Positions 1 to 64,000 of a stretch of 64,000 bases of DNA are shown piece after piece. Positions within the stretch are counted from its first letter, which is position 1. Each line of letters starts with the position of its first letter. The stretch is from Megalonaias nervosa. Taxonomy: Eukaryota; Mollusca; Bivalvia; Unionida; Unionidae. Below the pieces are notes generated by a model. That model did not search any database. It was not told the origin of the DNA and was given only the letters and a program-made list of their open reading frames with translations. Made by a program: the position numbers and the translations under genes. The stretch is from the NCBI GenBank assembly GCA_016617855.1, contig JAECUM010004923.1:1-64000 (forward strand), read 5' to 3'.

Positions 1-625
1 AAACGAACCACTTATCTGTTGAAAATTCCTGCGGGCTATTATTTTAGTGGTCAACATTTGGTGAACGCCATTGCTGACAGGTTCAATTTCATGTTTGGAA
101 AAGCCTTGGAGAAAGCCAGATGTGTCACTATCGAGTACCACAAAATAGCTCGTCGCCTAATGATGAAATTTTCAGAGGACAAAGTATTGGCCATTACATA
201 TTGTCCTTGAATTGTATGACATTTTGGGTGGAGACACCAAGTTGATCAAGATGAAAAACGAAATACCAGCCATGACCAGTAACTTGGATTTTGCGAAATA
301 TTTTTGATTCCCTGTAGAAATGAAGCAAGGACTGAATTTGATGTTTGTGTATTTTGATGTGGTGGAGTACAACGTGGTGGGACACACCTCCGTACCGTTA
401 CTGCGTGTCATTCCTTTCAAAGTGGATTCTGCCACGAACGCTGACGAGGAAGGTGGAAACACCTATCATGTTCACCGCGAATTTGTACATCCTCACTATT
501 TACCCGTCAGTAAGTCGTATTTCGACGCTGTCAACATTACTATAAAAGGAGATCTGGGACAAAATATTCCATTCACCAAAGGGAAAGTCACAGTGAAACT
601 CCATTTTCGAAAACGATTACTCTAA
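1..625 (+). pseudogene. Polinton minor capsid (PX/penton-like) protein, broken, 5' end missing
   Basis: Single-jelly-roll minor capsid protein, presumed to form particle vertices. It aligns closely with the copy B gene at 29740-30640, including the stretches FGKALEKAR, KFSEDKVLAIT, VSKSYF and DLGQNIPFTKGK. Copy A reads from before the window start, shifts frame near 208 through an extra T, and has a TGA near 304 where B has an arginine codon; the remainder is open from 320 to 625. The core-protein gene starts 13 bases downstream. The assignment rests on Polinton gene order and memory of the family. Confidence 0.7.
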
Positions 626-638
626 CCCTTTGTCAGTC

Positions 639-1078
639 ATGTACCCTGTGTACCAAGAAGTCGCTCGATAGCGAGGACATGGTTTAGGTGATATGCTAAA
701 ATCAGCCTTTCGTAAAGTGGCTCCCGTTTTGAAACCGATGGTGACACGGGGATTGCACGCCTTAAAAGATGCCGCGTTGACGCACGGCAGAGAATTTCTC
801 CAAAATGTCATCATTGACAATAAAACCCCAAAGAAGCTTTCTTGAGAGCAGGCAAAAATATCTTGCTTCAAACGGGCAAAGACATTTTGGGCCGAAGAGA
901 AACTCCTATAAATGTCCTGGGCAGTGCCGAGTCAGGCATTCCTGCTTCCCTGACGCCACAGCAAGGACAAGGCAGAAAAAGACGACGAAAACACCCCTTC
1001 AGAGGACTTCACGCCCATAGAGCTAGAAAGACTAAGAAAAGAAAAACTGTCCGAGAGTTAGACGTTTTTGATTATTAA
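639..1078 (+). pseudogene. pVI/pX-like amphipathic virion core protein, broken
   Basis: Small virion protein of the adenovirus pVI/pX type, thought to bind DNA or membranes inside the particle. After the ATG at 639 there is an in-frame TAG at 669, then a glycine-rich amphipathic stretch (GHGLGDMLKSAFRKVAP), a helical middle and, after a frame change near 830, a basic tail with GRKRRRKH ending at 1078. Copy B (29290-29726) keeps the N-terminal part open. It lies between the minor and major capsid genes, as in other Polintons. Confidence 0.65.
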
Positions 1079-1087
1079 AAAAAGAAA

Positions 1088-2398
1088 ATGATGCACCGAG
1101 AGTCTTGTGCTTGTTCCAAGTCGGAACTAGATCTGTTTGCCATGCCACCCACCATGATGACGATGGAAGAATTCTAATTGGTCGAATTTCATCCCGTCTC
1201 CTCTTTGATGGATTCAGCTCCCATCGAGTTTGAAATCAAAGGACAACCCGAAGATTACATAGCAGTTACTTGTATCTGAAACTGAAAGTGATCAAAACCG
1301 ACAACACCAATCCGGGAGCCGATGCCAGAGTAGCTCCCGTCAACAATTTCATGCATTCCTTGTTCAGCGAAGTGTATTTGTACTTGAATAACAAACTGGT
1401 CAGCAGCAGTATGGATAATTACCCTCACCGAGCGTACCTAGAAAATCTCTTGACGTACGGAAAAGAGGCCAAGAACACTTATCTGGATGTTTGCGTGGTA
1501 TGGAAACCTGACACCGCAGGTGAAAACACGTTTAACGACACAGCCGTGACAGCCGATGATAATCCTCACAATGTGGATTTTAACAACCGTCGAAGGAAAA
1601 TCCTGCAAGCTCGTAATTTAGAACTGATGGATCGCTTGCATTTGGACATGTGGTTGCAAGACAAGTATTTGCTCAACGGAGTGGATATTCGCCTCAGACT
1701 CAATCGCGGCAGTGTCGCTTTCCAGTTCATGGCTCATGCCAACGAGTACAAAACCTTCATCCAAGAAGCCAGACTTTACGTGCATCGCGTAGAAGTGTTA
1801 CCTAAAGCGGGAAACGAGATCAGTCAAATATTGAGCAGATCGACCGCCAAGTATCCGATACGACGTGTAGAAGTGAAAACGTTCACCATTGCTGCTGGAC
1901 TCCGATCCAAGATCGAAGATCATCTGTTCCAAGGACAGTTACCCAAACGTTTAATCGTTGGTATCGTCAGTAATGCATCCGTCAACGGAGCCCACGATCA
2001 AACATCCTTTCCAGTTTAAGCACTACAGAGTGCCCAAGATCGAAGTCAGTCGCGATGGCAAGACCTTGTGTACCAGACCCTTCGAACCTAACTTTGCCCA
2101 GAAGAATTACTTGAGATCGTACTTGTCCCTGTACGAAGCTACCGGACAACTAGGAACCAACACCAGTCACGGTATTTCTTACGAGTATTATGTAGGAGGT
2201 TACACTTTGTGGGCTTTTGATTTCACTCTAGATCAAGGGAGCGACGAGGGACATTTCCACCCTATAAAATCCGGTCAACTGCATGTGGATCTTCAGTTTG
2301 CAGAAGCTCTCACCGAGACGGTCAACGTCATCTTGTATGCCGAATTCGATAATACCATAGAAATCAACAGTTTGAGAGAAGTCATTCTAGACTATTAG
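1088..2398 (+). pseudogene. Polinton major capsid (hexon-like, PY) protein, broken
   Basis: Major capsid protein, expected to be a double jelly-roll of roughly 430 residues. The ATG at 1088 is followed by an in-frame TAA near 1175; about 10 bases present in copy B are missing near 1258; a further frame change occurs near 1980-2010. The long open parts (1270-2019 and 1958-2398) contain SNASVNGAHD, KIEVSRDGKTL and LRSYLSLYEATG, which I recognise as the animal family often labelled F54H12.2-like and attributed to Polinton capsids. It stops 5 bases before the next ATG. Confidence 0.7.
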
Positions 2399-2403
2399 AA
2401 ACA

Positions 2404-2880
2404 ATGGAAGACTCCTATCCCTCATTGAATGATAGAGAATCTTTGGACATGGAATGGGAGGATAGCGTGAAAACAGAACCCCAAGACCTAGACAAAGAGA
2501 ACGAGTTAGTGGTCACGTCTAGATGGCCAGAACAAGAACAACATTTAGAGTCCTGTTTTGCTAAACACCTGGCGGATACAATTACGGAATTGAGTAAGAA
2601 ATATTGTTATGGATGTCAAAACGATCATCCCAGTCAAATTCAACACGATAAATGTATGATGATGAGCCAAGAAGAAAAATTGGACGAGTATCTGGACGAC
2701 GCTTGGAGTCTCATCTCGGAAGAAGCAGTGTTGCATGAGTGGTATAAAGACTTGCGTGATCATTCCTGCCCTCCACTGAGTACTCTAGAGATCTATCGCA
2801 TCGAAGCTCTCTTAGCCCAGAGTGCGGAGACAAGGCGAAGAAACGGCTACTTGACAGAGCGTTTCAAACAAAAAGTCTGA
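2404..2880 (+). CDS. Conserved Polinton protein with a Cys/His cluster, function unknown
   Basis: Intact 158-residue acidic protein. It starts 5 bases after the capsid stop, implying co-expression. The N-terminal 50 residues are rich in Asp and Glu; residues about 72-90 hold a Cys/His cluster (CYGCQNDHPSQIQHDKC) that could bind zinc; the C-terminal half is predicted helical. I recall similar proteins beside Polinton capsid genes but know no function. Copy B has lost this gene together with the protease. Confidence 0.6.
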   Translation: MEDSYPSLNDRESLDMEWEDSVKTEPQDLDKENELVVTSRWPEQEQHLESCFAKHLADTITELSKKYCYGCQNDHPSQIQHDKCMMMSQEEKLDEYLDDAWSLISEEAVLHEWYKDLRDHSCPPLSTLEIYRIEALLAQSAETRRRNGYLTERFKQKV

Positions 2881-2931
2881 ATTGAATTGATGACTTATCA
2901 TTACCTGTGAAAAAAACAACACAACAAAAAA

Positions 2932-3351
2932 ATGGATACCTGGGAACTTTATTACCTTTTGAACAATAGTTCGTATACTGCTTCTTGGAATCCTGTTGTG
3001 TGCGCTAAAGATGAACTACCTCATCGCAAACCTCAAGACCATCAAGCTTATCTCATCAACACGGACGAAAGTCATCTCCCAGGAACTCACTGGGTTGCCG
3101 TCTACTTCCCTCAAGAGAATTGTGTGGAATATTTTGATTCGTATGGATTACCCCCTTTGGAAGACGATATCATTGACTTTATGAAAAAAAATGCCCAGAC
3201 GACACGATTCAATAATGTGAAATTACAAGGCACAGATTCCATGGTTTGTGGACAATATTGTGTGTATTTTCTTCATCAATGCAGTCTTGGATATCCTTTA
3301 GAACATTTAGTGACTTATTTTGATCGTCACTCTTCTAGAAATGATGAGTAA
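2932..3351 (+). CDS. Adenovirus-type maturation cysteine protease (Polinton PRO)
   Basis: Intact 139-residue cysteine protease of the adenain / Ulp1-like fold (C5-like), which in Polintons would cleave capsid and core precursors. The catalytic His lies in GTHWVAVY (about residue 59), the acidic residue in YFDSYGLPP, and the nucleophile Cys in CGQYCVYFL (about residue 104). Copy D has the same triad (56219-56657). It lies 51 bases after the Cys/His gene. The start ATG follows an A-rich leader. Length is shorter than adenovirus protease but usual for Polintons. Confidence 0.88.
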   Translation: MDTWELYYLLNNSSYTASWNPVVCAKDELPHRKPQDHQAYLINTDESHLPGTHWVAVYFPQENCVEYFDSYGLPPLEDDIIDFMKKNAQTTRFNNVKLQGTDSMVCGQYCVYFLHQCSLGYPLEHLVTYFDRHSSRNDE

Positions 3352-3544
3352 GTAGATCGATGGTTTTGTGACCATTATGGCTATCTTTTGTCTTTAGCTA
3401 GGTAACGTAGTGTACATCAATGGCCTCATGACTTCCATCAATGGAAATCTCACATGATTTCACAAAGTTGTCAACCTTGTCAAAAATAATTTGTTTGATG
3501 TTATTGTTACTTGTTAATTGTTAGTAGTTGATTGTTGGTTGAAT

Positions 3545-3550
3545 AATAAA
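3545..3550 (+). terminator. Poly(A) signal AATAAA after the protease gene
   Basis: A canonical AATAAA lies 194 bases after the protease stop, followed by a T-rich, GT-rich stretch. This is the ordinary 3' end of the structural gene block and contrasts with the histone-type stem-loops that follow the next three genes. The rest of 3352-3680 contains no ORF I can support. Confidence 0.5.
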
Positions 3551-3683
3551 TGTTGTGTTTTTGAGAAAAATGTGTCTGTCGTTTGTTTTCAAAAAAACAC
3601 TGTGAATATATGCTCTTTGACTTTCTCTCTATCCCTCACCATGACATTCGCAATCATAGCGTTCCGACACTAAAACCTAGTAG

Positions 3684-3722
3684 GGATGTTTTCGATCGCG
3701 TCCGCGTTTGAACCATATAAAG
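3684..3722 (+). promoter_or_regulatory. Repeated core promoter, copy 1 (CGTCCG box plus TATA)
   Basis: A block of the form GGATGTTTTCGAT...CGTCCGCGTTTGAACCATATAAA precedes the small gene whose ATG is at 3768. The same arrangement recurs at 4511-4550 and 5714-5753, each time with the TATA box 53-58 bases before the ATG. That recurrence supports a real RNA polymerase II core promoter. Confidence 0.65.
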
Positions 3723-3767
3723 CGGGTTGGTCTCCAGTCTGGCCATCCACTGTTGACTCGTCAACCT

Positions 3768-4142
3768 ATGAACATGCCTTCCAGACTAGCCAGGCTGAAC
3801 GAAGCTTACGTGAATTTACATCGTGTCAGGCTAAACCTGATACCTAAGCCTGAAGAGATAGAGAATGTCAGGATGTTAGCCATAGCCCAAGACCTGATAG
3901 AAGAGGTCTTCAGAGAGGAAATCAAGAAGAAACAAGAAGAATGGACAGAGAAGTACAGACTTCAGAAGCGGAGAGAACAGCAACAACAAACAACAACAGC
4001 AGCAACAGCAGCAGCAGCAACAAGAACCAGACAGAGGTTTTGTCGACTGCCGTATGGACACCAAAGAGTTCTCCTTCTCTTTCCGCAGAAGCAGACCGCA
4101 TCGTATAGGAAAGCCTGCTGCCAGACGGGGACGCAATCTTAG
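3768..4142 (+). CDS. Small coiled-coil/polyglutamine protein with histone-type 3' end, gene 1
   Basis: Open for 124 residues from the ATG at 3768, about 53 bases after a TATA box. The N-terminal 75 residues are predicted helical and charged, similar in layout to the genes at 4602 and 5798. A CAG/CAA tract at about 3977-4022 follows. In the frame read here this gives Gln then Thr/Ala; the neighbouring frame gives a longer Gln run and then a strongly arginine-rich tail ending at a TAA at 4147, so the tract has probably slipped. Function unknown; a basic tail suggests nucleic-acid binding. A histone-type stem-loop follows at 4188. Confidence 0.55.
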   Translation: MNMPSRLARLNEAYVNLHRVRLNLIPKPEEIENVRMLAIAQDLIEEVFREEIKKKQEEWTEKYRLQKRREQQQQTTTAATAAAATRTRQRFCRLPYGHQRVLLLFPQKQTASYRKACCQTGTQS

Positions 4143-4187
4143 ACACTAAAAAAGATTCCCATCACTCCCCGTCAACAAAAAAAAAAC

Positions 4188-4226
4188 AGCCCTTTTCAGG
4201 GCTACCACAATACTCTAGAAAAGACA
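4188..4226 (+). terminator. Histone-type mRNA 3' stem-loop plus downstream purine element, copy 1
   Basis: AGCCCT-TTTC-AGGGCT (4188-4203) forms a perfect 6-bp stem with a 4-base loop, preceded by an A-rich leader and followed by ACCACA. Ten bases later comes CTCTAGAAAAGACA (4213-4226). This is the layout of metazoan replication-dependent histone 3' ends: a stem-loop for SLBP and a purine-rich element for U7 snRNA. No AATAAA is nearby. Confidence 0.8.
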
Positions 4227-4255
4227 TACTAATTCAAATTGCCAAAACAAATTTC

Positions 4256-4258
<3 letters not shown>

Positions 4259-4336
<78 letters not shown>

Positions 4337-4358
4337 GTGTGTGTGTGTGTGTGTGTGT
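4259..4358 (+). repeat. (GT)n microsatellite
   Basis: About 100 bases of nearly pure GT with a few interruptions. It directly follows the histone-type 3' element of the preceding gene. A second GT array sits in the same relative place after the next gene. Confidence 0.95.
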
Positions 4359-4510
4359 CTGTGTATATGTTTGAAAAAAGAAGTGTGTCTATAAGCACTT
4401 AACTTTCTCTGTCTTGTCAAATCGTGCATGTCTGTGTTTGTAAGTAAAAAGTCAACGTGAGTGCTTCTTTTAGGTCCGCGCGTTTGATGTGATGGTAAGT
4501 TTTGGTGTTA

Positions 4511-4550
4511 CGGGATGTTTACCTTCACGTCCGTGCTTCAAGCATATAAA
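4511..4550 (+). promoter_or_regulatory. Repeated core promoter, copy 2
   Basis: GGATGTTTACCTTCACGTCC followed by GTGCTTCAAGCATATAAA, with the TATA box at 4544-4550 and the ATG at 4602. It matches the blocks at 3684 and 5714 in sequence and spacing. Confidence 0.65.
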
Positions 4551-4601
4551 CTACGCGATCGTCAGTCTGGTTACCCATCGTCAACGAGACAACTATAAAG
4601 A

Positions 4602-5147
4602 ATGAGCAGATTAAGTAAATTGTTGGAACTCCAAATGCACCTGGAGTATGCCAGACATATTTTAGACGAGCTGACTAAGGAGGCAATACAGGAGGAATCC
4701 AGAATAAAAGAGGAGGAAGAGAAGAGGAAAAAGAAGAAAGAGAAGAAGGAAAGGATCCTGCCACACATCATAATGAGGCCTAAGTGTGAGGTGAAGCCTG
4801 AGGTGAGGACACCTCCACAGGCACTACCAGCTCCACGTCAGCTACAGCCACAACCACAACCACTACCACCAATACCAATAGTCGCTGTCCCCCAGATGGA
4901 AAACTGGGAGGAGATTATGGAGGAGTTGGAGAGACAGCGGCAAGAGTGGGAGCCGCAGCGTCAGCAACATTATCCCCGGCTGCAGAATAGAAGACAGAGG
5001 GAAGTCTTCACCATCCCTCAGAGTGAAAACTGGGATGATGACGCCAGTCAACCCCCCTCTGCACTTCCAACAACACAAATCAATTGGGAGAATGACTGGA
5101 GCAGACGTTGTGTGTGTGGTGCCCGGCCTGGAAGGTGTCACCGTTAA
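4602..5147 (+). CDS. Small coiled-coil, proline-rich protein with histone-type 3' end, gene 2
   Basis: Intact 181-residue protein. Residues 1-55 form a charged helix ending in a Lys/Glu run; residues 60-95 are proline- and glutamine-rich; two related segments (MENWEEIMEEL and SENWDDDASQ) follow; the tail is Arg/Cys-rich (WSRRCVCGARPGRCHR). It is the second of three tandem genes that share a promoter block and a histone-type 3' stem-loop (here at 5174). No catalytic motif is seen. The basic Cys-containing tail recalls small DNA-packaging proteins, but function is unknown. Confidence 0.6.
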   Translation: MSRLSKLLELQMHLEYARHILDELTKEAIQEESRIKEEEEKRKKKKEKKERILPHIIMRPKCEVKPEVRTPPQALPAPRQLQPQPQPLPPIPIVAVPQMENWEEIMEELERQRQEWEPQRQQHYPRLQNRRQREVFTIPQSENWDDDASQPPSALPTTQINWENDWSRRCVCGARPGRCHR

Positions 5148-5173
5148 CCAGGTGCATTTGGAGTTGGAAAAAC

Positions 5174-5212
5174 AGCCCTTCTCAGGGCTAACCAGATCTC
5201 TAGAAAAGAGAC
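5174..5212 (+). terminator. Histone-type mRNA 3' stem-loop plus downstream element, copy 2
   Basis: AGCCCT-TCTC-AGGGCT (5174-5189) is a perfect 6-bp stem with a 4-base loop, followed by AACCA and then TCTCTAGAAAAGAGAC (5197-5212). Spacing and the GAAAAGA core match copy 1. It begins 26 bases after the stop codon, close to the short distance seen in histone mRNAs. Confidence 0.8.
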
Positions 5213-5278
5213 ACTATTCAATTTGCCAATTGGTGTGAATGTGAAGTAGTGTGACTATAAATACTCACTTCTTTACTG

Positions 5279-5342
<64 letters not shown>
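5279..5342 (+). repeat. (GT)n microsatellite
   Basis: Pure GT run of about 62 bases, immediately upstream of the 45-bp minisatellite at 5398. Confidence 0.95.
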
Positions 5343-5346
<4 letters not shown>

Positions 5347-5397
5347 GTTCGCACTCGTTTGTGAGAATAGTATAGTGTGCATGTTTTATGCATTCTC

Positions 5398-5700
5398 GTT
5401 CGTTGGTGAGGATAGTAAATATGGTGTGTTTTATGCATTGTCGTTCATTGGTGTGGATAGTAAATAGGTGTTTGTTTTATGCTTTCTCATTCGTTGGTGA
5501 GGATAGTAAATATGGTATGTTTTATGCATTGTCGTTCATTGGTGTGGATAGTAAATAGGTGTTTGTTTTATGCTTTCTCATTCGTTGGTGAGGATAATAA
5601 ATATGGTATGTTTTATGCATTCTCGTTCGTTGGTGTGGATAGTAAATAGGTGTGTGTTTTATGCATTCTCGATCGTTGGTGTGGATAGTAAATAATATGT
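5398..5700 (+). repeat. Minisatellite, about 45-bp unit with GGATAGTAAAT core
   Basis: About seven tandem units of the form TTCGTTGGTGWGGATAGTAAAT followed by a GTGTTTTATGC-type segment. Units differ by a few bases. A related GGATAGTAAT-type repeat occurs at 15850-16020 beside relic E, so this minisatellite seems to belong to the arm of the Polinton lineage. Confidence 0.85.
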
Positions 5701-5713
5701 GAAGTGAGTGTAA

Positions 5714-5753
5714 GGGATGTTTTCGTTCACGTCCGTCCTTGAAGTATATAAAA
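5714..5753 (+). promoter_or_regulatory. Repeated core promoter, copy 3
   Basis: GGATGTTTTCGTTCACGTCC followed by GTCCTTGAAGTATATAAA, TATA at 5745-5753, ATG at 5798. This is the cleanest of the three copies of the block. Confidence 0.65.
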
Positions 5754-5797
5754 GCATAGCGTTCGTCATTCGCGCCATTCAACGCTGAATATAAAAA

Positions 5798-6133
5798 ATG
5801 GCTAGCAACATGGAGAGAATGATAAGATTGCTGGAGGTGGTAGACACACTAGGCATGGTGGAGGAGATGCTACTTAGAATGCAACTTGGGGCTTATAGCC
5901 CGCACAGATTGGCTATGGAAATCAACAATTTAAAGAGAGGAAAGGAGATATTAAATGAGATGATTAGAATTGAAAAGGACGAAAAGGAAGATTTAGAAGA
6001 CAAAAGGAGGATGAGGGAGTGGAAAGAAAAAATAGAAAAGGAAGAAGAAAATGAAAAAAGGAAGAAACAGGAAAAGGAGGAGGAGAAGGAAAAACAGGAG
6101 GAGGAAAAGAATAAGAAGAAGAAAAAAGTGTAG
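5798..6133 (+). CDS. Small Lys/Glu-rich coiled-coil protein with histone-type 3' end, gene 3
   Basis: Open for 111 residues. Residues 1-45 hold a helix with VVDTLGMVEEML and a segment PHRLAMEINNLKRGKEILNEMI that is nearly identical to the copy B gene at 26476-26847. The rest is a Lys/Glu coiled coil. In copy B the protein ends with an RRWWR-type basic tail; in A the same tail lies just beyond the stop in another frame, so A is probably slightly shortened. The 3' stem-loop is at 6199. It is the outermost gene before the terminal repeat. Function unknown. Confidence 0.6.
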   Translation: MASNMERMIRLLEVVDTLGMVEEMLLRMQLGAYSPHRLAMEINNLKRGKEILNEMIRIEKDEKEDLEDKRRMREWKEKIEKEEENEKRKKQEKEEEKEKQEEEKNKKKKKV

Positions 6134-6198
6134 GACAGAAAATAAGACGTTGGTGGAGAAATAGAAGAACTTAGAAGAAGACGAAGAAAAAACCCAAA

Positions 6199-6236
6199 GG
6201 CCCTTTTCAGGGCCACTCTACTGCCTCGAAAAGATT
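6199..6236 (+). terminator. Histone-type mRNA 3' stem-loop plus downstream element, copy 3
   Basis: CCCAAA precedes GGCCCT-TTTC-AGGGCC (6199-6214), then CACTCTA and GCCTCGAAAAGATT (6223-6236). The leader, the 6-bp stem, the UUUC loop and the purine element match the metazoan histone consensus almost base for base. This is the best example of the seven in the window. Confidence 0.88.
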
Positions 6237-6239
6237 TAT

Positions 6240-6764
6240 TCTTTCTTGCCTAAAAAAATGTATTCGATTGTATAATTTATCTTTTAACTCACAAAAACAT
6301 TATTCTCTTATCTAAAATTTTTTTTGTCAGTTGTACAATTTGGGTATAATATTATAATATCCACAAACACGAACGCGAATGATTCAAACTTTATATAGAA
6401 ATGACACAGGTGGCATGACGTCACGGTATTTGCTATATACTATTCACAAACACGAACGCGAATGATTCAAACTTTATATAGAAATGACACAGGTGGCATG
6501 ACGTCACGGTACTTGCTACATTGTTGCAAGTGTCCAGTACCATGACGTCAACCTACCTGTTCCATTCCTCTTGTCCCTATACAAAATTCCCATTGTCCGT
6601 ACACAGACCCAGGGTGTGCTAGTCGCTATACAAAATTCCCATTGTCCGTATACAGTCGCAGGGTGATTTTTTGTCCGTATAAATCTTGTCCGTATACAGT
6701 CCGGGGGGGGGGGGGGGCTGTAATGCTAATTCCCATTGTCCGTATACTATCCCACTACACTACT
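6240..6764. repeat. Terminal repeat region of Polinton A with short iterated units
   Basis: Between the last gene and the end at 6764 lie units such as TTGTCCCTATACAAAATTCC, CATTGTCCGTACACAGACCC and CATTGTCCGTATACAG, plus a G-run near 6703. Copy B has the corresponding units (GGGTCTGTATAGCGACAA and relatives) in its terminal repeat at 26040-26215. The left partner of this repeat lies outside the window, so inverted-repeat status rests on comparison with B. Confidence 0.6.
6362..6550 (-). promoter_or_regulatory. Duplicated inward promoter-like block: CRE (TGACGTCA) plus TATA
   Basis: A segment of about 67 bases is repeated at 6362 and 6447. Each copy, read inward on the minus strand, has TGACGTCA (6416-6423; 6499-6506) about 20 bases before TATATAAAG. 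A third TGACGTCA lies at 6543-6550. TGACGTCA is the palindromic CREB/ATF site. The arrangement is that of a polymerase II promoter facing into the element, as also seen in the terminal repeats of D. Confidence 0.55.
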
Positions 6765-7590
6765 GACATTAGCATCTCTATGACTTAGAATCATACCACA
6801 AGCAGCATTTATCACGGGTACAGTATTTAAGTGTCCCTTAAGGTAACGCATTATCGTTGTCAAACAAAAGTCGTTTGTCATCATATACAGACAGTACTAT
6901 TTTTTCATTCAGAATTTATATATCTCTTGATTATATGATGGAATAATTTCATTTCCTGAAATTTTCCATGTGATTAAATAAGCCATCTTTGTACATTCAG
7001 ATTTTTAAATTCATTTTGATCATATATATTTTTATTCCCTTCAATCTTTCTTTTTGACATTGTCTTTTGTGAATTAATATACCTTTAACTCAAGCCACAC
7101 AAATCTTTAACTGTAATACCATCTAAATCAAAACTTAAAAAGAACAGGAAGTTTGTTATACATTTGTGGTAATCCAAATGTGCTATCACTTGGATAGTCA
7201 CCACTGTCATTCTACAAGTATTTGTCTTAAAATAGGTACAAAATCAATTTTTGTCACTCTCAGGCTCTGTAACAGTATTTGTCAGTGTATCGTAGTAAAA
7301 TTATCACATTCGGGTCTCTTTAAGAGTCCACCATTTGTCTGTCCACGAGCATTCCAATACAGCGCATGGCCTATTATGTTATTTTCACTCAGATTTTTCT
7401 AATCTGCTACAAAAATGATGTACAACATCATTATATATTTATTTACATGCTACTCTTATAGATCTCTAAGTGCTTGATATAAAAAAATAAAAAAAAATAT
7501 TTCTTTACGTGGATTTGGTGTTTTAAAACAAATTATTAAAAACTATCATGAATTCATATGGATTCATGTCATACCTATTATGAGTCCATG
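6765..7590. other. AT-rich sequence between Polinton A and the gypsy relic, nothing recognised
   Basis: No ORF with family resemblance, no RNA gene and no clear repeat. A 78-residue reading frame at 7166-7402 has ordinary codon content for random AT-rich DNA and is not supported. Confidence 0.5.
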
Positions 7591-8399
7591 ATCTTAAAAC
7601 AGTGAGAAGCAACAAGCCTTCTAAAGTTCAACAAATAATTTATTTTCCTAGAGAAAAAAGTGAAAATGTAAAAAAGGAAATTACGATATTGAGGATAAAA
7701 TCCAAAATAATCCTAAAATTACAGACACAATTTCTAATTATTACAGTTCTGAATTAATCCATCGCTGGAAGTGTTGATGTACCTGTGTTTGCCCTTGTTG
7801 TAGTGATGAACCAATAGTCTTTTGTTGGATCACAATAATACAATCCTAGAATATATTCTAATTTAAAATTTCACTATATTTCCAAGAGTGTTATTTTTGA
7901 AGAACAATTTGTATTTCCAATGAATAAATAATTTGAATACAAAAAATTCCAGCCCAAATGAACTACTGGATACAGTTGATTCTACTAGGGTCTTAAAGTA
8001 CAAATGAATAATTTCTATTTCATCTCGGGTCACAATTGACATTTTCTAATTAAAACTATTACCTAATGGAAAATACCCTTCTAGAAGATTCCTAATGTTA
8101 ACAAAATAAAATCTTAGTTGTAATTACACAATAAAATGTGGTATATACAATATCCTTGACTCAGGGAAAAATAATAATCCTAATAGTTAACCTGTACACA
8201 TAGAGAATATTATAGCTATGCATTAGTTGTTTGCGGAATTAAACAGGAATGAATGATTCAGGTCAAGTAGAAGATTCATTTGATCTTGGACAACGTCAAG
8301 TCCAACGTGCAATGTCAAAACAACTAACAAACAATGCAAATTACACATACATAACACCTCCCCTCACAAAGAAAAGATTGAGGTATGCAATAAAGCTTT

Positions 8400-11300
8400 G
8401 TTTTAACTTTAGTCAGATGTACACGTGAAAAATATTTACATAAGATGAAATGTTATGAATGATAAAAATTAAGCGTGAAATAATATAATATTTATATACA
8501 CATGAAAGTGCATCGACTATTACATTCTCTTGTCCTTTGACGTGCCTGATATTAATATTGTATTCCTACAACATCAAGCTCCACCTTAATAATCTCTGAT
8601 TTTTGTTTTTCATCTTGCCAATAAAAGTAAAAGGGTTGTGATCACTGAACACAATTGTCAGAGAAGGAGCTGTACTAACATCCACTTCAAAGTGTTGTAA
8701 AGTCAATATCAAAGCCAAACATTCCTTCTTGATTGTGGAATAATTACTCTGGTACTTATTTAATATCTTAGAAAAATAGCACACTGATGATCTGCATAAT
8801 TTTTGGTTTCTTGAATCAATACTGCACCAACAGCAACATCACTTGCACCAACAGAGATTTTAAATGAATGACTGAAATTTGGAAGTGCAATAACTGGTGC
8901 ACTCTTAAGTATGGCCTTTAACTTATCAAAAGCCTCCTGACATTTGTTAGACCAATGAAACTTCGGTTTCTTACTCAATAAATTTGTCAGGCGTTGAACA
9001 ATTATGGAAATATTGGAGCAAAAATTTCCGATAGTATCCAACCATACCCAGAAACTGCACCAGTTGCTTTTAACTGATAGGCACGGTGTCACGTTTGCTA
9101 AGTCCCAGCTTTAAAATCATGTATAAGCTATAATATTACTGCGGTTATGTGTCTGATGTCTGAAGCTTGCCGCGGGCTAGTGTTAAACTCTTACGCAAAG
9201 TTACCGTGACCCGGCAGAGGACCGGAAACTTGAGTTGGCGTAGACGACCGCTCGCATCATTTGACAAAGGCTTGTAGTTGTCACACCTAGGTGTTAAAGA
9301 TTAGTCCGAAGATCAGAGGGAAGCCCGCGGGGTGAACGAGGCGTGTTTTCATCCGTCCCCACGTTGACAGACAGTGGGAGGGATATTGTCCGTTAAGTTT
9401 GATTGGATCGGTCCACAGCGGCATCAAATCGGAATTGAGATAGAGGGTGTGATTACAATTTAGATCCGAATTATAACTTTCATAACCCGTAAGCGAAGAT
9501 TTATTTTCGCCTAGGCGAATTTTTGAGCAATAGGGTTACTCGTAGAGAGCCATTCGTAATCTGGCGGTAAAACTTAGAGGTAGAGTCTAAGGAAAGAAAA
9601 AGCTTCGAAAAGGTCAGTAAGTTAATTGCTTGATTTTTGCAGAATATTACGGCATCATAATTGTAATTATTTGTAGTATGTATACTTAATTACTAGTATC
9701 GTTTATGATGTAGAATTACCTTTGTAGTGTTTCATTTACATGCGTATTTGAGAAATGGGCTTGAGTATTGCATAGAGAATTATGTAGATTGTTAGCTTGT
9801 GGTCAGAATTAATTTTGTAGGTTACTTCGTTGTAAACCAGTGCATTTATTAATGTGTTATGTTAGAAAAATTCACACATGCTTGAATTGTGAATTTAGAA
9901 TGGTTGAAGTATGTAAGATTAGTTACTAGGGGCGTATGCATATATCAGAGTATGGATATTTGAATATTTTTGTACTTTGTATGAGTGTAAGGCAAAGAAA
10001 TACATCTGATTATTTTGATATTGTTTAGTATAACGGGATTAGGAGTATGTACTGATGTGACGGAAGTTACTGATGTATGTATAAGAAGTAATTGATACCG
10101 TGCTGTATTATGACGTTTGTTTTACCATACAAGAATTATGGGTATCTCGATGTGAATGAATGCTTGACCGAAGAAATTTAATAGCCGTTATCTGATGATA
10201 GGCTGGGAGTAGTGTGAGATGAGAGGGCTAAGGAAGCTTTTTTAGGGGACAGAGAACTTCCGGTTCAATTGAGTCACGAGTTTTCAAGAGGTGGAGACGG
10301 AATTTAGACTAGCTGAACAGTCGAAGTCGATAGAAGTCTAGTCGGTGGAGAGAAGGTGGATAGAAGGTGGAGGACGAGAAAAGGAATCTGAAGGAGAAAG
10401 TCGAGGAAGAGGAGAAGGAGTATAGAGAAGTCGAGGAGAAGGAGAAGGAATTTGGAGAAAGTCGGGGAGGAAGAGGAGAAGGAACTGGGAGAAATAGGAG
10501 AGAAAAGAATTCCACAGATGAGTAGAATACAAAGACAGGTGGAAATCGATCTCACACTGCTAACCAAGTGATGCAATAGGCTATTGAAAGGTCGAGTGGA
10601 AGGAGTGTAATTGGGAATTAGAGTCATTTGATTATTGAATTGCTATTAAATTGTTATTCATTAAATTTCAACCTTTTTTGTATATTTAACCATCTAACCG
10701 TCGGCATTGCTGCCTGGGGGCTCGGAGCTTTACATCTATCTTTCACTAATTTAACTTGCAACCAAAATCGAGCCTGGGTGGGATCTATGATAGTTTTTAT
10801 AAAATATTGCGAGTACGCCATAACAAATCACATGCACACAGGAAATTCAGAGACAGTATTGATCTTAGCATCTATAGGTTTAACTTGTCATTGTTCCACG
10901 ATATGTCCAAGAAATGTAACACAAGCACGACAAAGCTTACTTTTAGATAAATTAATTGTCAATAATTCTCAAAGCTGCATCACTGAGTCTGTCAAAGAAT
11001 TTCCGAATTGCCTCTAAATGATCTTTCCAGGTGTCGTTGAAGATGATGACATGATCGATGTAAGCATCACAATTATCTAGACCAGCTGTAACCATATTCA
11101 TTAAACGTTGAAAAGTAATAGGCGAGCATTTCATCCCAAACGGCATCACTTTATATTGATAAAGTCCATCTGGGGTCACGAATGCCGAAGTTTATTTAGC
11201 CCTTTTCGTCAGTGGAATTTGCCAAACTCCTTCAGAAGGTCCCATTTGCATTTCCAATTTTATCAAACCGGTCATCGATTCTTGGCAATGGAAATGAATC

Positions 11301-11745
11301 TGTTTTGCCCACAGTGTTTACCTTTCTGTGCAAATACGGAAAGTATGTTGTCTGGTTTCGGTACAAGAATACATGGTGAACTCCAGTCACAATTACTCGG
11401 TTCTGTAAAATCATTCTCCAGCAAATACTGATCTTCTTTTTTCAAACATTCCTGTTTGAGAGGATTCATCCTGTACGGATGCTGTTTCACATGTGTGGGC
11501 TCTATAATTTCAACGGCACGGTAGAGTTTATTTGTTTGTGTAGGAACATCTGGAAACAATTGCTCATATTCAAGTAATGATTGATTTGGTTCAGTCTTTT
11601 CTTGTTGCTGCAAATGTGGAAGTTTCCAGTCCAGATTATACACGATTTCTGAATTCCGAAGACCGGTTACTCCAAAGTCACTAGAGTTCATTAGCGTTCC
11701 ATCGCTTAAATCCTCACTGTGTGGGACAGGTACAACTAAATTGAT
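8400..11745 (-). pseudogene. Gypsy reverse transcriptase-RNase H, broken
   Basis: Minus-strand fragments at 11232-11691 (HPYRMNPLKQ, DWSSPCILVPKPD), 10952-11179 (MTPDGLYQYKVMPFGMK), 8760-9092 and 8566-8784 (NYSTIKKECLALIL, FSDHNPFTFI) align in order with the copy at 46155-47702. The YxDD box of the palm reads AYIDHVII here, so one catalytic Asp is replaced by His. Many frameshifts and the LTR-like insert confirm an inactive copy. Confidence 0.8.
9086..10836. mobile_element. LTR-like insertion inside the gypsy relic (possible solo LTR)
   Basis: The gypsy sequence is cut at about 9085 and resumes at about 10837, as judged from the intact copy near 46740. The insert starts near TGTCACGTTTGC and ends near AAATCACA, with GGCAC/TGCAC at the junctions resembling an imperfect 5-bp target duplication. 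It contains a GA-rich tract at 10320-10500 but no coding region. A solo LTR of another element fits, but I do not recognise the family. Confidence 0.4.
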
Positions 11746-11859
11746 TGCATAATTTTTTTCATTGAATATTAGATGTCATGCAAAGTGGAGGGGGTGGGGG
11801 TGGGGGTGCTGAGGTTTTATTCCTGACATTATATGACTAGTGGCCTATAGGTTTTCTTT

Positions 11860-12270
11860 TTTAGCAGTTCTTGGGCTAGTGGCCAACGGTGTTTCAAAGA
11901 CCTTGACGTTTGAGTAACAGAGGCCTACGACTTTTCATAAACTTTATAGGTTAGTAGCCTTTGGCTTTTATAATCCTTGATGTTTGGAATAGATAAAAAC
12001 GTTAGCACATAGTAGTAAAGATAAATAGCCGAGGATCGTTTAAAAAAAATAAACATTGGGTGAATAAAACTGGTTAGTACAGAGTGGTAAAGATAAGCGG
12101 ACATGTATTTTTTCATAAAGCGTTAGTACAGATTAGTAAAGATTAGCGGCTTGGGATTTGTCATCAATTCTGAGGATTAATAGCAAGGATTTTTTTTCAA
12201 AGAATTTGAGGGTTAGTGCAGAGTAGTAAATATAAGTGGCCTAGTAACTTCTATACAATTTGAGAGGTAG
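11860..12270. repeat. Degenerate tandem repeat with TTAGTACAGAGTAGTAAAGATAAG-like units
   Basis: Several diverged copies of a unit of roughly 65 bases with the core GTTAGTRCAGAKTRGTAAAGATWAGCGG. Spacing is irregular and the copies are old. No ORF. Confidence 0.6.
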
Positions 12271-12524
12271 TGACAGGGACTTGAACGAAATAAAAATGTG
12301 TGGATTGCCATTTAGAGCATGTCGCGCGCGTGTGTTTTAATTTTTGAAAACCTGTTTAAAGTGGCAACGTTATTGTGTTTCTCTTAATTTTAGTTTCTGG
12401 CTAATAAGAACCAATGAAAATGTGATTTCACATCAGTAAATACGCTTCTTTGTCTTTTTATGCACTATTATGACAATACTTTGTCAGAACACCGGTCAGT
12501 ATTAGGCTCCCTCACTTACAAAAA

Positions 12525-13060
12525 AATAAATTACATGTAATTCACGTATCTCTTCATAATACCAAAGTGTAACTGAAAGACATTAATAAAAATACGTTGC
12601 ATGTAATTCACGTATCTCTTCATAATACCAAAGTGTAAGTGAAAGACATTAATAAAAATATGTTACATGTAATTGACGTATCTCTTCATAATACCAAAGT
12701 GTAAATGAAAGACATTAATACAAATATGTTACATGTAATTGACGTATCTCTTCATAATACCAAAGTGTAAATGAAAGACATTAATACAAATATGTTACAT
12801 GTAATTCACGTATCTCTTCATAATACTAACCTGTGTCAGTGTAAAATGCGTAAATAAAAATATGTTACATGTAATTCACTTATCTCTTTAAATACGCATC
12901 AGTATGAGGGCATTAAAAACACGTTACATGTAATTTACGTATTTCTAATAATACCATAGTGGGTCACTGAGAAGGCATTAGTACAAATGTCACATGTAAT
13001 TCAATTATCTCTTCATAATGCCCAAGTGTGTAGGTGTGAAGACATTAACAAAAATCTTGC
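12525..13060. repeat. Tandem repeat, about 66-bp unit, about eight copies
   Basis: Units begin TTACATGTAATTCACGTATC and continue through TCTTCATAATACCAAAGTGT to ACATTAATAAAAAT. The first five copies are nearly identical, the last three diverged and shortened. Spacers between conserved parts are also repeated, so this is a satellite-like array and not a CRISPR. Confidence 0.9.
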
Positions 13061-13249
13061 ATGTAAGGTGTCGTCGTTTCTTTCAAGCCAACCTTAGTAG
13101 CAAGTGAGACTAATTAAGCAGCTCATTTTTTGACGGAGGCAGCGGCGGTGGTGGCGTTCTTAGTTCGTTAAGTTTTGGTTCATGTTCGTAATTTTCCCTT
13201 TAATCAGTCCTAACAAAGTTCAGTTAAGGCTTTATTTTTTCGTTTCCTT

Positions 13250-13720
13250 ATATTTTCTAAATCCCAGTGGTGGATTCTTCTAATATTTGGGATGAATCAT
13301 AGTCAAGCTAAGGTAACGTATTCTGTGCTATACACGCTATTTTCCCTTTGACCTTGGAACGAAGGTCACAATTATAACAACCTTTCGTTATGTATTTGTG
13401 TACAGAGTTTTCGTTTGGTTATATTTCGTGAACCTTATGATGGATTAATTCTTACGTGGGATAAATCATTATTAAGCTAAGACAATTTATTCTGCGAGTC
13501 GCCTCCCCTTGTCCCTTTGATGTCGGAGTTAAGGTCACAGTCATATAAAATCTGGGTTCAGATTTAGGTTAATATTTTTTCAAATTCTTGTCGTTCCCTA
13601 AACCCGTTGATGTATTTTATAATATATTGGATAAACCATTGCTAAGCAGAGACAATTTATTTTTGGGCTTTCTCGCTCTCCCCTTTTGACTCTGTAGAAA
13701 AGGTCACACATTTTACGCCA
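13250..13720. repeat. Tandem repeat, about 170-bp unit, about three copies
   Basis: The landmark ATGGATT...GGGATAAATCATT...AAGCTAAGACAATTTATTCTG recurs near 13268, 13440 and 13608, each followed by CCCTTTGA and an AAGGTCACA-type segment. Copies are well diverged. Confidence 0.65.
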
Positions 13721-14570
13721 ATTTGGTTGCCATACCTTCTTGTTAGTTCTGCTTGTGGTACAATGGATTCGATTATGCAGTGGTCCTGGGTACACCATTT
13801 GGTTCCCGTTGTCCAGCATACATTGATTAAAAGACTACACCTATTTAGCTTGCAATCCGTGAAGACGGATGAATCACATATCGTACTTCTCTGAAGATTT
13901 ACATAGAGTAATTCGAAAGTACATTTCCAACAAGATTTTGGACAACTCCATTCAAGGTAAAAGATACATGCTGAGTCTGTAACAACAGGACTCTGGGCTC
14001 CGGAATGTCCTTAACGTCAAAGAAAAAGGAACCGCTAAAACAGAAGAAAAAAGAGACACAAAAGTAAACATACCTGTTATCAATGTATGTCAATACAAAA
14101 GGCATAGGTCTTCAGAAAGTCCAAAGAAAAAATGAGAACAACGATAGGGAGCAGCATTAAAGAGAAACATAAGAATAACCTATACCAGTAAAAACAACAA
14201 CAAAAAAAATTCAAGGATAGACAAGTGGAAGAAACTGAACTAAAAAAATACGTGTCTGTGAAGAAATTCGAAAGAGAAAGGCGGGAAAAGAAAGGAAGCA
14301 AGAAGAAAATGTTCCACTTTGTTGTGTTATGAAAATTGCATAGGTTCAGAAGAGAAATTCAAAAAGGACTAACCGAATCTTTAATTTTTTTCTTTAGTAT
14401 GGTTAAGATTTTCACAACTGACACATTTTATAATGAACCATATTTGTTTTATCAATCAATGAAAAATTTACCCTGAAAATAACCGTTGGACTTTCTTTTA
14501 ATTTATAATGGATAACAAAAAAAAAAAAAACTTACGGATTTGACGTCAGTAATAATTGTCATTGAACGTT
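13720..14570. other. Non-coding sequence, nothing recognised
   Basis: Purine-rich on the plus strand at 14000-14320. No ORF with family resemblance and no repeat that I can define. Confidence 0.4.
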
Positions 14571-14960
14571 TCCATGGCCAAGTCCTTCGTACTCCTGCTG
14601 ATGTGGTTGCTTTAGTAGAAATCACCGATGCTGCTGATGGCGTCTCAGTGGTGGTGAACGTCGATGTAGTCATAAAAGTTTTAGAAGTTTTGGATCGTGA
14701 CGGTCTCTTTCCCTAGGGTTGAGCCAAGGAAGTCTGATACATTTCTCTTAGATGCTTTAACTCTGCCAAAATGTCTTGTAACAGATTCACAATTTTATTT
14801 TCATCCTCTTCCTTCTGTTCGCTGTTCAAAGTTTGCTACTTCTTTCTTTATTTTTTCCTTTTGTTTTTGTTGTTGAATAAACAATTTTTCCTCTTATTTC
14901 TGATATAGCAAAAACTCTTCGACTCGATATTTTGTATCTTTCTTAAATCATAATACACTG
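14570..14960 (-). pseudogene. Relic E: decayed copy of the coiled-coil gene seen at 42158-42702
   Basis: Blocks such as CTCTGCCAAAATGTCT and GGTAGAAATCAC, and a degenerate TTGGATCG...GGTCTCTTTCCC segment, align with copy B at 42170-42350. No continuous reading frame remains. Together with 15497-15676 it marks the remains of a third A/B-lineage Polinton end, with the same divergent arrangement of a minus-strand gene followed by a plus-strand gene. Confidence 0.6.
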
Positions 14961-15179
14961 ATAATGATGGAAAAGGGGTTGGGGGGGTAAAAGTTCATGC
15001 TGAGACGATAGAAAACGCACAAAGCCAAATTGAAGTCATCTTCCTCTGGAAGAATACTTGCACATGCACTAGCAGTAGTACTGTCACTCTGAGCATGCGA
15101 TGTATCCGTGGCAGGAGTACACCCAATACATCGTCATCGTGTTATTAACCTTAGTTATTATATTCAAACTCTTCAGCAA

Positions 15180-15181
<2 letters not shown>

Positions 15182-15240
<59 letters not shown>
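15182..15240. repeat. (TA)n microsatellite
   Basis: About 58 bases of pure TA alternation. Reading frames across it are artefacts of the repeat. Confidence 0.95.
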
Positions 15241-15243
<3 letters not shown>

Positions 15244-15496
15244 AAGGATGTTGTGGTCCGCTGTCTGCTAATTGGAAGGAAGACAATACGCATGACTGAA
15301 TTATGTTGCATGCATTCTGATTTGTGGAACATTCTAATATGTTTCAATTAGGTTCTAGTCTATATATCGAGGAATGGGCCCATTGTGTCACCTGTTCTCA
15401 AAACAACCCGTCTAGCTGTGGATAAAACATGAACGTTCCACCATTGTGCTGTTTTATGTCAAGGCAGTGTAACCAAATTCCAAGATTATAATTATA

Positions 15497-15610
15497 TGGA
15501 AGAGAAGAATCTACGTGGAGAAGCAAGTGTGCTTTAAACATGTTTTACTCTACAGACAGCCTGTGAGAAGATTGCGGAGAAGAACCGTGAAGTGGTGTGG
15601 TACGTGTTAA
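15497..15610 (+). pseudogene. Relic E: C-terminal part of small basic protein ending CxxC
   Basis: 38 codons open to a TAA at 15608, starting WKRRIYVEKQVC and ending in an Arg-rich stretch and CGTC. It matches the copy B gene at 43393-43530 (WKRRIYVKKQGC ... CPLC) over its whole length, with the same stop position and a histone-type 3' element after it. No start codon is evident upstream in frame. Conservation between two diverged copies argues that this tiny ORF is a real gene. Confidence 0.65.
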
Positions 15611-15637
15611 CCATCTCTTTTGGTTAACAACCCCAGT

Positions 15638-15676
15638 GGCTCTTTACAGGTGCACCCAGGTCTCTTGAAAAGATAG
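15638..15676 (+). terminator. Degenerate histone-type 3' stem-loop with intact downstream element
   Basis: GGCTCT-TTAC-AGGTGC (15638-15653) keeps the loop and half the stem, followed by ACCCA, the canonical cleavage-site flank, and by TCTCTTGAAAAGATAG (15661-15676). The position 28 bases after the stop codon matches copy B (43558). Confidence 0.6.
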
Positions 15677-15849
15677 ATACTGCTCAAATTATTGCATATA
15701 GATCTGTTGCATGTTTATGTATGTATATGTTCCCAACCCATCTAAAACTTAACAATCCTTAACCCCTCTTATGTTTGTGGATACCTTGTCTTGTGTGTAA
15801 TAGTTATTGTATGGAAGTGTTGTGCATATATAAACACCCCAAGGATTTT

Positions 15850-16020
15850 TGTTGGACAGTAAATTAGAAAGTGTTGTTGGATAGTATATATTACAAACTA
15901 TTGTTAGACAGTAATCAAAAACATGAGTGTTGGATAGTAATGAAAGGTGGAATGACAGGCAAGTAATTAAAAGGTAGGTGTTGGATAGCAATCAAACAGT
16001 TAGTGTTGGATAGCATCTAC
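15850..16020. repeat. Degenerate minisatellite, TGTTGGATAGTAAT-type unit
   Basis: About six loose copies of TGTTGGATAGYAATCAAA with spacing of 25-35 bases. It resembles the GGATAGTAAAT core of the minisatellite at 5398-5700 in Polinton A. The following 16020-16650 shows no ORF or repeat that I can support. Confidence 0.55.
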
Positions 16021-16649
16021 AAATATTAACATTAGGGGTGGGGGCTTAACACCGTAAATTTTGAACCTATGTACAATTTTAACATTACCAGTTTCATAAG
16101 GGGCCCAGGTTCCTTATATACCTCCTCATAAGCTAAATCTAATAGTTTTTGCTTACCAGTATACTATTTTCTCATATCATGATTTTTCCCAATTGATTCT
16201 TTTAGCTTTGGAGAAAAAATGTGCCTCCGTCTTGGATCAAAAAGAGGGAAACTTAAAAGGCATTTGCACTCTTTGCTGTTTCCAAACACATGGTGAGGAG
16301 AAGATGTCTTGTTTAAAGGAAAAAGGCATTTTACAACTATCTAAATGATGTCAGAAATTCTCAAGAGACGACATCAAAAACATCCACACAACGTAAATAA
16401 CTGTAAAGTTGGTTTCGCTTTTGCCTTTTTCACTATGACCAATAGCTGCAAATTCTCTATGCATACACAGTCTGGGCAGATAAAGACTGAGGGCTCAGGT
16501 ATTATGTTCTGTGCCAAATAAGTGCAGTTCTTGAATCTACTGCACATAATTAAAGTTCCCATCCTGCCTGGCATTTCTCTCCTGTAGTATTTCTGAATAG
16601 TGTAAGGAAATTTGCCATGTGCCTTAATTTGCTATACGCTTCTGAAGAT

Positions 16650-17494
16650 TGTTACGTGTCTAGGCTCGTACAAAAGTAAGAAGAAAAAAGTAAAGCCAAC
16701 TAGCTTTCTAAAATTTAACAAATAATTTATTTCCCTAGAAAAACAAGGTAAAAATAAGAAAAAGGACTTACAGTTTATGAATCAAATCCAAAAATTAATC
16801 CAAGAATTAAAAAATATAAGTCCTATCAATAAAAAGTTCTAAGTGAATCACAGTTCGAATCCCGATGAAATTCCAAGATGGAAGGCAATGACATCTTCGA
16901 TGATTTGCTTTGTCCTGATGTCTCAACAGTTCTCTGTTGAATCACAAAGAAATAATATTCCAGTTTAGAATTCCTGAATAAATTTTGATAAATGCCTTTG
17001 TCCAAGAGTTCTGATGAGCACTCAAACTGGTCACAACATAAACACCTTTGAGCTCCAAAGGTTAAAAACAAGACTGGCCAAAATCACTGCGATAACGTGA
17101 GTTTTATGCCCAACTAAAAAGCAAAACAGATCCTTGGATAGGGTCACGTGGTCACTTCCTCCGAGCGGCGTAGAAACATTACATGCCGATTATCACTTAC
17201 GCTAGGTACGGATTTGATTCTACTGAAAGAATCTTACAATAAGATTGAATAATAAAAAAAAATGTTGTTTACTCCAAACTTGAAACTGGCTCTGAATCTA
17301 GGTCACCAAATAGCTACAATGTCTCTACTACTGCTTGTTTATCAGGTCAAACAGAACTAAACTGATTTTTTTTTTTTTAAAAATGTCAAATCCAGTGAAT
17401 AAAGTTATCATTACAATAACATGTAATAAAATGAAATAAAATTTAAAATAAATTTAAAATAATACACAAATAATTAAATTACATATACATAACA
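16650..17494 (-). mobile_element. Solo LTR of the gypsy family seen at 45038
   Basis: Starts TGTTACGTGTCTAGGCTCGTAC and ends ATACATAACA, both close to the ends of the 975-bp LTRs at 45038 and 50754; the internal CCTAGAAAAACAAGG and AATTTATTTCCC blocks also match. AGAT lies on both sides (before 16650 and after 17494), a plausible 4-bp target duplication. No internal coding region remains. Confidence 0.75.
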
Positions 17495-18640
17495 AGATAT
17501 CCATGTACTTTTGAGACTATATCTCATTGCTTTTGTTTTTGCTTTGTTTCATAAATTTTATTGTTCCACATAGATTATTATAGAATTACAGTACATATAA
17601 ACTAAACAAAGACATTTATTTGCATGTTTAATGCCTACCAATACTCTGTATACGTATTACCATTCATAATTGTCACATTTTTGGGAAACGTTCCAGACGC
17701 TGCTTTTAATATATTTTATGTTTTTGATACATAAAATGTCATCTGTTCATGCTTGCATTATGGAAAACAGTATGATTAAAATTATGGAGTTTCCGAGTTC
17801 ATATTTATTTAAGACGGAAATAAATCTTATGTTACACCCAAAAAAAAGATTTGTATTGTCTGTAAAGAAGGTATTAGAATATGGATTTAAAATAAAGAAC
17901 AGCATTTAAGTGTTACAAGTTCTTTTTCTTCTTCAAATTGCATAACAGTTAGTTGCAATATGTCATAATATACTCATGCATCAGTCAAACCACAGAGGCG
18001 ACTTCAATTATACAACAATGGTGACTTTTCCATGACCCTTTTATAACTCACTGAGAACTTTTGCTTGAAATCCGACTGGAAAGTAGGTAGCTTTAACTGA
18101 TGATACTTTTATAGGTGTGCTTCTGTTAATCACATACTGCATTCATTTTTACTTCTAACTCAAAAGTTTTTTTCCCCCAATATTTGACTCTGATTGAACA
18201 AGTAATAGCACATTAGTTGTGATATACTCTCATCTAAAATCACTTCATTACAGTAAAATAATGGCATTGTTTTTGCTTAAATCTGTGTATGTTTAGCTTA
18301 TAAATCTAAGATTTTAAGCAAATCTGACTTATTAAGTTGACCCCCTTATCAGTTTTGAATTAATCATGACTCAAACTTGAGTATATGCTAGAGTTCTGTA
18401 TCTCAGCAGAAGGGGGCGGGGGTGAACAGACCAAATTTTAGAAGTTTTTTTTTGTTTTTGAAAATAAAGCTTCCTACAAAAATGAAAATACAAGAGTCAA
18501 TAACGCTAAACCGGTTAGCGCATTTTTGTATTGACGCTTGTATGTTCAAATTTTTATGCGTTCTCGTTTACAGACCCCTGATGTAAACACCAGGACACTC
18601 GCTGTTGATCGTCCCTCTTGAAGCGACGCGGTCATTAATT
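17495..18640. other. Intergenic AT-rich sequence, nothing recognised
   Basis: A 79-residue frame at 17670-17909 has no recognisable motif. A small perfect palindrome-like segment with CTAAACCGGTTAG lies near 18509. No other structure seen. Confidence 0.45.
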
Positions 18641-18665
18641 AAATCATTAATAATATCAATTAATA

Positions 18666-18988
18666 ATGAGCGATCCTACGCTAACCATGGAATCTCGCAC
18701 AACTAAACTAGTTTCCCCGGTGCCACTGGAAGTAGTCTCGTCGCTTCTGGTACAGGTACTAGTGGAAGTGGTCTTATTGCTCCATGCCCCAATAATGTCC
18801 TTGTCAATGTTGAACGACTAGAAATTCTGATTGGTGGAAGACGAGCCGGTAATAAGTCCCCAGAAATCATTAATAAAGCAGCTGCTGTTCGTCAGAGATT
18901 ATTTACAGGTGGTATCATGGACATTAATGTTTATCGGTCCCTCATCGATGAAATCGTTGATGATTATCGCAGTGATTGTTGCAATTAG
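18666..18988 (+). pseudogene. Unknown Polinton-associated protein, frameshifted
   Basis: ATG at 18666, frame change near 18718, then an open stretch to TAG at 18986 with VERLEILIGGRRAG and a DINVYRSLIDEIVDDY tail. It ends 20 bases before the core-protein gene, so it probably belongs to the same block. I do not recognise the family. Confidence 0.4.
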
Positions 18989-19008
18989 ATCAGTGACAAG
19001 AAAATAAT

Positions 19009-19466
19009 ATGATCATACATAATGCTCAACGTGGACCTGTAATAGTCAGGACGATAAATTCGCGATTACCAACATATAAAGTGATTTACGGGGATGGACT
19101 CGGTGATGTTGTTCAGGGTCTATTCAGAAAAATAGTCCCAAAAGCAATACCGATTGCAAAGCAACTGGGAATGAAAGCTATTGACGTTGTTCGTGATAAA
19201 GGTATTGGTGCTGTTGGTGATGTTGCTAGTAAAGCATTCTCAGCAATCAGGGATAGTCTAGCACGATTAATACGCAGATTGCCAGCGGTCCGACCTCACC
19301 CAGTAAAATTGCCGAGCACCAAAGTTATGTCAGCAGGTGTTAGTAAAAAAATAAATCAAGGTGGAAATCAAAACCTAGCAGAGTTGGCTGGTGTACCCCT
19401 GTCAGAAAAAGAAAAAATATAACTGCTGGTCTGATAGCTGGAAGAGGTCTTCGTGTTGGACGATAA
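19009..19466 (+). pseudogene. pVI/pX-like amphipathic core protein (C')
   Basis: The open frame starts at the ATG at 19009. It has the diagnostic YGDGLGDVVQGLFRKIVP glycine-rich amphipathic stretch near residue 27, then long helices. Near the end it runs into another frame that gives a basic tail (PVRKRKNITAG) ending at TAA 19464, which suggests a late frameshift. Position just upstream of capsid relics matches the A, B and D core genes. Confidence 0.65.
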
Positions 19467-19519
19467 CAAACGTAAATAATGTTTAAACGTGTATTCAAAG
19501 TAATGTTGCTGGGTTATTC

Positions 19520-20011
19520 ATATGGCAGATAGCATCACAGCAGTGGGTGTCAGCACCACGACATATAGTCATCTCGTTTCAGGAAAATGCCAGAGTAGAT
19601 TCACAGGAACGAAATTCAATGTTGTTTGACACGCTTGGGGTTAGTGAAGTTTCTTTGAGGATAAATGGACATCAAGAACCTTCTGAAGAATTGTTGCTGA
19701 ATTTTGATAATAATCATCTTGCACGTGTCATCGGTTGATGACATTCATGGGGCGTGATCAGAATGTGGATTCTGGTTTGCACATATCTTAGCGGGATTTC
19801 ACAATATTATATCCGATCTATTATTTCTCACTAGAACACTTTGGATTTGTTCAGACAATCAGTCGCTGACATACACTTCCGAGGTCGTGTAGCACGACTG
19901 CCCGTTGGTGGTTATAGAGCAATCGCTGTTATACTCTCAGACAAAACAATGTTGCTTGAAGGTGTTAGAGGACGAATGAGAGTCATTGATGTCCCAGTAG
20001 AAAACATGTAA
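19520..20011 (+). pseudogene. Major capsid protein, C-terminal relic (C')
   Basis: Fragments in three frames. 19547-19738 includes APRHIVISFQENARVDSQE, and 19800-20011 includes LYPIYYFSLEH and GVRGRMRV. The latter aligns with the end of the D capsid (LYPIFYFDVSKH, GGKMRVQV at 55400-55589). Most of the N-terminal half is gone. Stop at 20009. Confidence 0.6.
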
Positions 20012-20033
20012 TTGAATCATCCATGATATTATA

Positions 20034-20171
20034 ATGTCATATCATCATGTTAATGTCACTCTGACGCCTGGTCAGATTAAAAAGCTTCAATCAGCATTAA
20101 AAAAAGAATTCTGGAATAAAAATATTGCTGAAATCAGCACAGATCGCAAGCGATCCGAAGGGTCTAAATAA
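20034..20171 (+). CDS. Short form of the GQ-KKL Polinton protein (C')
   Basis: 45 codons from ATG 20034 to TAA 20169. VTLTPGQIKKLQSAL aligns with IYLTDGQVKKLAAAV at the start of the D gene at 55609, which also follows the major capsid. The D protein continues into a hydrophobic glycine-rich domain that is absent here, so this copy is truncated. Confidence 0.55.
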   Translation: MSYHHVNVTLTPGQIKKLQSALKKEFWNKNIAEISTDRKRSEGSK

Positions 20172-20243
20172 ACTATCCTTGACAGAACATCAACTCAGGC
20201 ACTTCAATGACGACAAACGATCAGCGACTTGTGTTAGGAGTAA

Positions 20244-20425
20244 TAGATAGAAAGGCTGGTTTTGGCTCCAACCCCCTCCCCACTCTCAGAACAAATATAA
20301 ATTTACTCTCTCGGGACCTAAAATTCCACCCAAAAACGATTTTCCCAAAATTAAAAAACTGGTTCTAGCTCAAATATATTTTGAGATTAAATGAGCCATC
20401 CCCCCCCCCCCAGCCTTTCTATCTA
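20244..20425. mobile_element. Small fold-back/MITE-like insertion
   Basis: TAGATAGAAAGGCTGG at 20244 is repeated in inverse orientation at the end (CCAGCCTTTCTATCTA, ending 20425), next to a C-run. The 182-base segment has no ORF. Ends and size fit a MITE, but no clear target duplication is seen. Confidence 0.4.
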
Positions 20426-20569
20426 CTACTACAATCACTTTCACAGCCCGATAAAATCGGGGAAAAACAAAATTATTAAACAAATAAAATTCTCAGAATT
20501 AATGATTATTGAAATTCTGTTTGTTTTTTCTGCCGTTTGTCCCTGACAAATGCTTCTATTCCGATTTTA

Positions 20570-20872
20570 TCATGCGATCTGATATATACTCTTCTGCAGT
20601 TGGTGGATTTTTTTTTTATGAGCTACATATTTCAAATCGCGATTATTGTAATAAGTCAACATAGTCCTGTAATTATTTCCGCCGCATTTTGTACAAATGT
20701 CTAATTTTCCTCGAACTCCATTACCACAGCCAATACACGGTCTTACTTTTGATCCTTTCTTGATCATGTAGTTATGATAGCCGCAATATTTTCTATGACA
20801 TCGTTTTTCACATCTTTCAGTAGTTCCTTGGATCAACCACGCACAATTATTCGATGCAAGTTGAAATGGCAA
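20570..20872 (-). CDS. Cys-rich probable zinc-binding protein (C')
   Basis: Open for 100 residues on the minus strand without a clear ATG at the first codon. It carries CEKRCHRKYCGYH, then CIGCGNGVRGKLDICTKCGG, i.e. two CxxC-type pairs plus additional Cys/His residues, then a basic tail. I recall similar Cys-rich small proteins in invertebrate Polintons, without assigned function. It runs opposite to its neighbours. Confidence 0.5.
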   Translation of the reverse strand: MPFQLASNNCAWLIQGTTERCEKRCHRKYCGYHNYMIKKGSKVRPCIGCGNGVRGKLDICTKCGGNNYRTMLTYYNNRDLKYVAHKKKIHQLQKSIYQIA

Positions 20873-20908
20873 CTTATATAATATATTTATTTTTTAATTG
20901 AATTAAAA

Positions 20909-21241
20909 TTGTGTAAAATACTGTTATATATAGATGACAGAAAAATACAGAATCACCAAACTATATATAATAGTGGTAATATTTTAATTCGAATTAATAA
21001 TAATGTCAATAATTGCGATTTTGAGCCAAGCGAGGAATTATGTGATTATATCGCTAATGAAATATCAGAATCGCCACAAAACAAATTGCGTGATGTTGCT
21101 AAGCGATCATGTCTTCAATGTACATACGTAAATCTAATCCTGATATTGGTATTTTTGTTATTAATAAATCGTCGGGAACAATGTCAGGTAGATCTAGTAA
21201 CGCTAAAAATCTTCTTATTTTAGCTAATTTCTCTACATGAG
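20909..21241 (+). pseudogene. Unknown protein fragment preceding the fibre gene (C')
   Basis: An open frame to 21223 contains PSEELCDYIANEISESPQNK; an alternative frame from about 21109 (ATG) reads to about 21239. It has a hydrophobic segment in one frame only. Possibly the N-terminal part of the fibre-like protein that follows. Low confidence. Confidence 0.3.
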
Positions 21242-21249
21242 TAGAAATA

Positions 21250-21800
21250 CAATTATTAATGTGTGAGAACCAAAATCAGACGATGATGTGGCAACAAAAT
21301 AATACGTGGACAGCAACAACGCCACGATCAGAAATGAGATCAGTAAACACGTTGCTAAAACTGGCGAAGCAATGACTGGTTCTCTCAATATCGCTAATAA
21401 TAAAATTACTGGTCATGGAGAACCAGAATCAAATGATGACGCTGCAACGAAGAAATCCGTCGACAATAGCAACACCCCGATGATGAGATCGTTAATGATA
21501 ATCAATGATGGAATGACAACATTTAGATCTGAATATACTATTCATGTAACCGCGTTTGCAAATTTTTGTAGAAGTACAAATACAGCCATAAATGAATTTT
21601 TGGGGAGTCAAGCAGTCATCAACATTAAGCTCTCTGACATAAAAAAGATTACCGATGATGTAGTATATACAGTAATGTCTGGATCAGAATTATGGGAACC
21701 ACACAATAAATCCATCAAACATTGCGCTGAGGTTACCGGAATATACAGGTTCTCATTACTTGGCGCCACAACATTTACAATATCTACCACAATTTCATGA
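21250..21800 (+). pseudogene. Fibre-like protein with tail-fibre type repeats (C')
   Basis: Contains the motif family seen in trimeric phage and virus fibres: GEAMTGSLNIANNKITGHGEP followed by NDDAATKKSVD (residues about 22-55 of the frame starting at 21306), and a preceding degenerate copy near 21270 (SDDDVATK, YVDSNNATIRNEI). The downstream part is predicted beta-rich. In a Polinton this would be a particle spike or attachment fibre, an inference. The upstream repeat is broken by stops. Confidence 0.55.
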
Positions 21801-22059
21801 CATTATCCAGTTAACAGATCTTCTGGATCTATGTTAGTGATATTGGAGCAAAACGACGAGGAAACATTCGTGGTGGAACCCGAAGAAAAAAGCATCGGTA
21901 TGTTGTACTATTGGTGTCTTGAATTCGTCGCCTAACTACCACCTACTAAGAGTGTTAGTAATCTACATAATAAACCAATCGGTTGACGTTCAACGTTTCA
22001 GATACGAGCAAGCGTGTTTATGGCATAACCATTTGAAGAATATCATTGATGCGTATACA

Positions 22060-22485
22060 GTAAAACAAAAAAAATAAATAAATATCGCAGACGTGTCGTT
22101 GTTACTGACGTAATTGTATATTCTGCATCCGCCGTAGTCGCCGGAACAGTAACGGTCATCGACGCATTATCAGTGACATACATAATAGCACCAGTAATAG
22201 GAATTGGTGTTGCAATTATAACCAGCGTTGCTGGTATTCTTAATATCATCGCAAAAAAAGATATCTACGTGTGCGGCTGATAAATTACACGAATATACAA
22301 CGTTGCTATCATCAGGGCTCAACGATGGAATAATATTAGATCAGGAATTCGCAGAAATGATTAAGGTTTATCATGAAGCAACTGGAAATCCAAACTCAGC
22401 GGCAGAGGCCGCCATCTCCGACAAGGAAAGTCAAAGTCTAAAGACGCCGCCGTCTCCGACATTTAAAATCAGGAAGAATTGTTAG
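22060..22485 (+). pseudogene. Protein with a glycine/alanine hydrophobic segment and helical tail (C')
   Basis: A hydrophobic run (IIAPVIGIGVAIITSVAGIL near 22190-22240) is followed after a frame change by a soluble helical tail (ILDQEFAEMIKVYHEA). I recall Polinton proteins in which such a membrane-type segment follows the fibre motifs. A related hydrophobic protein lies on the minus strand of D at 44405-44720. Confidence 0.45.
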
Positions 22486-22559
22486 AACAAATCGTCGCTA
22501 ATACAACACCACCAACAACCACGATGATATCAGCGAGCCCAACTAAGCCTGAGTTTGAC

Positions 22560-22933
22560 GTTAACCTTCCAACGGCAATTCCAGCCAAAGAAATAGCGTT
22601 AGCGTAATTGCGAGTGTATTACAGCTGGCAAAATATTAGATCCAAGTCATTCGGTGGATTGCAAGCAAATAATTCATTAGTGTTTTCGTATAAAAATAAA
22701 CCCGATGGAACACCCGATTAGCAAGTTGTTGGTATTCCTACGGGCAGTTATCAAGTAGAACATATTAATAGTGAATTCCAACGCAGGATTAAATCTATCA
22801 CAGGAAAAGAATCACAGATCGCTATCACGGTTCACGATCCAACATTATCAGCTGCCATTTAAATATCAACGCCTGACTGCAGCGTATACACACACACCCA
22901 CACACACCCACACACCCACACCCACACCCACAC

Positions 22934-23009
<76 letters not shown>

Positions 23010-24060
23010 GTCGATTCGAACTGTGTTAGGATGGGCGGAAGTACAACCATCAGCACCACAAACACTACCGCGCCCTCAACGATCCGATTACGTTTCAGAC
23101 AAACTAATATTTTTTTCCCTTCAAGAGTATCCAAAAAGTCATCTTTGGAAATGGATGGATCTACCCAAAAGGATTGTTTACCTGGAGGGCAATCCAGTGA
23201 ATTCTGAAGAAAAAATATTTTACTGCGAGTGATGGTACAAAACTTCCAAAGCCATCTAAAGCTTCCTATGATTATAACGACGATAGAAAGCCACTCATCG
23301 ACGAAAAATATATTAATTCGTAGGTCGAAGTTATTACGCCTGAACACACTCTTGTACGCAGTAAACTGAGTCAATTGTTTCAAAGTTATATACGAGAATA
23401 TCCAAACGACGATCTAAAGCAGAAAAATCATTGAAACGATAGAACATCTAAATCAAGTTGTATCCGACCTCAAATATATCAATTGGGTTATTACTGGAAC
23501 AACGATTGCTACTGGAGATGAAACTATCGATCTTACACCGCATAAGAATACAACGACATTTAAGCAGCTGTTTCTCCGACACTATGCGATCACAGAAGCA
23601 GAATTACCAAATTCATTATACCAGGATTTAACCTCGCCGACGCCAACTATATCATCGATGAATATTTTCCAGCGATACTAGAATCATGGAGAAAAATATC
23701 CTCCGAGTATTCTCAAACATAACAACGATCCAGACGGTTGTGGTCGTCATATATCGCCAGGTGTTCAATATCACGCCAACAATCGCACTCAGTCTGGTGT
23801 GTGATGCAATCGATGACAGCTATCAAGTAGATATTGAAAGATCCAGACAGGCACAGTAGGGATATATCCTCTATTCACTCACCCCAGAAGTTCCACCTGA
23901 ATTTTTAATTGTGTCAGTACCTGTTAATCTGGTTTATCTACGATGCCATATACCGCTATTATCACGAAAGCATTTCAAACTTACTGACCAGCATGGACAC
24001 CTTCTTGATTTGCGAGATGTTTCCTTGACAATAAGTTTGTATGTAAAATCCTGTCACAGT
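22560..24060 (+). pseudogene. Minor capsid protein, split and decayed (C')
   Basis: An N-terminal relic at about 22600-22860 (IPTGSYQVEHINSEFQRRIKS) aligns with IPQGAYNITDLNRTIKEL of the D minor capsid (52871-53620). A C-terminal relic at 23860-24060 (LTPEVPPEFL, KLTDQHGHLLDLRD) aligns with SPDVPPGSL and HLTDQSGRQLDLNN. Between them lie a microsatellite and about 800 bases of diverged sequence. Many stops. Confidence 0.6.
22880..23006. repeat. Compound microsatellite (CACACCCA)n then (TA)n
   Basis: About 50 bases of CA/CCCA repeats followed by about 75 bases of TA. It lies inside the minor-capsid relic. Confidence 0.9.
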
Positions 24061-24149
24061 CAACGAGTAAAAAAAATTCTTATAATAAATATTATGTTTC
24101 TGAGTCTGTTGGTGGTTATGTCAAACAATTATTTGTGTGGTATTATATA

Positions 24150-24367
24150 ATGTGCCAACACACGAGAGTTTTTGTATACAACAAAGAGGTACTTGAAAGT
24201 GTCGTCAGAAAATTCTTGACACTCCCCCCACAGAAACGTTTAGTGTTAATATACTTATTGATAATCATGGCAATGAAAAACGTTTGTTAACGCAGGAACA
24301 GTTAAAAGAGTTGCAACGAAAACATGTTATTACAGTTGAATGTGATGGGGCTCAAATTCTGAATTAA
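24150..24367 (+). pseudogene. Small protein shared with D (59449-59772), frameshifted
   Basis: After an ATG at 24150 the frame changes near 24235; the segment LIDNHGNEKRLLTQEQLKEL then aligns with VMPGENDRILLTAAEKDKL in D, and both continue with a similar TV-ECDG / TLKFDK segment. Ends at TAA 24365. Function unknown. Confidence 0.5.
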
Positions 24368-24641
24368 CCACATTCTTGCCTTAAACGGTCCAAGTTACAG
24401 GAAATACTTTATGGGTTCTCCGAAAATTATAACTACCCAACCAAAAAAAGATTTTCCGACCAAAAAAAGCCCCCCACCCTTCACAAAGTCCCTGATATAA
24501 CCAAGGGACAATAGTCAAAACGCGCGCTTGTTTACAATTCGTAACAATTTTCATTTTCACAATCCGATTGTTTACAATTCGATTGTTTGCAATCATACAT
24601 ATTTTTTCAACTGTCTTACACGCACACTCACATTTTTTTTT

Positions 24642-24952
24642 TTAATTTTTTTTTGCTTCATATTCGCGTAATAGCTCTGATCTAACTTTCTCAATCGCCT
24701 GCACGAGTAGAAGGAATTGCCGGATGTTTGTATCATCGATATCAGCTAGCGATTGTTTCATTGCCTGTTGAAGTAGTTTAATAAACCTATCTTCGGTTGC
24801 TAGTGTGTATCTTCCTTCGGATTTTCGTTCTTGTAATATTTTAAATTCATTTGTGATTTTTTTTCAGGATCAAGTTGATCAGAAAGTTCTATATCATCGT
24901 CATGTAATTTTATAATCGCAGAAATAACTGCATTAATATTTTCGGAACTCAT
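24642..24952 (-). pseudogene. Small helical protein of about 100 residues, frameshifted
   Basis: ATG at 24952, start MSSENINAVISAIIKLHDDD. An eight-A run near 24870 shifts the frame; the rest (LLQQAMKQSLADID, ending at a TAA at 24642) is helical and charged. It lies at the outer edge of C' on the opposite strand. No recognised family. Confidence 0.45.
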
Positions 24953-26018
24953 TATATAATAAACATCTGTTTAAAATAAAAACGAAAAATAGTAAGAGTG
25001 GTGAGTAACTTGCCGTTCCATGGGATCCCTTCATTTTGCCAGTTTTGCCATTCCATGGGGTCATTTCATGGGGTACCCTTCAATGATTCTATTTTTTCTG
25101 GCTGTTAGTTCTTTCTGACTGTTCTTTTTATGGGGTACCTTTCAATGAGACTATTTTTCTTCCTTGACGTATGGAAGGCTCATCACTCTTACTGTCTATT
25201 TTTACCATGATGCGGGGGTGGGGGTTCCTGTTTCCACCTCGCGGTGATAATTTCCAAATTTTCTGCACACCTTCCTCCAAATCAATCCCCGGGGAGTGCA
25301 AAATCAGCACCCACCACGTTGTTCAACATGGTAGGAGGAGGTGGACACAGATTTTATTTTTAGTTATCATTACTTTTTTCTCCTTTGGCTGGAGCCCCCA
25401 ATTATAATAAATGCGATTTATCGTAATCCATCGACTTTGTCAGTCACGGGATTGGAACACTAATTCCGCAGCAGTAGACCACGAGTCTTCTCTACTATCA
25501 TATGTTTTAGAATTTATTATAAAGTCACCAATACCTGGAAATTTAAAAGTAGCTCACCTAAGGGACGTGGCTTATTTTTATCCTTGTATGTTTTCATCTT
25601 TTTCTTGACTATTATCCCTGACGAAAGTCGCGGGAGGCAAGGAACCTGACAAAGTCACAAAAACAAAGATAAAGTTTTTTAAAAACAAAAAAACAAAAAA
25701 ACAAACAAAAAATAATTTGATTTATAAGCGGAAGTTGTTATAAAATACAAGCGAGGTTACTCTTTAATCTCTCCACAAGTGGAGGAAGTTTTACTTGACA
25801 GAGTTATTTCCCTTCACTGAATTTCACTTCTGAGTTTTTACTCTCGAGTTTTACTCAGAGGTGAGATACTGAAATATTATTTTTTGTTTGTATTTTTTTG
25901 AAAATGTTAATCTGGTTATTTTATCTGCGACTCTTTGTACCGAAACCCGGTAAATATCAAGATAGTTTCCAGCTGTATAAATCGATTGAAATTCTATTTC
26001 TTCGCCTGTCTCTACACT
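24953..26018. other. Sequence between C' and Polinton B, nothing coding recognised
   Basis: Contains two loose copies of ATGGGGTACCYTTCAATGA at about 25066 and 25132 and an A-rich stretch at 25670-25730. Short reading frames here have no family resemblance. Confidence 0.45.
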
Positions 26019-26430
26019 AGTAGTAATGTGGGGCACAATAGCGACAATGGAAATCCCAGTCAAAAAGGTTGTGGGCAAAGATAGCGACAAGGGGAATTTA
26101 ACACTGGGAAATATTGGGTCTGTATAGCGAACAAAAATTATTGGGCCTGTATAGCGAAAAACAAATACTAGGCCTGTACAGCGACAAATATTGGGTCTGT
26201 ATAGCGACAATAGGAATGGAACAATGTTGCAAGTGGCTGACCTCAATCAGGTCAAACAGGGACAGCAGGGTTAAAAAGCTATAACTCTTGGTGGGGAGGA
26301 TATGATCAGTTAGTTCAGCAGTGAAACTATACGAATAATAACTTTCTGCGGGCGGGGAAACAAAGAAACAAACGAACACAAAACAAAGACACAAGTAGGG
26401 CAAGGAGAGTAAATATCTTTTCAAGACATA
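26019..26430. repeat. Left terminal inverted repeat of Polinton B, with iterons
   Basis: The reverse complement matches 43700-43806 (TTATTATTCGTA, GCTGTCCCTGTTTG, GATTGAGGTCAGC) and continues into 63965-64000 (CACTTGCAACATTGTT). The outer half carries four to six copies of GGGYCTGTATAGCGAMAA (26040-26215), suggesting binding sites for a terminus-recognising protein. Confidence 0.7.
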
Positions 26431-26451
26431 TGAGTGGCCCTGAAAAGGGCC
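26414..26451 (-). terminator. Histone-type 3' stem-loop plus downstream element (B, left end)
   Basis: On the minus strand CAAA precedes GGCCCT-TTTC-AGGGCC (26451-26436), then CACTCA and TCTTGAAAAGATAT (26427-26414). Perfect stem. It terminates the coiled-coil gene at 26476-26847 and matches the A copy at 6199. Confidence 0.85.
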
Positions 26452-26475
26452 TTTGAGTTTCTTCTACTTTTTCTT

Positions 26476-26847
26476 CTATTTACTCTCCTCCCTTCTACTT
26501 CTCCACCATCTTTTCAGTTTTGTCTTCTTTTTCTTTCCATCCTTTTCCTCCTTCTCCTTCTCCTCCTCCTCTTTCTTCCTCTTCTCATTCGCCTCTTCTT
26601 TTTCTATCCTTTCGTCCCAAGCTCTCATTTGGATTTTATCTTCTTCCTCCTCTTTCTCCTCCTTTTCCTGTTTTATCATTTCGTTCAATATGCCTTTCCC
26701 TTTCCTTAAATTGTTGATCTCAATAGCCAATCTGTGTGGGCCATAAGACTTAAACTACATTGCAACCAACATCTCCTCCACCACACCTAGGGTATCTACT
26801 ACCTCCTGCAATTTCATCATTTTCTGCAAATGGTTGTTTCTCGCCAT
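26476..26847 (-). pseudogene. Lys/Glu-rich coiled-coil protein with RRWWR tail (B ortholog of 5798 gene)
   Basis: ATG at 26847, 50 bases after a TATA-like TCTATATAA. VVDTLGVVEEML and PHRLAIEINNLRKGKGILNEMI match the A gene. Codon 31 is TAG where A has a sense codon, so this copy is interrupted; the remainder is open to 26476 and ends in KRWWRSRREESK. It points outward and ends in a histone-type stem-loop. Function unknown; the basic tail suggests DNA binding. Confidence 0.65.
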
Positions 26848-26896
26848 GGCTTATTATTCAATGTTGAATGGTGCGAATAGAAGAAGAAGAACTTTG

Positions 26897-26906
26897 AATT
26901 ATATAG
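26897..26906 (-). promoter_or_regulatory. TATA box of the 26476-26847 gene
   Basis: TCTATATAAT on the minus strand, about 52 bases before the ATG. This is the same spacing as in the three promoters of copy A. Confidence 0.5.
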
Positions 26907-26909
26907 ACG

Positions 26910-28060
26910 TTCGCACATTAATTGCATGTGCCTTTTGTTAATGCCTGCACAGCAGGCTGCTAATTATTCCTGGGGAAAGGAATTCGTGCATCATCCCCCA
27001 GGCGTTACTTCACTCAAAGAGTGCTGCTAATCAAGCCATCAGGTCGTGGTTCAACTAAGTCCCAAACGACCTGATTGAATACGCCAGCTGGTGAACTGAC
27101 TTGAATACTGAGGGGTAAAGTGCTTAACTTTTAACTTCAACAGTACACTCTTCAGTAAAAGAGGAGACTCGTTGGCATGCAGGAACTACTGGACTATCTT
27201 TCTTCATCCCGTAGGGTCTCCAGTCCGCCCATGCACCATGTAATACCATGCACCCACAGCCACAACCACCACAGCACCAGCTGGCGCTCTGAGGCTATCT
27301 TGAGTGGGAATTGACCCAACACGCACTCAAGAATATTTAGTGTGCAGTCCAGCCTACAGCACTACCAGGTGTCAACCGAAGCAGTATGAGACGCCAGTCG
27401 CGATTGGTCGGTGACTATGACGTCTCATTGGGACACCTGGTATTTAGACGGGTGGAAATCGTTCCACATCTCCGTCTAGTACGAGAGTCAGAGTGAAGAA
27501 ATAGAGGAAAAGGAACTCGGCAGCTGGCGCGAACGCAATGGATGTCGACAAAGCCCTGAAACGCCAGTCCGTACTTAATTTTCAAATTCGATCCAGTTAT
27601 ACTAATGGACATACAAATAATCCAATAATGTGTAAGCTACTTTTGCAATTAACCAAATTAAACAAGTTACTAATTTAATTGTTGATTACATTCGAAGTTG
27701 GAATTTAGTGTACAAAGTGTACATAAATATTTCTATAAAAAAATACCAATCAGCTGAGTCAAAATGACTCATGCATTTTGTATCACGCATAATAAACATA
27801 GAGGAAATTTGGATGGTGGTAACAAAAGGATCAAATCTGAGCTACAACATAGAGATATAATCGAAAACGGTTTTCAAGCCAAAGTGAAAACCTAATGGCA
27901 ATTTCGGTCTCCACTCTTTAGCCCTTAGAAGGGCTGATATGGGATAATATATAGGCTTCGAAGTAGCCGGCAGCTTCCATTCTCTTCTGGTATGGATTCT
28001 GTAGGATCCGAGGTCCACCATATCCGCAACGCACCAGTTCAAGTGTTCATCTCGGACTGT
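26910..28060. other. Segment replacing part of Polinton B, nothing recognised
   Basis: Copy A has the major capsid C-terminus, the Cys/His gene, the protease and two small genes at this position. Here they are replaced by sequence I cannot assign. A minus-strand frame at 27842-28063 (MVDLGSYRIHTRREWKLP) may be part of an unknown gene. The region is more GC-rich than its surroundings. Confidence 0.4.
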
Positions 28061-28449
28061 CAAATAAGTTGGGTATTTTCCTGTAAAAGGTACTCGAGGT
28101 CTGGACTGCTGGCCGGTTTCTCATGAACCAAATCAGGTGTTGGCGAAGATGGTGGTGATGGTGAAGGTAGAGGTGGGGGAGATGGAGTAGATTGTTCTTT
28201 TTCCCTCACCTCAATTTTCTTCTCTTTTGGTATCTGTGATGCAGCCTGGCTTGTACTTGTTGTTTTAGATTCAACCGGCTGTGCAGGCGGTGTGGGTAGG
28301 AGTCTCGTTGGTAAGTCTTGTCCATGTTGAGACGGTCTTCTTTGACGGCTCCGTCCAGGTTGCATTGCTAACAATACCAACGATTGAACGATCGGGTAAC
28401 TGTCCTTGGAACAGATGATCTTTAATCTTGGATTGGAGTCCAGTGGCAA
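28060..28449 (-). CDS. Proline/serine-rich reading frame at the capsid breakpoint
   Basis: Open for 129 codons. Its first part overlaps the end of the truncated capsid in another frame; from about 28340 it reads a Pro/Ser/Lys-rich sequence (STPSPPPLPSPSPPSSP). Composition resembles the linker of the B protein at 32287-32793. It may be a real disordered protein or a fortuitous frame in low-complexity DNA. Confidence 0.3.
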   Translation of the reverse strand: MPLDSNPRLKIICSKDSYPIVQSLVLLAMQPGRSRQRRPSQHGQDLPTRLLPTPPAQPVESKTTSTSQAASQIPKEKKIEVREKEQSTPSPPPLPSPSPPSSPTPDLVHEKPASSPDLEYLLQENTQLI

Positions 28450-29259
28450 TGGTAAAAGTTTTCACTTGCACGCGTCATATCAGATACTTGGCAGTCGTTC
28501 TGCACAAAGTGTGACTGATGTCGTTTCCCACCTTAGGTAACACTTCCACGCGGAGTCCGTAAAGTCTGGCTTCTTGTATGATGGTTTTGTACTCGTTGGC
28601 ATGAGCCATCAAATGGAAAGCGGTACTGCTGAGATTCAGTCACAGGTGGATATCCAGTCCGTTCAGCAAATACTTGTCTTGCAACCACATGTCCAAATGC
28701 AAACGATCCATCAGTTCTAAACTACGTCCTTGAAGGATTTTCTTTCCACGGTCGTTAAAGCCCACATTGTGAGGATCGTCATTTGCTGTTAGGGCTGTGT
28801 CGTTAACCTTGTCCTCGCTTTCTATGTCAGGTTTCCATACCATGCAAGCATCCAGATGAGTATTCTTGGCCTCTTTTCCGTACCTCAAGAGATTTTCCAG
28901 GTACGTTCGGTAAGGGTAAGTATCCATGCTACTTCTGACCAGTTTGTTATTCAAGTGCAGATCCACTTCGCTGAACAAGAAATGCATGAAATTGTTGACG
29001 GGAGCTACTCTAGCATCGGCTTCTGGAGCGCTGTCGTCCGTTTTGATCACTTTGACTTTCAGTACAAGTAACTGCTATTCAGATCGATGTAATCTTTGGG
29101 CTAACCTTTGATTTCAAACTCGATGGGCGCCGAATCCGTCAAAAAGGAGACGGGATGAAATTGTACCCATTGGGATTCTTGCATCGTCATTATGGTGGGT
29201 GACATGGCAAACAGATCCAGTTCCGACTTGGAACATGCACAAGACTCTCGGTGCGTCAT
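28350..29259 (-). pseudogene. Polinton major capsid protein, C-terminally truncated (B)
   Basis: ATG at 29259. It aligns with the A capsid throughout (LYLNNKLV-type segment, DRLHLDMWLQDKYLLNG, KTFTIATGLQSKI, FQGQLP). A TAG interrupts it near 29103, another stop follows near 28640, and homology ends after VSNAT near 28350, where sequence unrelated to the A capsid begins. The last third of the protein, about 130 residues, is missing. Confidence 0.75.
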
Positions 29260-29289
29260 TTTTGCTCTCTCTCTCTGTTTGTGATTTAA

Positions 29290-29726
29290 TAATCAAAAAC
29301 GTGTAATTCTCGGACGGTTCTTCTTTTCTAAGTCTTTCTAGCTCTGGGGGTATAAAGTCGTCTGGAAGGGTGTCTTCGTCGTCTATTTCTGACTTGTCCT
29401 TGCTGTGGCGTCAGGGAAGCAGAAATGTCTGACACGGCAGCGTCCGGGGCATTTGTAGGAGTTTCTTGTTAGCAGAAAATGTCTTTGCCCGTTTGAAGCA
29501 AGATATGTTTTCCTGGTCTCAAGAAATCTTCTTTGGGGTTTTGTTTGTCGATTATGACATTTTGGAGAAATTCTTTGCCTTGCGTCAAAGCGGCATCTTT
29601 CAAGGCGTGCAATCCTCGTGTCACCATCGGTTTCAAAACGGGGGCCACCGAACGAAACGCCGATTTCAGCATATCTCCTAAACCACGTCCTCGTTGTTGG
29701 GCGACTCCTTGGCACACAGGATACAT
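29290..29726 (-). pseudogene. pVI/pX-like amphipathic core protein (B)
   Basis: ATG at 29726 (MYPVCQGVAQQRG), then GRGLGDMLKSAFRSVAPVLK, open for 85 codons to a TAA at 29469. In A the frame continues to a basic tail; the corresponding B sequence runs on to about 29290. It lies between minor and major capsid genes. It is the best view of the N-terminus of this family in the window. Confidence 0.65.
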
Positions 29727-29739
29727 GTCTTTCAAGTTC

Positions 29740-30640
29740 TTAGATTAATCGTTTTTGAAAATGGAGTTTCACTGTGATTTTCCTTTGGTGAATGGAATAT
29801 TTTGTCCCAGATCTCCTTTTATAGTAATGTTGACAGTCTCGAAATACGACTTACTGACGGGCAAATACAATTCTCGGTGAACGTGATAGGTGTTTCCACC
29901 TTTCTCGTCAGCGGTCGTGGCAGAATCCACTTTGAAAGGAATGAAACGCGGTAACGGTACAGAGGTGAGTCTCACCACGTTGTACTCCACCACATCGGAG
30001 TATACAAAGATCAAATTGAGTCCTTGGTTCATTTCTACCGGGAATCGAACATATTTCGCAAAATCCAAGTTGCCAGTAATGGCTGGTGTTTCGTTTTTAA
30101 TCTTGATCAAGTTGGGGTCTCCACGCAAAATATCATACGATTCAGGAGAAAATGTAATGGCCAACACTTTGTCCTCTGAAAATTTTACTAGTAGGCGACG
30201 TGCCGCTTTATGGTACTCGAGGGTAACGCTTTTTCTGGCTTTCTCCAACGCTTTACCAAACTGTGCATTGAACCTGTCAACAATCGTGTTCACCAAATGT
30301 GGGTCGCTAGAATAATAGCCTGGGGAAATTTCAACAGATAGGTGAACCGTTTAGTTTTGGGGCCCTGTGTTTTCATGCAGTCACCCGCAGTTGTGCGTTC
30401 GTCCCAGTTTTGTTGCACTTCCTCGTCATGAATTTCCACTGTAAAAGTGTTTTGATTTTCAATGATATTTTTTATTTGTGTAGGGTGAATCATTTCCACC
30501 AAAGCCACTTCCCAGTGGGCTTCGTGATTCAATTGGATGGTCTGAGGCAATCTGGCCGTGAAACAGCATAATGTGTTGTGTTGAAACACCTCTATGGAAC
30601 TGTCACTGGGTAACGCTAAGTAAAATTGGTTATTTATAAT
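29740..30640 (-). pseudogene. Polinton minor capsid (PX/penton-like) protein (B)
   Basis: The frame begins near 30640 (FYLALPSDSS, then LPQTIQLNHEAHWEVALVEM), a typical N-terminus of the family as I recall it. A missing base near 30318 and another near 29775 split the frame; the middle part 29769-30296 is open. The A copy supplies the same protein with different breaks, so the two decayed independently. No ATG is clear at the 5' end. Confidence 0.7.
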
Positions 30641-31018
30641 TCCAGAGTTCTGGTGTCCAAAGGGCCGCTGGAAGTCAGAGGAGTGTCCAAAAGACGATTG
30701 GTGTTATTGTTGTTTGGGTGGTCACTGTTGGGAGGGTGATTGACGCTGGGCAGAAGACTCCCGTTGTTACTGTAAGAAGAGTATTTCAGGGAAGGATTGG
30801 GGAGAAGGTAACTGATGCAACTGCTCAGTAAAATGGTCCACAATTGTTTGTCTCCTTGTTGCAAACTGAAATTGGCAATGGCAAACGATTTGCGTTTTAG
30901 GCACACGTTCTCCACACCACACACGCAAGGGTTGCTTTTGTAGATCTTGCACAGAAGAACTGGGTGATGGAGTTGTCACTGTGGTAGCTGAGGTTGTGTT
31001 GAAGGGCATAATGGTCAC
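30637..31018 (-). pseudogene. Unknown small protein between integrase and minor capsid (B)
   Basis: ATG near 31012 (MPFNTTSATTVTTPSPSSS), frame change near 30925, then CGVENVCLKRKSFAIANFSLQQG and an Asn/Pro/Ser-rich tail to 30637. A few Cys residues and Thr/Ser-rich start but no recognised domain. It overlaps the start of the minor capsid frame by a few bases. Confidence 0.4.
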
Positions 31019-31019
31019 T

Positions 31020-32149
31020 TCTTTTTAAACTCGATGACTTGCGAAGCGTCGATCCAAGAATCAAAACTGGGGGGATAACATTTCCAACGTACTTTGACTT
31101 CTTTGACACGTAATTTTCCAGTTTTTCGGGTTCTACGTTCGAGAATGCTTTCAATCTCGTACACTTCATCTTCTTTTTGGTCACGCGTTGTAATTCAGGC
31201 AAGTAAAACGATCCTTTTAACACTTCCCCATTCATGTCTTCCGATTTTGAAGACGGCAGGATGACGGCCACGCACTCGTCTAGTGACACGAAACAATTCG
31301 GTGGTCCAGTTGGGTAAGTAACCTTTGTCGAAAATGCGTTTGGTTTTGCCAATGCGCACCCAATCTCAGCTGCCAACACTTCACCTTTCTTGGGGACAGC
31401 CACAGTCGGGGACGTACCAAAGAAGCGCTCAAAGACGGTCACTTCGTTGTCGGGAGTCACTTCTTGGGGTGCACATCCTATGCTCCGATGGAAAGATTGG
31501 TTGTACGCTTGGACCAGGTGCGGTATGACGTCGATGTACTTGAGAGTGTGTTGATGGGTAAATATTTCCACATGCGTTCTTTCAAGGTGCGTTGAAAACG
31601 TTTCAAGACGCTGTCTTTGGTTTCAGGATTCTCGTTGGTGAACAAAAATGAATGCTTCGTTTCTTTAATTCTTTTTGGAAAGCTTGGCTCAGAAATTCGG
31701 TGCCATTGTCGGTTTGCCATCGAAAAGGATGACGACCACTATATTTCAACATCAATTTGAGGGCTCGCACTAACTCACTGCTCGATTTGGAAGTCAATGG
31801 CACGACCCAATTAAATCTGGAAAAGATGGCGATAAAACAAAACAAGTATTTGAAGCCAAGATTGTAGGTGGCCAAATGAAAGACATCAGCTAAATCGGCT
31901 TGCCATTGATGATCGATGCCCTCTACTCGGGCGCGACTTCTGGAAAATTTTCGTCGAATGGGTTTGTGTAAGGTGTACGTGGCTTGTTCTTGTAACCATC
32001 CTTGCACTTGAGGTAAACGGACACCTTTCAGTTGGGTTTTGGCAGCACGATACAATTTCTGAACTCCTCCGTAACCTGCAGGATGGGCTGGATCGTAGTA
32101 AATGCTGGCTAACACCTCCATCAGCAATTGTTTTTAATAGGTCACTCAC
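31020..32149 (-). pseudogene. Polinton integrase with chromodomain, catalytic Glu replaced (B)
   Basis: Retroviral-type DDE integrase that inserts the element. Order: N-terminal region with YYDPAHPAGYGGVQKLYRAAK, core with WQADLAD (first Asp) and WQTDNGTEF (second Asp), then KDSVLKRFQRTLK near 31600, where the catalytic Glu of the usual V-E-R-F box is Lys (AAA). A C-terminal chromodomain is readable near 31030-31100 (VRWKCYPPSFDSWID). At least three frame changes (near 32115, 31640 and 31110). Either the gene is dead or the Lys is a late substitution. Confidence 0.8.
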
Positions 32150-32286
32150 TCTTCAAGGATGCTACACTGGATGAGGCGAGTTGGTGGTTTGGAAACGGCT
32201 TTACTTGTCCGATGTGCTACGGGAGTGGAAATCGAGGGTAGTGGTGGTGGTGGTGGCGGTAATGGGATGGCTTTTGTCTTCTTTCT

Positions 32287-32793
32287 TTATTTCACTTCTG
32301 CTTTCCTTTTTTTTTTTTTGACTTCTGTCCAAGGAGGAGTGGACATCATCTTTTTAACCCAAGCTTTGAGTTTTTCTCGTTGGGGTGTAGGAAAAGGGGT
32401 CAACAAGGACGCTGAAATCTTACTATGGATGGCTGCTGACGGTGTTTGAAAGACTTCTTGTGCCCCTTCTTCCTCACGCATCCGTGGGGCTGCGTCTGTC
32501 TTCACCGCTAGGGGTGGTAGTGGTGGTGGCGATGGACTTTTCATCAGAGCCTTAAAATCTTTCAGAGTTGGCAGAGCTGTTTCGTCTAAATCTTTCTGGT
32601 GAAAGAGGTGCAGCCGTTGCAACATTTGACCGTACCGTTGCGATTTTTCCGTTTCTGACAAATTGCTGAGATCCATCAACGACAGCAATTCGCATTGTAA
32701 CTGGGACATTTTGGTCAAATGAGGGTTCGGAGGTAAATGCTGACTCCGTTGTTCTTGCCAACGATGGCATTCCATCCATCGTTTGCAAAGCAC
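32287..32793 (-). CDS. Conserved Polinton protein, helical with proline-rich linker
   Basis: 168 residues open from 32793. The N-terminal 80 residues are helical with LLSLMDLSNLSETEKSQRYGQMLQRL; a Pro-rich linker follows (SPSPPPLPPL); the tail is basic and ends KKKKRKAEVK. I recall similar proteins next to the integrase in animal Polintons, with no known role. Upstream sequence to 32914 is open in another frame, so the true start is uncertain. Confidence 0.5.
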   Translation of the reverse strand: MLCKRWMECHRWQEQRSQHLPPNPHLTKMSQLQCELLSLMDLSNLSETEKSQRYGQMLQRLHLFHQKDLDETALPTLKDFKALMKSPSPPPLPPLAVKTDAAPRMREEEGAQEVFQTPSAAIHSKISASLLTPFPTPQREKLKAWVKKMMSTPPWTEVKKKKRKAEVK

Positions 32794-32910
32794 TAAAGCC
32801 AGTTTTCATCCTTCCATCAGATTCCAAAGGTCGCGTCTGAGATCTTTTGACTCCAGAAGTCCCTTTTATCTTCTTGACCCATTTTATCTTGGACCCATAG
32901 GGAAAACACT

Positions 32911-33291
32911 TCACACGACTCCTTCCAGCATAGCTCCCGCTATTCTTTTGACAAGAGGTCCTATCAGGGGTAAAAATCCTCCCGTTGTATCAACATTTTT
33001 TTCTTTCTACGGATGGGAATTTTCTTTTGGACCACTTGGCGAAGAACGTGTCGATGTCTGGCTAAGCATTGCTTCTGGTGTTTAGAGAAAGGTATCGTTC
33101 CTTTCAAGACATTCAGACAGCATTCGCTCACGGTATCGATGACATCTTTGGAGGCGGTTTGAATAAGTTGTTTTCGCATGGGTGGAGGGGCTTTGGACAG
33201 GAAGGACATATTTGGCTAAACGAGGAGGCAGTCCTTTCCTTTTCTTTCCATTTTTGGCAAGAGAGTGGTGTGCACTTCTTTTAGAGGACAT
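32911..33291 (-). pseudogene. Conserved Polinton basic/hydrophobic small protein (PC-type)
   Basis: ATG at 33291; frame changes near 33205 and 32965. Central motif: RKQLIQTASKDVIDTVSECC followed by LNVLKGTIPFS and a basic RRKKKML stretch, then a hydrophobic GGFLP-LIGPLV tail in the next frame, ending at 32911. I recognise it as a widespread family of invertebrate Polintons with an SEC-LNVL box and GGFL tail, of unknown function, possibly a core or membrane protein. Confidence 0.6.
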
Positions 33292-33329
33292 CTTTTTGGT
33301 TCAGGGGCACAAAAATACATCTGAAGTCC

Positions 33330-33610
33330 ATGGCTTGACATGCATCCTTTTATCTTATTTTTTGTTTGGTGGTAATAGACCTAGAAAACATCTGAGAAGC
33401 TGTGGTAACAAGACAGGAATAAAAAATCCTCCCCTTTTGGTTGCACAGTATTTTGTTTGGACGACTGGGTCTTTTCAGAGGTAGACGTCGATGCTTCGCT
33501 AAGCGTTTTTTCGGATGACGAGACTGTTCTTTTGTTTTTCCTTTTCCTTTTTGGACAGGAGAATGGGGGTGGTGATGGTGTGCACTTCTTTGAGGGGAGA
33601 TCTTTGCGCG
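33330..33610 (-). pseudogene. Degenerate tandem duplicate of the PC-type gene
   Basis: SPQRSAHHHHPHSPVQKGKGK parallels SSKRSAHHSLAKNGKKRKG of the intact neighbour, and KRLAKHRRLPLKR with a KILCNQKGRIF-type end parallels its basic region and GGFL start. The SEC-LNVL core is missing. It overlaps the 3' end of the next gene in another frame. Confidence 0.5.
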
Positions 33611-34545
33611 TTCAGGAGCACAAGAAACACTGATACCCATAGTTTCCCCAGGTGTTTATATGCTAGAATGAGTCGCCACTGATTGTCTTTACGTCGTATC
33701 AACTTGATGACAGGAATCACGCGTCGTGAAGGGGTTCGCAAAGGACTAAATCGGGACAGTTCTTGCTTGGATAAATCCAGTAATCTTTGCAACGTGCCCG
33801 ATCTCTCTTGGACTTTGATTTTGGAGGCAGGTACTTTGTGAGCAGCTGCCAGTGCAGCTAAAGAGGAGGATGTTCTTGGCGAAACGGGTTTCCATTGTTT
33901 CATCAAATTAGGAAAAACGGGTGTGAAATTGGGCTTGGCTGGCATCACCAGCAACGGAGAAGAGGAAGAACCTGAGGCTACTGGAGACGCGGTCACCGTC
34001 GATGCAGGTCGTGATTTGCGAATGTAAGATTGCACCCTGGCCGGAGTGCCTCTCTTGCTGGTAGAAGTTGTTTTCTGGGGACTTTCCCTTTTCTGGGATC
34101 TTTTCTTTTTCTGTGGCTGTGACCTGGTCTTGACACCACTGCTCTTTTTCTTCGGCTTCTTCTGGGTACCTTTGGGCCGGGCAGTGGCTTTTTTCTTGTG
34201 GAGGACTTTGGGGCCATTAGGATCCCATTTTAGGAGGGAGCGAATGATGACACCTCCTAGAGAACCGCTACCTCCAGGTTTCAAAATGTTTTTTGGTTTG
34301 AGTGTCGATGCGGAGATATGCCAGTTCCGTGAAGACTACATTGTTTGTCTCAAAAAAGCGTTTGGTATGATGTGGAATGTGAATCATGCCTTGCAGTAAT
34401 TGATGTCGTGTCACCGTAAACCATCGTAAGATTTCTTTGAGACTGGCTTCTATGACACGAGCACGCATTTGTGGATTTTTTTGGGACTGATGCCGTACAA
34501 GGCACGAATCAATTTGACGGAAAGATGAGACTGAAGGGACGTCAT
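33499..34545 (-). pseudogene. Large basic, Ser/Pro/Lys-rich protein, possible DNA core protein (B)
   Basis: ATG at 34545 (MTSLQSHLSVKLIRALYGIS); frame changes near 34490 and 34300 lead into a 261-codon open stretch. It has a helical N-terminus (ARVIEASLKEILRWFTVTRHQLL) and then a long Lys/Arg/Ser-rich region (KKKATARPKGTQKKPKKKS), followed by VIPVIKLIRRKDNQWRLI. The composition is that of a condensing core protein. It overlaps the end of the ATPase reading frame. Confidence 0.5.
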
Positions 34546-34559
34546 GTTGACGATGTGTG

Positions 34560-35326
34560 AGACAGACCAAAAGTGACCTAGGTTTTTGTAGATTTATTGT
34601 TGTTGCTGTTGTTGTTGTGTACACGACAGGCCCTCCGTCTTGGCACCAGTAGTGAAACAGATGGGTACGAAATAGCAAATAATAGGGAGTCATGAGTTTT
34701 AAATCCACGAGTAAATAGGCGTGTGGGGTTTGAGTGGCAACGTCGTACGCATGTGTCAGCCAAAGTGTTCCTAACTGTTTGGCTTAGACTTGCACTTCCA
34801 ATTTATCTCTAGGGCTTTTAAACAAGACCACGTAATGAGCATTGAGACTGATGGTGCGATGGGCTTTACTTTGTTGAAACAAATTTTGGGTGATGTAAAT
34901 GACACTAGCATTACGATGATGCCCTTTGCGCGTAAACCACAGTTTCATTTCTTCTTCGTCTTCTCCTAACATTTCGTCGAAGACGGCCAGACGTGTTTGA
35001 CTGGGGTCAGACACGATCCCGTCGTCTTTGCCAGGAATGACTTCCATAAACACGATGGAATCGCCTTGACTTTCTCTCAGGAGGCTGTACGCCGTTTGCC
35101 ACTCTTTGTAACACCACACGATCCGTTGAGGTGGACGATCTATCAAATGATGTTTATGTTCGATCAAGCGTTTGATAAATTTGGTTTTGCCTGAACCGCT
35201 CGGTCCAGCAATTAACATGTTAAAGGCATGGCGAAGATACAAGGCCTCCCAACTGGCACGATCCAAGTTTTCGTCGATGACTTTGAAAGCGGAGGCAGAG
35301 GGAAGAGAGACAGCAGAGGTAGCCAT
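34560..35326 (-). pseudogene. FtsK/HerA-type DNA-packaging ATPase (B), one nonsense codon
   Basis: Motor that would pump the genome into the capsid (A32-like family). ATG at 35326. Walker A is GPSGSGKTKF near residue 40, Walker B is LAVFDEML near residue 113, and a sensor-like ASVIYITQN follows. A TAA at 34784 interrupts the frame after KLEVQV; the same frame continues (LGTLWLTHAYDVATQTPHAYL) to about 34560. A TATA box lies 50 bases upstream (35373-35379). Confidence 0.85.
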
Positions 35327-35372
35327 AGTGTAGGGAATGTCACTTTTGACACGAAGACAGACAAGACAAGAG

Positions 35373-35379
35373 TTTTATA
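35373..35379 (-). promoter_or_regulatory. TATA box of the ATPase gene
   Basis: TATAAAA on the minus strand, 47-53 bases before the ATG at 35326. A poly(A) signal AATAAA of the preceding transcript lies just upstream (35396-35401, minus strand). Distances match the other promoters of this lineage. Confidence 0.5.
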
Positions 35380-35395
35380 CTTTTTTCAGGACACG

Positions 35396-35401
35396 TTTAT
35401 T
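35396..35401 (-). terminator. Poly(A) signal of the 35739-36195 gene
   Basis: AATAAA on the minus strand. The 340 bases between it and the stop codon at 35739 contain no supported ORF. Confidence 0.4.
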
Positions 35402-35738
35402 GCAAACTTTAAATGTGAACACGAATGACAAAAATACATAAAAGCCAAAGGGTTAAGTACATGCATAAAATACACATCAAAACGATCAAAGTGGAATATA
35501 AACAAGTCACTGTAGAACATTTTTGGTGACCAAGATGTGGTGTCCTAGGGACAGTGTGTAATGTTCTTAGAGTCTCTACACTTGGTACAGTCACACAGGG
35601 GTTCTCCCGGAATGATCTTTCGGGAATATCAATGACAGTCCTGTCCTGGAGTGGTTCTCCTCGGTGTCGTCTTCTTCTAGCACTGTGACTAACACAGGTT
35701 TAAAAGTTACTTTTTTCACTGAAAGTTTGAACTTACGA

Positions 35739-36195
35739 TCACAAATCTTGGGCATAGTTTGCCACTTCTCTTGTCCAAGCCTCGAAGACCAAACGTTTCC
35801 AGTTACGTGGATCTTTCCAGTGAGGGTGTAAGTCGCATGCTACACACACTTCAGTGCCCAAAAGTTGACAAATCTTGTTTTCCCGTAGAGGTAGAGAAGT
35901 ATCGGGATGAAAGCGCAAGGCGTTTAACAGAATGAGTCTCTCGTGTATATTTAAAGCAACCACTTTCATGTTTTTTTGGCGGTACCTCACAGTACAGATC
36001 GTAATGTGTCCAAAAGGAATTGGCTGGTAAACGAAATCCCAAAAAGGAAGTCACTAAGATGCACACCACACGACGATCCCAATTCAATGGACACAGTTCT
36101 CGTAATAAGTGTTGGTGATCCTCCACAGTTTGAATACAGTCATTGGTTTCCTTCCACGGAATCTGTTGTATCACTAGTGATAAAGGTCGTGGCAT
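35739..36195 (-). pseudogene. Unknown Polinton protein, frameshifted
   Basis: ATG at 36183-36195 (MPRPLSLVIQQIPWKETND), frame change in a run near 35985, then NIHERLILLNALRFHPDTSLPL and WKRLVFEAWTREV to 35739. Mixed helical, no Cys cluster or catalytic signature. It lies between the BIR gene and the ATPase. I do not recognise it. Confidence 0.45.
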
Positions 36196-36259
36196 AGTAG
36201 CCAGTTTTTTACCCTCTTTGGTGTGAGGTAGTAAGTGTACTTTTTGAACAGAATCGGTT

Positions 36260-37236
36260 TTATTTCAGCACCTCACCAAAATGTTTAGTCACTAACTCAC
36301 ACAACACACGTAGTACAGAAGTTTCCTCTTGAACCAAGACTTGTTGGTGTAAAAGAGTTTGATAATCCTCTAATTCGTCCGTTGGAATTCGATGTATTTT
36401 GATCGCCTTGTAAGTAGAATGAGTGGCATCCAAAACTTTATGATTCTCACGTGATTCATCAATCTCTGACCATTGGAATGCTTTGAAATGAATCAGTACT
36501 CTTCCACCATTCAGGTACAAGTGGTTGCAACATCGGTGACGTAAAGGATGCATTTGTTCTTTGCGTTGGACTTGTAGTTTGACAAACTCTTGGTAAATGC
36601 CTTCTCTCAACTCCACTAAAGGTAGGTAGTGACAGTGTGGAGACCATCGAACATGTTCTAGTAAGTGGAATCATTCTGTTCCCACTCGTGAAGTGACACA
36701 CCGCAACTGAAGTACTTCACTTTATCCCCTTCGCCCAAGTAGATAAATTCGGCTCTGGCTAATTCTTCTGGGGTAGGTCCTCCCAGATATTTAGGCCATT
36801 TACCTTTGAACGTTTGGAGTCGACTTTCAAAGTCGCAGTATTCAGGCAAACGCACAGGGAACGAATATTCTTCTTTCACAGGTTCATTTCGATGAGGGTA
36901 CAGTGAAATCCGCAGTAGTTTGCTCAGGGTTGGATGACATCCGTAGGGTGTTAGACGCATGGTTTCTCGTGCAGGATGACATTGACCATGAAAACCAGTA
37001 AAGTGAAAAGGTGTACGATAACGAGTGGCATCGCTTTCGCATCCATCAGGTTTGACACGCACGGCATCACTTTCCATGGTAGGTATGACAGTAGTAATCA
37101 TAGTAAAGTTCCCATGATGTGGTACTGAATCGCTGAGGTCACAGCGTACGGCGCCCCTGACATCGCAAGGCACAGCATCGCACTCCACTTGAGAATCACG
37201 GAACTTAAATGGTGCTGTCTGTTTAAAAGTATTCAT
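36260..37236 (-). pseudogene. BIR-domain (inhibitor-of-apoptosis-like) protein of Polinton B, frameshifted
   Basis: ATG at 37236, 55 bases after TATATAAAAG. The N-terminal 130 residues are of unknown type; a BIR repeat follows at about residues 145-205: FKGKWPKYL, ARAEFIYLGEGDKVKYFSCG, SLHEWEQND, then after a one-base slip near 36665 EHVRWSPHCHYL. The last Cys, His and Cys zinc ligands are present; the first Cys of the CxxC pair is Tyr (TAC). A C-terminal domain of about 120 residues ends in VLRVLCELVTKHFGEVLK. The stop overlaps an AAATAAA poly(A) signal. BIR proteins block caspases or act in ubiquitin complexes; the role here is inferred. Confidence 0.7.
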
Positions 37237-37290
37237 CTTTCTCGCTTGGTGCTGGTAGTTACAATGAACTATCGGTCTTGGACGTTGTCC

Positions 37291-37300
37291 CTTTTATATA
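37291..37300 (-). promoter_or_regulatory. TATA box of the BIR gene
   Basis: TATATAAAAG on the minus strand, 55-64 bases before the ATG at 37236 and overlapping the last codons of the polymerase gene. Spacing agrees with the other TATA boxes of lineage A/B. Confidence 0.5.
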
Positions 37301-40300
37301 TGCTGTCTAATATCGACGTGTCCGTACGGTAAAGTGAAGTGATTGGGAAGTCTCACTCGCTTCTGGTACACGATTTGATTCACTTTTTCCAAGGGCCGAC
37401 TGATGATTTGGTGTGTGGTTAAACGTACAATCTTGTGAGGCTGGTATGTGGTCACTTTAAAATCTCGGTCCTCTCCAGACTGCAAGGCTTATTCAATACT
37501 CCAAAGTTCACCACTTGACTGATGCGATAATTGCAATCCTTTCACTTTACACTCGGTGTGCGCTTCTTGTTGGCACCAGTATTCGTAACTGTAATTTTTA
37601 GGACTGCTACTAGCAAAACTTAGAATCTTGTCGTAAGGGTGCTCGTCCGTCCAGGCTCCTAAACGGTCTCCTTCGATGACAGTGTGACGGTGACCCAGGC
37701 GATCGATGTAGATGCAACAGCACACGATCTCCTAACAGTTGTAAAGCTTCGTACACTTTTAAGCGAGCATAGGCTGTCACGTAAACCGCAATGATGACAT
37801 TTCCAAATTCGTCGGCCTCTACAAACTCCAGTTCTTCTTCGTAATTGACTAAGATCAAGTCTTCACGAACGATGTCCACATGTTTCATGGCTTTAGTTTT
37901 GTAGTGAATCATCTGGAAGTAGCGGGAAGGTTCTGTCAAATACTCCGTCTTTTGTAAAAACGGTCCATGTGCCATTTTGCCCCACCAGCAATTTAACATC
38001 ACTTTAGCAAACGATCGCCTTCCTTCGTTTATCTCCACGGGGTCTAAAGTGATGCCCTCCTGGTCAAGGTTTTTCTCTTTGAATTTCTTTTGGTCTTCGG
38101 GAGTGTGGAACCAGGAAGGATAGTCGCTGGCTTCTTGTTTCAGTTTCAAAAAGGCATCCACGTAGTCTGCCAAAATGCCTTTCTGAGTTTGGTCACCCTT
38201 GTGGTATTTTTCTGTCTTGGGAAATTGGTAAATTTCGTACACTTCTAACAATTGGTATCCCAGATCCGGAGCTTTAAACAATTCCACGCTGGCCCACGTT
38301 CCTGTCAAGGCGCGTTCTTCCTGGGTGTGTTGACAATGTTGATCTTGGTTACACGTTTCGGCAGAAGTACAGCACAATGGAAACATTAATTTTTCTTGGT
38401 AATGGTGAGGTAAAACAGGATGGTACAAGTCCGTGGGAGGCAAGACTTTGCACTTGATCAACCCTTCGTATTGTCGAATGTTTTCCAGGTCAATGTGTTC
38501 CGTCAGTAATTGCGGGTGCCTGCGGAGAAGTGACAATATTTGCACACGTTAGGATACAGAGAACACACGTCCAAGTATCTGATTTCTTCTCCTTTCTCCT
38601 CGTCCGTTTGGTCAGCAAACAGGTGGCATTTGTTCGTCCTCCGTACAAACTGTCCCTCGGGTTCAGTGGGTCCACCAACCTGTAACTTTCCACGATGCGC
38701 TTAAACTCGGGATCGGTTTTCAAATGGTGATCGTACTCGTGTTCTCACATTTTCACCACTTGGTATCCTTCCTGTTCTAACTTCAGGCGCCGCTGACAAG
38801 TGGCCTGGTACAAGTCTTCCATGGTCCGTTGTAAAAACTGATATTTAGTGTCACGTTGAGGGTAACAGATGGGACATCCGTGAAAAAGAACATCCGTTAG
38901 ACTCGTACACGATCTTGGGGTTTTCAAAGTCCCAGCCATCCACCGAATACGTTTCGATGGACTTTTCGCCTCCTTCGTTGCGGGCACATTGGATCCGTTT
39001 GTCTTCCTTGTGGCATAAGTAATGCAGCCAGCGTAGAGCTTTGACCGAGTATTGGCGTGTGACAAAGTTCGTTGTTTGGGTGCTTATTATAGCTAGGGTG
39101 TTTTCGGGCATGAATCGTTGGCGGTACACTAAGGTCACGCCTTGGCAATGGTGCAGGCTTCTTTCAAAGGATCTATCCCTCCGTGCTCCATGAACAGTTT
39201 TCGAAATTTTCCACAGCAGCGCCGTAAAATGTCCACGTCGGAACGACAAAACTATAACATTTCTTCCTGAAACTCGAAGGGGTCCGAGGTGTGAGAGTGG
39301 TACCAAGCGTAGAAAGCTTCTCGTTGTTCGGTGCGCATATTGTCCGGGTCGTAGTAGTGAGCATCAGGCAAATGGGGTAGAACGGCGTATTGATTGGCTT
39401 GAAAAAGTGCGAAAAATGGCCTTTGGCCATTTCTCTCATTCCAAACGTTTTAAGCATTCGGCTCAAAGGCATGGCCAAGTAACTCATCAAATCTTTAAAC
39501 TGCACTTGTCCCACTTGCATGGAAATGATTTTGGCTCCGTTCAAAGTCACTTTAGGAAGTTCGGTACATTGTTCCGTATAGTATCTGAGAAGAAATTGTT
39601 CATCGTATCCCGAGAAATTGTGAGCCATCACTGTGGCATTGCGATGACGTAATGTTCGATGTCCTCTTGGCTCCAAGTTTCGTCGATAGGGTCTAAAATC
39701 CATTGGGCGAAATCGGCCAACGTGTTAGGTCCTCGAAAGATTTTTTCCACATCCTCCAGGAATCTTGTTGCAGTGAGGGCAATGACTAAAGATCGGTTCT
39801 TGGATGCACTTCTCGCACGCTCGATTAGCCACACAGAAGTTAGGAATGTGAATACCGGTCTCTTGCATGCATTCAAAATCGAAAAAGATGAAATTGCCTT
39901 TCTTCTGGTCATCTTTTTCCTCTTCATGTTTGGAATGGTATTTTTGAATGAAGCATTCGTGTTCCAAATCCATGATTTGGTGACAAATGGGACGTCGTTT
40001 CTTTCCTGGACATATGTGAGCCTTGGCACAATTGGTACGTATCACAAGTAGGGCACAATCTCAGGAGCTGACAAGCAATTTTCCGCTGTGAACCTTGCGT
40101 CTTCAGATGTTGGTAACAGGGTGGGCTGACAAAGTGCGCTGACAAGCTGAGCAATGCACCCGTTGTTGTCCTTCGTGAAGACAAGGTTTAGAGGCCAAAC
40201 ATCCCTCAAAATGCCTGTTCTGCTTTTGATTGTTATAGTCACAGTTCTCACAATAATAACTATATCACAAGAATCCTGAGATACTGTAATGGTATCGAAA

Positions 40301-41247
40301 TGTTCATCGTGATGATAGACGTGAATGTATTTTCCGTCTTTGAAATTTTTGCCTCGAAACAACAGAGGCCAACGCACTTGTTGAGGGTGTACTTTCAAGG
40401 TGTAGCGTGGAGCTAAGACGTCTTGCAATTTATGCATTTCAGGAATGCCGCAGGGTGTTTCTTTAGATATCCCCGCTTGCTGTAACAGGAGTTCTGCTTC
40501 TCTTTGTTGTTTGGCTCAGTCCTATCGTTGAATAGTTTTCCGGGCTCTTTTCCATTTTGCTGTGTCGTTCTTGTCGGGATATGTTCGTCCCACCACGATG
40601 GCTCGGGCTAAACACATCTAGTCTTGAGGTTTGTTAATTCGGACGAGACTGTACTTGGTCCTGCGAAGGTTGTCCACCAATAACACCTTTTTGCGTTGTC
40701 CGGTCCCTTTGGGAAGAGAAACGTGGTCCATGTTCAGTGTCGCCTTTCCATCGGTGATGTGAAACTTTTCGTTTGACCGCTGCACGTGTTGAATCTTGTC
40801 GATGACTTTGAAAGGTGTCAATTCTGCTGGGGCACTTCAGACTGTCGTGATAAATGGAAAGTGTCAAGCGATCGTCTTCTTTGGCTTCACATTGTCGTTT
40901 CGGTGTGGTTAACAAAGAATCCCACACATCGGTGATGAACTCTTCTGCTTTCTCCAGTGGTACTTGAAATCTTTAAACTTCACCGTGTACGTGTAGGCCG
41001 TAGTTCTAAATTTTCTAGAGGAGCGTTTATCCGTCTCTCGAATGTGGTAGTACTTTTCAGGGTTTACTGGTGGTGGACTTTGGTTTGGTGTAGATTCTCT
41101 GGGTCTGGATTCTGGCTCACTCATGTTATCTTCAAAATCGCTGGCGTAAATTTGAGCCAAGACTTCAGCTACTGTGCGAGGCGATAAGTCACGTTTCTGC
41201 CTCTTACTTACTTCTCCTTTCTCCACGAAATGATGCGATCGTTTCAT
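37294..41247 (-). pseudogene. Protein-primed family B DNA polymerase (Polinton POLB), inactivated
   Basis: About 1300 codons in many frames. The N-terminal region starts at 41247 (KRSSRKFRTTAYTYTVKF). Exonuclease: Exo I FFDFECMQE near 39960, Exo II HNFSGYDEQF near 39640, Exo III FCRSDVDIL near 39240. A TPR-like block holds FHGCPICYPQRDTKYQ near 38870. Palm motif A DVCSLYPN lies near 38570 and motif B KVMLNCWWGK near 37990. The motif C DTD box is absent near 37715: the frame changes between GDRVL and IYIDRLGH, consistent with a small deletion there. The C-terminus ends at 37294. Confidence 0.85.
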
Positions 41248-41325
41248 CTTGGTTGCAAAAAGTCAAATGACTACATTTTAAACGCCATGGACCCCTTTAT
41301 ATCCATGTCAGGCCAGTGTCTTCTC

Positions 41326-41334
41326 TATATAAAA
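41326..41334 (+). promoter_or_regulatory. TATA box of the zinc-knuckle gene
   Basis: CTATATAAAAG lies 55-60 bases before the ATG at 41388, with a GGCCAGTGTCTTC/GGGCAGTGTCTTC direct repeat on both sides. It starts the plus-strand arm of Polinton B, divergent from the polymerase. Confidence 0.55.
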
Positions 41335-41387
41335 GGGGCAGTGTCTTCCCTCCCAGTATTCATTTCACTCTCAATTCGACCAGAACG

Positions 41388-41792
41388 ATGGAAGAGCTCA
41401 CACAGTTCGAGCTTCTGATCAGAGCTCTGCGACGTGTCATACAAAGGTTTTCTTCAGACAAGCCGACGGACTACTCCCCCTCCTTTCGAGAAAAACGTCA
41501 AGATACTTGCTATATCTGTCCGAAGAAAGGACATTGGTCTTCAGAGTGTCCAGACCGTCAAAAAAGCAAGACACGTGTAAAAAGAAACAAAAGTCAAGAT
41601 ACCTGTTATAATTATCAAGAGAATGGACATTGGTCTTCAGACTGCCCTATGAAACAACAGGAGCAGGAGGGAGAGACAGGTTCAGAACAGGAAAGAGAAG
41701 AGGTACCCTCCCAAAAGGAAGAACCCAGAAACGTTAAGAGAAGAAAAGAAGACGAGAAGAAAGTGAGGAAAAAGAGGAGGAAAAACCTGTGA
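41388..41792 (+). CDS. CCHC zinc-knuckle, basic protein of Polinton B
   Basis: Intact 134-residue protein starting MEELTQFELLIRALRR. Two tandem knuckles: CYICPKKGHWSSEC (CX2CX4HX4C, complete) and CYNYQENGHWSSDC (second Cys changed to Tyr). A Glu-rich then Lys/Arg-rich tail follows. Zinc knuckles of this type bind single-stranded nucleic acid in retroviral Gag and in host proteins. The two knuckles arose by an internal duplication of about 35 codons. No histone-type stem-loop follows it. Confidence 0.65.
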   Translation: MEELTQFELLIRALRRVIQRFSSDKPTDYSPSFREKRQDTCYICPKKGHWSSECPDRQKSKTRVKRNKSQDTCYNYQENGHWSSDCPMKQQEQEGETGSEQEREEVPSQKEEPRNVKRRKEDEKKVRKKRRKNL

Positions 41793-42032
41793 CAGTGAAG
41801 AAATTCAAAGAAAGGAGAGAGTGCACAAAAGACAAAAAAAGAAGATAATGAACTTTTTAAGATGTGTTGTAAATTGAATGGTACATTTGTACCAGAATAG
41901 ACCAGACAGAAACGTAAGTGTCTCATGGTTTTGCTTTTCTAGAATAAGTACCTACACTCACGCACTCACACACGTACATCATGGGAAAAAAGGGATTTTG
42001 AGTTTTAAATTGAATTTGGCAAAATGAATACT

Positions 42033-42071
42033 TTCTCTTTTCGAGAGAAGTGGATGATCCTGAAAAGGACC
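42033..42071 (-). terminator. Histone-type 3' stem-loop plus downstream element (B, 42158 gene)
   Basis: On the minus strand GGTCCT-TTTC-AGGATC (42071-42056), a 6-bp stem with one G-T pair, then ATCCACTT and CTCTCGAAAAGAGAAAG (42049-42033). The downstream element is fully kept. Confidence 0.75.
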
Positions 42072-42157
42072 GTTTGATGTTTGTTTTTAAAATTAACAAA
42101 GTCAGGAACGGGAAGTAATGAGCTTTATCTGCCTTATCCTTTTGCCACGGCCAAGGC

Positions 42158-42702
42158 CTACTTCTGGACCTGCTCCTGTCGATATTTGGTAGAAATCACT
42201 AGGGTAGGTACCTCAGGCGTAGTAGGTGTGTGAAAAGGATTGGGTAGTTTGGATCGAGAAGGTCTTTTTCTCCTGGGTTGAAATAGAGAAGCCTGATACG
42301 TTTGTTTCAGATTCCTAACTCTGCCAAAATGTCTAAGAGTACCGTCACCGTTTGACTTTCACCGTCCTCCTTCTCTCCTAGACCTTTTTTCTTCTCTGAT
42401 TCTTCTTCTTCCTGTCGTTTCCTTCTTGCCTCTTCATCTTCTCGCTGTTGCTGTTGAAGGAGAAAAGCTTGTTCTGCTACTTTCTGCTGTTGCAAAAATT
42501 TCTCCAATTCTTCTTTCTGTCTCTGTTTAAAATCCTCGAAGTGTGGTAAGGAATGAGAAGGTGGCGGAGGTGCTGGTACCAGAACAAATTCTTGCGAAGA
42601 AGAGAGAAAATCCACTAAATCCCAATTAAAATTGGTCTCTTCTGGAAGTAGGACCGTCTTGGTTTTGGTAGCCGCTGATATGCAATCACTTCTGGTCTCC
42701 AT
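42158..42702 (-). pseudogene. Gln/Glu-rich coiled-coil protein with basic tail and histone-type 3' end (B)
   Basis: ATG at 42702, open for 131 codons to 42307: an N-terminal region with NWDLVDFLSSSQEF, a Pro-rich segment, then a Gln/Glu/Arg coiled coil (FLQQQKVAEQAFLLQQQQRE). The next frame continues with an Arg-rich tail (QPRRKRPSRSK) to a TAG at 42158, so a one-base slip near 42310 is likely. The relic at 14570-14960 is homologous. TATA (CTATATAGG) is near 42790, now beside a SINE. Confidence 0.6.
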
Positions 42703-42799
42703 GGCCGGTGCACCCTAGTTCATCGTCTTCTTAGTTTCCGTCATGTTCTAACTGTGTCGCATGAATTCACTGCGCAGAGACGCTAGCGCACCTATATAG

Positions 42800-43115
42800 C
42801 GCTCCGGTGGCCTAGTGGTTAGAGCGTCCGCCTCGGATGCGGGAGGTCGTGGGTTCGATCCCCGGTCGAGTCATACCAATGACTTACAAAAATGGTACTA
42901 ACAGCTGCCTCGCTTGGCGCTCAGCATTAAGAGGTTAGTGTTAGGACTGGTCGGCCTGGTGTCAGGATAATGTGACTGGGTGGGACATCATGCTACATGT
43001 CTGCGGCATGATGCCCCAGTGCTAGACATCACTATAAACTGCCACACTGCAGACATCGTAGCGATATGACTGAAAAATTGTTAAAGCTCCGTTAAAAATC
43101 ATAATCACATCACAT
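42800..43115 (+). mobile_element. tRNA-derived SINE
   Basis: The tRNA-like head has A box TGGCCTAGTGG (42808-42818) and B box GGTTCGATCCC (42852-42862) with an anticodon-like stem-loop between them. An unrelated body follows, ending in an ATAATCACATCACATC tail. CCTATATAG flanks it on both sides (42791-42799 and 43116-43124), a perfect 9-bp target duplication. Acceptor-stem pairing is poor, so it is not a functional tRNA gene. Confidence 0.85.
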
Positions 43116-43392
43116 CCTATATAGGGAATGTGACGTCACAGGTAGCTCTCTTCGGATTGGAAGACTAACTCAGCCCTGTGACTGGATTTTTCAACGCGCG
43201 TTTGGATTGGCGAAAGAACTCAATCCGTTTCGATCCGCTCTTCCATAATAAATAACCGCGGTTCACTTCATTCCCTTAACCTGTTCTCGTCACAAGATGT
43301 GGGCTAACGTAGAATTGTCTACCCTCCTATCGTAGATGCTGTTCCACCCGGACTATGCCATGTAGGTCAAATCATCATCGACTATCACCTAC

Positions 43393-43530
43393 ATGACTGA
43401 TACAGCCCTTTGGAAACGAAGGATCTATGTGAAAAAACAAGGCTGTCTGAAGAGTATCGTTATCTACGGTCCAGACGTCAGACAAAGTTTGAGAAAGAGA
43501 AGAAGATCCGTGCGATGCCCTCTATGTTAA
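43393..43530 (+). CDS. 45-residue basic protein ending CxxC, with histone-type 3' end (B)
   Basis: ATG at 43393, stop TAA at 43528. WKRRIYVKKQGC, an Arg-rich middle (LRKRRRSVR) and the final CPLC match the relic at 15497-15610. The real start may lie upstream, but the frame is closed by a TAG near 43360. Very basic, so DNA binding is likely, comparable to small core or protamine-like proteins. It points toward the right end of B and is followed by a stem-loop at 43558. Confidence 0.55.
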   Translation: MTDTALWKRRIYVKKQGCLKSIVIYGPDVRQSLRKRRRSVRCPLC

Positions 43531-43557
43531 CGGAAAAGTGTTAACAAAAAACCCAAA

Positions 43558-43590
43558 GGCCCTTTTCAGGGTCACTGCATTGCCTCGAAC
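43558..43590 (+). terminator. Histone-type 3' stem-loop with weakened downstream element (B, right end)
   Basis: CCCAAA then GGCCCT-TTTC-AG and GGTC (43558-43573), a 6-bp stem with one G-T pair, then CACTGCA and GCCTCGAACGGATT, where the usual GAAAAGA core has become GAACGGA. It belongs to the 43393 gene and is also the start of the terminal repeat. Confidence 0.75.
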
Positions 43591-43599
43591 GGATTTTTG

Positions 43600-43619
43600 A
43601 TTTCTCTCTCTCTCTCCTC

Positions 43620-43666
<47 letters not shown>

Positions 43667-43667
43667 T
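43600..43667. repeat. (CT)n microsatellite
   Basis: About 65 bases of CT with a short CCCCTCCC interruption, inside the right terminal repeat of Polinton B. Confidence 0.9.
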
Positions 43668-43689
43668 CTTTGTCTATATCTATGTCTAT

Positions 43690-43806
43690 CAAGTCCCGCA
43701 CCGCCAAGCTTTATTATTCGTAGTTTCTGAACTAGCTGAACTTACCCGCCACCTGCTACCCGCTTCGTTTTCCCCGCTGTCCCTGTTTGGCAGGATTGAG
43801 GTCAGC
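43690..43806. repeat. Right terminal repeat of Polinton B, first part (continues at 63965-64000)
   Basis: TTATTATTCGTA, GCTGTCCCTGTTTGG and GATTGAGGTCAGC match the reverse complement of 26240-26350. The repeat is interrupted by Polinton D and resumes at 63965 with TCAGCCACTTGCAACATTGTT. Confidence 0.75.
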
Positions 43807-44008
43807 AGTAGTAAGGGAAAAGGCTGGTTCTGGCCCAGAGACTCCCTAAAACACCCCCAAACAAATACGGATCGGGGGGTGGGTCCCCACCACCACCCCC
43901 GCCACCACCCACCGCCATTACCCACCACCACCACCCACCCCCCGATCCGTATTTGTTTGGAGGCATTTTAGGATCTCGGATCCATAACCAGCCTTTTCCC
44001 TTACTACT
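43807..44008. repeat. Imperfect palindrome (fold-back) forming the outer 202 bases of the left terminal repeat
   Basis: The outer arm AGTAGTAAGGGAAAAGGCTGG is inverted at 43988-44008, and the middle segment CAAACAAATACGGATCGGGG is inverted at about 43935-43960. The two arms differ in a block (TCTGGCCCAGAGACT versus ATGGATCCGAGATC). The centre is a C/A-rich tract. The right terminal repeat has the same structure at 63764-63964. Confidence 0.8.
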
Positions 44009-44122
44009 GAAGATTTCACCAACATTATAAAGTTCACACAAAATTTCATTTGTCGGATTATTTATAAAGTTCACACAAATTTCATACTTTCTTGATAATT
44101 GTTTTCAAATCAGGCAAAGATA

Positions 44123-44346
44123 GGGAATTTCCAATAGATTTTCTAGAATGTTCTAGAATCAGGCAGAAGATAGGGAATTTCCAGATTGATTCAATCACGT
44201 GATTTTGTAGAATGTTCTAGATCAGGTAAAAAATAGAGAATTTCCAAACGGGTTTTCCAGAACAGCAGTATAAAAGGCGGTCAGAATTTTCTTCTAGCCA
44301 TTGCACTGCTGCACTTCAAGAGGACATCTTCACCGAGCGAACAGGT
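44123..44346 (+). promoter_or_regulatory. Inward stress-type promoter in left terminal repeat: kappa-B-like, HSE-like, E-box, TATA, splice donor
   Basis: GGGAATTTCC, a perfect kappa-B palindrome, at 44123-44132 and 44173-44182, with a third altered copy at 44236. TTCTAGAATGTTCTAGAA at 44141-44158 gives four alternating heat-shock-element units; weaker copies lie at 44205-44222 and 44255-44262. CACGTG is near 44197. TATAAAAGG is at 44269-44277. About 70 bases later CAG/GTAATT (44342-44350) looks like a 5' splice site. Motifs are read directly; function is inferred. Confidence 0.65.
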
Positions 44347-44404
44347 AATTGAAAATTTTCAAACATTTATAAACTTTAGACAAAATTTCATACCCTATCA
44401 TTAT

Positions 44405-44720
44405 CATACTTTTTTTTGATAATCTTTTTCGTACCTGCCGACTCTCATTGGTAGAATATCTGTTAACATACTGTCAATAGTACGAAACTCGCGTATTAAA
44501 TCGTCCATATCATATTTTATACCCCGTAAGTAAGATCGTATCTGATCAAGTAATTTTTTATAGGTGATACTAGCTATTTTGCAGGAATTTTTTTTTAGTC
44601 ACAAACCGAGGTTCAATTTTTTTACACGCTGTTGAAAGAGAAACACCAACGCCTGATATTAGCAAAAATGGATTCAATGATGCTCCACTTGAAATTATAC
44701 CAGAGTCAGTCATCAATAAC
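44405..44720 (-). pseudogene. Hydrophobic-segment Polinton protein on the opposite strand of D, frameshifted
   Basis: A hydrophobic stretch (SLNPFLLISGVGVSLSTACKK, about 44620-44690) is followed, after a slip in an A-run near 44590, by a soluble helical domain with YKKLLDQIRSYLRGIKYD and a final YEKDYQKKV, stop at 44405. I recall the pairing of such a segment with a SYLRG-type helical domain in animal Polintons. The start is unclear. It points toward the left end. Confidence 0.5.
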
Positions 44721-45037
44721 GGTAAATATGATATTATTCGAAGTATTTTGTTGTAGTATTTATAACATTTTTTCACGCACCAAAGTTTTTTATGATAATA
44801 TCCGTAATATTTCATTAGAGCGTCCACATCTTGTTTTGGAATTTCTTTTCAAATGTGATTGAAATCAACTATACTTTTTTTCATTATATGATATTTGTTT
44901 ACAATAGTGGTTTGATTAAGTGATTAATCGTCTGATCAATAATCCGCTCGAATTTGAACGACGATTAGCAAATTTAACGGTTGGGCCGATTAGAAGTAAG
45001 TTAGAAGATATAACGAAAAAATTGAAGAATCGGAAGA

Positions 45038-46012
45038 TGTTACGTATCGGCTCGTTCAAAGTAACACAAAGAAAGAGTGAAGACAACAAGCTTTGTAAAT
45101 TTTAACAAAAATAATTTATTTCCCTAGAAAACACGGTGAAAAGGTAAATAGATGAAACAAGACTTACGATTTACGAAGAAGATTCCAAACATTTGTTCTA
45201 AAGTTATGAAAACACAAGTCCTGTGAATAAACAGTTCTAATTTGATATAGTCTGAATCTCAGTTCCGTTCCAAGATGGCGGATGATGACGTCAGACGAAG
45301 GCTAACACAAAATGTCCAGAATTTTCACTGTGAAAGCACAATTTGAATTGTTCTGCTTCCAATTTAGAAGTAATTTCAACAAATGTCTTTGTCCAAAGCC
45401 AGTAGGGCTGTTCTCCAGGGAAAATAATTATTTAGAAAGTAGATGAAGTACAGCTACCACCACTAACAACACACATGTTGTTCCTAACACGTACGAATGA
45501 ACAAACACCTCTTTCCAGCACAGAAATACCTTTTCCTTAAGGTATTAGAAACTCTGTAAGATGTTATGATGTGACTCTCAAGTATAACTGACTACGATTA
45601 CGACTTTGACTACGACTGACTAAACATTTCTTACAGGTAACTGAGCATTTAAAATAAGCTAATGCGTCATTACATGTACACACGCATGAAAGACACGTGT
45701 GATTTCGAAATCACTACAATGCGTAAACAAGTATTATTTTGAAATAACGTGGTCACAGCCAATCATTTACATAGCTCTTTCTCACTGTTTACTTGATACG
45801 AAAAACCGTCATGCAAAAATCGTGCTTACACGAGTCACATTTAAGTTTTAAATAAATAGGATGTTTTTAACAAACTATTAGACCTTGCTAACGTAATCAT
45901 CACCATAATAATAATAACATTTAGTGATATAAAAACAAAATAAAAAATGAAACAAAGGATTAGAAGAATTTAAATTTTAACTCATATGTAATATAACTAC
46001 AGGGTCGTAACA
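45038..46012 (-). repeat. 3' LTR of the gypsy element
   Basis: 975 bp, TGTTACG to CGTAACA. Only scattered single-base differences from the other LTR are visible by eye, which suggests a recent insertion. The purine-rich tract (CTTTATGGGGGAAAGTG on the minus strand, 46013-46029) abuts it. Confidence 0.9.
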
Positions 46013-46154
46013 CTTTCCCCCATAAAGAAAAAAGAGATTTATGTAATAAAGCTTTCTTTTTTACCAGATGTAAATTATACATGAGGTAAAAAAAACATTT
46101 ACATAAGAAGAACTCTTATGAATCTACACAAAGGTGTATATGAAAATGGCATTT

Positions 46155-47702
46155 CTATACACGGGAAAGTGCGTCTGCAATTAAATTATCTTTTCCTCTA
46201 ATATGCCTGATGTAAAGATTGTACTCTTGCAAAAATAAACTCCACCTCAATAGTCTTTGATTCTTATTTTTCATTCTGCTGATGAAAGTAAGGGGGTTGT
46301 GATCACTAAACACAACAACCGGAGAAGGAGCCGAGCTAACATAAACTTCAAAATGCTGTAATGCCAGTATTAAAGCTAAGCATTCCTTCTCGATTGTTGA
46401 GTAGTTTCTTTGGTGTTTATTTAATTTCTTAGAAGTAACACACTGGGTGTTCTACACCGTTTTTGTCATCTTGAAGCAGAACTGCTCCAACCCCAACATC
46501 ACTTGCATCCACAGAAAGTTTGAATGGTTGACTGAAATCTGGAGCTGTTAAAACTGGTGTACTTTTAAGTATGGCTTTTAATCTATCGAAAACCTCTTGA
46601 CATTTTCCAGTCCAAAGAAACTTGTTTTTCTTTCTCAACAAGTTTGTCAGAGGTTCAACAATATCGGAAAAATTAGAACAAAATTTGCGATAGTACCCAG
46701 CCATACCCAAAAATCGCATCAGCTGTTTTTTACTGACAGGCACAGGAAATTCAGAAATAGCCTTGACCTTAGCATCTATAGGTTTAATTTGACCATGTCC
46801 CACAATATGTCCTAGAAAAGTAACACACGCACGGCAGAACTCACTTTTAGATAAATTAATAGTCAAATTTGCATCCGTGAGTCTGTCGAAGAACTTCCGA
46901 ATCGTGGCTAGATGTTCTTTCCAGGTGTTGTTGTAGATGATGACATCATCAATATAGGCCTCACAATTGTCTAGACCAGAAGTAATCATATTCATAAGGC
47001 GTTGAAAAGTACTTGGAGAACCCTTCATCCCAAATGGCATTACTTTATACTGGTAGAGTCCATCTGGAGTCACAAATGCCGAAATTTCTTTTGCTCTTTC
47101 CGTTAATGGAATTTGCCAAAACCCTTCAGAAGGTCGAATTTAGTGACGTATTTGGCATTTCCAATTTTGTCGATACAATCGTCGATTCTTGGCAATGGAA
47201 ATGAGTCTGTTTTTGTCACACTGTTCACCTTCCTGTAATCCGTACACATTCGGAAAGTTTTATCCGGTTTCGGAACAAGAATGCACGGTGAACTCCAATC
47301 ACTCTTACTGGGCTCTATAAAATCATTTTCCAGTAAATACTGAATCTCTTTTTTCATGTATTCCTGTTTAAAAGGATTCATCCTGTATGGGTGTTGTTTC
47401 ATGGGTTTCGAATCTACTATTTCAACGTCGTGAAAAATTTTGTTTGTCCTTGTAGGTATGTCTGGAAACAAGTGTTCATATTCAGACAATAATTGTTTAA
47501 GTTCACTTTTTTCTTGATTTTGTAAATGAGAAAGTTTCTGGTCTAGATTTTCCATAACTTCCGAATTCCGAAGACTTGTTGTTCCAAGATTAGTAGAATC
47601 CAACTGAATTCCTTCATTCAAATCCTCAGCTGGTGGGACAGGTACAACTAAATTAATTTCATTATTTACTTGGCTATTTCTTTTAAAATAATAGTACTCC
47701 AT
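46155..47702 (-). pseudogene. Gypsy reverse transcriptase-RNase H
   Basis: Starts near 47702 (MEYYYFKRN) directly after the integrase frame. Fingers/palm motifs: HPYRMNPFKQEY, DWSSPCILVPKPD, VTKFDLLKG, VTPDGLYQYKVMPFGMK, and catalytic AYIDDVIIY (YxDD). RNase H: LSVDASDVGVGAVL, ECLALILALQHF and a DNLIADALSRV end at 46155. A lost T near 47113 and a two-base loss near 46430 break the frame. The same region in the relic at 8400-11745 is more decayed. Confidence 0.9.
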
Positions 47703-47710
47703 TAATTTAC

Positions 47711-49663
47711 TTAGACTTGAGTACTAATATTATAATTTAACTCATTCATTTTCTTCTTTACTTTGTAAGGGCCATAAAATCTAACTTGAAGAAAATTCTG
47801 CAGAATGAGCAAGAGAGAATGGACTTTATTACAGGACTCAAAAATTCTCTCTAGTAAACTTTGGTGAAACCATAGTTTCACTTTTGACTTGAACTGCAGA
47901 ATACCAAATTCAAGTGTAACAAGCTGGAACATACCAGACTTGAAATTTGACCTTTGACCAGACTGAACAAATTTGAGAAGGCCAAATTGAGTCAAATTCC
48001 TCAACGGAATTATCTCTGGAAAACTTGTTGACGCACACTTGATGGTCAACAAATTTTGGTTACCTGATTTGGTCTTTGGTAAAGGACTAACACAATCTCC
48101 CATAGTTCTACTGAATGGTTCGTCAAATGCAGGAATTGGTTGCAGATGAGCTTTAGGTATCTTTCGATTTGGTTTTTCTACAATTTGACAAGTATGACAA
48201 GATCTACAAAACTTGCACACATCACTTTTAATTTTTGGCCAATAGAAGTGAGTCAAGATCTTGTGATACGTTTTATTTATCCCTAAATGACCAGCCATAG
48301 GAGTTTCTTGGGCCAAACTAAGTATTTCCTGTCTGTAAGGTTTCGGAACCACAATCTGATATTTTACTGACCATTCGTCACTAGCAGGTACTTCGAGAGG
48401 TCTCCATTTTCTCATGAGAACTCTATTTTTAATGAAGTAACAGACAGGTACTTCAGTTGCTTCTTTTTCACTAACGGCCCGCTGAAACAAACAGGAGATC
48501 TCAGGATCCTTCTCCTGTTCGACGACAAGTGATTGTCGTTTATCAGCCTGATTAGATAAAAGAGAATGAGTATTCAAAAGAGGATCACTATGATCAATAC
48601 CTTTTGACTGATCCAAATTAGAAGTGAAAGTGACCTCATCAAAAGCCTGATCAATACATGTGTCAGCTAAAGGAATACATTTCTTATCAAAATCATTCTC
48701 AAGAGCTTTCTTTGCCATAGCTCTGGTAACTGCACAAGCTGGGAATAAATCAGGGATTTCTTTTTCAATAGGATCAACTTTCTGATCCAAAGAAGGCTTG
48801 TCAGTTACAAGTGGATTAACCACAACCTTGTCTCCAGCTAGGTCATTGCCTAGCAACAAATGAATGCCCTCAACGGGTAAGGTAGACACTACACCGACTG
48901 TCACAGGTCCTGAAACTAAGTCTGATGACAAATTAACAGAATGGAGAGGAACATAAACAAAGCCGCACTCTACTCCCTGAATGAGAACACTCTCATTAGA
49001 ACAGGTCTTCTCAGAAGAAGGCAAAATACCTGAAACTAAAAGACTCTGAGAAGCTCCTGTATCCCTCAAAATTTTAATAGGGATAGGATTGGCCAAATCA
49101 ACCAAGAGTGATATAGAACCCTTCGACATGAATGGTTCAAAATTCTCCATGACACAATCAGACTGAGGTTTTTCAAACCCAACAAATGTATTGTTTTCAA
49201 TACATGACCGTGACCTTGACCTCTTAGAAATAAGAGCATTTGGGATAGGTCTATCTTGATTCTGATGCCTATATTTCAATTTGAAGCAATAAGAAATGAC
49301 GTGTCCTTTTTTCTTGCAATAGGTACACGTAGGAATAGACAAGGATTTTGAATCAAGTCTCTCAGAGGCTTGATTTTTAGAATTTGTGCCAGATTGAGTT
49401 TTACTGAGAGTCGTATTTGGTTGAAACACCTTTCTATCAGTAGACTGCTGAGTGAAAGATTTGCTTACAGCAGGAACTTTATGAGTTAAGGAATACTTAT
49501 CAGCAGCAAGAGCAGCATTTTCCAAGGTTTTGACCTCATGATCTTCAAGGTGATTTTTGATATCACTAGGAATACAGTTTTTAAACTCTTCAAGTAATAC
49601 CAGTTGTTCGAGTCTTTCATAATCATGTTCAATTTTCTCAGACAGACACCATCTCTTGAACAA
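47711..49663 (-). pseudogene. Gypsy Gag C-terminus, protease and integrase (truncated core)
   Basis: A 650-codon open frame. The first 100 residues are the rest of Gag. A zinc knuckle CTYCKKKGHVISYC follows; the protease has RDTGASQSLL; the integrase HHCC finger is HLGINKTYHKILTHFYWPK with CRSCHTC; the core then shows FPEIIPLRN, SNFKSGMF and LERI-type remnants but lacks the stretch that should carry parts of the DDE site. The frame ends GPYKVKKKMNEL, a typical integrase C-terminal segment. The core deletion makes the copy non-autonomous. Confidence 0.8.
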
Positions 49664-50621
49664 CTGTTCTTTTTCTCTAGCAAATTCAACATAAGTGTGT
49701 CTAGTTTCTTTTTGTAGTTTCTGAACTTTTGCCGATAAGCCTCAGGGATTAATTCATAACCCTTCAAGATGCATTCCTTAACCAAATCGTAATCAGAACT
49801 TTGTTGTACTGACAGAGATATATAGATCTCTCTGGCCTTGCCATGGAGTACGCTTTGCAATAATTGAGTCCAATACTCTTGGCCATTTCGAATTCTCAGC
49901 GACTTTTTCAAAATGAATAAAATATTTGTCTACTTCCTTTTCACTAAAAGGGGGAACTAACTTCCTAAAATGTTAAAATTTGAATTTGCACGGGAAATGG
50001 AATCGTGCCTGTCACTTGCCAGATCCAATTCTTTCATTTTAATTTGCATCTGTCTCTCTCTCTCCCTTTCTTCAAATTGCATTTGTTCCTTTTGTAATTC
50101 CATTTGCCTTTCTTTTTCCCTTTCTTCTATTTGTCTTTGTTTTTCCCTTTCTTCAATTTGTATTTGTTCCTTTTGCAATTCTAATTGTCTTTCTTTTTCC
50201 CTTTCTTCTAATTGTATTTGTTCCTTTTGCAATTCTAATTGCCTTTCTTTTTCTCTTTCTTCTAATTGCATTCGTCTTTCCTGTCTATCTTTCTCCTCCT
50301 TTTCAGATTGTAATCTCATTTGTTCTTTTTGATTCTGAAGCTCGAGCTTCCTTAACTCTATTTCCATTTTTTTTTATTTTTAGTTCTATTTTCTTACTGT
50401 CAGAGTCTGTCATAGACTTACTGACCGATGCCAAAACACTTTGGTCAAAAATATTCTGTCCTACCAAATATTGAATTAATGTTTTTGATTTCTTGCTTTG
50501 TCAAGGAAGCTTTTGCTTCAGAAAGATCGTACTTTCTGGCAAGTTCAAACAACTCCTCCTCCTTCAAACTATCCAACTGTTGTTGAGTTGGACTAGAAAG
50601 AAAACTCTCCACTTTTGACAT
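49486..50621 (-). pseudogene. Gypsy Gag, frameshifted
   Basis: ATG at 50621 (MSKVESFLSSPTQQQLDSL). A long coiled coil of repeated EEREKERQ-type heptads occupies 49957-50367, followed by a capsid/SCAN-like region (EYWTQLLQSVLHGKAREIYI) at 49700-49900. Frames change near 50440, 49955 and 49720, and the last part overlaps the next frame. Provides the structural protein of the element. Confidence 0.75.
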
Positions 50622-50724
50622 TCTTAAAGCCTGTTGTTTTCACTAAAATTTCAAATAAAATGAACCAGGGAATTTAAATTTCAATTTTTAGCCAATTTCA
50701 TATATCAGCCAAATTCATATATCC

Positions 50725-50744
50725 AATCCCGGACGAGCAACCCA
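50725..50744 (-). promoter_or_regulatory. Primer-binding site, likely tRNA-Pro
   Basis: On the minus strand, nine bases after the 5' LTR, TGGGTTGCTCGTCCGGGATT. Apart from a change just after TGG it is complementary to the 3' end typical of metazoan tRNA-Pro (recalled, not searched). Position and the TGG start are as expected for LTR elements. Confidence 0.55.
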
Positions 50745-50753
50745 ATTTCTTTA

Positions 50754-51729
50754 TGTTACGTATCGGCTCGTTCAAAGTAACACAAAGAAAGAGTGAAGAC
50801 AACAAGCTTTGTAAATTTTAACAAAAATAATTTATTTCCCTAGAAAACACGGTGAAAAGGTAAATAGATGAAACAAGACTTACGATTTACGAAGAAGATT
50901 CCAAAAATTTGTTCTAAAGTTGTGAAAACACATAAGTCCTGTGAATAAACAGTTCTAATTTGATATAGTCTGAATCTCAGTTCCGTTCCAAGATGGCGGA
51001 TGATGACGTCAGACGAAGGCTAACACAGAATGTCCAGAATTTTCACTGTAAAGCACAATTTGTATTGTTCTGTTCCGATTTAGAAGTAATTTCATCAAAT
51101 GTCTTTGTCCAAAGCCAGTAGGGCTGTTCTCCAGGGAAAATAACTATTTAGAAAGTAGATGAAATACAGCTACCACCACTAACAACACACATGTTGTTCC
51201 TAACACGTACGAATGAACAAACACCTCTTTCCAGCACATAAATACCTTTTCCTTAAGGTATTAGAAACTCTGTAAGATGTTATGATGTGACTCTCAAGTA
51301 TAACTGACTACGATTACGACTTTGACTACGACTGACTAAACATTTCTTACAGGTAACTGAGCATTTAAAATAAGCTAATGCGTCATTACATGTACACACG
51401 CATGAAAGACACGTGTGATTTCGAAATCACTACAATGCGTAAACAAGTATTATTTTGAAATAACGTGGTCACAGCCAATCATTTACATAGCTCTTTCTCA
51501 CTGTTTACTTGATACGAAAAACCGTCATGCAAAAATCGTGCTTACAAGAGTCACATTTAAGTTTTAAATAAATAGGATGTTTCTAACAAACTATTAGACC
51601 TTGCTAACATAACCATCACCATAACAATAATAACATTTAGTGATATAAAAACAAAATAAAAAAATGAAACAAAGGATTAGAAGAATTTAAATTTTAACTC
51701 ATATGTAATTTAACTACAGGGTCGTAACA
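50754..51729 (-). repeat. 5' LTR of the gypsy element
   Basis: 976 bp, TGTTACG to CGTAACA, near-identical to the LTR at 45038. It includes a GATGACGTCAGA (CRE-like) site near 51000, also present in the other LTR, in the region where a promoter would be expected. Confidence 0.9.
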
Positions 51730-51802
51730 ATGTAGTTAAGGAGATTTTGAGGAAAGAATCTTATCCAAGAGCATTATCACAATTTGAAAGGGACTTATAA
51801 AA

Positions 51803-52652
51803 TATAAATAACAAAATAAGAGATGATGAGTATAAAATGTTTAACTCAACATATAAATTTGAAGATTTGAGAATATACAATATTTTAAAAGAAGAATATA
51901 ATGCTGACGAAACAACTGCATGGTTAACGCAATATCAGAGGATAATAAGAAACAGATCGATTTAGTGGTACCGGGAAATAGAGAATATTACGAAGCTATT
52001 GAAAAATACCGACAAGGTATTATCGCCGATCTTTATATCAAAGATATTAATCGAATAATTAATGAAAAAAAGTTCGATCATCACTCTAATGTTTTGACCA
52101 CTGTAGCAAAAAATAGATTTAGAAAGAGTACCAGCTGCGAGTCTGGCGGAAACTGAAAACCCACTATTTATATTGCCAGAGAAAATTGAAGAACCAATAG
52201 TTATATCTCCAGAGGAAGCTGAAAGAAGGAAGCAAATTGAAAAAAAAGATAGAAAAATGACAGAAGGTATAATAACAAAATCCGAATACAAATCTTTTAT
52301 AAAAAAATATGATATTGAAGACATTAATAATATTGCTAAATGGCCACAAGATAAATATGATGATCTTATTGAAGAATTAAAATATATTTATGATGATGGA
52401 GTAGAAGCTGATGGTAGAATTAGTAAAGCTAAAATAGAAGATCTTGAAAAACTTTTTGAACGAGTTAGAGATGCTATTATTGCTTATAATGTAATACCTA
52501 TAGCGAAGAAAATTAGATCTGGAGAATCTAAATATGTAAAATTTTACGACGAGTTTGAATATAATGAGAATCTTCGCATGAGTGAAATGAGTAAAAAGAC
52601 TGGAACCGGTGTAAAAATATTTACATCAACCGCTGAAATGATAGGCAGATAA
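51803..52652 (+). pseudogene. Unknown acidic/helical Polinton D protein, frameshifted
   Basis: Three overlapping open stretches: 51803-51965 (YKFEDLRIYNILKEEYNA), 51920-52156 (REYYEAIEKYRQGIIADLY) and about 52115-52652 (EEPIVISPEEAERRKQ, ELKYIYDDGVEADGR). Slips near 51925 and 52115 divide them. Highly charged, helical; no recognised domain. It precedes a 49-residue gene and the capsid block. Confidence 0.45.
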
Positions 52653-52802
52653 ATGCTGTTGATATCGTCAAAGGAAGCTGGGAATGTTAGCGCTGAAATT
52701 GATAATAAAATTATTGACATACTTGATCATTTGAGATCGGAAAATTTATTGACATCTGACGAGTACGAAACTTTACACCGCGACTTAATCGCGGCGATTT
52801 AA
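52653..52802 (+). CDS. Small helical protein of 49 residues (D)
   Basis: ATG at 52653, one base after the preceding stop, TAA at 52800. It starts MLLISSKEAGNVSAEIDN and ends with an EYETLHRDLIAAI-type helix. Intact. Function unknown; it may be a continuation of the preceding gene product. Confidence 0.4.
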   Translation: MLLISSKEAGNVSAEIDNKIIDILDHLRSENLLTSDEYETLHRDLIAAI

Positions 52803-52870
52803 TATAAATCAAGGCGATTTAATATAACAATTTTGTAAATATCAATTTTATAAAAATATAGTAAATAACA

Positions 52871-53620
52871 ATGTCAACAACATTATTACTAGACTCTAGT
52901 ACGGCCGCAAAAGATAGCGCAAATTTTTCAGTAAAGTATATTCCGCCAATGCAACTTGATACTGAAAAACAGTATGAAATTGGACTAATTTCATGTACGT
53001 GTTGGAATTCGATGGCTAACGTAAAAACTGGTGTCAATAATGAATTTGATTTTATAATTCCGTCTATTATAAGAGATCGATGGAGAGAAATTAAGATTCC
53101 GCAAGGAGCTTATAATATCACTGATCTAAATAGGACTATAAAGGAGCTTATAACAAAAGCTGGCGGTGTAGCTGATAATTTCGAGTTAACAGCGAATTAT
53201 AACACGTTAAGAGCTAGATTAAAATTAAAGGATATGTTAATCGATTTTACACCAAGAGAAAAAAGTATTGTACAACTGATAGGATTTACTAAAGACAGTT
53301 ATGGCACTTTTGAAGGGGCTACGCATGACGGTGAACTGTCGGTAAATATAACTGACGTAAACACAATATTAATAAATTGCTCCATTGCTTCTGGATCTTA
53401 CTCAGCCCAGGGCAGTAAAGGTCAAACAATATATAGTTTCTCACCAGATGTTCCACCAGGTTCTCTCATGCAAATTAGACCACTGCAAGTTATTTATTAT
53501 TCGCTAAATGTTGAAAATCAAATAACAACAATAAATATGCATTTGACAGATCAATCTGGGCGACAGCTGGATCTAAATAACGAGGTCGTTACATATTACC
53601 TACACTTACGCGCGCAATAG
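52871..53620 (+). CDS. Polinton minor capsid (PX/penton-like) protein (D)
   Basis: Intact 249-residue protein, the best-preserved minor capsid in the window. Beta-rich; the N-terminal strand region has QYEIGLISCTCWNSM, the middle IPQGAYNITDLNRTI, the C-terminal part FSPDVPPGSLMQIRP and LTDQSGRQLDLNNEVVTYYLHL. The split relic in C' (22560-24060) is homologous. It lies first in the order minor capsid, core protein, major capsid, as in A and B, although sequence similarity to A/B is low. Confidence 0.7.
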   Translation: MSTTLLLDSSTAAKDSANFSVKYIPPMQLDTEKQYEIGLISCTCWNSMANVKTGVNNEFDFIIPSIIRDRWREIKIPQGAYNITDLNRTIKELITKAGGVADNFELTANYNTLRARLKLKDMLIDFTPREKSIVQLIGFTKDSYGTFEGATHDGELSVNITDVNTILINCSIASGSYSAQGSKGQTIYSFSPDVPPGSLMQIRPLQVIYYSLNVENQITTINMHLTDQSGRQLDLNNEVVTYYLHLRAQ

Positions 53621-53639
53621 TAAACATATTTTATAAGAA

Positions 53640-54060
53640 AAGCTAAAAGATTTGGCAATGAAAATTATGCAACCTCAGATATAATGAAACAGAGAAAAAA
53701 ATCTCATAGAAGAAAATTGTTGGTGGATTTTTTGGAAATATAGTTACTAAAATTATTGAAAATATTCCGGGGGTCGCGCGTAAAGTTGCACCAATTGCAC
53801 TTGACACAAGTAAAGCTTTTGCAACTGGAGCTGCATCTGCCGCTGGAACTGCGGTGGGACAAAAAATAGCTGATAAAATAAAAGGCACACCGTCTACATC
53901 TGAGATTAAACAAGTTATATCGGAAATCGCTCCAACAAAAGAAACTCAACGTGCTATGATAACAACAACAAAAAAACTTTTATCACCAAAGGGCGAGCAG
54001 ATCATACAAAAATTAATATCTAAAGTAACGGCGCCGCAAATAAAATTTTATATAATCTAA
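53640..54060 (+). pseudogene. pVI/pX-like amphipathic core protein (D), frameshifted near 5' end
   Basis: A basic N-terminal stretch (MKQRKKSHRRK) is followed, after a one-base slip near 53720, by GGFFGNIVTKIIENIPGVAR, then Ala/Gly-rich and helical segments to 54060. No ATG is clear at the start. Layout matches the core genes of A, B and C': a glycine-rich amphipathic part beside basic residues, between minor and major capsid. Confidence 0.55.
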
Positions 54061-54070
54061 TAAATAACAA

Positions 54071-55589
54071 ATGTCTGTTAAAAATTATCTCGATTTGGCG
54101 GAAACTTATGACGAGGACAACACGGTAACAGAATTTGAGTATGTTGAGTATCTCGACGAAAATTCTAATGAACCAAATAAAGCTGGTATTAGAACATTTA
54201 ATACTCGAGACGAAGATGTATTTCTACTTCCTCACAAAGCAATGTTAGAAGTTCTCGGTCAGATCATGACAGTGGCCAATCCGCCTGTTGCAATTGCAGC
54301 TGGAACAGAAGTAGCTCTTATAAATAATGGCTGGTGCTTATTCAAATGTGCCCGATATCAACTAGCTAATCAAAACTGTTGAAGATATTTCGAGTCATTT
54401 ACAAGTTGCAAGTACAATCTTAAATATTATTTCGTTTTCTGATGATTATTCAAGATCATCCGCAACGAACATGATGTGGTTTAAAGATACTGGAACTGGT
54501 GGTTTAGCCGTATCAAATGAACTTTTCTCCAAAGGTGTTTTAGTACACGGAGCTGATGCTGCTGCAGATGTTGCAATTGTAAGAAATTTTCTTATTGCTA
54601 ATGCTAACAATTTTGGTATAGCCGCACCAGATGCAGTAGCTAACGCAGACGCTACAAGACTTTCTCTTACTGCTGCTTGTAATAATCTTGGCATAACACC
54701 ACCAGGAGCAGCTGCAGATGGTGTTGTAATGTTAGATTTAGTTAATAAAGCAATTAGCGTAAAAAATATACGTTACAATGAAGGTTATACCAGAAGGAAG
54801 GCACTTGCAGCAGGATCACGTCAAATTACAATGATGCTGCCATTAAGTACAATAGTTGGATTTTGTCGCGATTACGATAAAGTATTTCGTGGAGTTAAAC
54901 ATACACTTATTTTAGATCGGGCAGAACAAAACGACTGCTTGTTTAGGTCAGGCGGAGCTGATGTACAATTTATCATAAACAAACTTGCGTTGTGGATGCA
55001 GCGTGTAACGCCATCGATCACTAAAATGTCAGAATTAAATAATATGCTTGAAAACCGCACAAACCAAATTTATTTTCAGCAACATAAAATATATCAAACA
55101 GCAGTTCTGAATACTACAGACTACACATGGCGAGTCACAACAACATCAAGCGAACAACTGCCGAGACATTTATTTGTTGTGTTTCAGCAGCAAGCGCGGC
55201 GTTGTAACCAACAACAAAATAATGCGATATTTGACCACGCCGATGTTAGACGAATGTATGCTAGACTAAATTCGAAGCAATATCCGGAACGAGCGATAGA
55301 ATGTAATTTTGCAGATGACGCCAACGCAGTGCTCGACGCAGTGCAAAAATATCAAGATGTTGAAGATAGATCTCAATTATCAGTAGAAGAATTTCGTACA
55401 CTTTATCCAATATTTTATTTTGATGTTAGTAAACATAGTGAGCGAGCTGTTGATTCGACAACTGATATTGAAATTACCTGGACACTTGGAGCAGTTCCAG
55501 TAGCGCAGTTGTACGTGTACGCGTTAGTAATAAGCGACAGATTTATTACGATTGATTCTGTTGGAGGTAAAATGAGAGTCCAAGTTTAA
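54071..55589 (+). pseudogene. Polinton major capsid (hexon-like) protein (D), one frameshift
   Basis: About 505 codons from ATG 54071, a slip near 54372 dividing it into 54071-54382 and 54471-55589. N-terminal RDEDVFLLPHKAMLEVLGQI; middle GYTRRKALAAGSRQITMMLP; C-terminal LYPIFYFDVSKHSERAVDS and GGKMRVQV. It should form the double jelly-roll shell. The C' relic at 19520-20011 matches the C-terminus. It starts 10 bases after the core gene. The single slip could be a sequencing error. Confidence 0.7.
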
Positions 55590-55608
55590 TATATAATCTT
55601 TATATAAG

Positions 55609-55996
55609 ATGACAAAATATATTGTAAAAGAAATATATTTGACTGATGGTCAAGTTAAAAAATTAGCAGCTGCTGTTGCAAAGCAGAGACAGGTGTCATT
55701 AAAAATCAACCCTGACATTTCCAAGGGTATTTTAACAAAATTGATGTTGACCAAAAAACAGGCGAACAGGTACGATCGTAAAAAAAACTTTTGTTTTAAA
55801 TTTAAGTGCCGCACAAATAACAGCGATGTCAAAACAAGGTGGTTTCTTTGGTCCGGCATTATCAGTGATGGCCAGCACAATAATACCAAAAATTTTACCT
55901 ATACTAGGAACGCTTGGACTAGCAGCAGCGTCTGGAGCAATATCTGGCGCAACGAAAAAAGCAGTTGAAGGTCATGGTATAAAAAAAGTAGTTTAA
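55609..55996 (+). pseudogene. GQ-KKL Polinton protein with hydrophobic Gly/Ala domain (D), frameshifted
   Basis: ATG at 55609; IYLTDGQVKKLAAAVAK is a repeated-type motif, echoed later by LTKKQANR and LSAAQITAMSKQ. A slip in an eight-A run near 55785 leads to GGFFGPALSVMASTIIPKIL and an Ala/Gly hydrophobic tail ending GHGIKKVV. I recall this combination in animal Polintons; it may be a pVI-like membrane-active protein. It follows the capsid by 19 bases. Confidence 0.6.
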
Positions 55997-56049
55997 AGAT
56001 AAATTGTAAATGTCGATGGTAACAAAATTTTATGTGACTGATAAATATA

Positions 56050-56229
56050 ATGCCACAACGAAGAAAAACAGCAACGAAAAAAATGAAAACAACGAAACGC
56101 CGGCGGACGAAACAAAGAGGATTTCTTCCAATAGCTCCACTTTTAGCGGGACTAGCGGGAAGTATACTACCAAATCTGCTAGGAATAGGACGTGGACTAA
56201 CATTGCCGGGAACACGGCCATCCCGCTAA
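56050..56229 (+). CDS. Adenovirus pX/mu-like 59-residue core peptide (D)
   Basis: Intact. Residues 1-23 are extremely basic (PQRRKTATKKMKTTKRRRTK), then RGFLPIAPLLAGLAGSILPN, a hydrophobic glycine-rich segment. This two-part layout resembles adenovirus protein X/mu precursors that condense DNA. Its stop codon overlaps the start of the protease reading frame, so the two are coupled. Confidence 0.55.
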   Translation: MPQRRKTATKKMKTTKRRRTKQRGFLPIAPLLAGLAGSILPNLLGIGRGLTLPGTRPSR

Positions 56230-56657
56230 GTAACTTTGATATACTTGTTAAGTTAGGATCGGTTCCCAGATTTCACGGAGTTTATTCTAAAGATGAACTT
56301 ACTAACATCACAGGTGGTTCGTGCGTGATAAATATACAAGATTTCAACGACGGATCCGGCACACATTGGGTAGCAGTTTATAATAACAATTATTTTGACT
56401 CGTTTGGACTTCCTCCGAGCGATGCAATAAAAAAATATATAAACAAAAAATATAAAATAATATATTATTCGTCCAATCAACTTCAACCTGTTGGAACTTC
56501 TGCTTGCGGATATTATTGTATAATGTTCATTAAACAGATGTCCCAGCCACCTGACAACGTCAGGGAATTTAATTTTTTAAAGTTTATTTTACAGTTTAAC
56601 AAGCATTCTTCTCAGGCTAACGATGAGATTGCAATAAATTTTTGTAAAGCTATCTAA
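56219..56657 (+). CDS. Adenovirus-type maturation cysteine protease (D)
   Basis: The reading frame extends from 56010, but the family-like part begins near 56230 (LSNFDILVKLG). Catalytic His in GTHWVAVY, acidic residue in YFDSFGLPPS, Cys in CGYYCIMFI; the order and spacing agree with copy A. No ATG lies exactly at the expected start, so either the upstream ATG at 56010 is used or the start codon has been lost. Its 3' end is triplicated (56636-56741). Confidence 0.82.
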
Positions 56658-56741
56658 AGCTTGCAATTAATTTTTGTGAAGCTATCTAAAAGCCTGCAAT
56701 TGATTTTTGTAAAGCTATCTAAAAGCCTGCAATTGATTTTG
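56636..56741 (+). repeat. 36-base tandem triplication of the protease 3' end
   Basis: The unit TTTTTGTAAAGCTATCTAAA plus AGCCTGCAATTGA occurs three times, the first copy containing the protease stop codon. Later copies differ by one or two bases. Confidence 0.85.
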
Positions 56742-56762
56742 TCTAAACTTATGTATATAATA

Positions 56763-56957
56763 ATGTCAACATATTGTCTCAAATGTAAAACTAAAACAGA
56801 AAATGTCAATGAAACAACAGAAAAAACAAGGAACAACAGGACAATGCTGAAAAGTATTTGCGCAATCTGCGGAAAAAGAAAAAGTATGTTTTTAAAGAAA
56901 TCGTCCGGAGCTGGTTGCCCCGAAATTGTCAGGGACGTTATTTTAGTAGATGATTAA
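56763..56957 (+). CDS. Small zinc-ribbon-like protein (D)
   Basis: Intact 64-residue protein. CLKCKTKTE near the start and CAICGKRKSMF after about 28 residues form a CxxC...CxxC pair typical of a zinc ribbon or knuckle seen in several DNA viruses and Polintons. The tail ends VRDVILVDD. An in-frame ATG 12 bases upstream could also be used. The last codons are repeated at 57505-57522, beyond a palindromic insert. Confidence 0.55.
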   Translation: MSTYCLKCKTKTENVNETTEKTRNNRTMLKSICAICGKRKSMFLKKSSGAGCPEIVRDVILVDD

Positions 56958-57004
56958 CTGACTGTCTCTGACTAAGATAAGTACCCACTGGTTTTTATTT
57001 TTTG

Positions 57005-57350
57005 GGGGTGAAAACCCCAGCATTTTTCAATATAAATTGACATTATTATTATAAATCTGAGAAATATTTTCTGAAAAATTGAATTTTGTCCACTTTTTTC
57101 ACAAATTTTACTTTTTTAACCAAATTTTACTGGTTTTTCATAAATTTTTCGTTAATTTTTTGCTGTTTTTTTGAGAAAATATTGAAAAGTGCTGAGGTTT
57201 TGACCCTCGAAAAATCAGAAATTTGACAGAAAAAATCATCAAAAACAGGGTAAATTGGTTGAAAAATTGCAAAATTTGTGAAAAAAGTGGACAAAATTCA
57301 ATTTTTCAGAAAATATTTATCAGATTTCGTTACACTGCCTGGGGTTTTAG
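57005..57350. repeat. Long inverted repeat (about 80-base arms) in the D intergenic region
   Basis: GAATTTTGTCCACTTTTTTC at about 57082 is inverted at about 57285 (GAAAAAAGTGGACAAAATTC), with pairing extending outward through TCTGAGAAATATTTTCTG and the CCCCAGCATTTTTCA / TGCCTGGGGTTTT segments. AT-rich loop. Three direct copies of a GGTTTTAGCCCTCGA-type unit follow (57195, 57343, 57400). No ORF. Confidence 0.75.
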
Positions 57351-57531
57351 CCCTCGAAAATCAGAAAAATCGTTAAAAGAACGGAGTTTTTACCCCTGGG
57401 GTTTTAGCCCTCGATAAATCAGAAATTTGACAGAAAAACCGGTAAAATTTAATTTTTCAGAAATATTTTGTCGGTTATAATAAAATTATTATTTTATAAA
57501 TATTATTTTAGTAGACGACTGAAAGTATAGA

Positions 57532-58906
57532 ATGAGATGCAACTGCGATTCCGACAGAGATTTATGTCTCGAGCAAAATAAAATTGTCATATACTGTCAA
57601 CGTTGTAACAACAGAGAAATAATTGGAACAGGTATAGATATACATAAATTGATTGACAAATTACCGAAACCAAAAGGAGGCTGGACATTACCAGGCCATA
57701 AATATACTGGACCTTATAATCCGCTAGATAAACAACTAGATGAAAACGATAATCCGCTGCCAGGACAAGAGCCTTACAATCAAGTTGATGCAATAGCAAT
57801 GCGTCATGACATTTGTTATCGTGACATTGAACGTCCTGATAATGTTCGTGTAGAAAACTCAAAATCAGACTGTGATAAAGTAATGTTAGACGAACTTCGT
57901 GATATGGAGCCGACAAATATGCGAGAACGTTTTGATAGAAGGCTGGTGCAGGGTTTTATTGGAGCAAAATATAAATTAGGACTTGGGAAAGAATTGTATG
58001 ATGATCTGGCGGCCGAACTACACAAACCTAAAAGAAAAAGTTTACGCGACGTAAAGTTGTCGCAAATGCCGTTGACGATATCTGGGCGATAGATTTAGTC
58101 GATGTGTCAAATCTTGCTCAGTTTAATGATAATAAGAAATATTTGTTTAACGTTGTAGATGTTTTTAGTAAATATGCTTTTAGTGTTCCAATTTCAGACA
58201 AGACAGGAACGTCAATGACTGACGCGCTAAAACAGATTATCGTTAGTAGGGAAAGAAAACCGAATAGAATCTGGACCGATCACGGAGCAGAATTTTTCAA
58301 TAAAAAGTTCGAGCAGTTTTTGGAGCAAAATAATATCAAAAAGTATGTTACAGGAAACGAAGGTAAAAGCGTTGTCGTCGAGCGATTTAATCGCACGCTA
58401 AACGAAAAAATACACAAATATTTGACAGCTATTTGACAGCTAAAAACACAAACAGATATGTCGATGAGCTTCCGCAGATAGTTGACGAATATAATAACAC
58501 GAAACACCGAACCACTAAATTGTCGCCCAACAACGCAATCAAAAATCCGATATTAGCGAATGAAAACATGTACCGCAGACATAAATTTAAAGTGGGTGAT
58601 AAAGTTAGAATTTCTCTGACGAAGAAAACATTTGAAAAAGGATTTACTCCAGACTGGACTGAAGAAGTATTTGTAGTTGATAAAGTACTTTTAACAATAC
58701 CTGTAACATACGCGTTAAAAGATCTGGCAGGGGAACCTATAACTGGTAGTTTTTACGAGCAGGAACTTCAAAAAACTGAACAAGATGTTTTCGTTATTGA
58801 AAAAGTTATTCGAAAACGCGGCGACAAAAGTTTAGTTAAGTGGCGCGGGTATAGCGATAAATTTAATAGTTGGATCCCAACTAAGTCAATGCAAAATTAT
58901 TTATAA
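57532..58906 (+). pseudogene. Phospholipase A2-integrase-chromodomain fusion protein (D), two breaks
   Basis: ATG at 57532. Residues 1-30 hold Cys residues (CNCDSDRDLC, CQRC). Residues 55-110 form a parvovirus-type phospholipase A2 domain: LPGHKYTGPYNPLDKQLD (calcium loop) and AMRHDICYRD (catalytic His-Asp). Then comes a DDE integrase core with DIWAIDLVD, IWTDHGAEFF and VVERFNRTLN, all three acidic residues present, and a C-terminal chromodomain (KVIRKRGDKSLVKWRGYSDK, SWIP). The domains are separated only by a one-base slip in an A-run near 58038 and an 11-base direct duplication at about 58415-58437. The integrase N-terminal finger is absent or replaced. Confidence 0.8.
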
Positions 58907-59412
58907 CGTTATTATAAATTTGTTCGTATTTCACAAGTACAGATTTACATTTAATAGGTTTACATAACGAAATTAAATGTAATTTTCTTTCATTATCAAC
59001 TGGCATCAAATTGAATATCTTAGCAAAAATGAAATCGTATTTTATGCTCCTTTGCTGGCCAGTTATCTTTAGATTTAAAAACGGTTTGATAAGCTGCCAA
59101 AATGTTTGTTGTTTGGCAACAGTAAAATTAAATTTTATTATTTTTTTTAGCAATGTGATACTTAACATTATATCGTCCAGTTGTCGGTCTGGTGTAATTT
59201 TTTCTGTCGGCGACAGTAACTACTTCATCATCGTCGGATTCGTTGTTATACAAAATATCATCTTCGCTATAACTAGCAGATTTGTCTATTATATCACTGG
59301 TGATTGTAATATTGTCTGCAACTTTATCGTTGGCGACTTTGTCGCTGGTGATTATATCACTTGCGATTGTATCTTCCGCGTATATTTCAGCAAGTCGTTT
59401 CATCAAGTTCAT
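58881..59412 (-). pseudogene. Unknown acidic protein on the opposite strand of D, frameshifted
   Basis: ATG at 59412 (MNLMKRLAEIYAEDT); an Asp/Ser/Ile-rich region; a slip in a T-run near 59145; then FWQLIKPFLNLKITGQQRS and DNERKLHLISLCKPIKC to 58881. About 175 residues. It converges on the integrase gene. No recognised family; it is the only minus-strand gene in the right half of D and might be served by the right terminal promoter. Confidence 0.45.
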
Positions 59413-59448
59413 ATTATAATATACTTTTATCTAATTTACTGTTATAAG

Positions 59449-59772
59449 ATGACCACAGAGATGAAATCTCCTGAGGTAAAATATCAACAAAAAGTTAATA
59501 TATTAAATTACAACGAACTAGCCGAAGCAGTGAGAAAATGTCTGTCGGGTTATAGTGTATATTCTGTTGACGTTATTGTAATGCCTGGCGAAAATGATAG
59601 AATATTACTAACAGCAGCAGAAAAGGATAAACTTAATGATAGCGCAGTAATGACGCTAAAATTTGATAAAGATGATATTATAGCGTTTGCTCATCATTGT
59701 TTAACCAAAAAGGCGCTTACAAAGATCATCGATCCTATAAGCAAAGAAAACCCAAGCATTATGTTTTCTTGA
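59449..59772 (+). CDS. Small conserved Polinton protein (D), also in C'
   Basis: Intact 107 residues. KVNILNYNELAEAVRKCL, then VIVMPGENDRILLTAAEKDKL and TLKFDKDDII. The relic at 24150-24367 matches the second half. It lies immediately upstream of the polymerase with two bases between frames, so it may be translated from the same mRNA. Function unknown. Confidence 0.5.
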   Translation: MTTEMKSPEVKYQQKVNILNYNELAEAVRKCLSGYSVYSVDVIVMPGENDRILLTAAEKDKLNDSAVMTLKFDKDDIIAFAHHCLTKKALTKIIDPISKENPSIMFS

Positions 59773-59774
59773 TA

Positions 59775-62700
59775 AAGCTGATCTTATTATTCCATCAGCA
59801 GCAAATTTTACCTCTCTGGGATTAATATCAAAAAGTTTCGCCGCAACTGAAATTGATTTAAAACTGATTTTCTCGTCTTTTTCGAGATCTGTGCTATTTC
59901 CAGCGGAAAAACACGCTGATCGTGTTGACAAGTATATTAGTCATGTATCAAAATTAAATTTTAATGGCATCGACTTTCCAGTTGCAGAAAATCAAATACC
60001 AAAGTTTGAAAAGCAAAATAATGTTTCAATAAATGTTTTCGGATTAGATGAAAAAGAAAATGTCTATCCGAGATATATTTCAGAAAAAGCTTCACAATTA
60101 ACGATAAACTTGCTGTTCTACAGGAATCATTATGTTTGGATTAAGAACTTTAATGGACTAGTTGGCGGACAGTATAATAAACGAAATAAAAAAAAACGTT
60201 CTTTTGTTATCGCTGCTTGCACGGTTGTAATGACAATGAAACATTACAAAAGCATTTGCATTACTGTAGTGACGTACAACGAATAACGATGCCGTCCAAA
60301 GAAATTAGTTTATCACAGTTTGTCAATCACAATCACAAACTAAAAATTCCTTTCGTTATATACGCTGATTTCGAATGCTTACTTCAACCTGTACTTGGCG
60401 TAGAAAGTAATCCTAACCAATCGAGTACAAGAAAAACTCAAAATCATGTTCCATGTGGAGTGGCGTACAAGGTAGTTTGTTGTACTGATTCGAGATTATC
60501 TAAACCGATTAAATTACATCGTGGTAAAAATCCAGCTGTTTGGCTTCTCAAGCAGTTAATTAGCGAAGTTGATAATATATTTAATCGTTTAAAAAGAATA
60601 ACACCGATGATAAAACTGACATCTCAACAAGAATCTGATCACGAGCAAGCGGAATTTTGTCATATTTGTGAAAAAGCTTTTGACTCGCCTGATAATAAAA
60701 AAGTACATGACCATTGTCATTTGACCGGGCAATATCGTGGAGCGGCTCATGATCAGTGTAATTTAAGGTTTCACGCTCCAGATTTTATTCTAATTGTTCT
60801 TCACAATTTCCGAGGATATGATAGCCATATTATCGTAGAAGCTTTTGGCGATCCCGACATAATATCTCGTTTAAAACTTGATAACGTAATCAAATGCATT
60901 CCAAATAATTTTGAAAAGTATATGTCAGTTACTTTAGGTAAGTTGCATTTTATTGACAGCCTACAGTTTATGGCGGCATCATTGGATGAGCTGGTAAAAG
61001 GTTGTAGCGAGTTTGATAACTTACAAGATTGTTTTGGAGATAAATTTAATCTACTGACTAAAAAAGGAGAATTTCAGTACGAGTATCTAGACGATTGGAG
61101 TAAATTTAATGAAACCTCGCTACCCGACAAGGATAAATTTTATTCGCAACTTAAAAATGAAAATATAACCGATGACGAGTACAAATATGCACAAGATATT
61201 TGGAATAAATTTAACTGCAGAACATTTGGTGATTATCATGGTTTATATTTGAAAACAGATGTTTATTACTAGCAGATGTTTTTGAAAGTTTTCGTCGAGT
61301 AAGCTACAGCAATTATGGACTAGATCCTTGTTGGTATTATTCTGCTCCCGGGCTGTCATGGGACGCTCTGTTAAAGTTTAGTAAAGGTTAGAATTACTGA
61401 CTGACGTTGATATGTTTAATTTTATCGAAAAAGGTATCCGAGGCGGTATTAGCGTTATAACAAAGAAATATGCTGAAGCAAACAACAAATACCTAAAAGA
61501 GTATAATCCTAAGCTTCCTTCGAAGTATATAATTCATCTAGACTGTAATAATTTATATGGTTATTCTATGGCCGAACCAATGCCTTTTGGTGGATTTCGT
61601 TGGATTACGGCTGAACAATTTCTATCGGAGACAGAAAAGAAGATACCTGATGATGTTTCGTATTTCGTTGAAGTTGATCTCGATTATCCAACTTCGCTAC
61701 ACAATTTACACAACGATTATCCTTTCTGTGCGGAATCAATGATCATTAATTATAGTATGTTATCTCAAGAACAACAAGCTACAGCATCACCAAGACAAAA
61801 TTCTATGGTAAAAAAAACTAGTACCAAATTTACTCAATAAGCGAAATTATGTTTTGCATTATAAAGTTTTAAAACAAGCAGTAGATGCTGGTCTTGTATT
61901 GAGGAAAGTTCATAGAGTTTTAAAGTTTAATCCGTCGCCGTGGATGAGAGGTCATATTAACTCGAACACTTCGAGAAGAGCTGTGGGGAAAACTGATTTT
62001 GAAAAAACTTCTTTAAGCTTATGAACAATTCTGTTTTTGGTAAGCCGATGGAAAATATTAGAAAACGGGTAAATATCGAGCTAGTTAATGATATCAATCG
62101 CAGAAATAAACTTGTGTCGGACGATGATTTTGTTAGCATGAAAATTTTTAATGAAAATCTTGTTGCGACACAAAGAAGAAAAACAAATCTAAAACTAAAC
62201 AAGCCAATTTACGTTGGAGCTTCCGTGTTAGATTTATCGAAGTGGCTCATGTACGATTTTCATTATAATTTTGTTGAAATCAGTGGCCGTCAAGTAGACT
62301 ATTGTTTACTGATACCGACTCGCTCGTGCATGAAATTGAATGTGAGGACGTCTATCAGGATATATACGACAATCGACACCTGTTTGATCTTTCCGATTAC
62401 CCTCGTGACAGTAAATTTCATGACGACACAAACAAAAAGGTTATTGGTAAGTTCAAAGATGAAATGAACTCGAGCATCATCAAATACTTTATCGGATTGC
62501 GCAGTAAAATGTACGCCGTATTGCTAGATAATAATAAAATAACGAAAAAGGCAAAAGGTCTGCCTCGCGATTTTGTTAAAAAGTTTATGAAATTTGATGA
62601 TTACAAGTACGCGCTTGACGGCGGCGTTAGTTTTATAAGAGCAATGGCTATTCGAACAAATCGTCATAAACTCGAAACAGATGTCATTATCAAACGCGGA

Positions 62701-62856
62701 TTGAGTAATTTTGATGACAAACGTTATTGCGAAAATGGAGTAGATACATTTGCACTTGGTTATTGTTTTGATGATAGATCTATACTCGATATTATCTTTT
62801 CATCTGACGATAAATCTTTTGATAAATCTATACTTGACATTATATTCTATGACTGA
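59775..62856 (+). pseudogene. Protein-primed family B DNA polymerase (Polinton POLB) of D, several single-base slips
   Basis: N-terminal region with FPAEKHADRVDKYISHVSKL and PKFEKQNNVSINVFG. Exonuclease: Exo I IYADFECLLQ near 60365, an inserted endonuclease VII-like finger (CHICEKAF, HDHCHLTGQYRGAAH), Exo II HNFRGYDSHI near 60815, Exo III LYLKTDV near 61250. Palm motif A LDCNNLYGYSMA near 61545, motif B NNSVFGKPMEN near 62025, motif C TDTDSL near 62310. The DTD box is intact, unlike in B. Slips near 60190, 61268, 61390, 61810, 62000 and 62310, mostly in homopolymers. Confidence 0.88.
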
Positions 62857-62891
62857 GTCATTACGACTAAGGTATGAAATTTTGTGTGAAC

Positions 62892-62897
62892 AATAAA
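62892..62897 (+). terminator. Poly(A) signal after POLB (D)
   Basis: AATAAA 36 bases after the polymerase stop. A second AATAAA lies at 63356-63361, right after the last gene. Confidence 0.45.
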
Positions 62898-62954
62898 AAT
62901 AATGTTTGAAAATTTGATAGTGACAAATAGCACAATAGCAAGATCAAATATCTA

Positions 62955-63353
62955 ATGATAGACGGCAAACAGTTGACAGTTGAAATTAATAATGAAACAT
63001 CAGGTATATGTTTTACCGCAGTTCGTGACAAGCTAAAACTTTCGCTTATCAGATCTGATGACAGCGAGTATTTCAATTACCTTGAACAATTGAGCCAGAA
63101 GTTATCGGCAGAATTTAAAAACTTTCATGACCCGATAAGTAAACAAAAATATACTAAACTTACCATCGATCTCTATCGGTCAAAAGTATATTTTATCGAC
63201 AAAAAATATCCTCTTAACAAACCACAAATAAAGGATTTGTTTGAGTCTCGTCGCTGTGTGAGCGGTAAAGTAAAATTCTGTCTCTATTATCGTGATGATG
63301 AAATATTTCTAGTATCAACGGTTGAAACATTGATAATTGGTGACGAGGTATGA
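62955..63353 (+). CDS. Unknown conserved-looking protein at the right end of D
   Basis: Intact 132 residues. Mixed alpha/beta: QLTVEINNETSGICFTAVRD, KYTKLTIDLYRSKVYFIDKK, SRRCVSGKVKFCLYYRDDEI. Its stop overlaps a poly(A) signal and it ends 30 bases before the terminal repeat. I do not recognise the family; the position next to POLB suggests a replication or regulatory role, which is only a guess. Confidence 0.5.
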   Translation: MIDGKQLTVEINNETSGICFTAVRDKLKLSLIRSDDSEYFNYLEQLSQKLSAEFKNFHDPISKQKYTKLTIDLYRSKVYFIDKKYPLNKPQIKDLFESRRCVSGKVKFCLYYRDDEIFLVSTVETLIIGDEV

Positions 63354-63382
63354 ACAATAAAAATAATCTTACAAAATTTTCA

Positions 63383-63609
63383 CTTACCTGTTCGCTCGGT
63401 GAAGATGTCCTCTTGAAGTGCAGCAGTGCAATGGCTAGAAGAAAAATTCTCACCGCCTTTTATACTGCTGTTCTGGAAAACCCGTTTGGAAATTCCCTAT
63501 CTTTTACCTGATCTAGAACATTCTAGAAAATCACGTGATTGACCATTCTGGAAATTCCCTATCTTCTGCTTGATCTAGAACATTCTGGAAAATCTATTGG
63601 AAATTCCCT
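63383..63609 (-). promoter_or_regulatory. Inward stress-type promoter in right terminal repeat
   Basis: Minus strand, from outside in: GGGAATTTCC kappa-B-like sites (63609-63600, 63559-63550; 63497-63488 as GGGAATTTCC), HSE-like TTCTAGAATGTTC units (63578-63590; 63516-63528), E-box CACGTG (63532-63537), TATAAAAGG (63464-63456), then a leader of about 70 bases to the CAGGTAAG donor. Motif order is identical to the left repeat, so selection or gene conversion has kept the two in step. Confidence 0.65.
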
Positions 63610-63964
63610 ATCTTCGCCTGATTTGAAAACAATTATAAAAAAAGTATGAAATTTGTATGAACTTTATAAATAATCCGACAAATGAAATTTTGTGTGAACT
63701 TTATAAATAATCCGACAAATGAAATTTTGTGTGAACTTTATAAATAATGTTGGTGAAATCTTCAGTAGTAAGGGAAAAGGCTGGTTATGGATCAGAGATC
63801 CTAAAATGCCTCCAAACAAATACGGGTCGGGGGGTGGGTGGTGGTGGTGGGTAATGGCGGTGGGTGGTGGCGGGAGTGGGGGTGGGGACCCACCCCCCGA
63901 TCCATATTTGTTTGGGGGTGTTTTAGGAGTCTCTGGGCCAGAACCAGCCTTTTCCCTTACTACT
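63383..63964 (-). repeat. Right terminal inverted repeat of Polinton D
   Basis: Inverse of 43807-44350. It contains the palindromic outer part (63764-63964), three 37-base units (63650-63745) and the promoter motifs. On the minus strand the inner edge reads CAGGTAAG (63390-63383), an excellent 5' splice site. Confidence 0.9.
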
Positions 63965-64000
63965 TCAGCCACTTGCAACATTGTTGCCAATGTCCAGTAA

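Follow-up and report, generated by a model that had tools for sequence, protein, structure and literature searches.

Histone-type hairpins at the 3' ends of non-histone Polinton genes suggest that the element borrows host histone-message machinery

Several non-histone genes of a Polinton lineage in Megalonaias nervosa end in a histone-type hairpin, an arrangement which suggests that the element borrows the host machinery for histone messages. To our knowledge, the histone hairpin with its downstream signal is thought, in animals, to be reserved for the histone messages of DNA replication. The window analysed, 64,000 nt of the forward strand of contig JAECUM010004923.1 (assembly GCA_016617855.1), contains seven such sites, all at gene 3' ends of one Polinton lineage and all in the sense orientation, which span five gene types and three copies (A, B and D). 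These comprise every stem-loop named in a first-pass annotation of the DNA (4188, 5174, 6199, 26451, 42071, 43558 and a degenerate example at 15638).

The copies examined are decayed, and the Polinton/Maverick (adintovirus-like) gene set of integrase, packaging ATPase, PolB, capsid protein and protease is found in copies A and B taken together. This set defines Polintons (PMC12220804, PMC11071296). The core features are:

1..3351, plus strand: copy A core, penton/minor capsid remnant to protease
1234-2016 and 1955-2395, plus: copy A major capsid protein, split over two frames
2404-2880, plus: copy A ORF between capsid protein and protease
2932-3351, plus: copy A adenovirus-type protease (Peptidase_C5, E 0.0042, below the Pfam cut-off)
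3545..3550, plus: AATAAA of the copy A protease unit, which has no stem-loop, 194 nt past the stop
26236..43806, minus: element B, with integrase, ATPase and PolB inside inverted remnants

Element B is bounded by 35-nt inverted remnants (26236-26270 and 43772-43806), and copy B exceeds the Pfam cut-off for PF00665, PF04665 and PF03175 (rve integrase, Pox_A32-type ATPase and viral PolB, respectively). Identification of the copy A capsid protein, which has neither a Pfam match nor a solved-structure match at E 0.001, rests on relatives named F54H12.2-like; one piece of it has 599 protein matches, mollusc 'F54H12.2-like' proteins among them. The rve integrase, Pox_A32-type ATPase, viral PolB, adenovirus-type protease and F54H12.2-like capsid protein are shared with Polinton/Maverick elements and adintoviruses, from which the present lineage differs in having two 3'-end classes within one element. 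The other Polinton of the window (43.8-63.9 kb) is without the stem-loop, unlike the lineage studied here. The stem-loop units are as follows:

3683..3721, plus: promoter block of copy A gene 1, TATA at 3716
3768..4142, plus: copy A gene 1 ORF; an Arg-rich tail extends to 4149 in a different reading frame
4188..4203, plus: gene 1 histone-type stem-loop, AGCCCT-TTTC-AGGGCT, Rfam 28.9 bits
4218..4224, plus: gene 1 HDE-like GAAAAGA, 14 nt past the stem
4233..4245, plus: gene 1 third conserved 3' block, TTCAAATTGCCAA
4512..4550, plus: promoter block of copy A gene 2, TATA at 4545
4602..5147, plus: copy A gene 2 ORF, 181 aa
5174..5189, plus: gene 2 histone-type stem-loop, AGCCCT-TCTC-AGGGCT, Rfam 24.3 bits
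5203..5209, plus: gene 2 HDE-like GAAAAGA, 13 nt past the stem
5217..5229, plus: gene 2 third conserved 3' block, TTCAATTTGCCAA
5714..5752, plus: promoter block of copy A gene 3, TATA at 5747
5798..6133, plus: copy A gene 3 ORF, 111 aa
6199..6214, plus: copy A gene 3 histone-type stem-loop, GGCCCT-TTTC-AGGGCC, 36.7 bits, above gathering
6228..6234, plus: copy A gene 3 HDE-like GAAAAGA, 13 nt past the stem
26476..26847, minus: copy B gene 3, with an internal stop; its reading frame closes 24 nt short of the stem
26436..26451, minus: copy B gene 3 histone-type stem-loop, Rfam 40.3 bits, E 2e-8
26416..26422, minus: copy B gene 3 HDE-like GAAAAGA, 13 nt past the stem
42310..42702, minus: copy B gene 4, frameshifted in the window, 16 homologues
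42056..42071, minus: gene 4 histone-type stem-loop, GGTCCT-TTTC-AGGATC, with a compensatory change, 25.5 bits
42036..42042, minus: gene 4 HDE-like GAAAAGA, 13 nt past the stem
42016..42028, minus: gene 4 third conserved 3' block, TTCATTTTGCCAA
43393..43530, plus: ORF of gene 5, short and Arg-rich (LWKRRIYVKKQ...RKRRRSVRC), at element B's right end and closing 27 nt short of the stem
43558..43573, plus: gene 5 stem-loop with one G-U pair, Rfam 26.3 bits
43587-43593, plus: gene 5 HDE, decayed to GAACGGA, 13 nt past the stem
15497..15610, plus: what remains of gene 5 in the degenerate copy D (WKRRIYVEKQ...RRTVKWCGTC), closing 27 nt short of the stem
15638..15653, plus: copy D degenerate stem-loop, absent from the Rfam matches
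15667-15673, plus: copy D intact GAAAAGA

Genes 1 to 3 of copy A are compact TATA/ORF/stem-loop units; at blastn E 0.01 the non-coding sequence that they share is confined to two blocks, the promoter and the stem-loop/HDE region. As the first-pass annotation had it, these three consecutive genes end in a 6-bp stem with a 4-nt loop followed by GAAAAGA, although the purine element, placed there about 10 bases past the stem, lies at 13-14 nt in six of the seven sites; in the seventh GAACGGA occupies the position at 13 nt, making the gap 13 nt six times and 14 nt once. The stop-to-stem gaps are 45, 26 and 65 nt for genes 1, 2 and 3 of copy A, 24 nt for gene 3 of copy B, 27 nt for gene 5 of both B and D and ∼30 nt for gene 4, the end of which is defined by homologues. 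The stem-loop expected for gene 4 of copy D (near 14.5 kb) is absent. Sites 26436 and 43558, one at each end of a single element, might not count as independent cases.

A scan of the whole window with cmscan and all 4,227 families of Rfam release 15 matched Histone3 (RF00032) to six of the seven sites, with scores of 40.3, 36.7, 28.9, 26.3, 25.5 and 24.3 bits and library-wide E-values between 2e-8 and 0.02. As the gathering score of RF00032 is 34 bits, two of the seven sites pass it (40.3 and 36.7 bits). All six Histone3 matches in the 64 kb are on the sense strand at gene 3' ends of this lineage. In the alignment of the seven stems 95.2% of 42 cells are paired, compared with 64.3% at most in register-slid versions, and two stem pairs are changed on both sides. 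The stem is the minimum-energy structure at five of the seven sites, the exceptions being 43558 and 15638. The AAAGA core is 15-16 nt past the stem in six of seven; the distance in a mouse H2a substrate is 16 nt.

The window holds eight such stems, compared with a mean of 0.85 and a maximum of 4 in 200 windows simulated with a first-order Markov model, and stem plus GAAAAGA occurs five times here and in none of the 200. The latter combination is found nowhere else in the window; a stem with a purine core is absent from Polinton C, from 16.8-26.2 kb, from the cores of A and B and, within element B, from 26.5-42.0 kb. A palindrome at 27920-27935 (AGCCCT-TCTA-AGGGCT) was dismissed as a site, as it has neither an HDE nor an Rfam match. 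A genome-contig scan yielded two distant Polinton contigs, L001 and L002, in bacterial MAGs; neither carries such a stem-loop, and L001 seems to be without either element end. A covariance model (R1) was built from the seven sites, which makes its matches to them circular; applied to the 84,127 bases of the window, L001 and L002, it gave no further site scoring more than 15 bits. Searches of IMG/VR viral contigs by capsid protein, gene 4 alignment or a GGC-type stem-loop plus HDE pattern gave no match, and a stem-only pattern hit 13 contigs; the stems of genes 2 and 4 fall outside both patterns. None of these 13 reaches Histone3 gathering, has a tblastn match to the 18 window Polinton proteins or carries GAAAAGA within 40 nt; one (L005) has AAAAGA 6 nt past the stem, which indicates that a nearby purine run can arise by chance.

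Comparison of gene 3 in copies A and B points to selective conservation of the 3' module. The stem-loop and HDE are identical at 27/28 positions, compared with 70/128 in the adjoining non-coding DNA and 245/336 in the ORF, and GAAAAGA is kept at 7/7 with a spacer identical at 8/13; Fisher tests on this pair concern regions picked after the alignment was seen. At the sequence level the SLBP/U7 layout claimed by the earlier annotation is well borne out: the sites match the Rfam model, their stems covary, the spacing is fixed, the module is selectively conserved, and each site lies in sense at a gene end. The data show these features directly, together with the sequence and structure of the module.

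The sites share with metazoan replication-dependent histone genes the 6-bp stem, the 4-nt U-rich loop, the U-A closing pair and A/C-rich flanks, together with a purine HDE 15-16 nt downstream, proximity to the stop and a compact one-ORF TATA unit. They differ in that the proteins are not histones, the carrier is a mobile virus-like element and an extra conserved TTCAWWTTGCCAA block lies 28-30 nt past three of the stems. The stems are GGCCCT or AGCCCT, compared with a consensus of GGCUCU in Rfam; GGCCCT also occurs in the histone mRNAs of C. elegans, according to PMC1924863.

On these grounds the terminal Polinton genes are probably built like replication-dependent histone genes, with mRNAs that would be SLBP/U7-processed, poly(A)-less and S-phase-linked. 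We infer from the sequence that SLBP and U7 act on these transcripts, that the mRNAs are cleaved, lack poly(A) and are timed to S phase, and that the element benefits. Each copy A unit would consist of a TATA box, a short 5' UTR, a single ORF, an SLBP-type stem-loop (24-65 nt past the stop in the copies measured) and an HDE at constant spacing. SLBP would bind the transcripts that host pol II makes from these genes, and U7 snRNA, the Sm site of which is AAUUUGUCU, would pair with their GAAAAGA, its 5' end being predicted to pair with CUCUNGAAAAGA. The U7 snRNP/CPSF73 would cut a few nt past the stem, and the resulting poly(A)-less mRNAs would accumulate and be translated during S phase, the time at which the element would be replicated by its own PolB.

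It is also conceivable, but unlikely, that SLBP binds the stem-loops without cleavage, the genes being polyadenylated further on and the stem-loop modulating translation or decay. Consistent with this view, AATAAA occurs 561 nt past the gene 1 stop and 449 nt past the gene 2 stop, and pairing of the sites with the 5' end of human U7, a stand-in for the host's, is energetically no better than that of random window 36-mers (background fraction 0.10 to 0.87 across the seven sites), a result that lends U7 use no support. However, GAAAAGA at a fixed downstream distance is expected for U7 processing only, its complete retention between the two copies of gene 3 exceeds that of the spacer, and no AATAAA or ATTAAA occurs within 700 nt past genes 3A, 3B, 4 and 5. 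Neither signal is present between stop and stem in any of the six stem-loop units examined.

The encoded proteins are not histones, in agreement with the earlier annotation. No Pfam histone match was found for genes 1-4, for gene 5 (copies B and D) or for the 15 homologues in the gene 4 alignment, and tblastn of H2A, H2B, H3 and H4 against the window gave nothing at E 1. Gene 4 encodes a conserved non-histone protein with 16 homologues, 15 of them 193-230 aa long and the other 132 aa. The view that these are packaging-type genes gains no support: genes 1-5 have no Pfam match at cut-off, and one gene 4 homologue was modelled as two long helices at low confidence (mean pLDDT 64.6, pTM 0.22), a structure judged too weak for a fold search. 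A search with the gene 3 protein returned 73 candidates, none at E 0.001. The Arg-rich tails described for most of the proteins are present in gene 5 and in gene 3 of copy B, but those of copy A genes 1 and 3 are not in frame with the N-terminus.

These data bear on the improbable scenario in which the stem-loops were taken from host histone loci and are carried as functionless passengers. Stem-loop and HDE jointly form a known histone module, and Polinton-like viruses are described in PMC12220804 as taking rRNA sequence from their hosts. Nevertheless, capture is unsupported, because the core histones are absent by tblastn and the module follows five gene types in three copies, always in sense and at short range from the stop where measured; the compensatory stem changes, the elevated identity of the module over adjoining DNA and the lack of Pfam matches in the neighbouring proteins also count against it. 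That the hairpin acts as DNA when the element is replicated, packaged or integrated, with the histone likeness secondary, is very improbable: two sites do lie near the two ends of element B, but those of copy A genes 1 and 2 and of B gene 4 are internal, all seven follow gene ends, the loop, flanks and strand-specific downstream purine block fit the histone RNA model, and Polinton C and 16.8-26.2 kb have none.

The novelty suggested earlier calls for one reservation. Six Rfam matches to the histone 3'UTR stem-loop in Polinton-like viruses and virophages, from a scan of 8,300 PLV genomes at gathering cut-offs, had already been counted in PMC12220804; its non-coding RNA section gives them without discussion of gene position, HDE, spacing, conservation or function. 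Among the papers searched, none was found that joins the phrase 'histone stem-loop' with Polinton, although others may be hidden by their wording, because the phrase misses PMC12220804 ('histone 3'UTR stem-loop'). Element-borne non-histone genes with a complete histone module would break the rule for pol II genes as worded in PMC6303110. If SLBP/U7 processing of these mRNAs is real, it would offer a natural test of minimal processing signals and explain how a self-synthesising transposon ties expression to host DNA replication.

The protease just upstream of gene 1 uses AATAAA instead, as the first reading held. With the stem-loop units this raises the prospect, for which the chances seem about even, of a two-class 3'-end system, in which the terminal regulatory/DNA-binding genes would form an SLBP/U7-processed, poly(A)-less S-phase regulon and the capsid/protease genes would be polyadenylated; the former would be the first such non-histone mRNAs. 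Under such a system the histone mRNA pathway would let a virus-like element read the cell cycle of its host. Some viruses, flaviviruses among them, likewise dispense with poly(A), but in other ways (PMC12846552).

The remains of several Polintons lie within the window, and all seven histone-type stem-loops found there stand 3' of a gene in the sense orientation.

Polinton copies in the window
1-6250, + strand: copy A, with penton and major-capsid remnants, ORF 2404-2880, an adenovirus-type protease, then three small genes (genes 1-3; 3768-4142, 4602-5147 and 5798-6133)
About 14.0-15.7 kb: copy D, degenerate
About 26.2-43.8 kb, mostly - strand: copy B, with capsid remnants, rve integrase, Pox_A32-type ATPase, PolB and more small genes at both ends
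Right end of the window: copy C, a different Polinton; its inverted repeats are 43845-44367 / 63365-63927, and Pfam recognises its capsid protein as double-jelly-roll

The sites, at 4188, 5174, 6199, 15638 and 43558 (+) and at 26451-26436 and 42071-42056 (-), each comprise a 6-bp stem and a 4-nt loop (AGCCCT-TTTC-AGGGCT; AGCCCT-TCTC-AGGGCT; GGCCCT-TTTC-AGGGCC, twice; GGTCCT-TTTC-AGGATC; GGCCCT-TTTC-AGGGTC; and the degenerate GGCTCT-TTAC-AGGTGC). A scan of the whole window against all 4,227 Rfam families identified six of the seven as the histone 3' UTR stem-loop (24.3-40.3 bits, whole-library E-values from 2e-8 to 0.02), two of them reaching the gathering score, and returned no further histone stem-loop up to E = 5. 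Stems of this class number eight, against a mean of 0.85 and a maximum of 4 in 200 Markov windows, while stem plus GAAAAGA occurs five times and in none of the 200. Of the 42 cells in the stem alignment, 95.2% are paired, against 64.3% at best when the partners are slid, and two pairs have changed on both sides; the hairpin is the minimum-energy structure at five of the seven sites, another fold being predicted at 43558 and 15638. The purine histone downstream element (HDE), GAAAAGA, follows after 13 nt at six sites and 14 nt at one, and has decayed to GAACGGA at 43558. Six sites keep its AAAGA core, 15-16 nt beyond the stem; for mouse H2a, the substrate sequence in PMC7026596 shows 16 nt.

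A third conserved block, TTCAWWTTGCCAA, is found 28-30 nt beyond the stems of genes 1, 2 and 4 (4233-4245 (+), 5217-5229 (+) and 42016-42028 (-)), and nowhere else in the window as an exact match; the gene 3 copies of A and B retain YTTGCC alone at a similar place. A palindrome resembling the copy A stems (27920-27935 (-), AGCCCT-TCTA-AGGGCT) has neither HDE nor Rfam support, and is possibly a decayed copy B unit or a chance occurrence.

The distance from stop codon to stem is short: 45 nt for gene 1 (38 nt for the Arg-rich frame), 26 nt for gene 2 and 65 nt for gene 3 in copy A. Gene 3 of copy B ends 24 nt before its stem, and the small gene 5 leaves a 27-nt gap in B and D alike. Gene 4 of copy B (42310-42702, -) is an apparent exception: as read in the window, its stop lies 254 nt from the end of the stem. 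Of its 16 homologues, however, 15 measure 193-230 aa and share a C-terminus (GLGRGKGLRQLK..SRS) that the window encodes in another frame, stopping about 30 nt short of the stem. The window gene has thus suffered a frameshift, and its stem originally stood at the usual distance. The protease gene has no stem-loop and carries a candidate AATAAA signal 194 nt beyond its stop. In the six stem-loop units examined, AATAAA/ATTAAA was never found before the stem and, in four, not within 700 nt; beyond the stops of genes 1 and 2 it lies at 561 and 449 nt.

Only two blocks are common to genes 1-3 of copy A (blastn, E 0.01): the stem-loop/HDE block and a 39-nt promoter block ending in ATATAAA, which has three matches in the window against 0.00 expected and is not retained by copy B's gene 3. 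With TATA box, ORF and stem-loop packed closely together, the unit has a layout similar to that of a replication-dependent histone gene. The two gene 3 copies have diverged (ORF identity 245/336), as have their 3' UTR (30/49), the stem-HDE spacer (8/13) and the sequence beyond (32/66), while identity is 20/21 in the stem-loop with its flank and 7/7 in the HDE. For regions picked after the alignment was viewed, stem-loop plus HDE differs from adjacent non-coding positions (Fisher p = 7e-6) and from the ORF (p = 0.002). Two conserved motifs separated by a spacer free in sequence but fixed in length is the pattern that SLBP plus U7 would impose.

The suggestion that the elements are captured host histone loci found no support, human H2A, H2B, H3 and H4 giving no tblastn match in the window at E 1. 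A looser stem search (copy C, 16.8-26.2 kb, the cores of A and B, and two distant Polinton contigs, L001 and L002) gave eight stem-like matches in all, none with a purine core nearby. A covariance model built from the seven sites found no additional site in the window, L001 or L002. In IMG/VR (2.9 million contigs) the stem-loop plus HDE pattern for GGC-type stems had no match; 13 matches to the stem alone included none at the Rfam Histone3 gathering score and none with GAAAAGA within 40 nt, one having AAAAGA 6 nt past the stem (the gene 2 and gene 4 stems fall outside both patterns).

Other results do not favour a U7-dependent module. The 5' end of human U7, a stand-in for that of the host, pairs with the seven downstream regions no better than with 36-mers drawn at random from the window (background fractions between 0.10 and 0.87); for mouse H2a the duplex energy is -16.9 kcal/mol. 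The stem-loop is absent from L001 and L002, although L001 seems to cover neither element end, and none follows gene 4 in degenerate copy D.

Genes 1-3 encode small, highly charged proteins, and gene 5 a short, Arg-rich one. The product of gene 4 is conserved, its 16 homologues being named at most 'hypothetical protein', and combines a long stretch of helix with a basic C-terminal region; it has no match at the Pfam cut-off, and the structure predicted for a homologue is of low confidence. The first-pass annotation spoke of packaging-type genes, which was a guess; they could just as well encode nuclear DNA-binding or regulatory proteins.

By extension from the known histone mRNA pathway, the module probably works as follows: each unit would be transcribed by pol II, the stem bound by SLBP and GAAAAGA by the U7 snRNP, and CPSF73 would cut 3-6 nt past the stem; the mRNA, lacking poly(A), would be exported and translated mainly in S phase. 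Through such processing a self-replicating element with its own PolB would gain expression in DNA-replicating cells, such as the germ line or early embryo. Co-occurrence of histone stem-loops with Polinton-like viruses is already tabulated in PMC12220804; searches of open-licence literature found no description of the gene-end module itself, with its HDE, fixed spacing, sequence constraint and recurrence behind five types of gene.

Among the copies themselves, B is bounded by 35-nt inverted remnants (26236-26270 / 43772-43806, 88.6% identity), and the penton and capsid proteins of copy C have weak matches at 23.8 and 19.5 kb. For the capsid piece of copy A there are 599 protein matches, including, among the 120 listed, 'F54H12.2-like' proteins of Mercenaria, Ostrea, Crassostrea and Lineus, which makes a molluscan host probable. 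L001 (1-11769) and L002 (1-8358), binned into bacterial MAGs (a tubeworm endosymbiont and Breoghania sp.), are probably of animal origin and probably represent host contamination, as does a protein (P0010) labelled Candidatus Thiodiazotropha. Copy B also contains a BIR (inhibitor of apoptosis) domain (PF00653, E 2e-12; 36658-37236, -), a gene without stem-loop convergent with gene 4 (41389-41792, +) whose repeated motif we take to be zinc-knuckle-like, and, between genes 4 and 5 at its end, a predicted tRNA-Pro (CGG; 42801-42873, +), either a tRNA or a tRNA-derived repeat. Nested in copy C is an LTR retrotransposon (45037-51729; repeats about 5716 apart), presumably gypsy-like from its pol order. 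A short foldback hairpin with GGGGGGTGGG arms (43845-43960) lies inside the copy C inverted repeat, and its counterpart at the other end (63798-63928) is a weak miRNA-family match (E 0.77).
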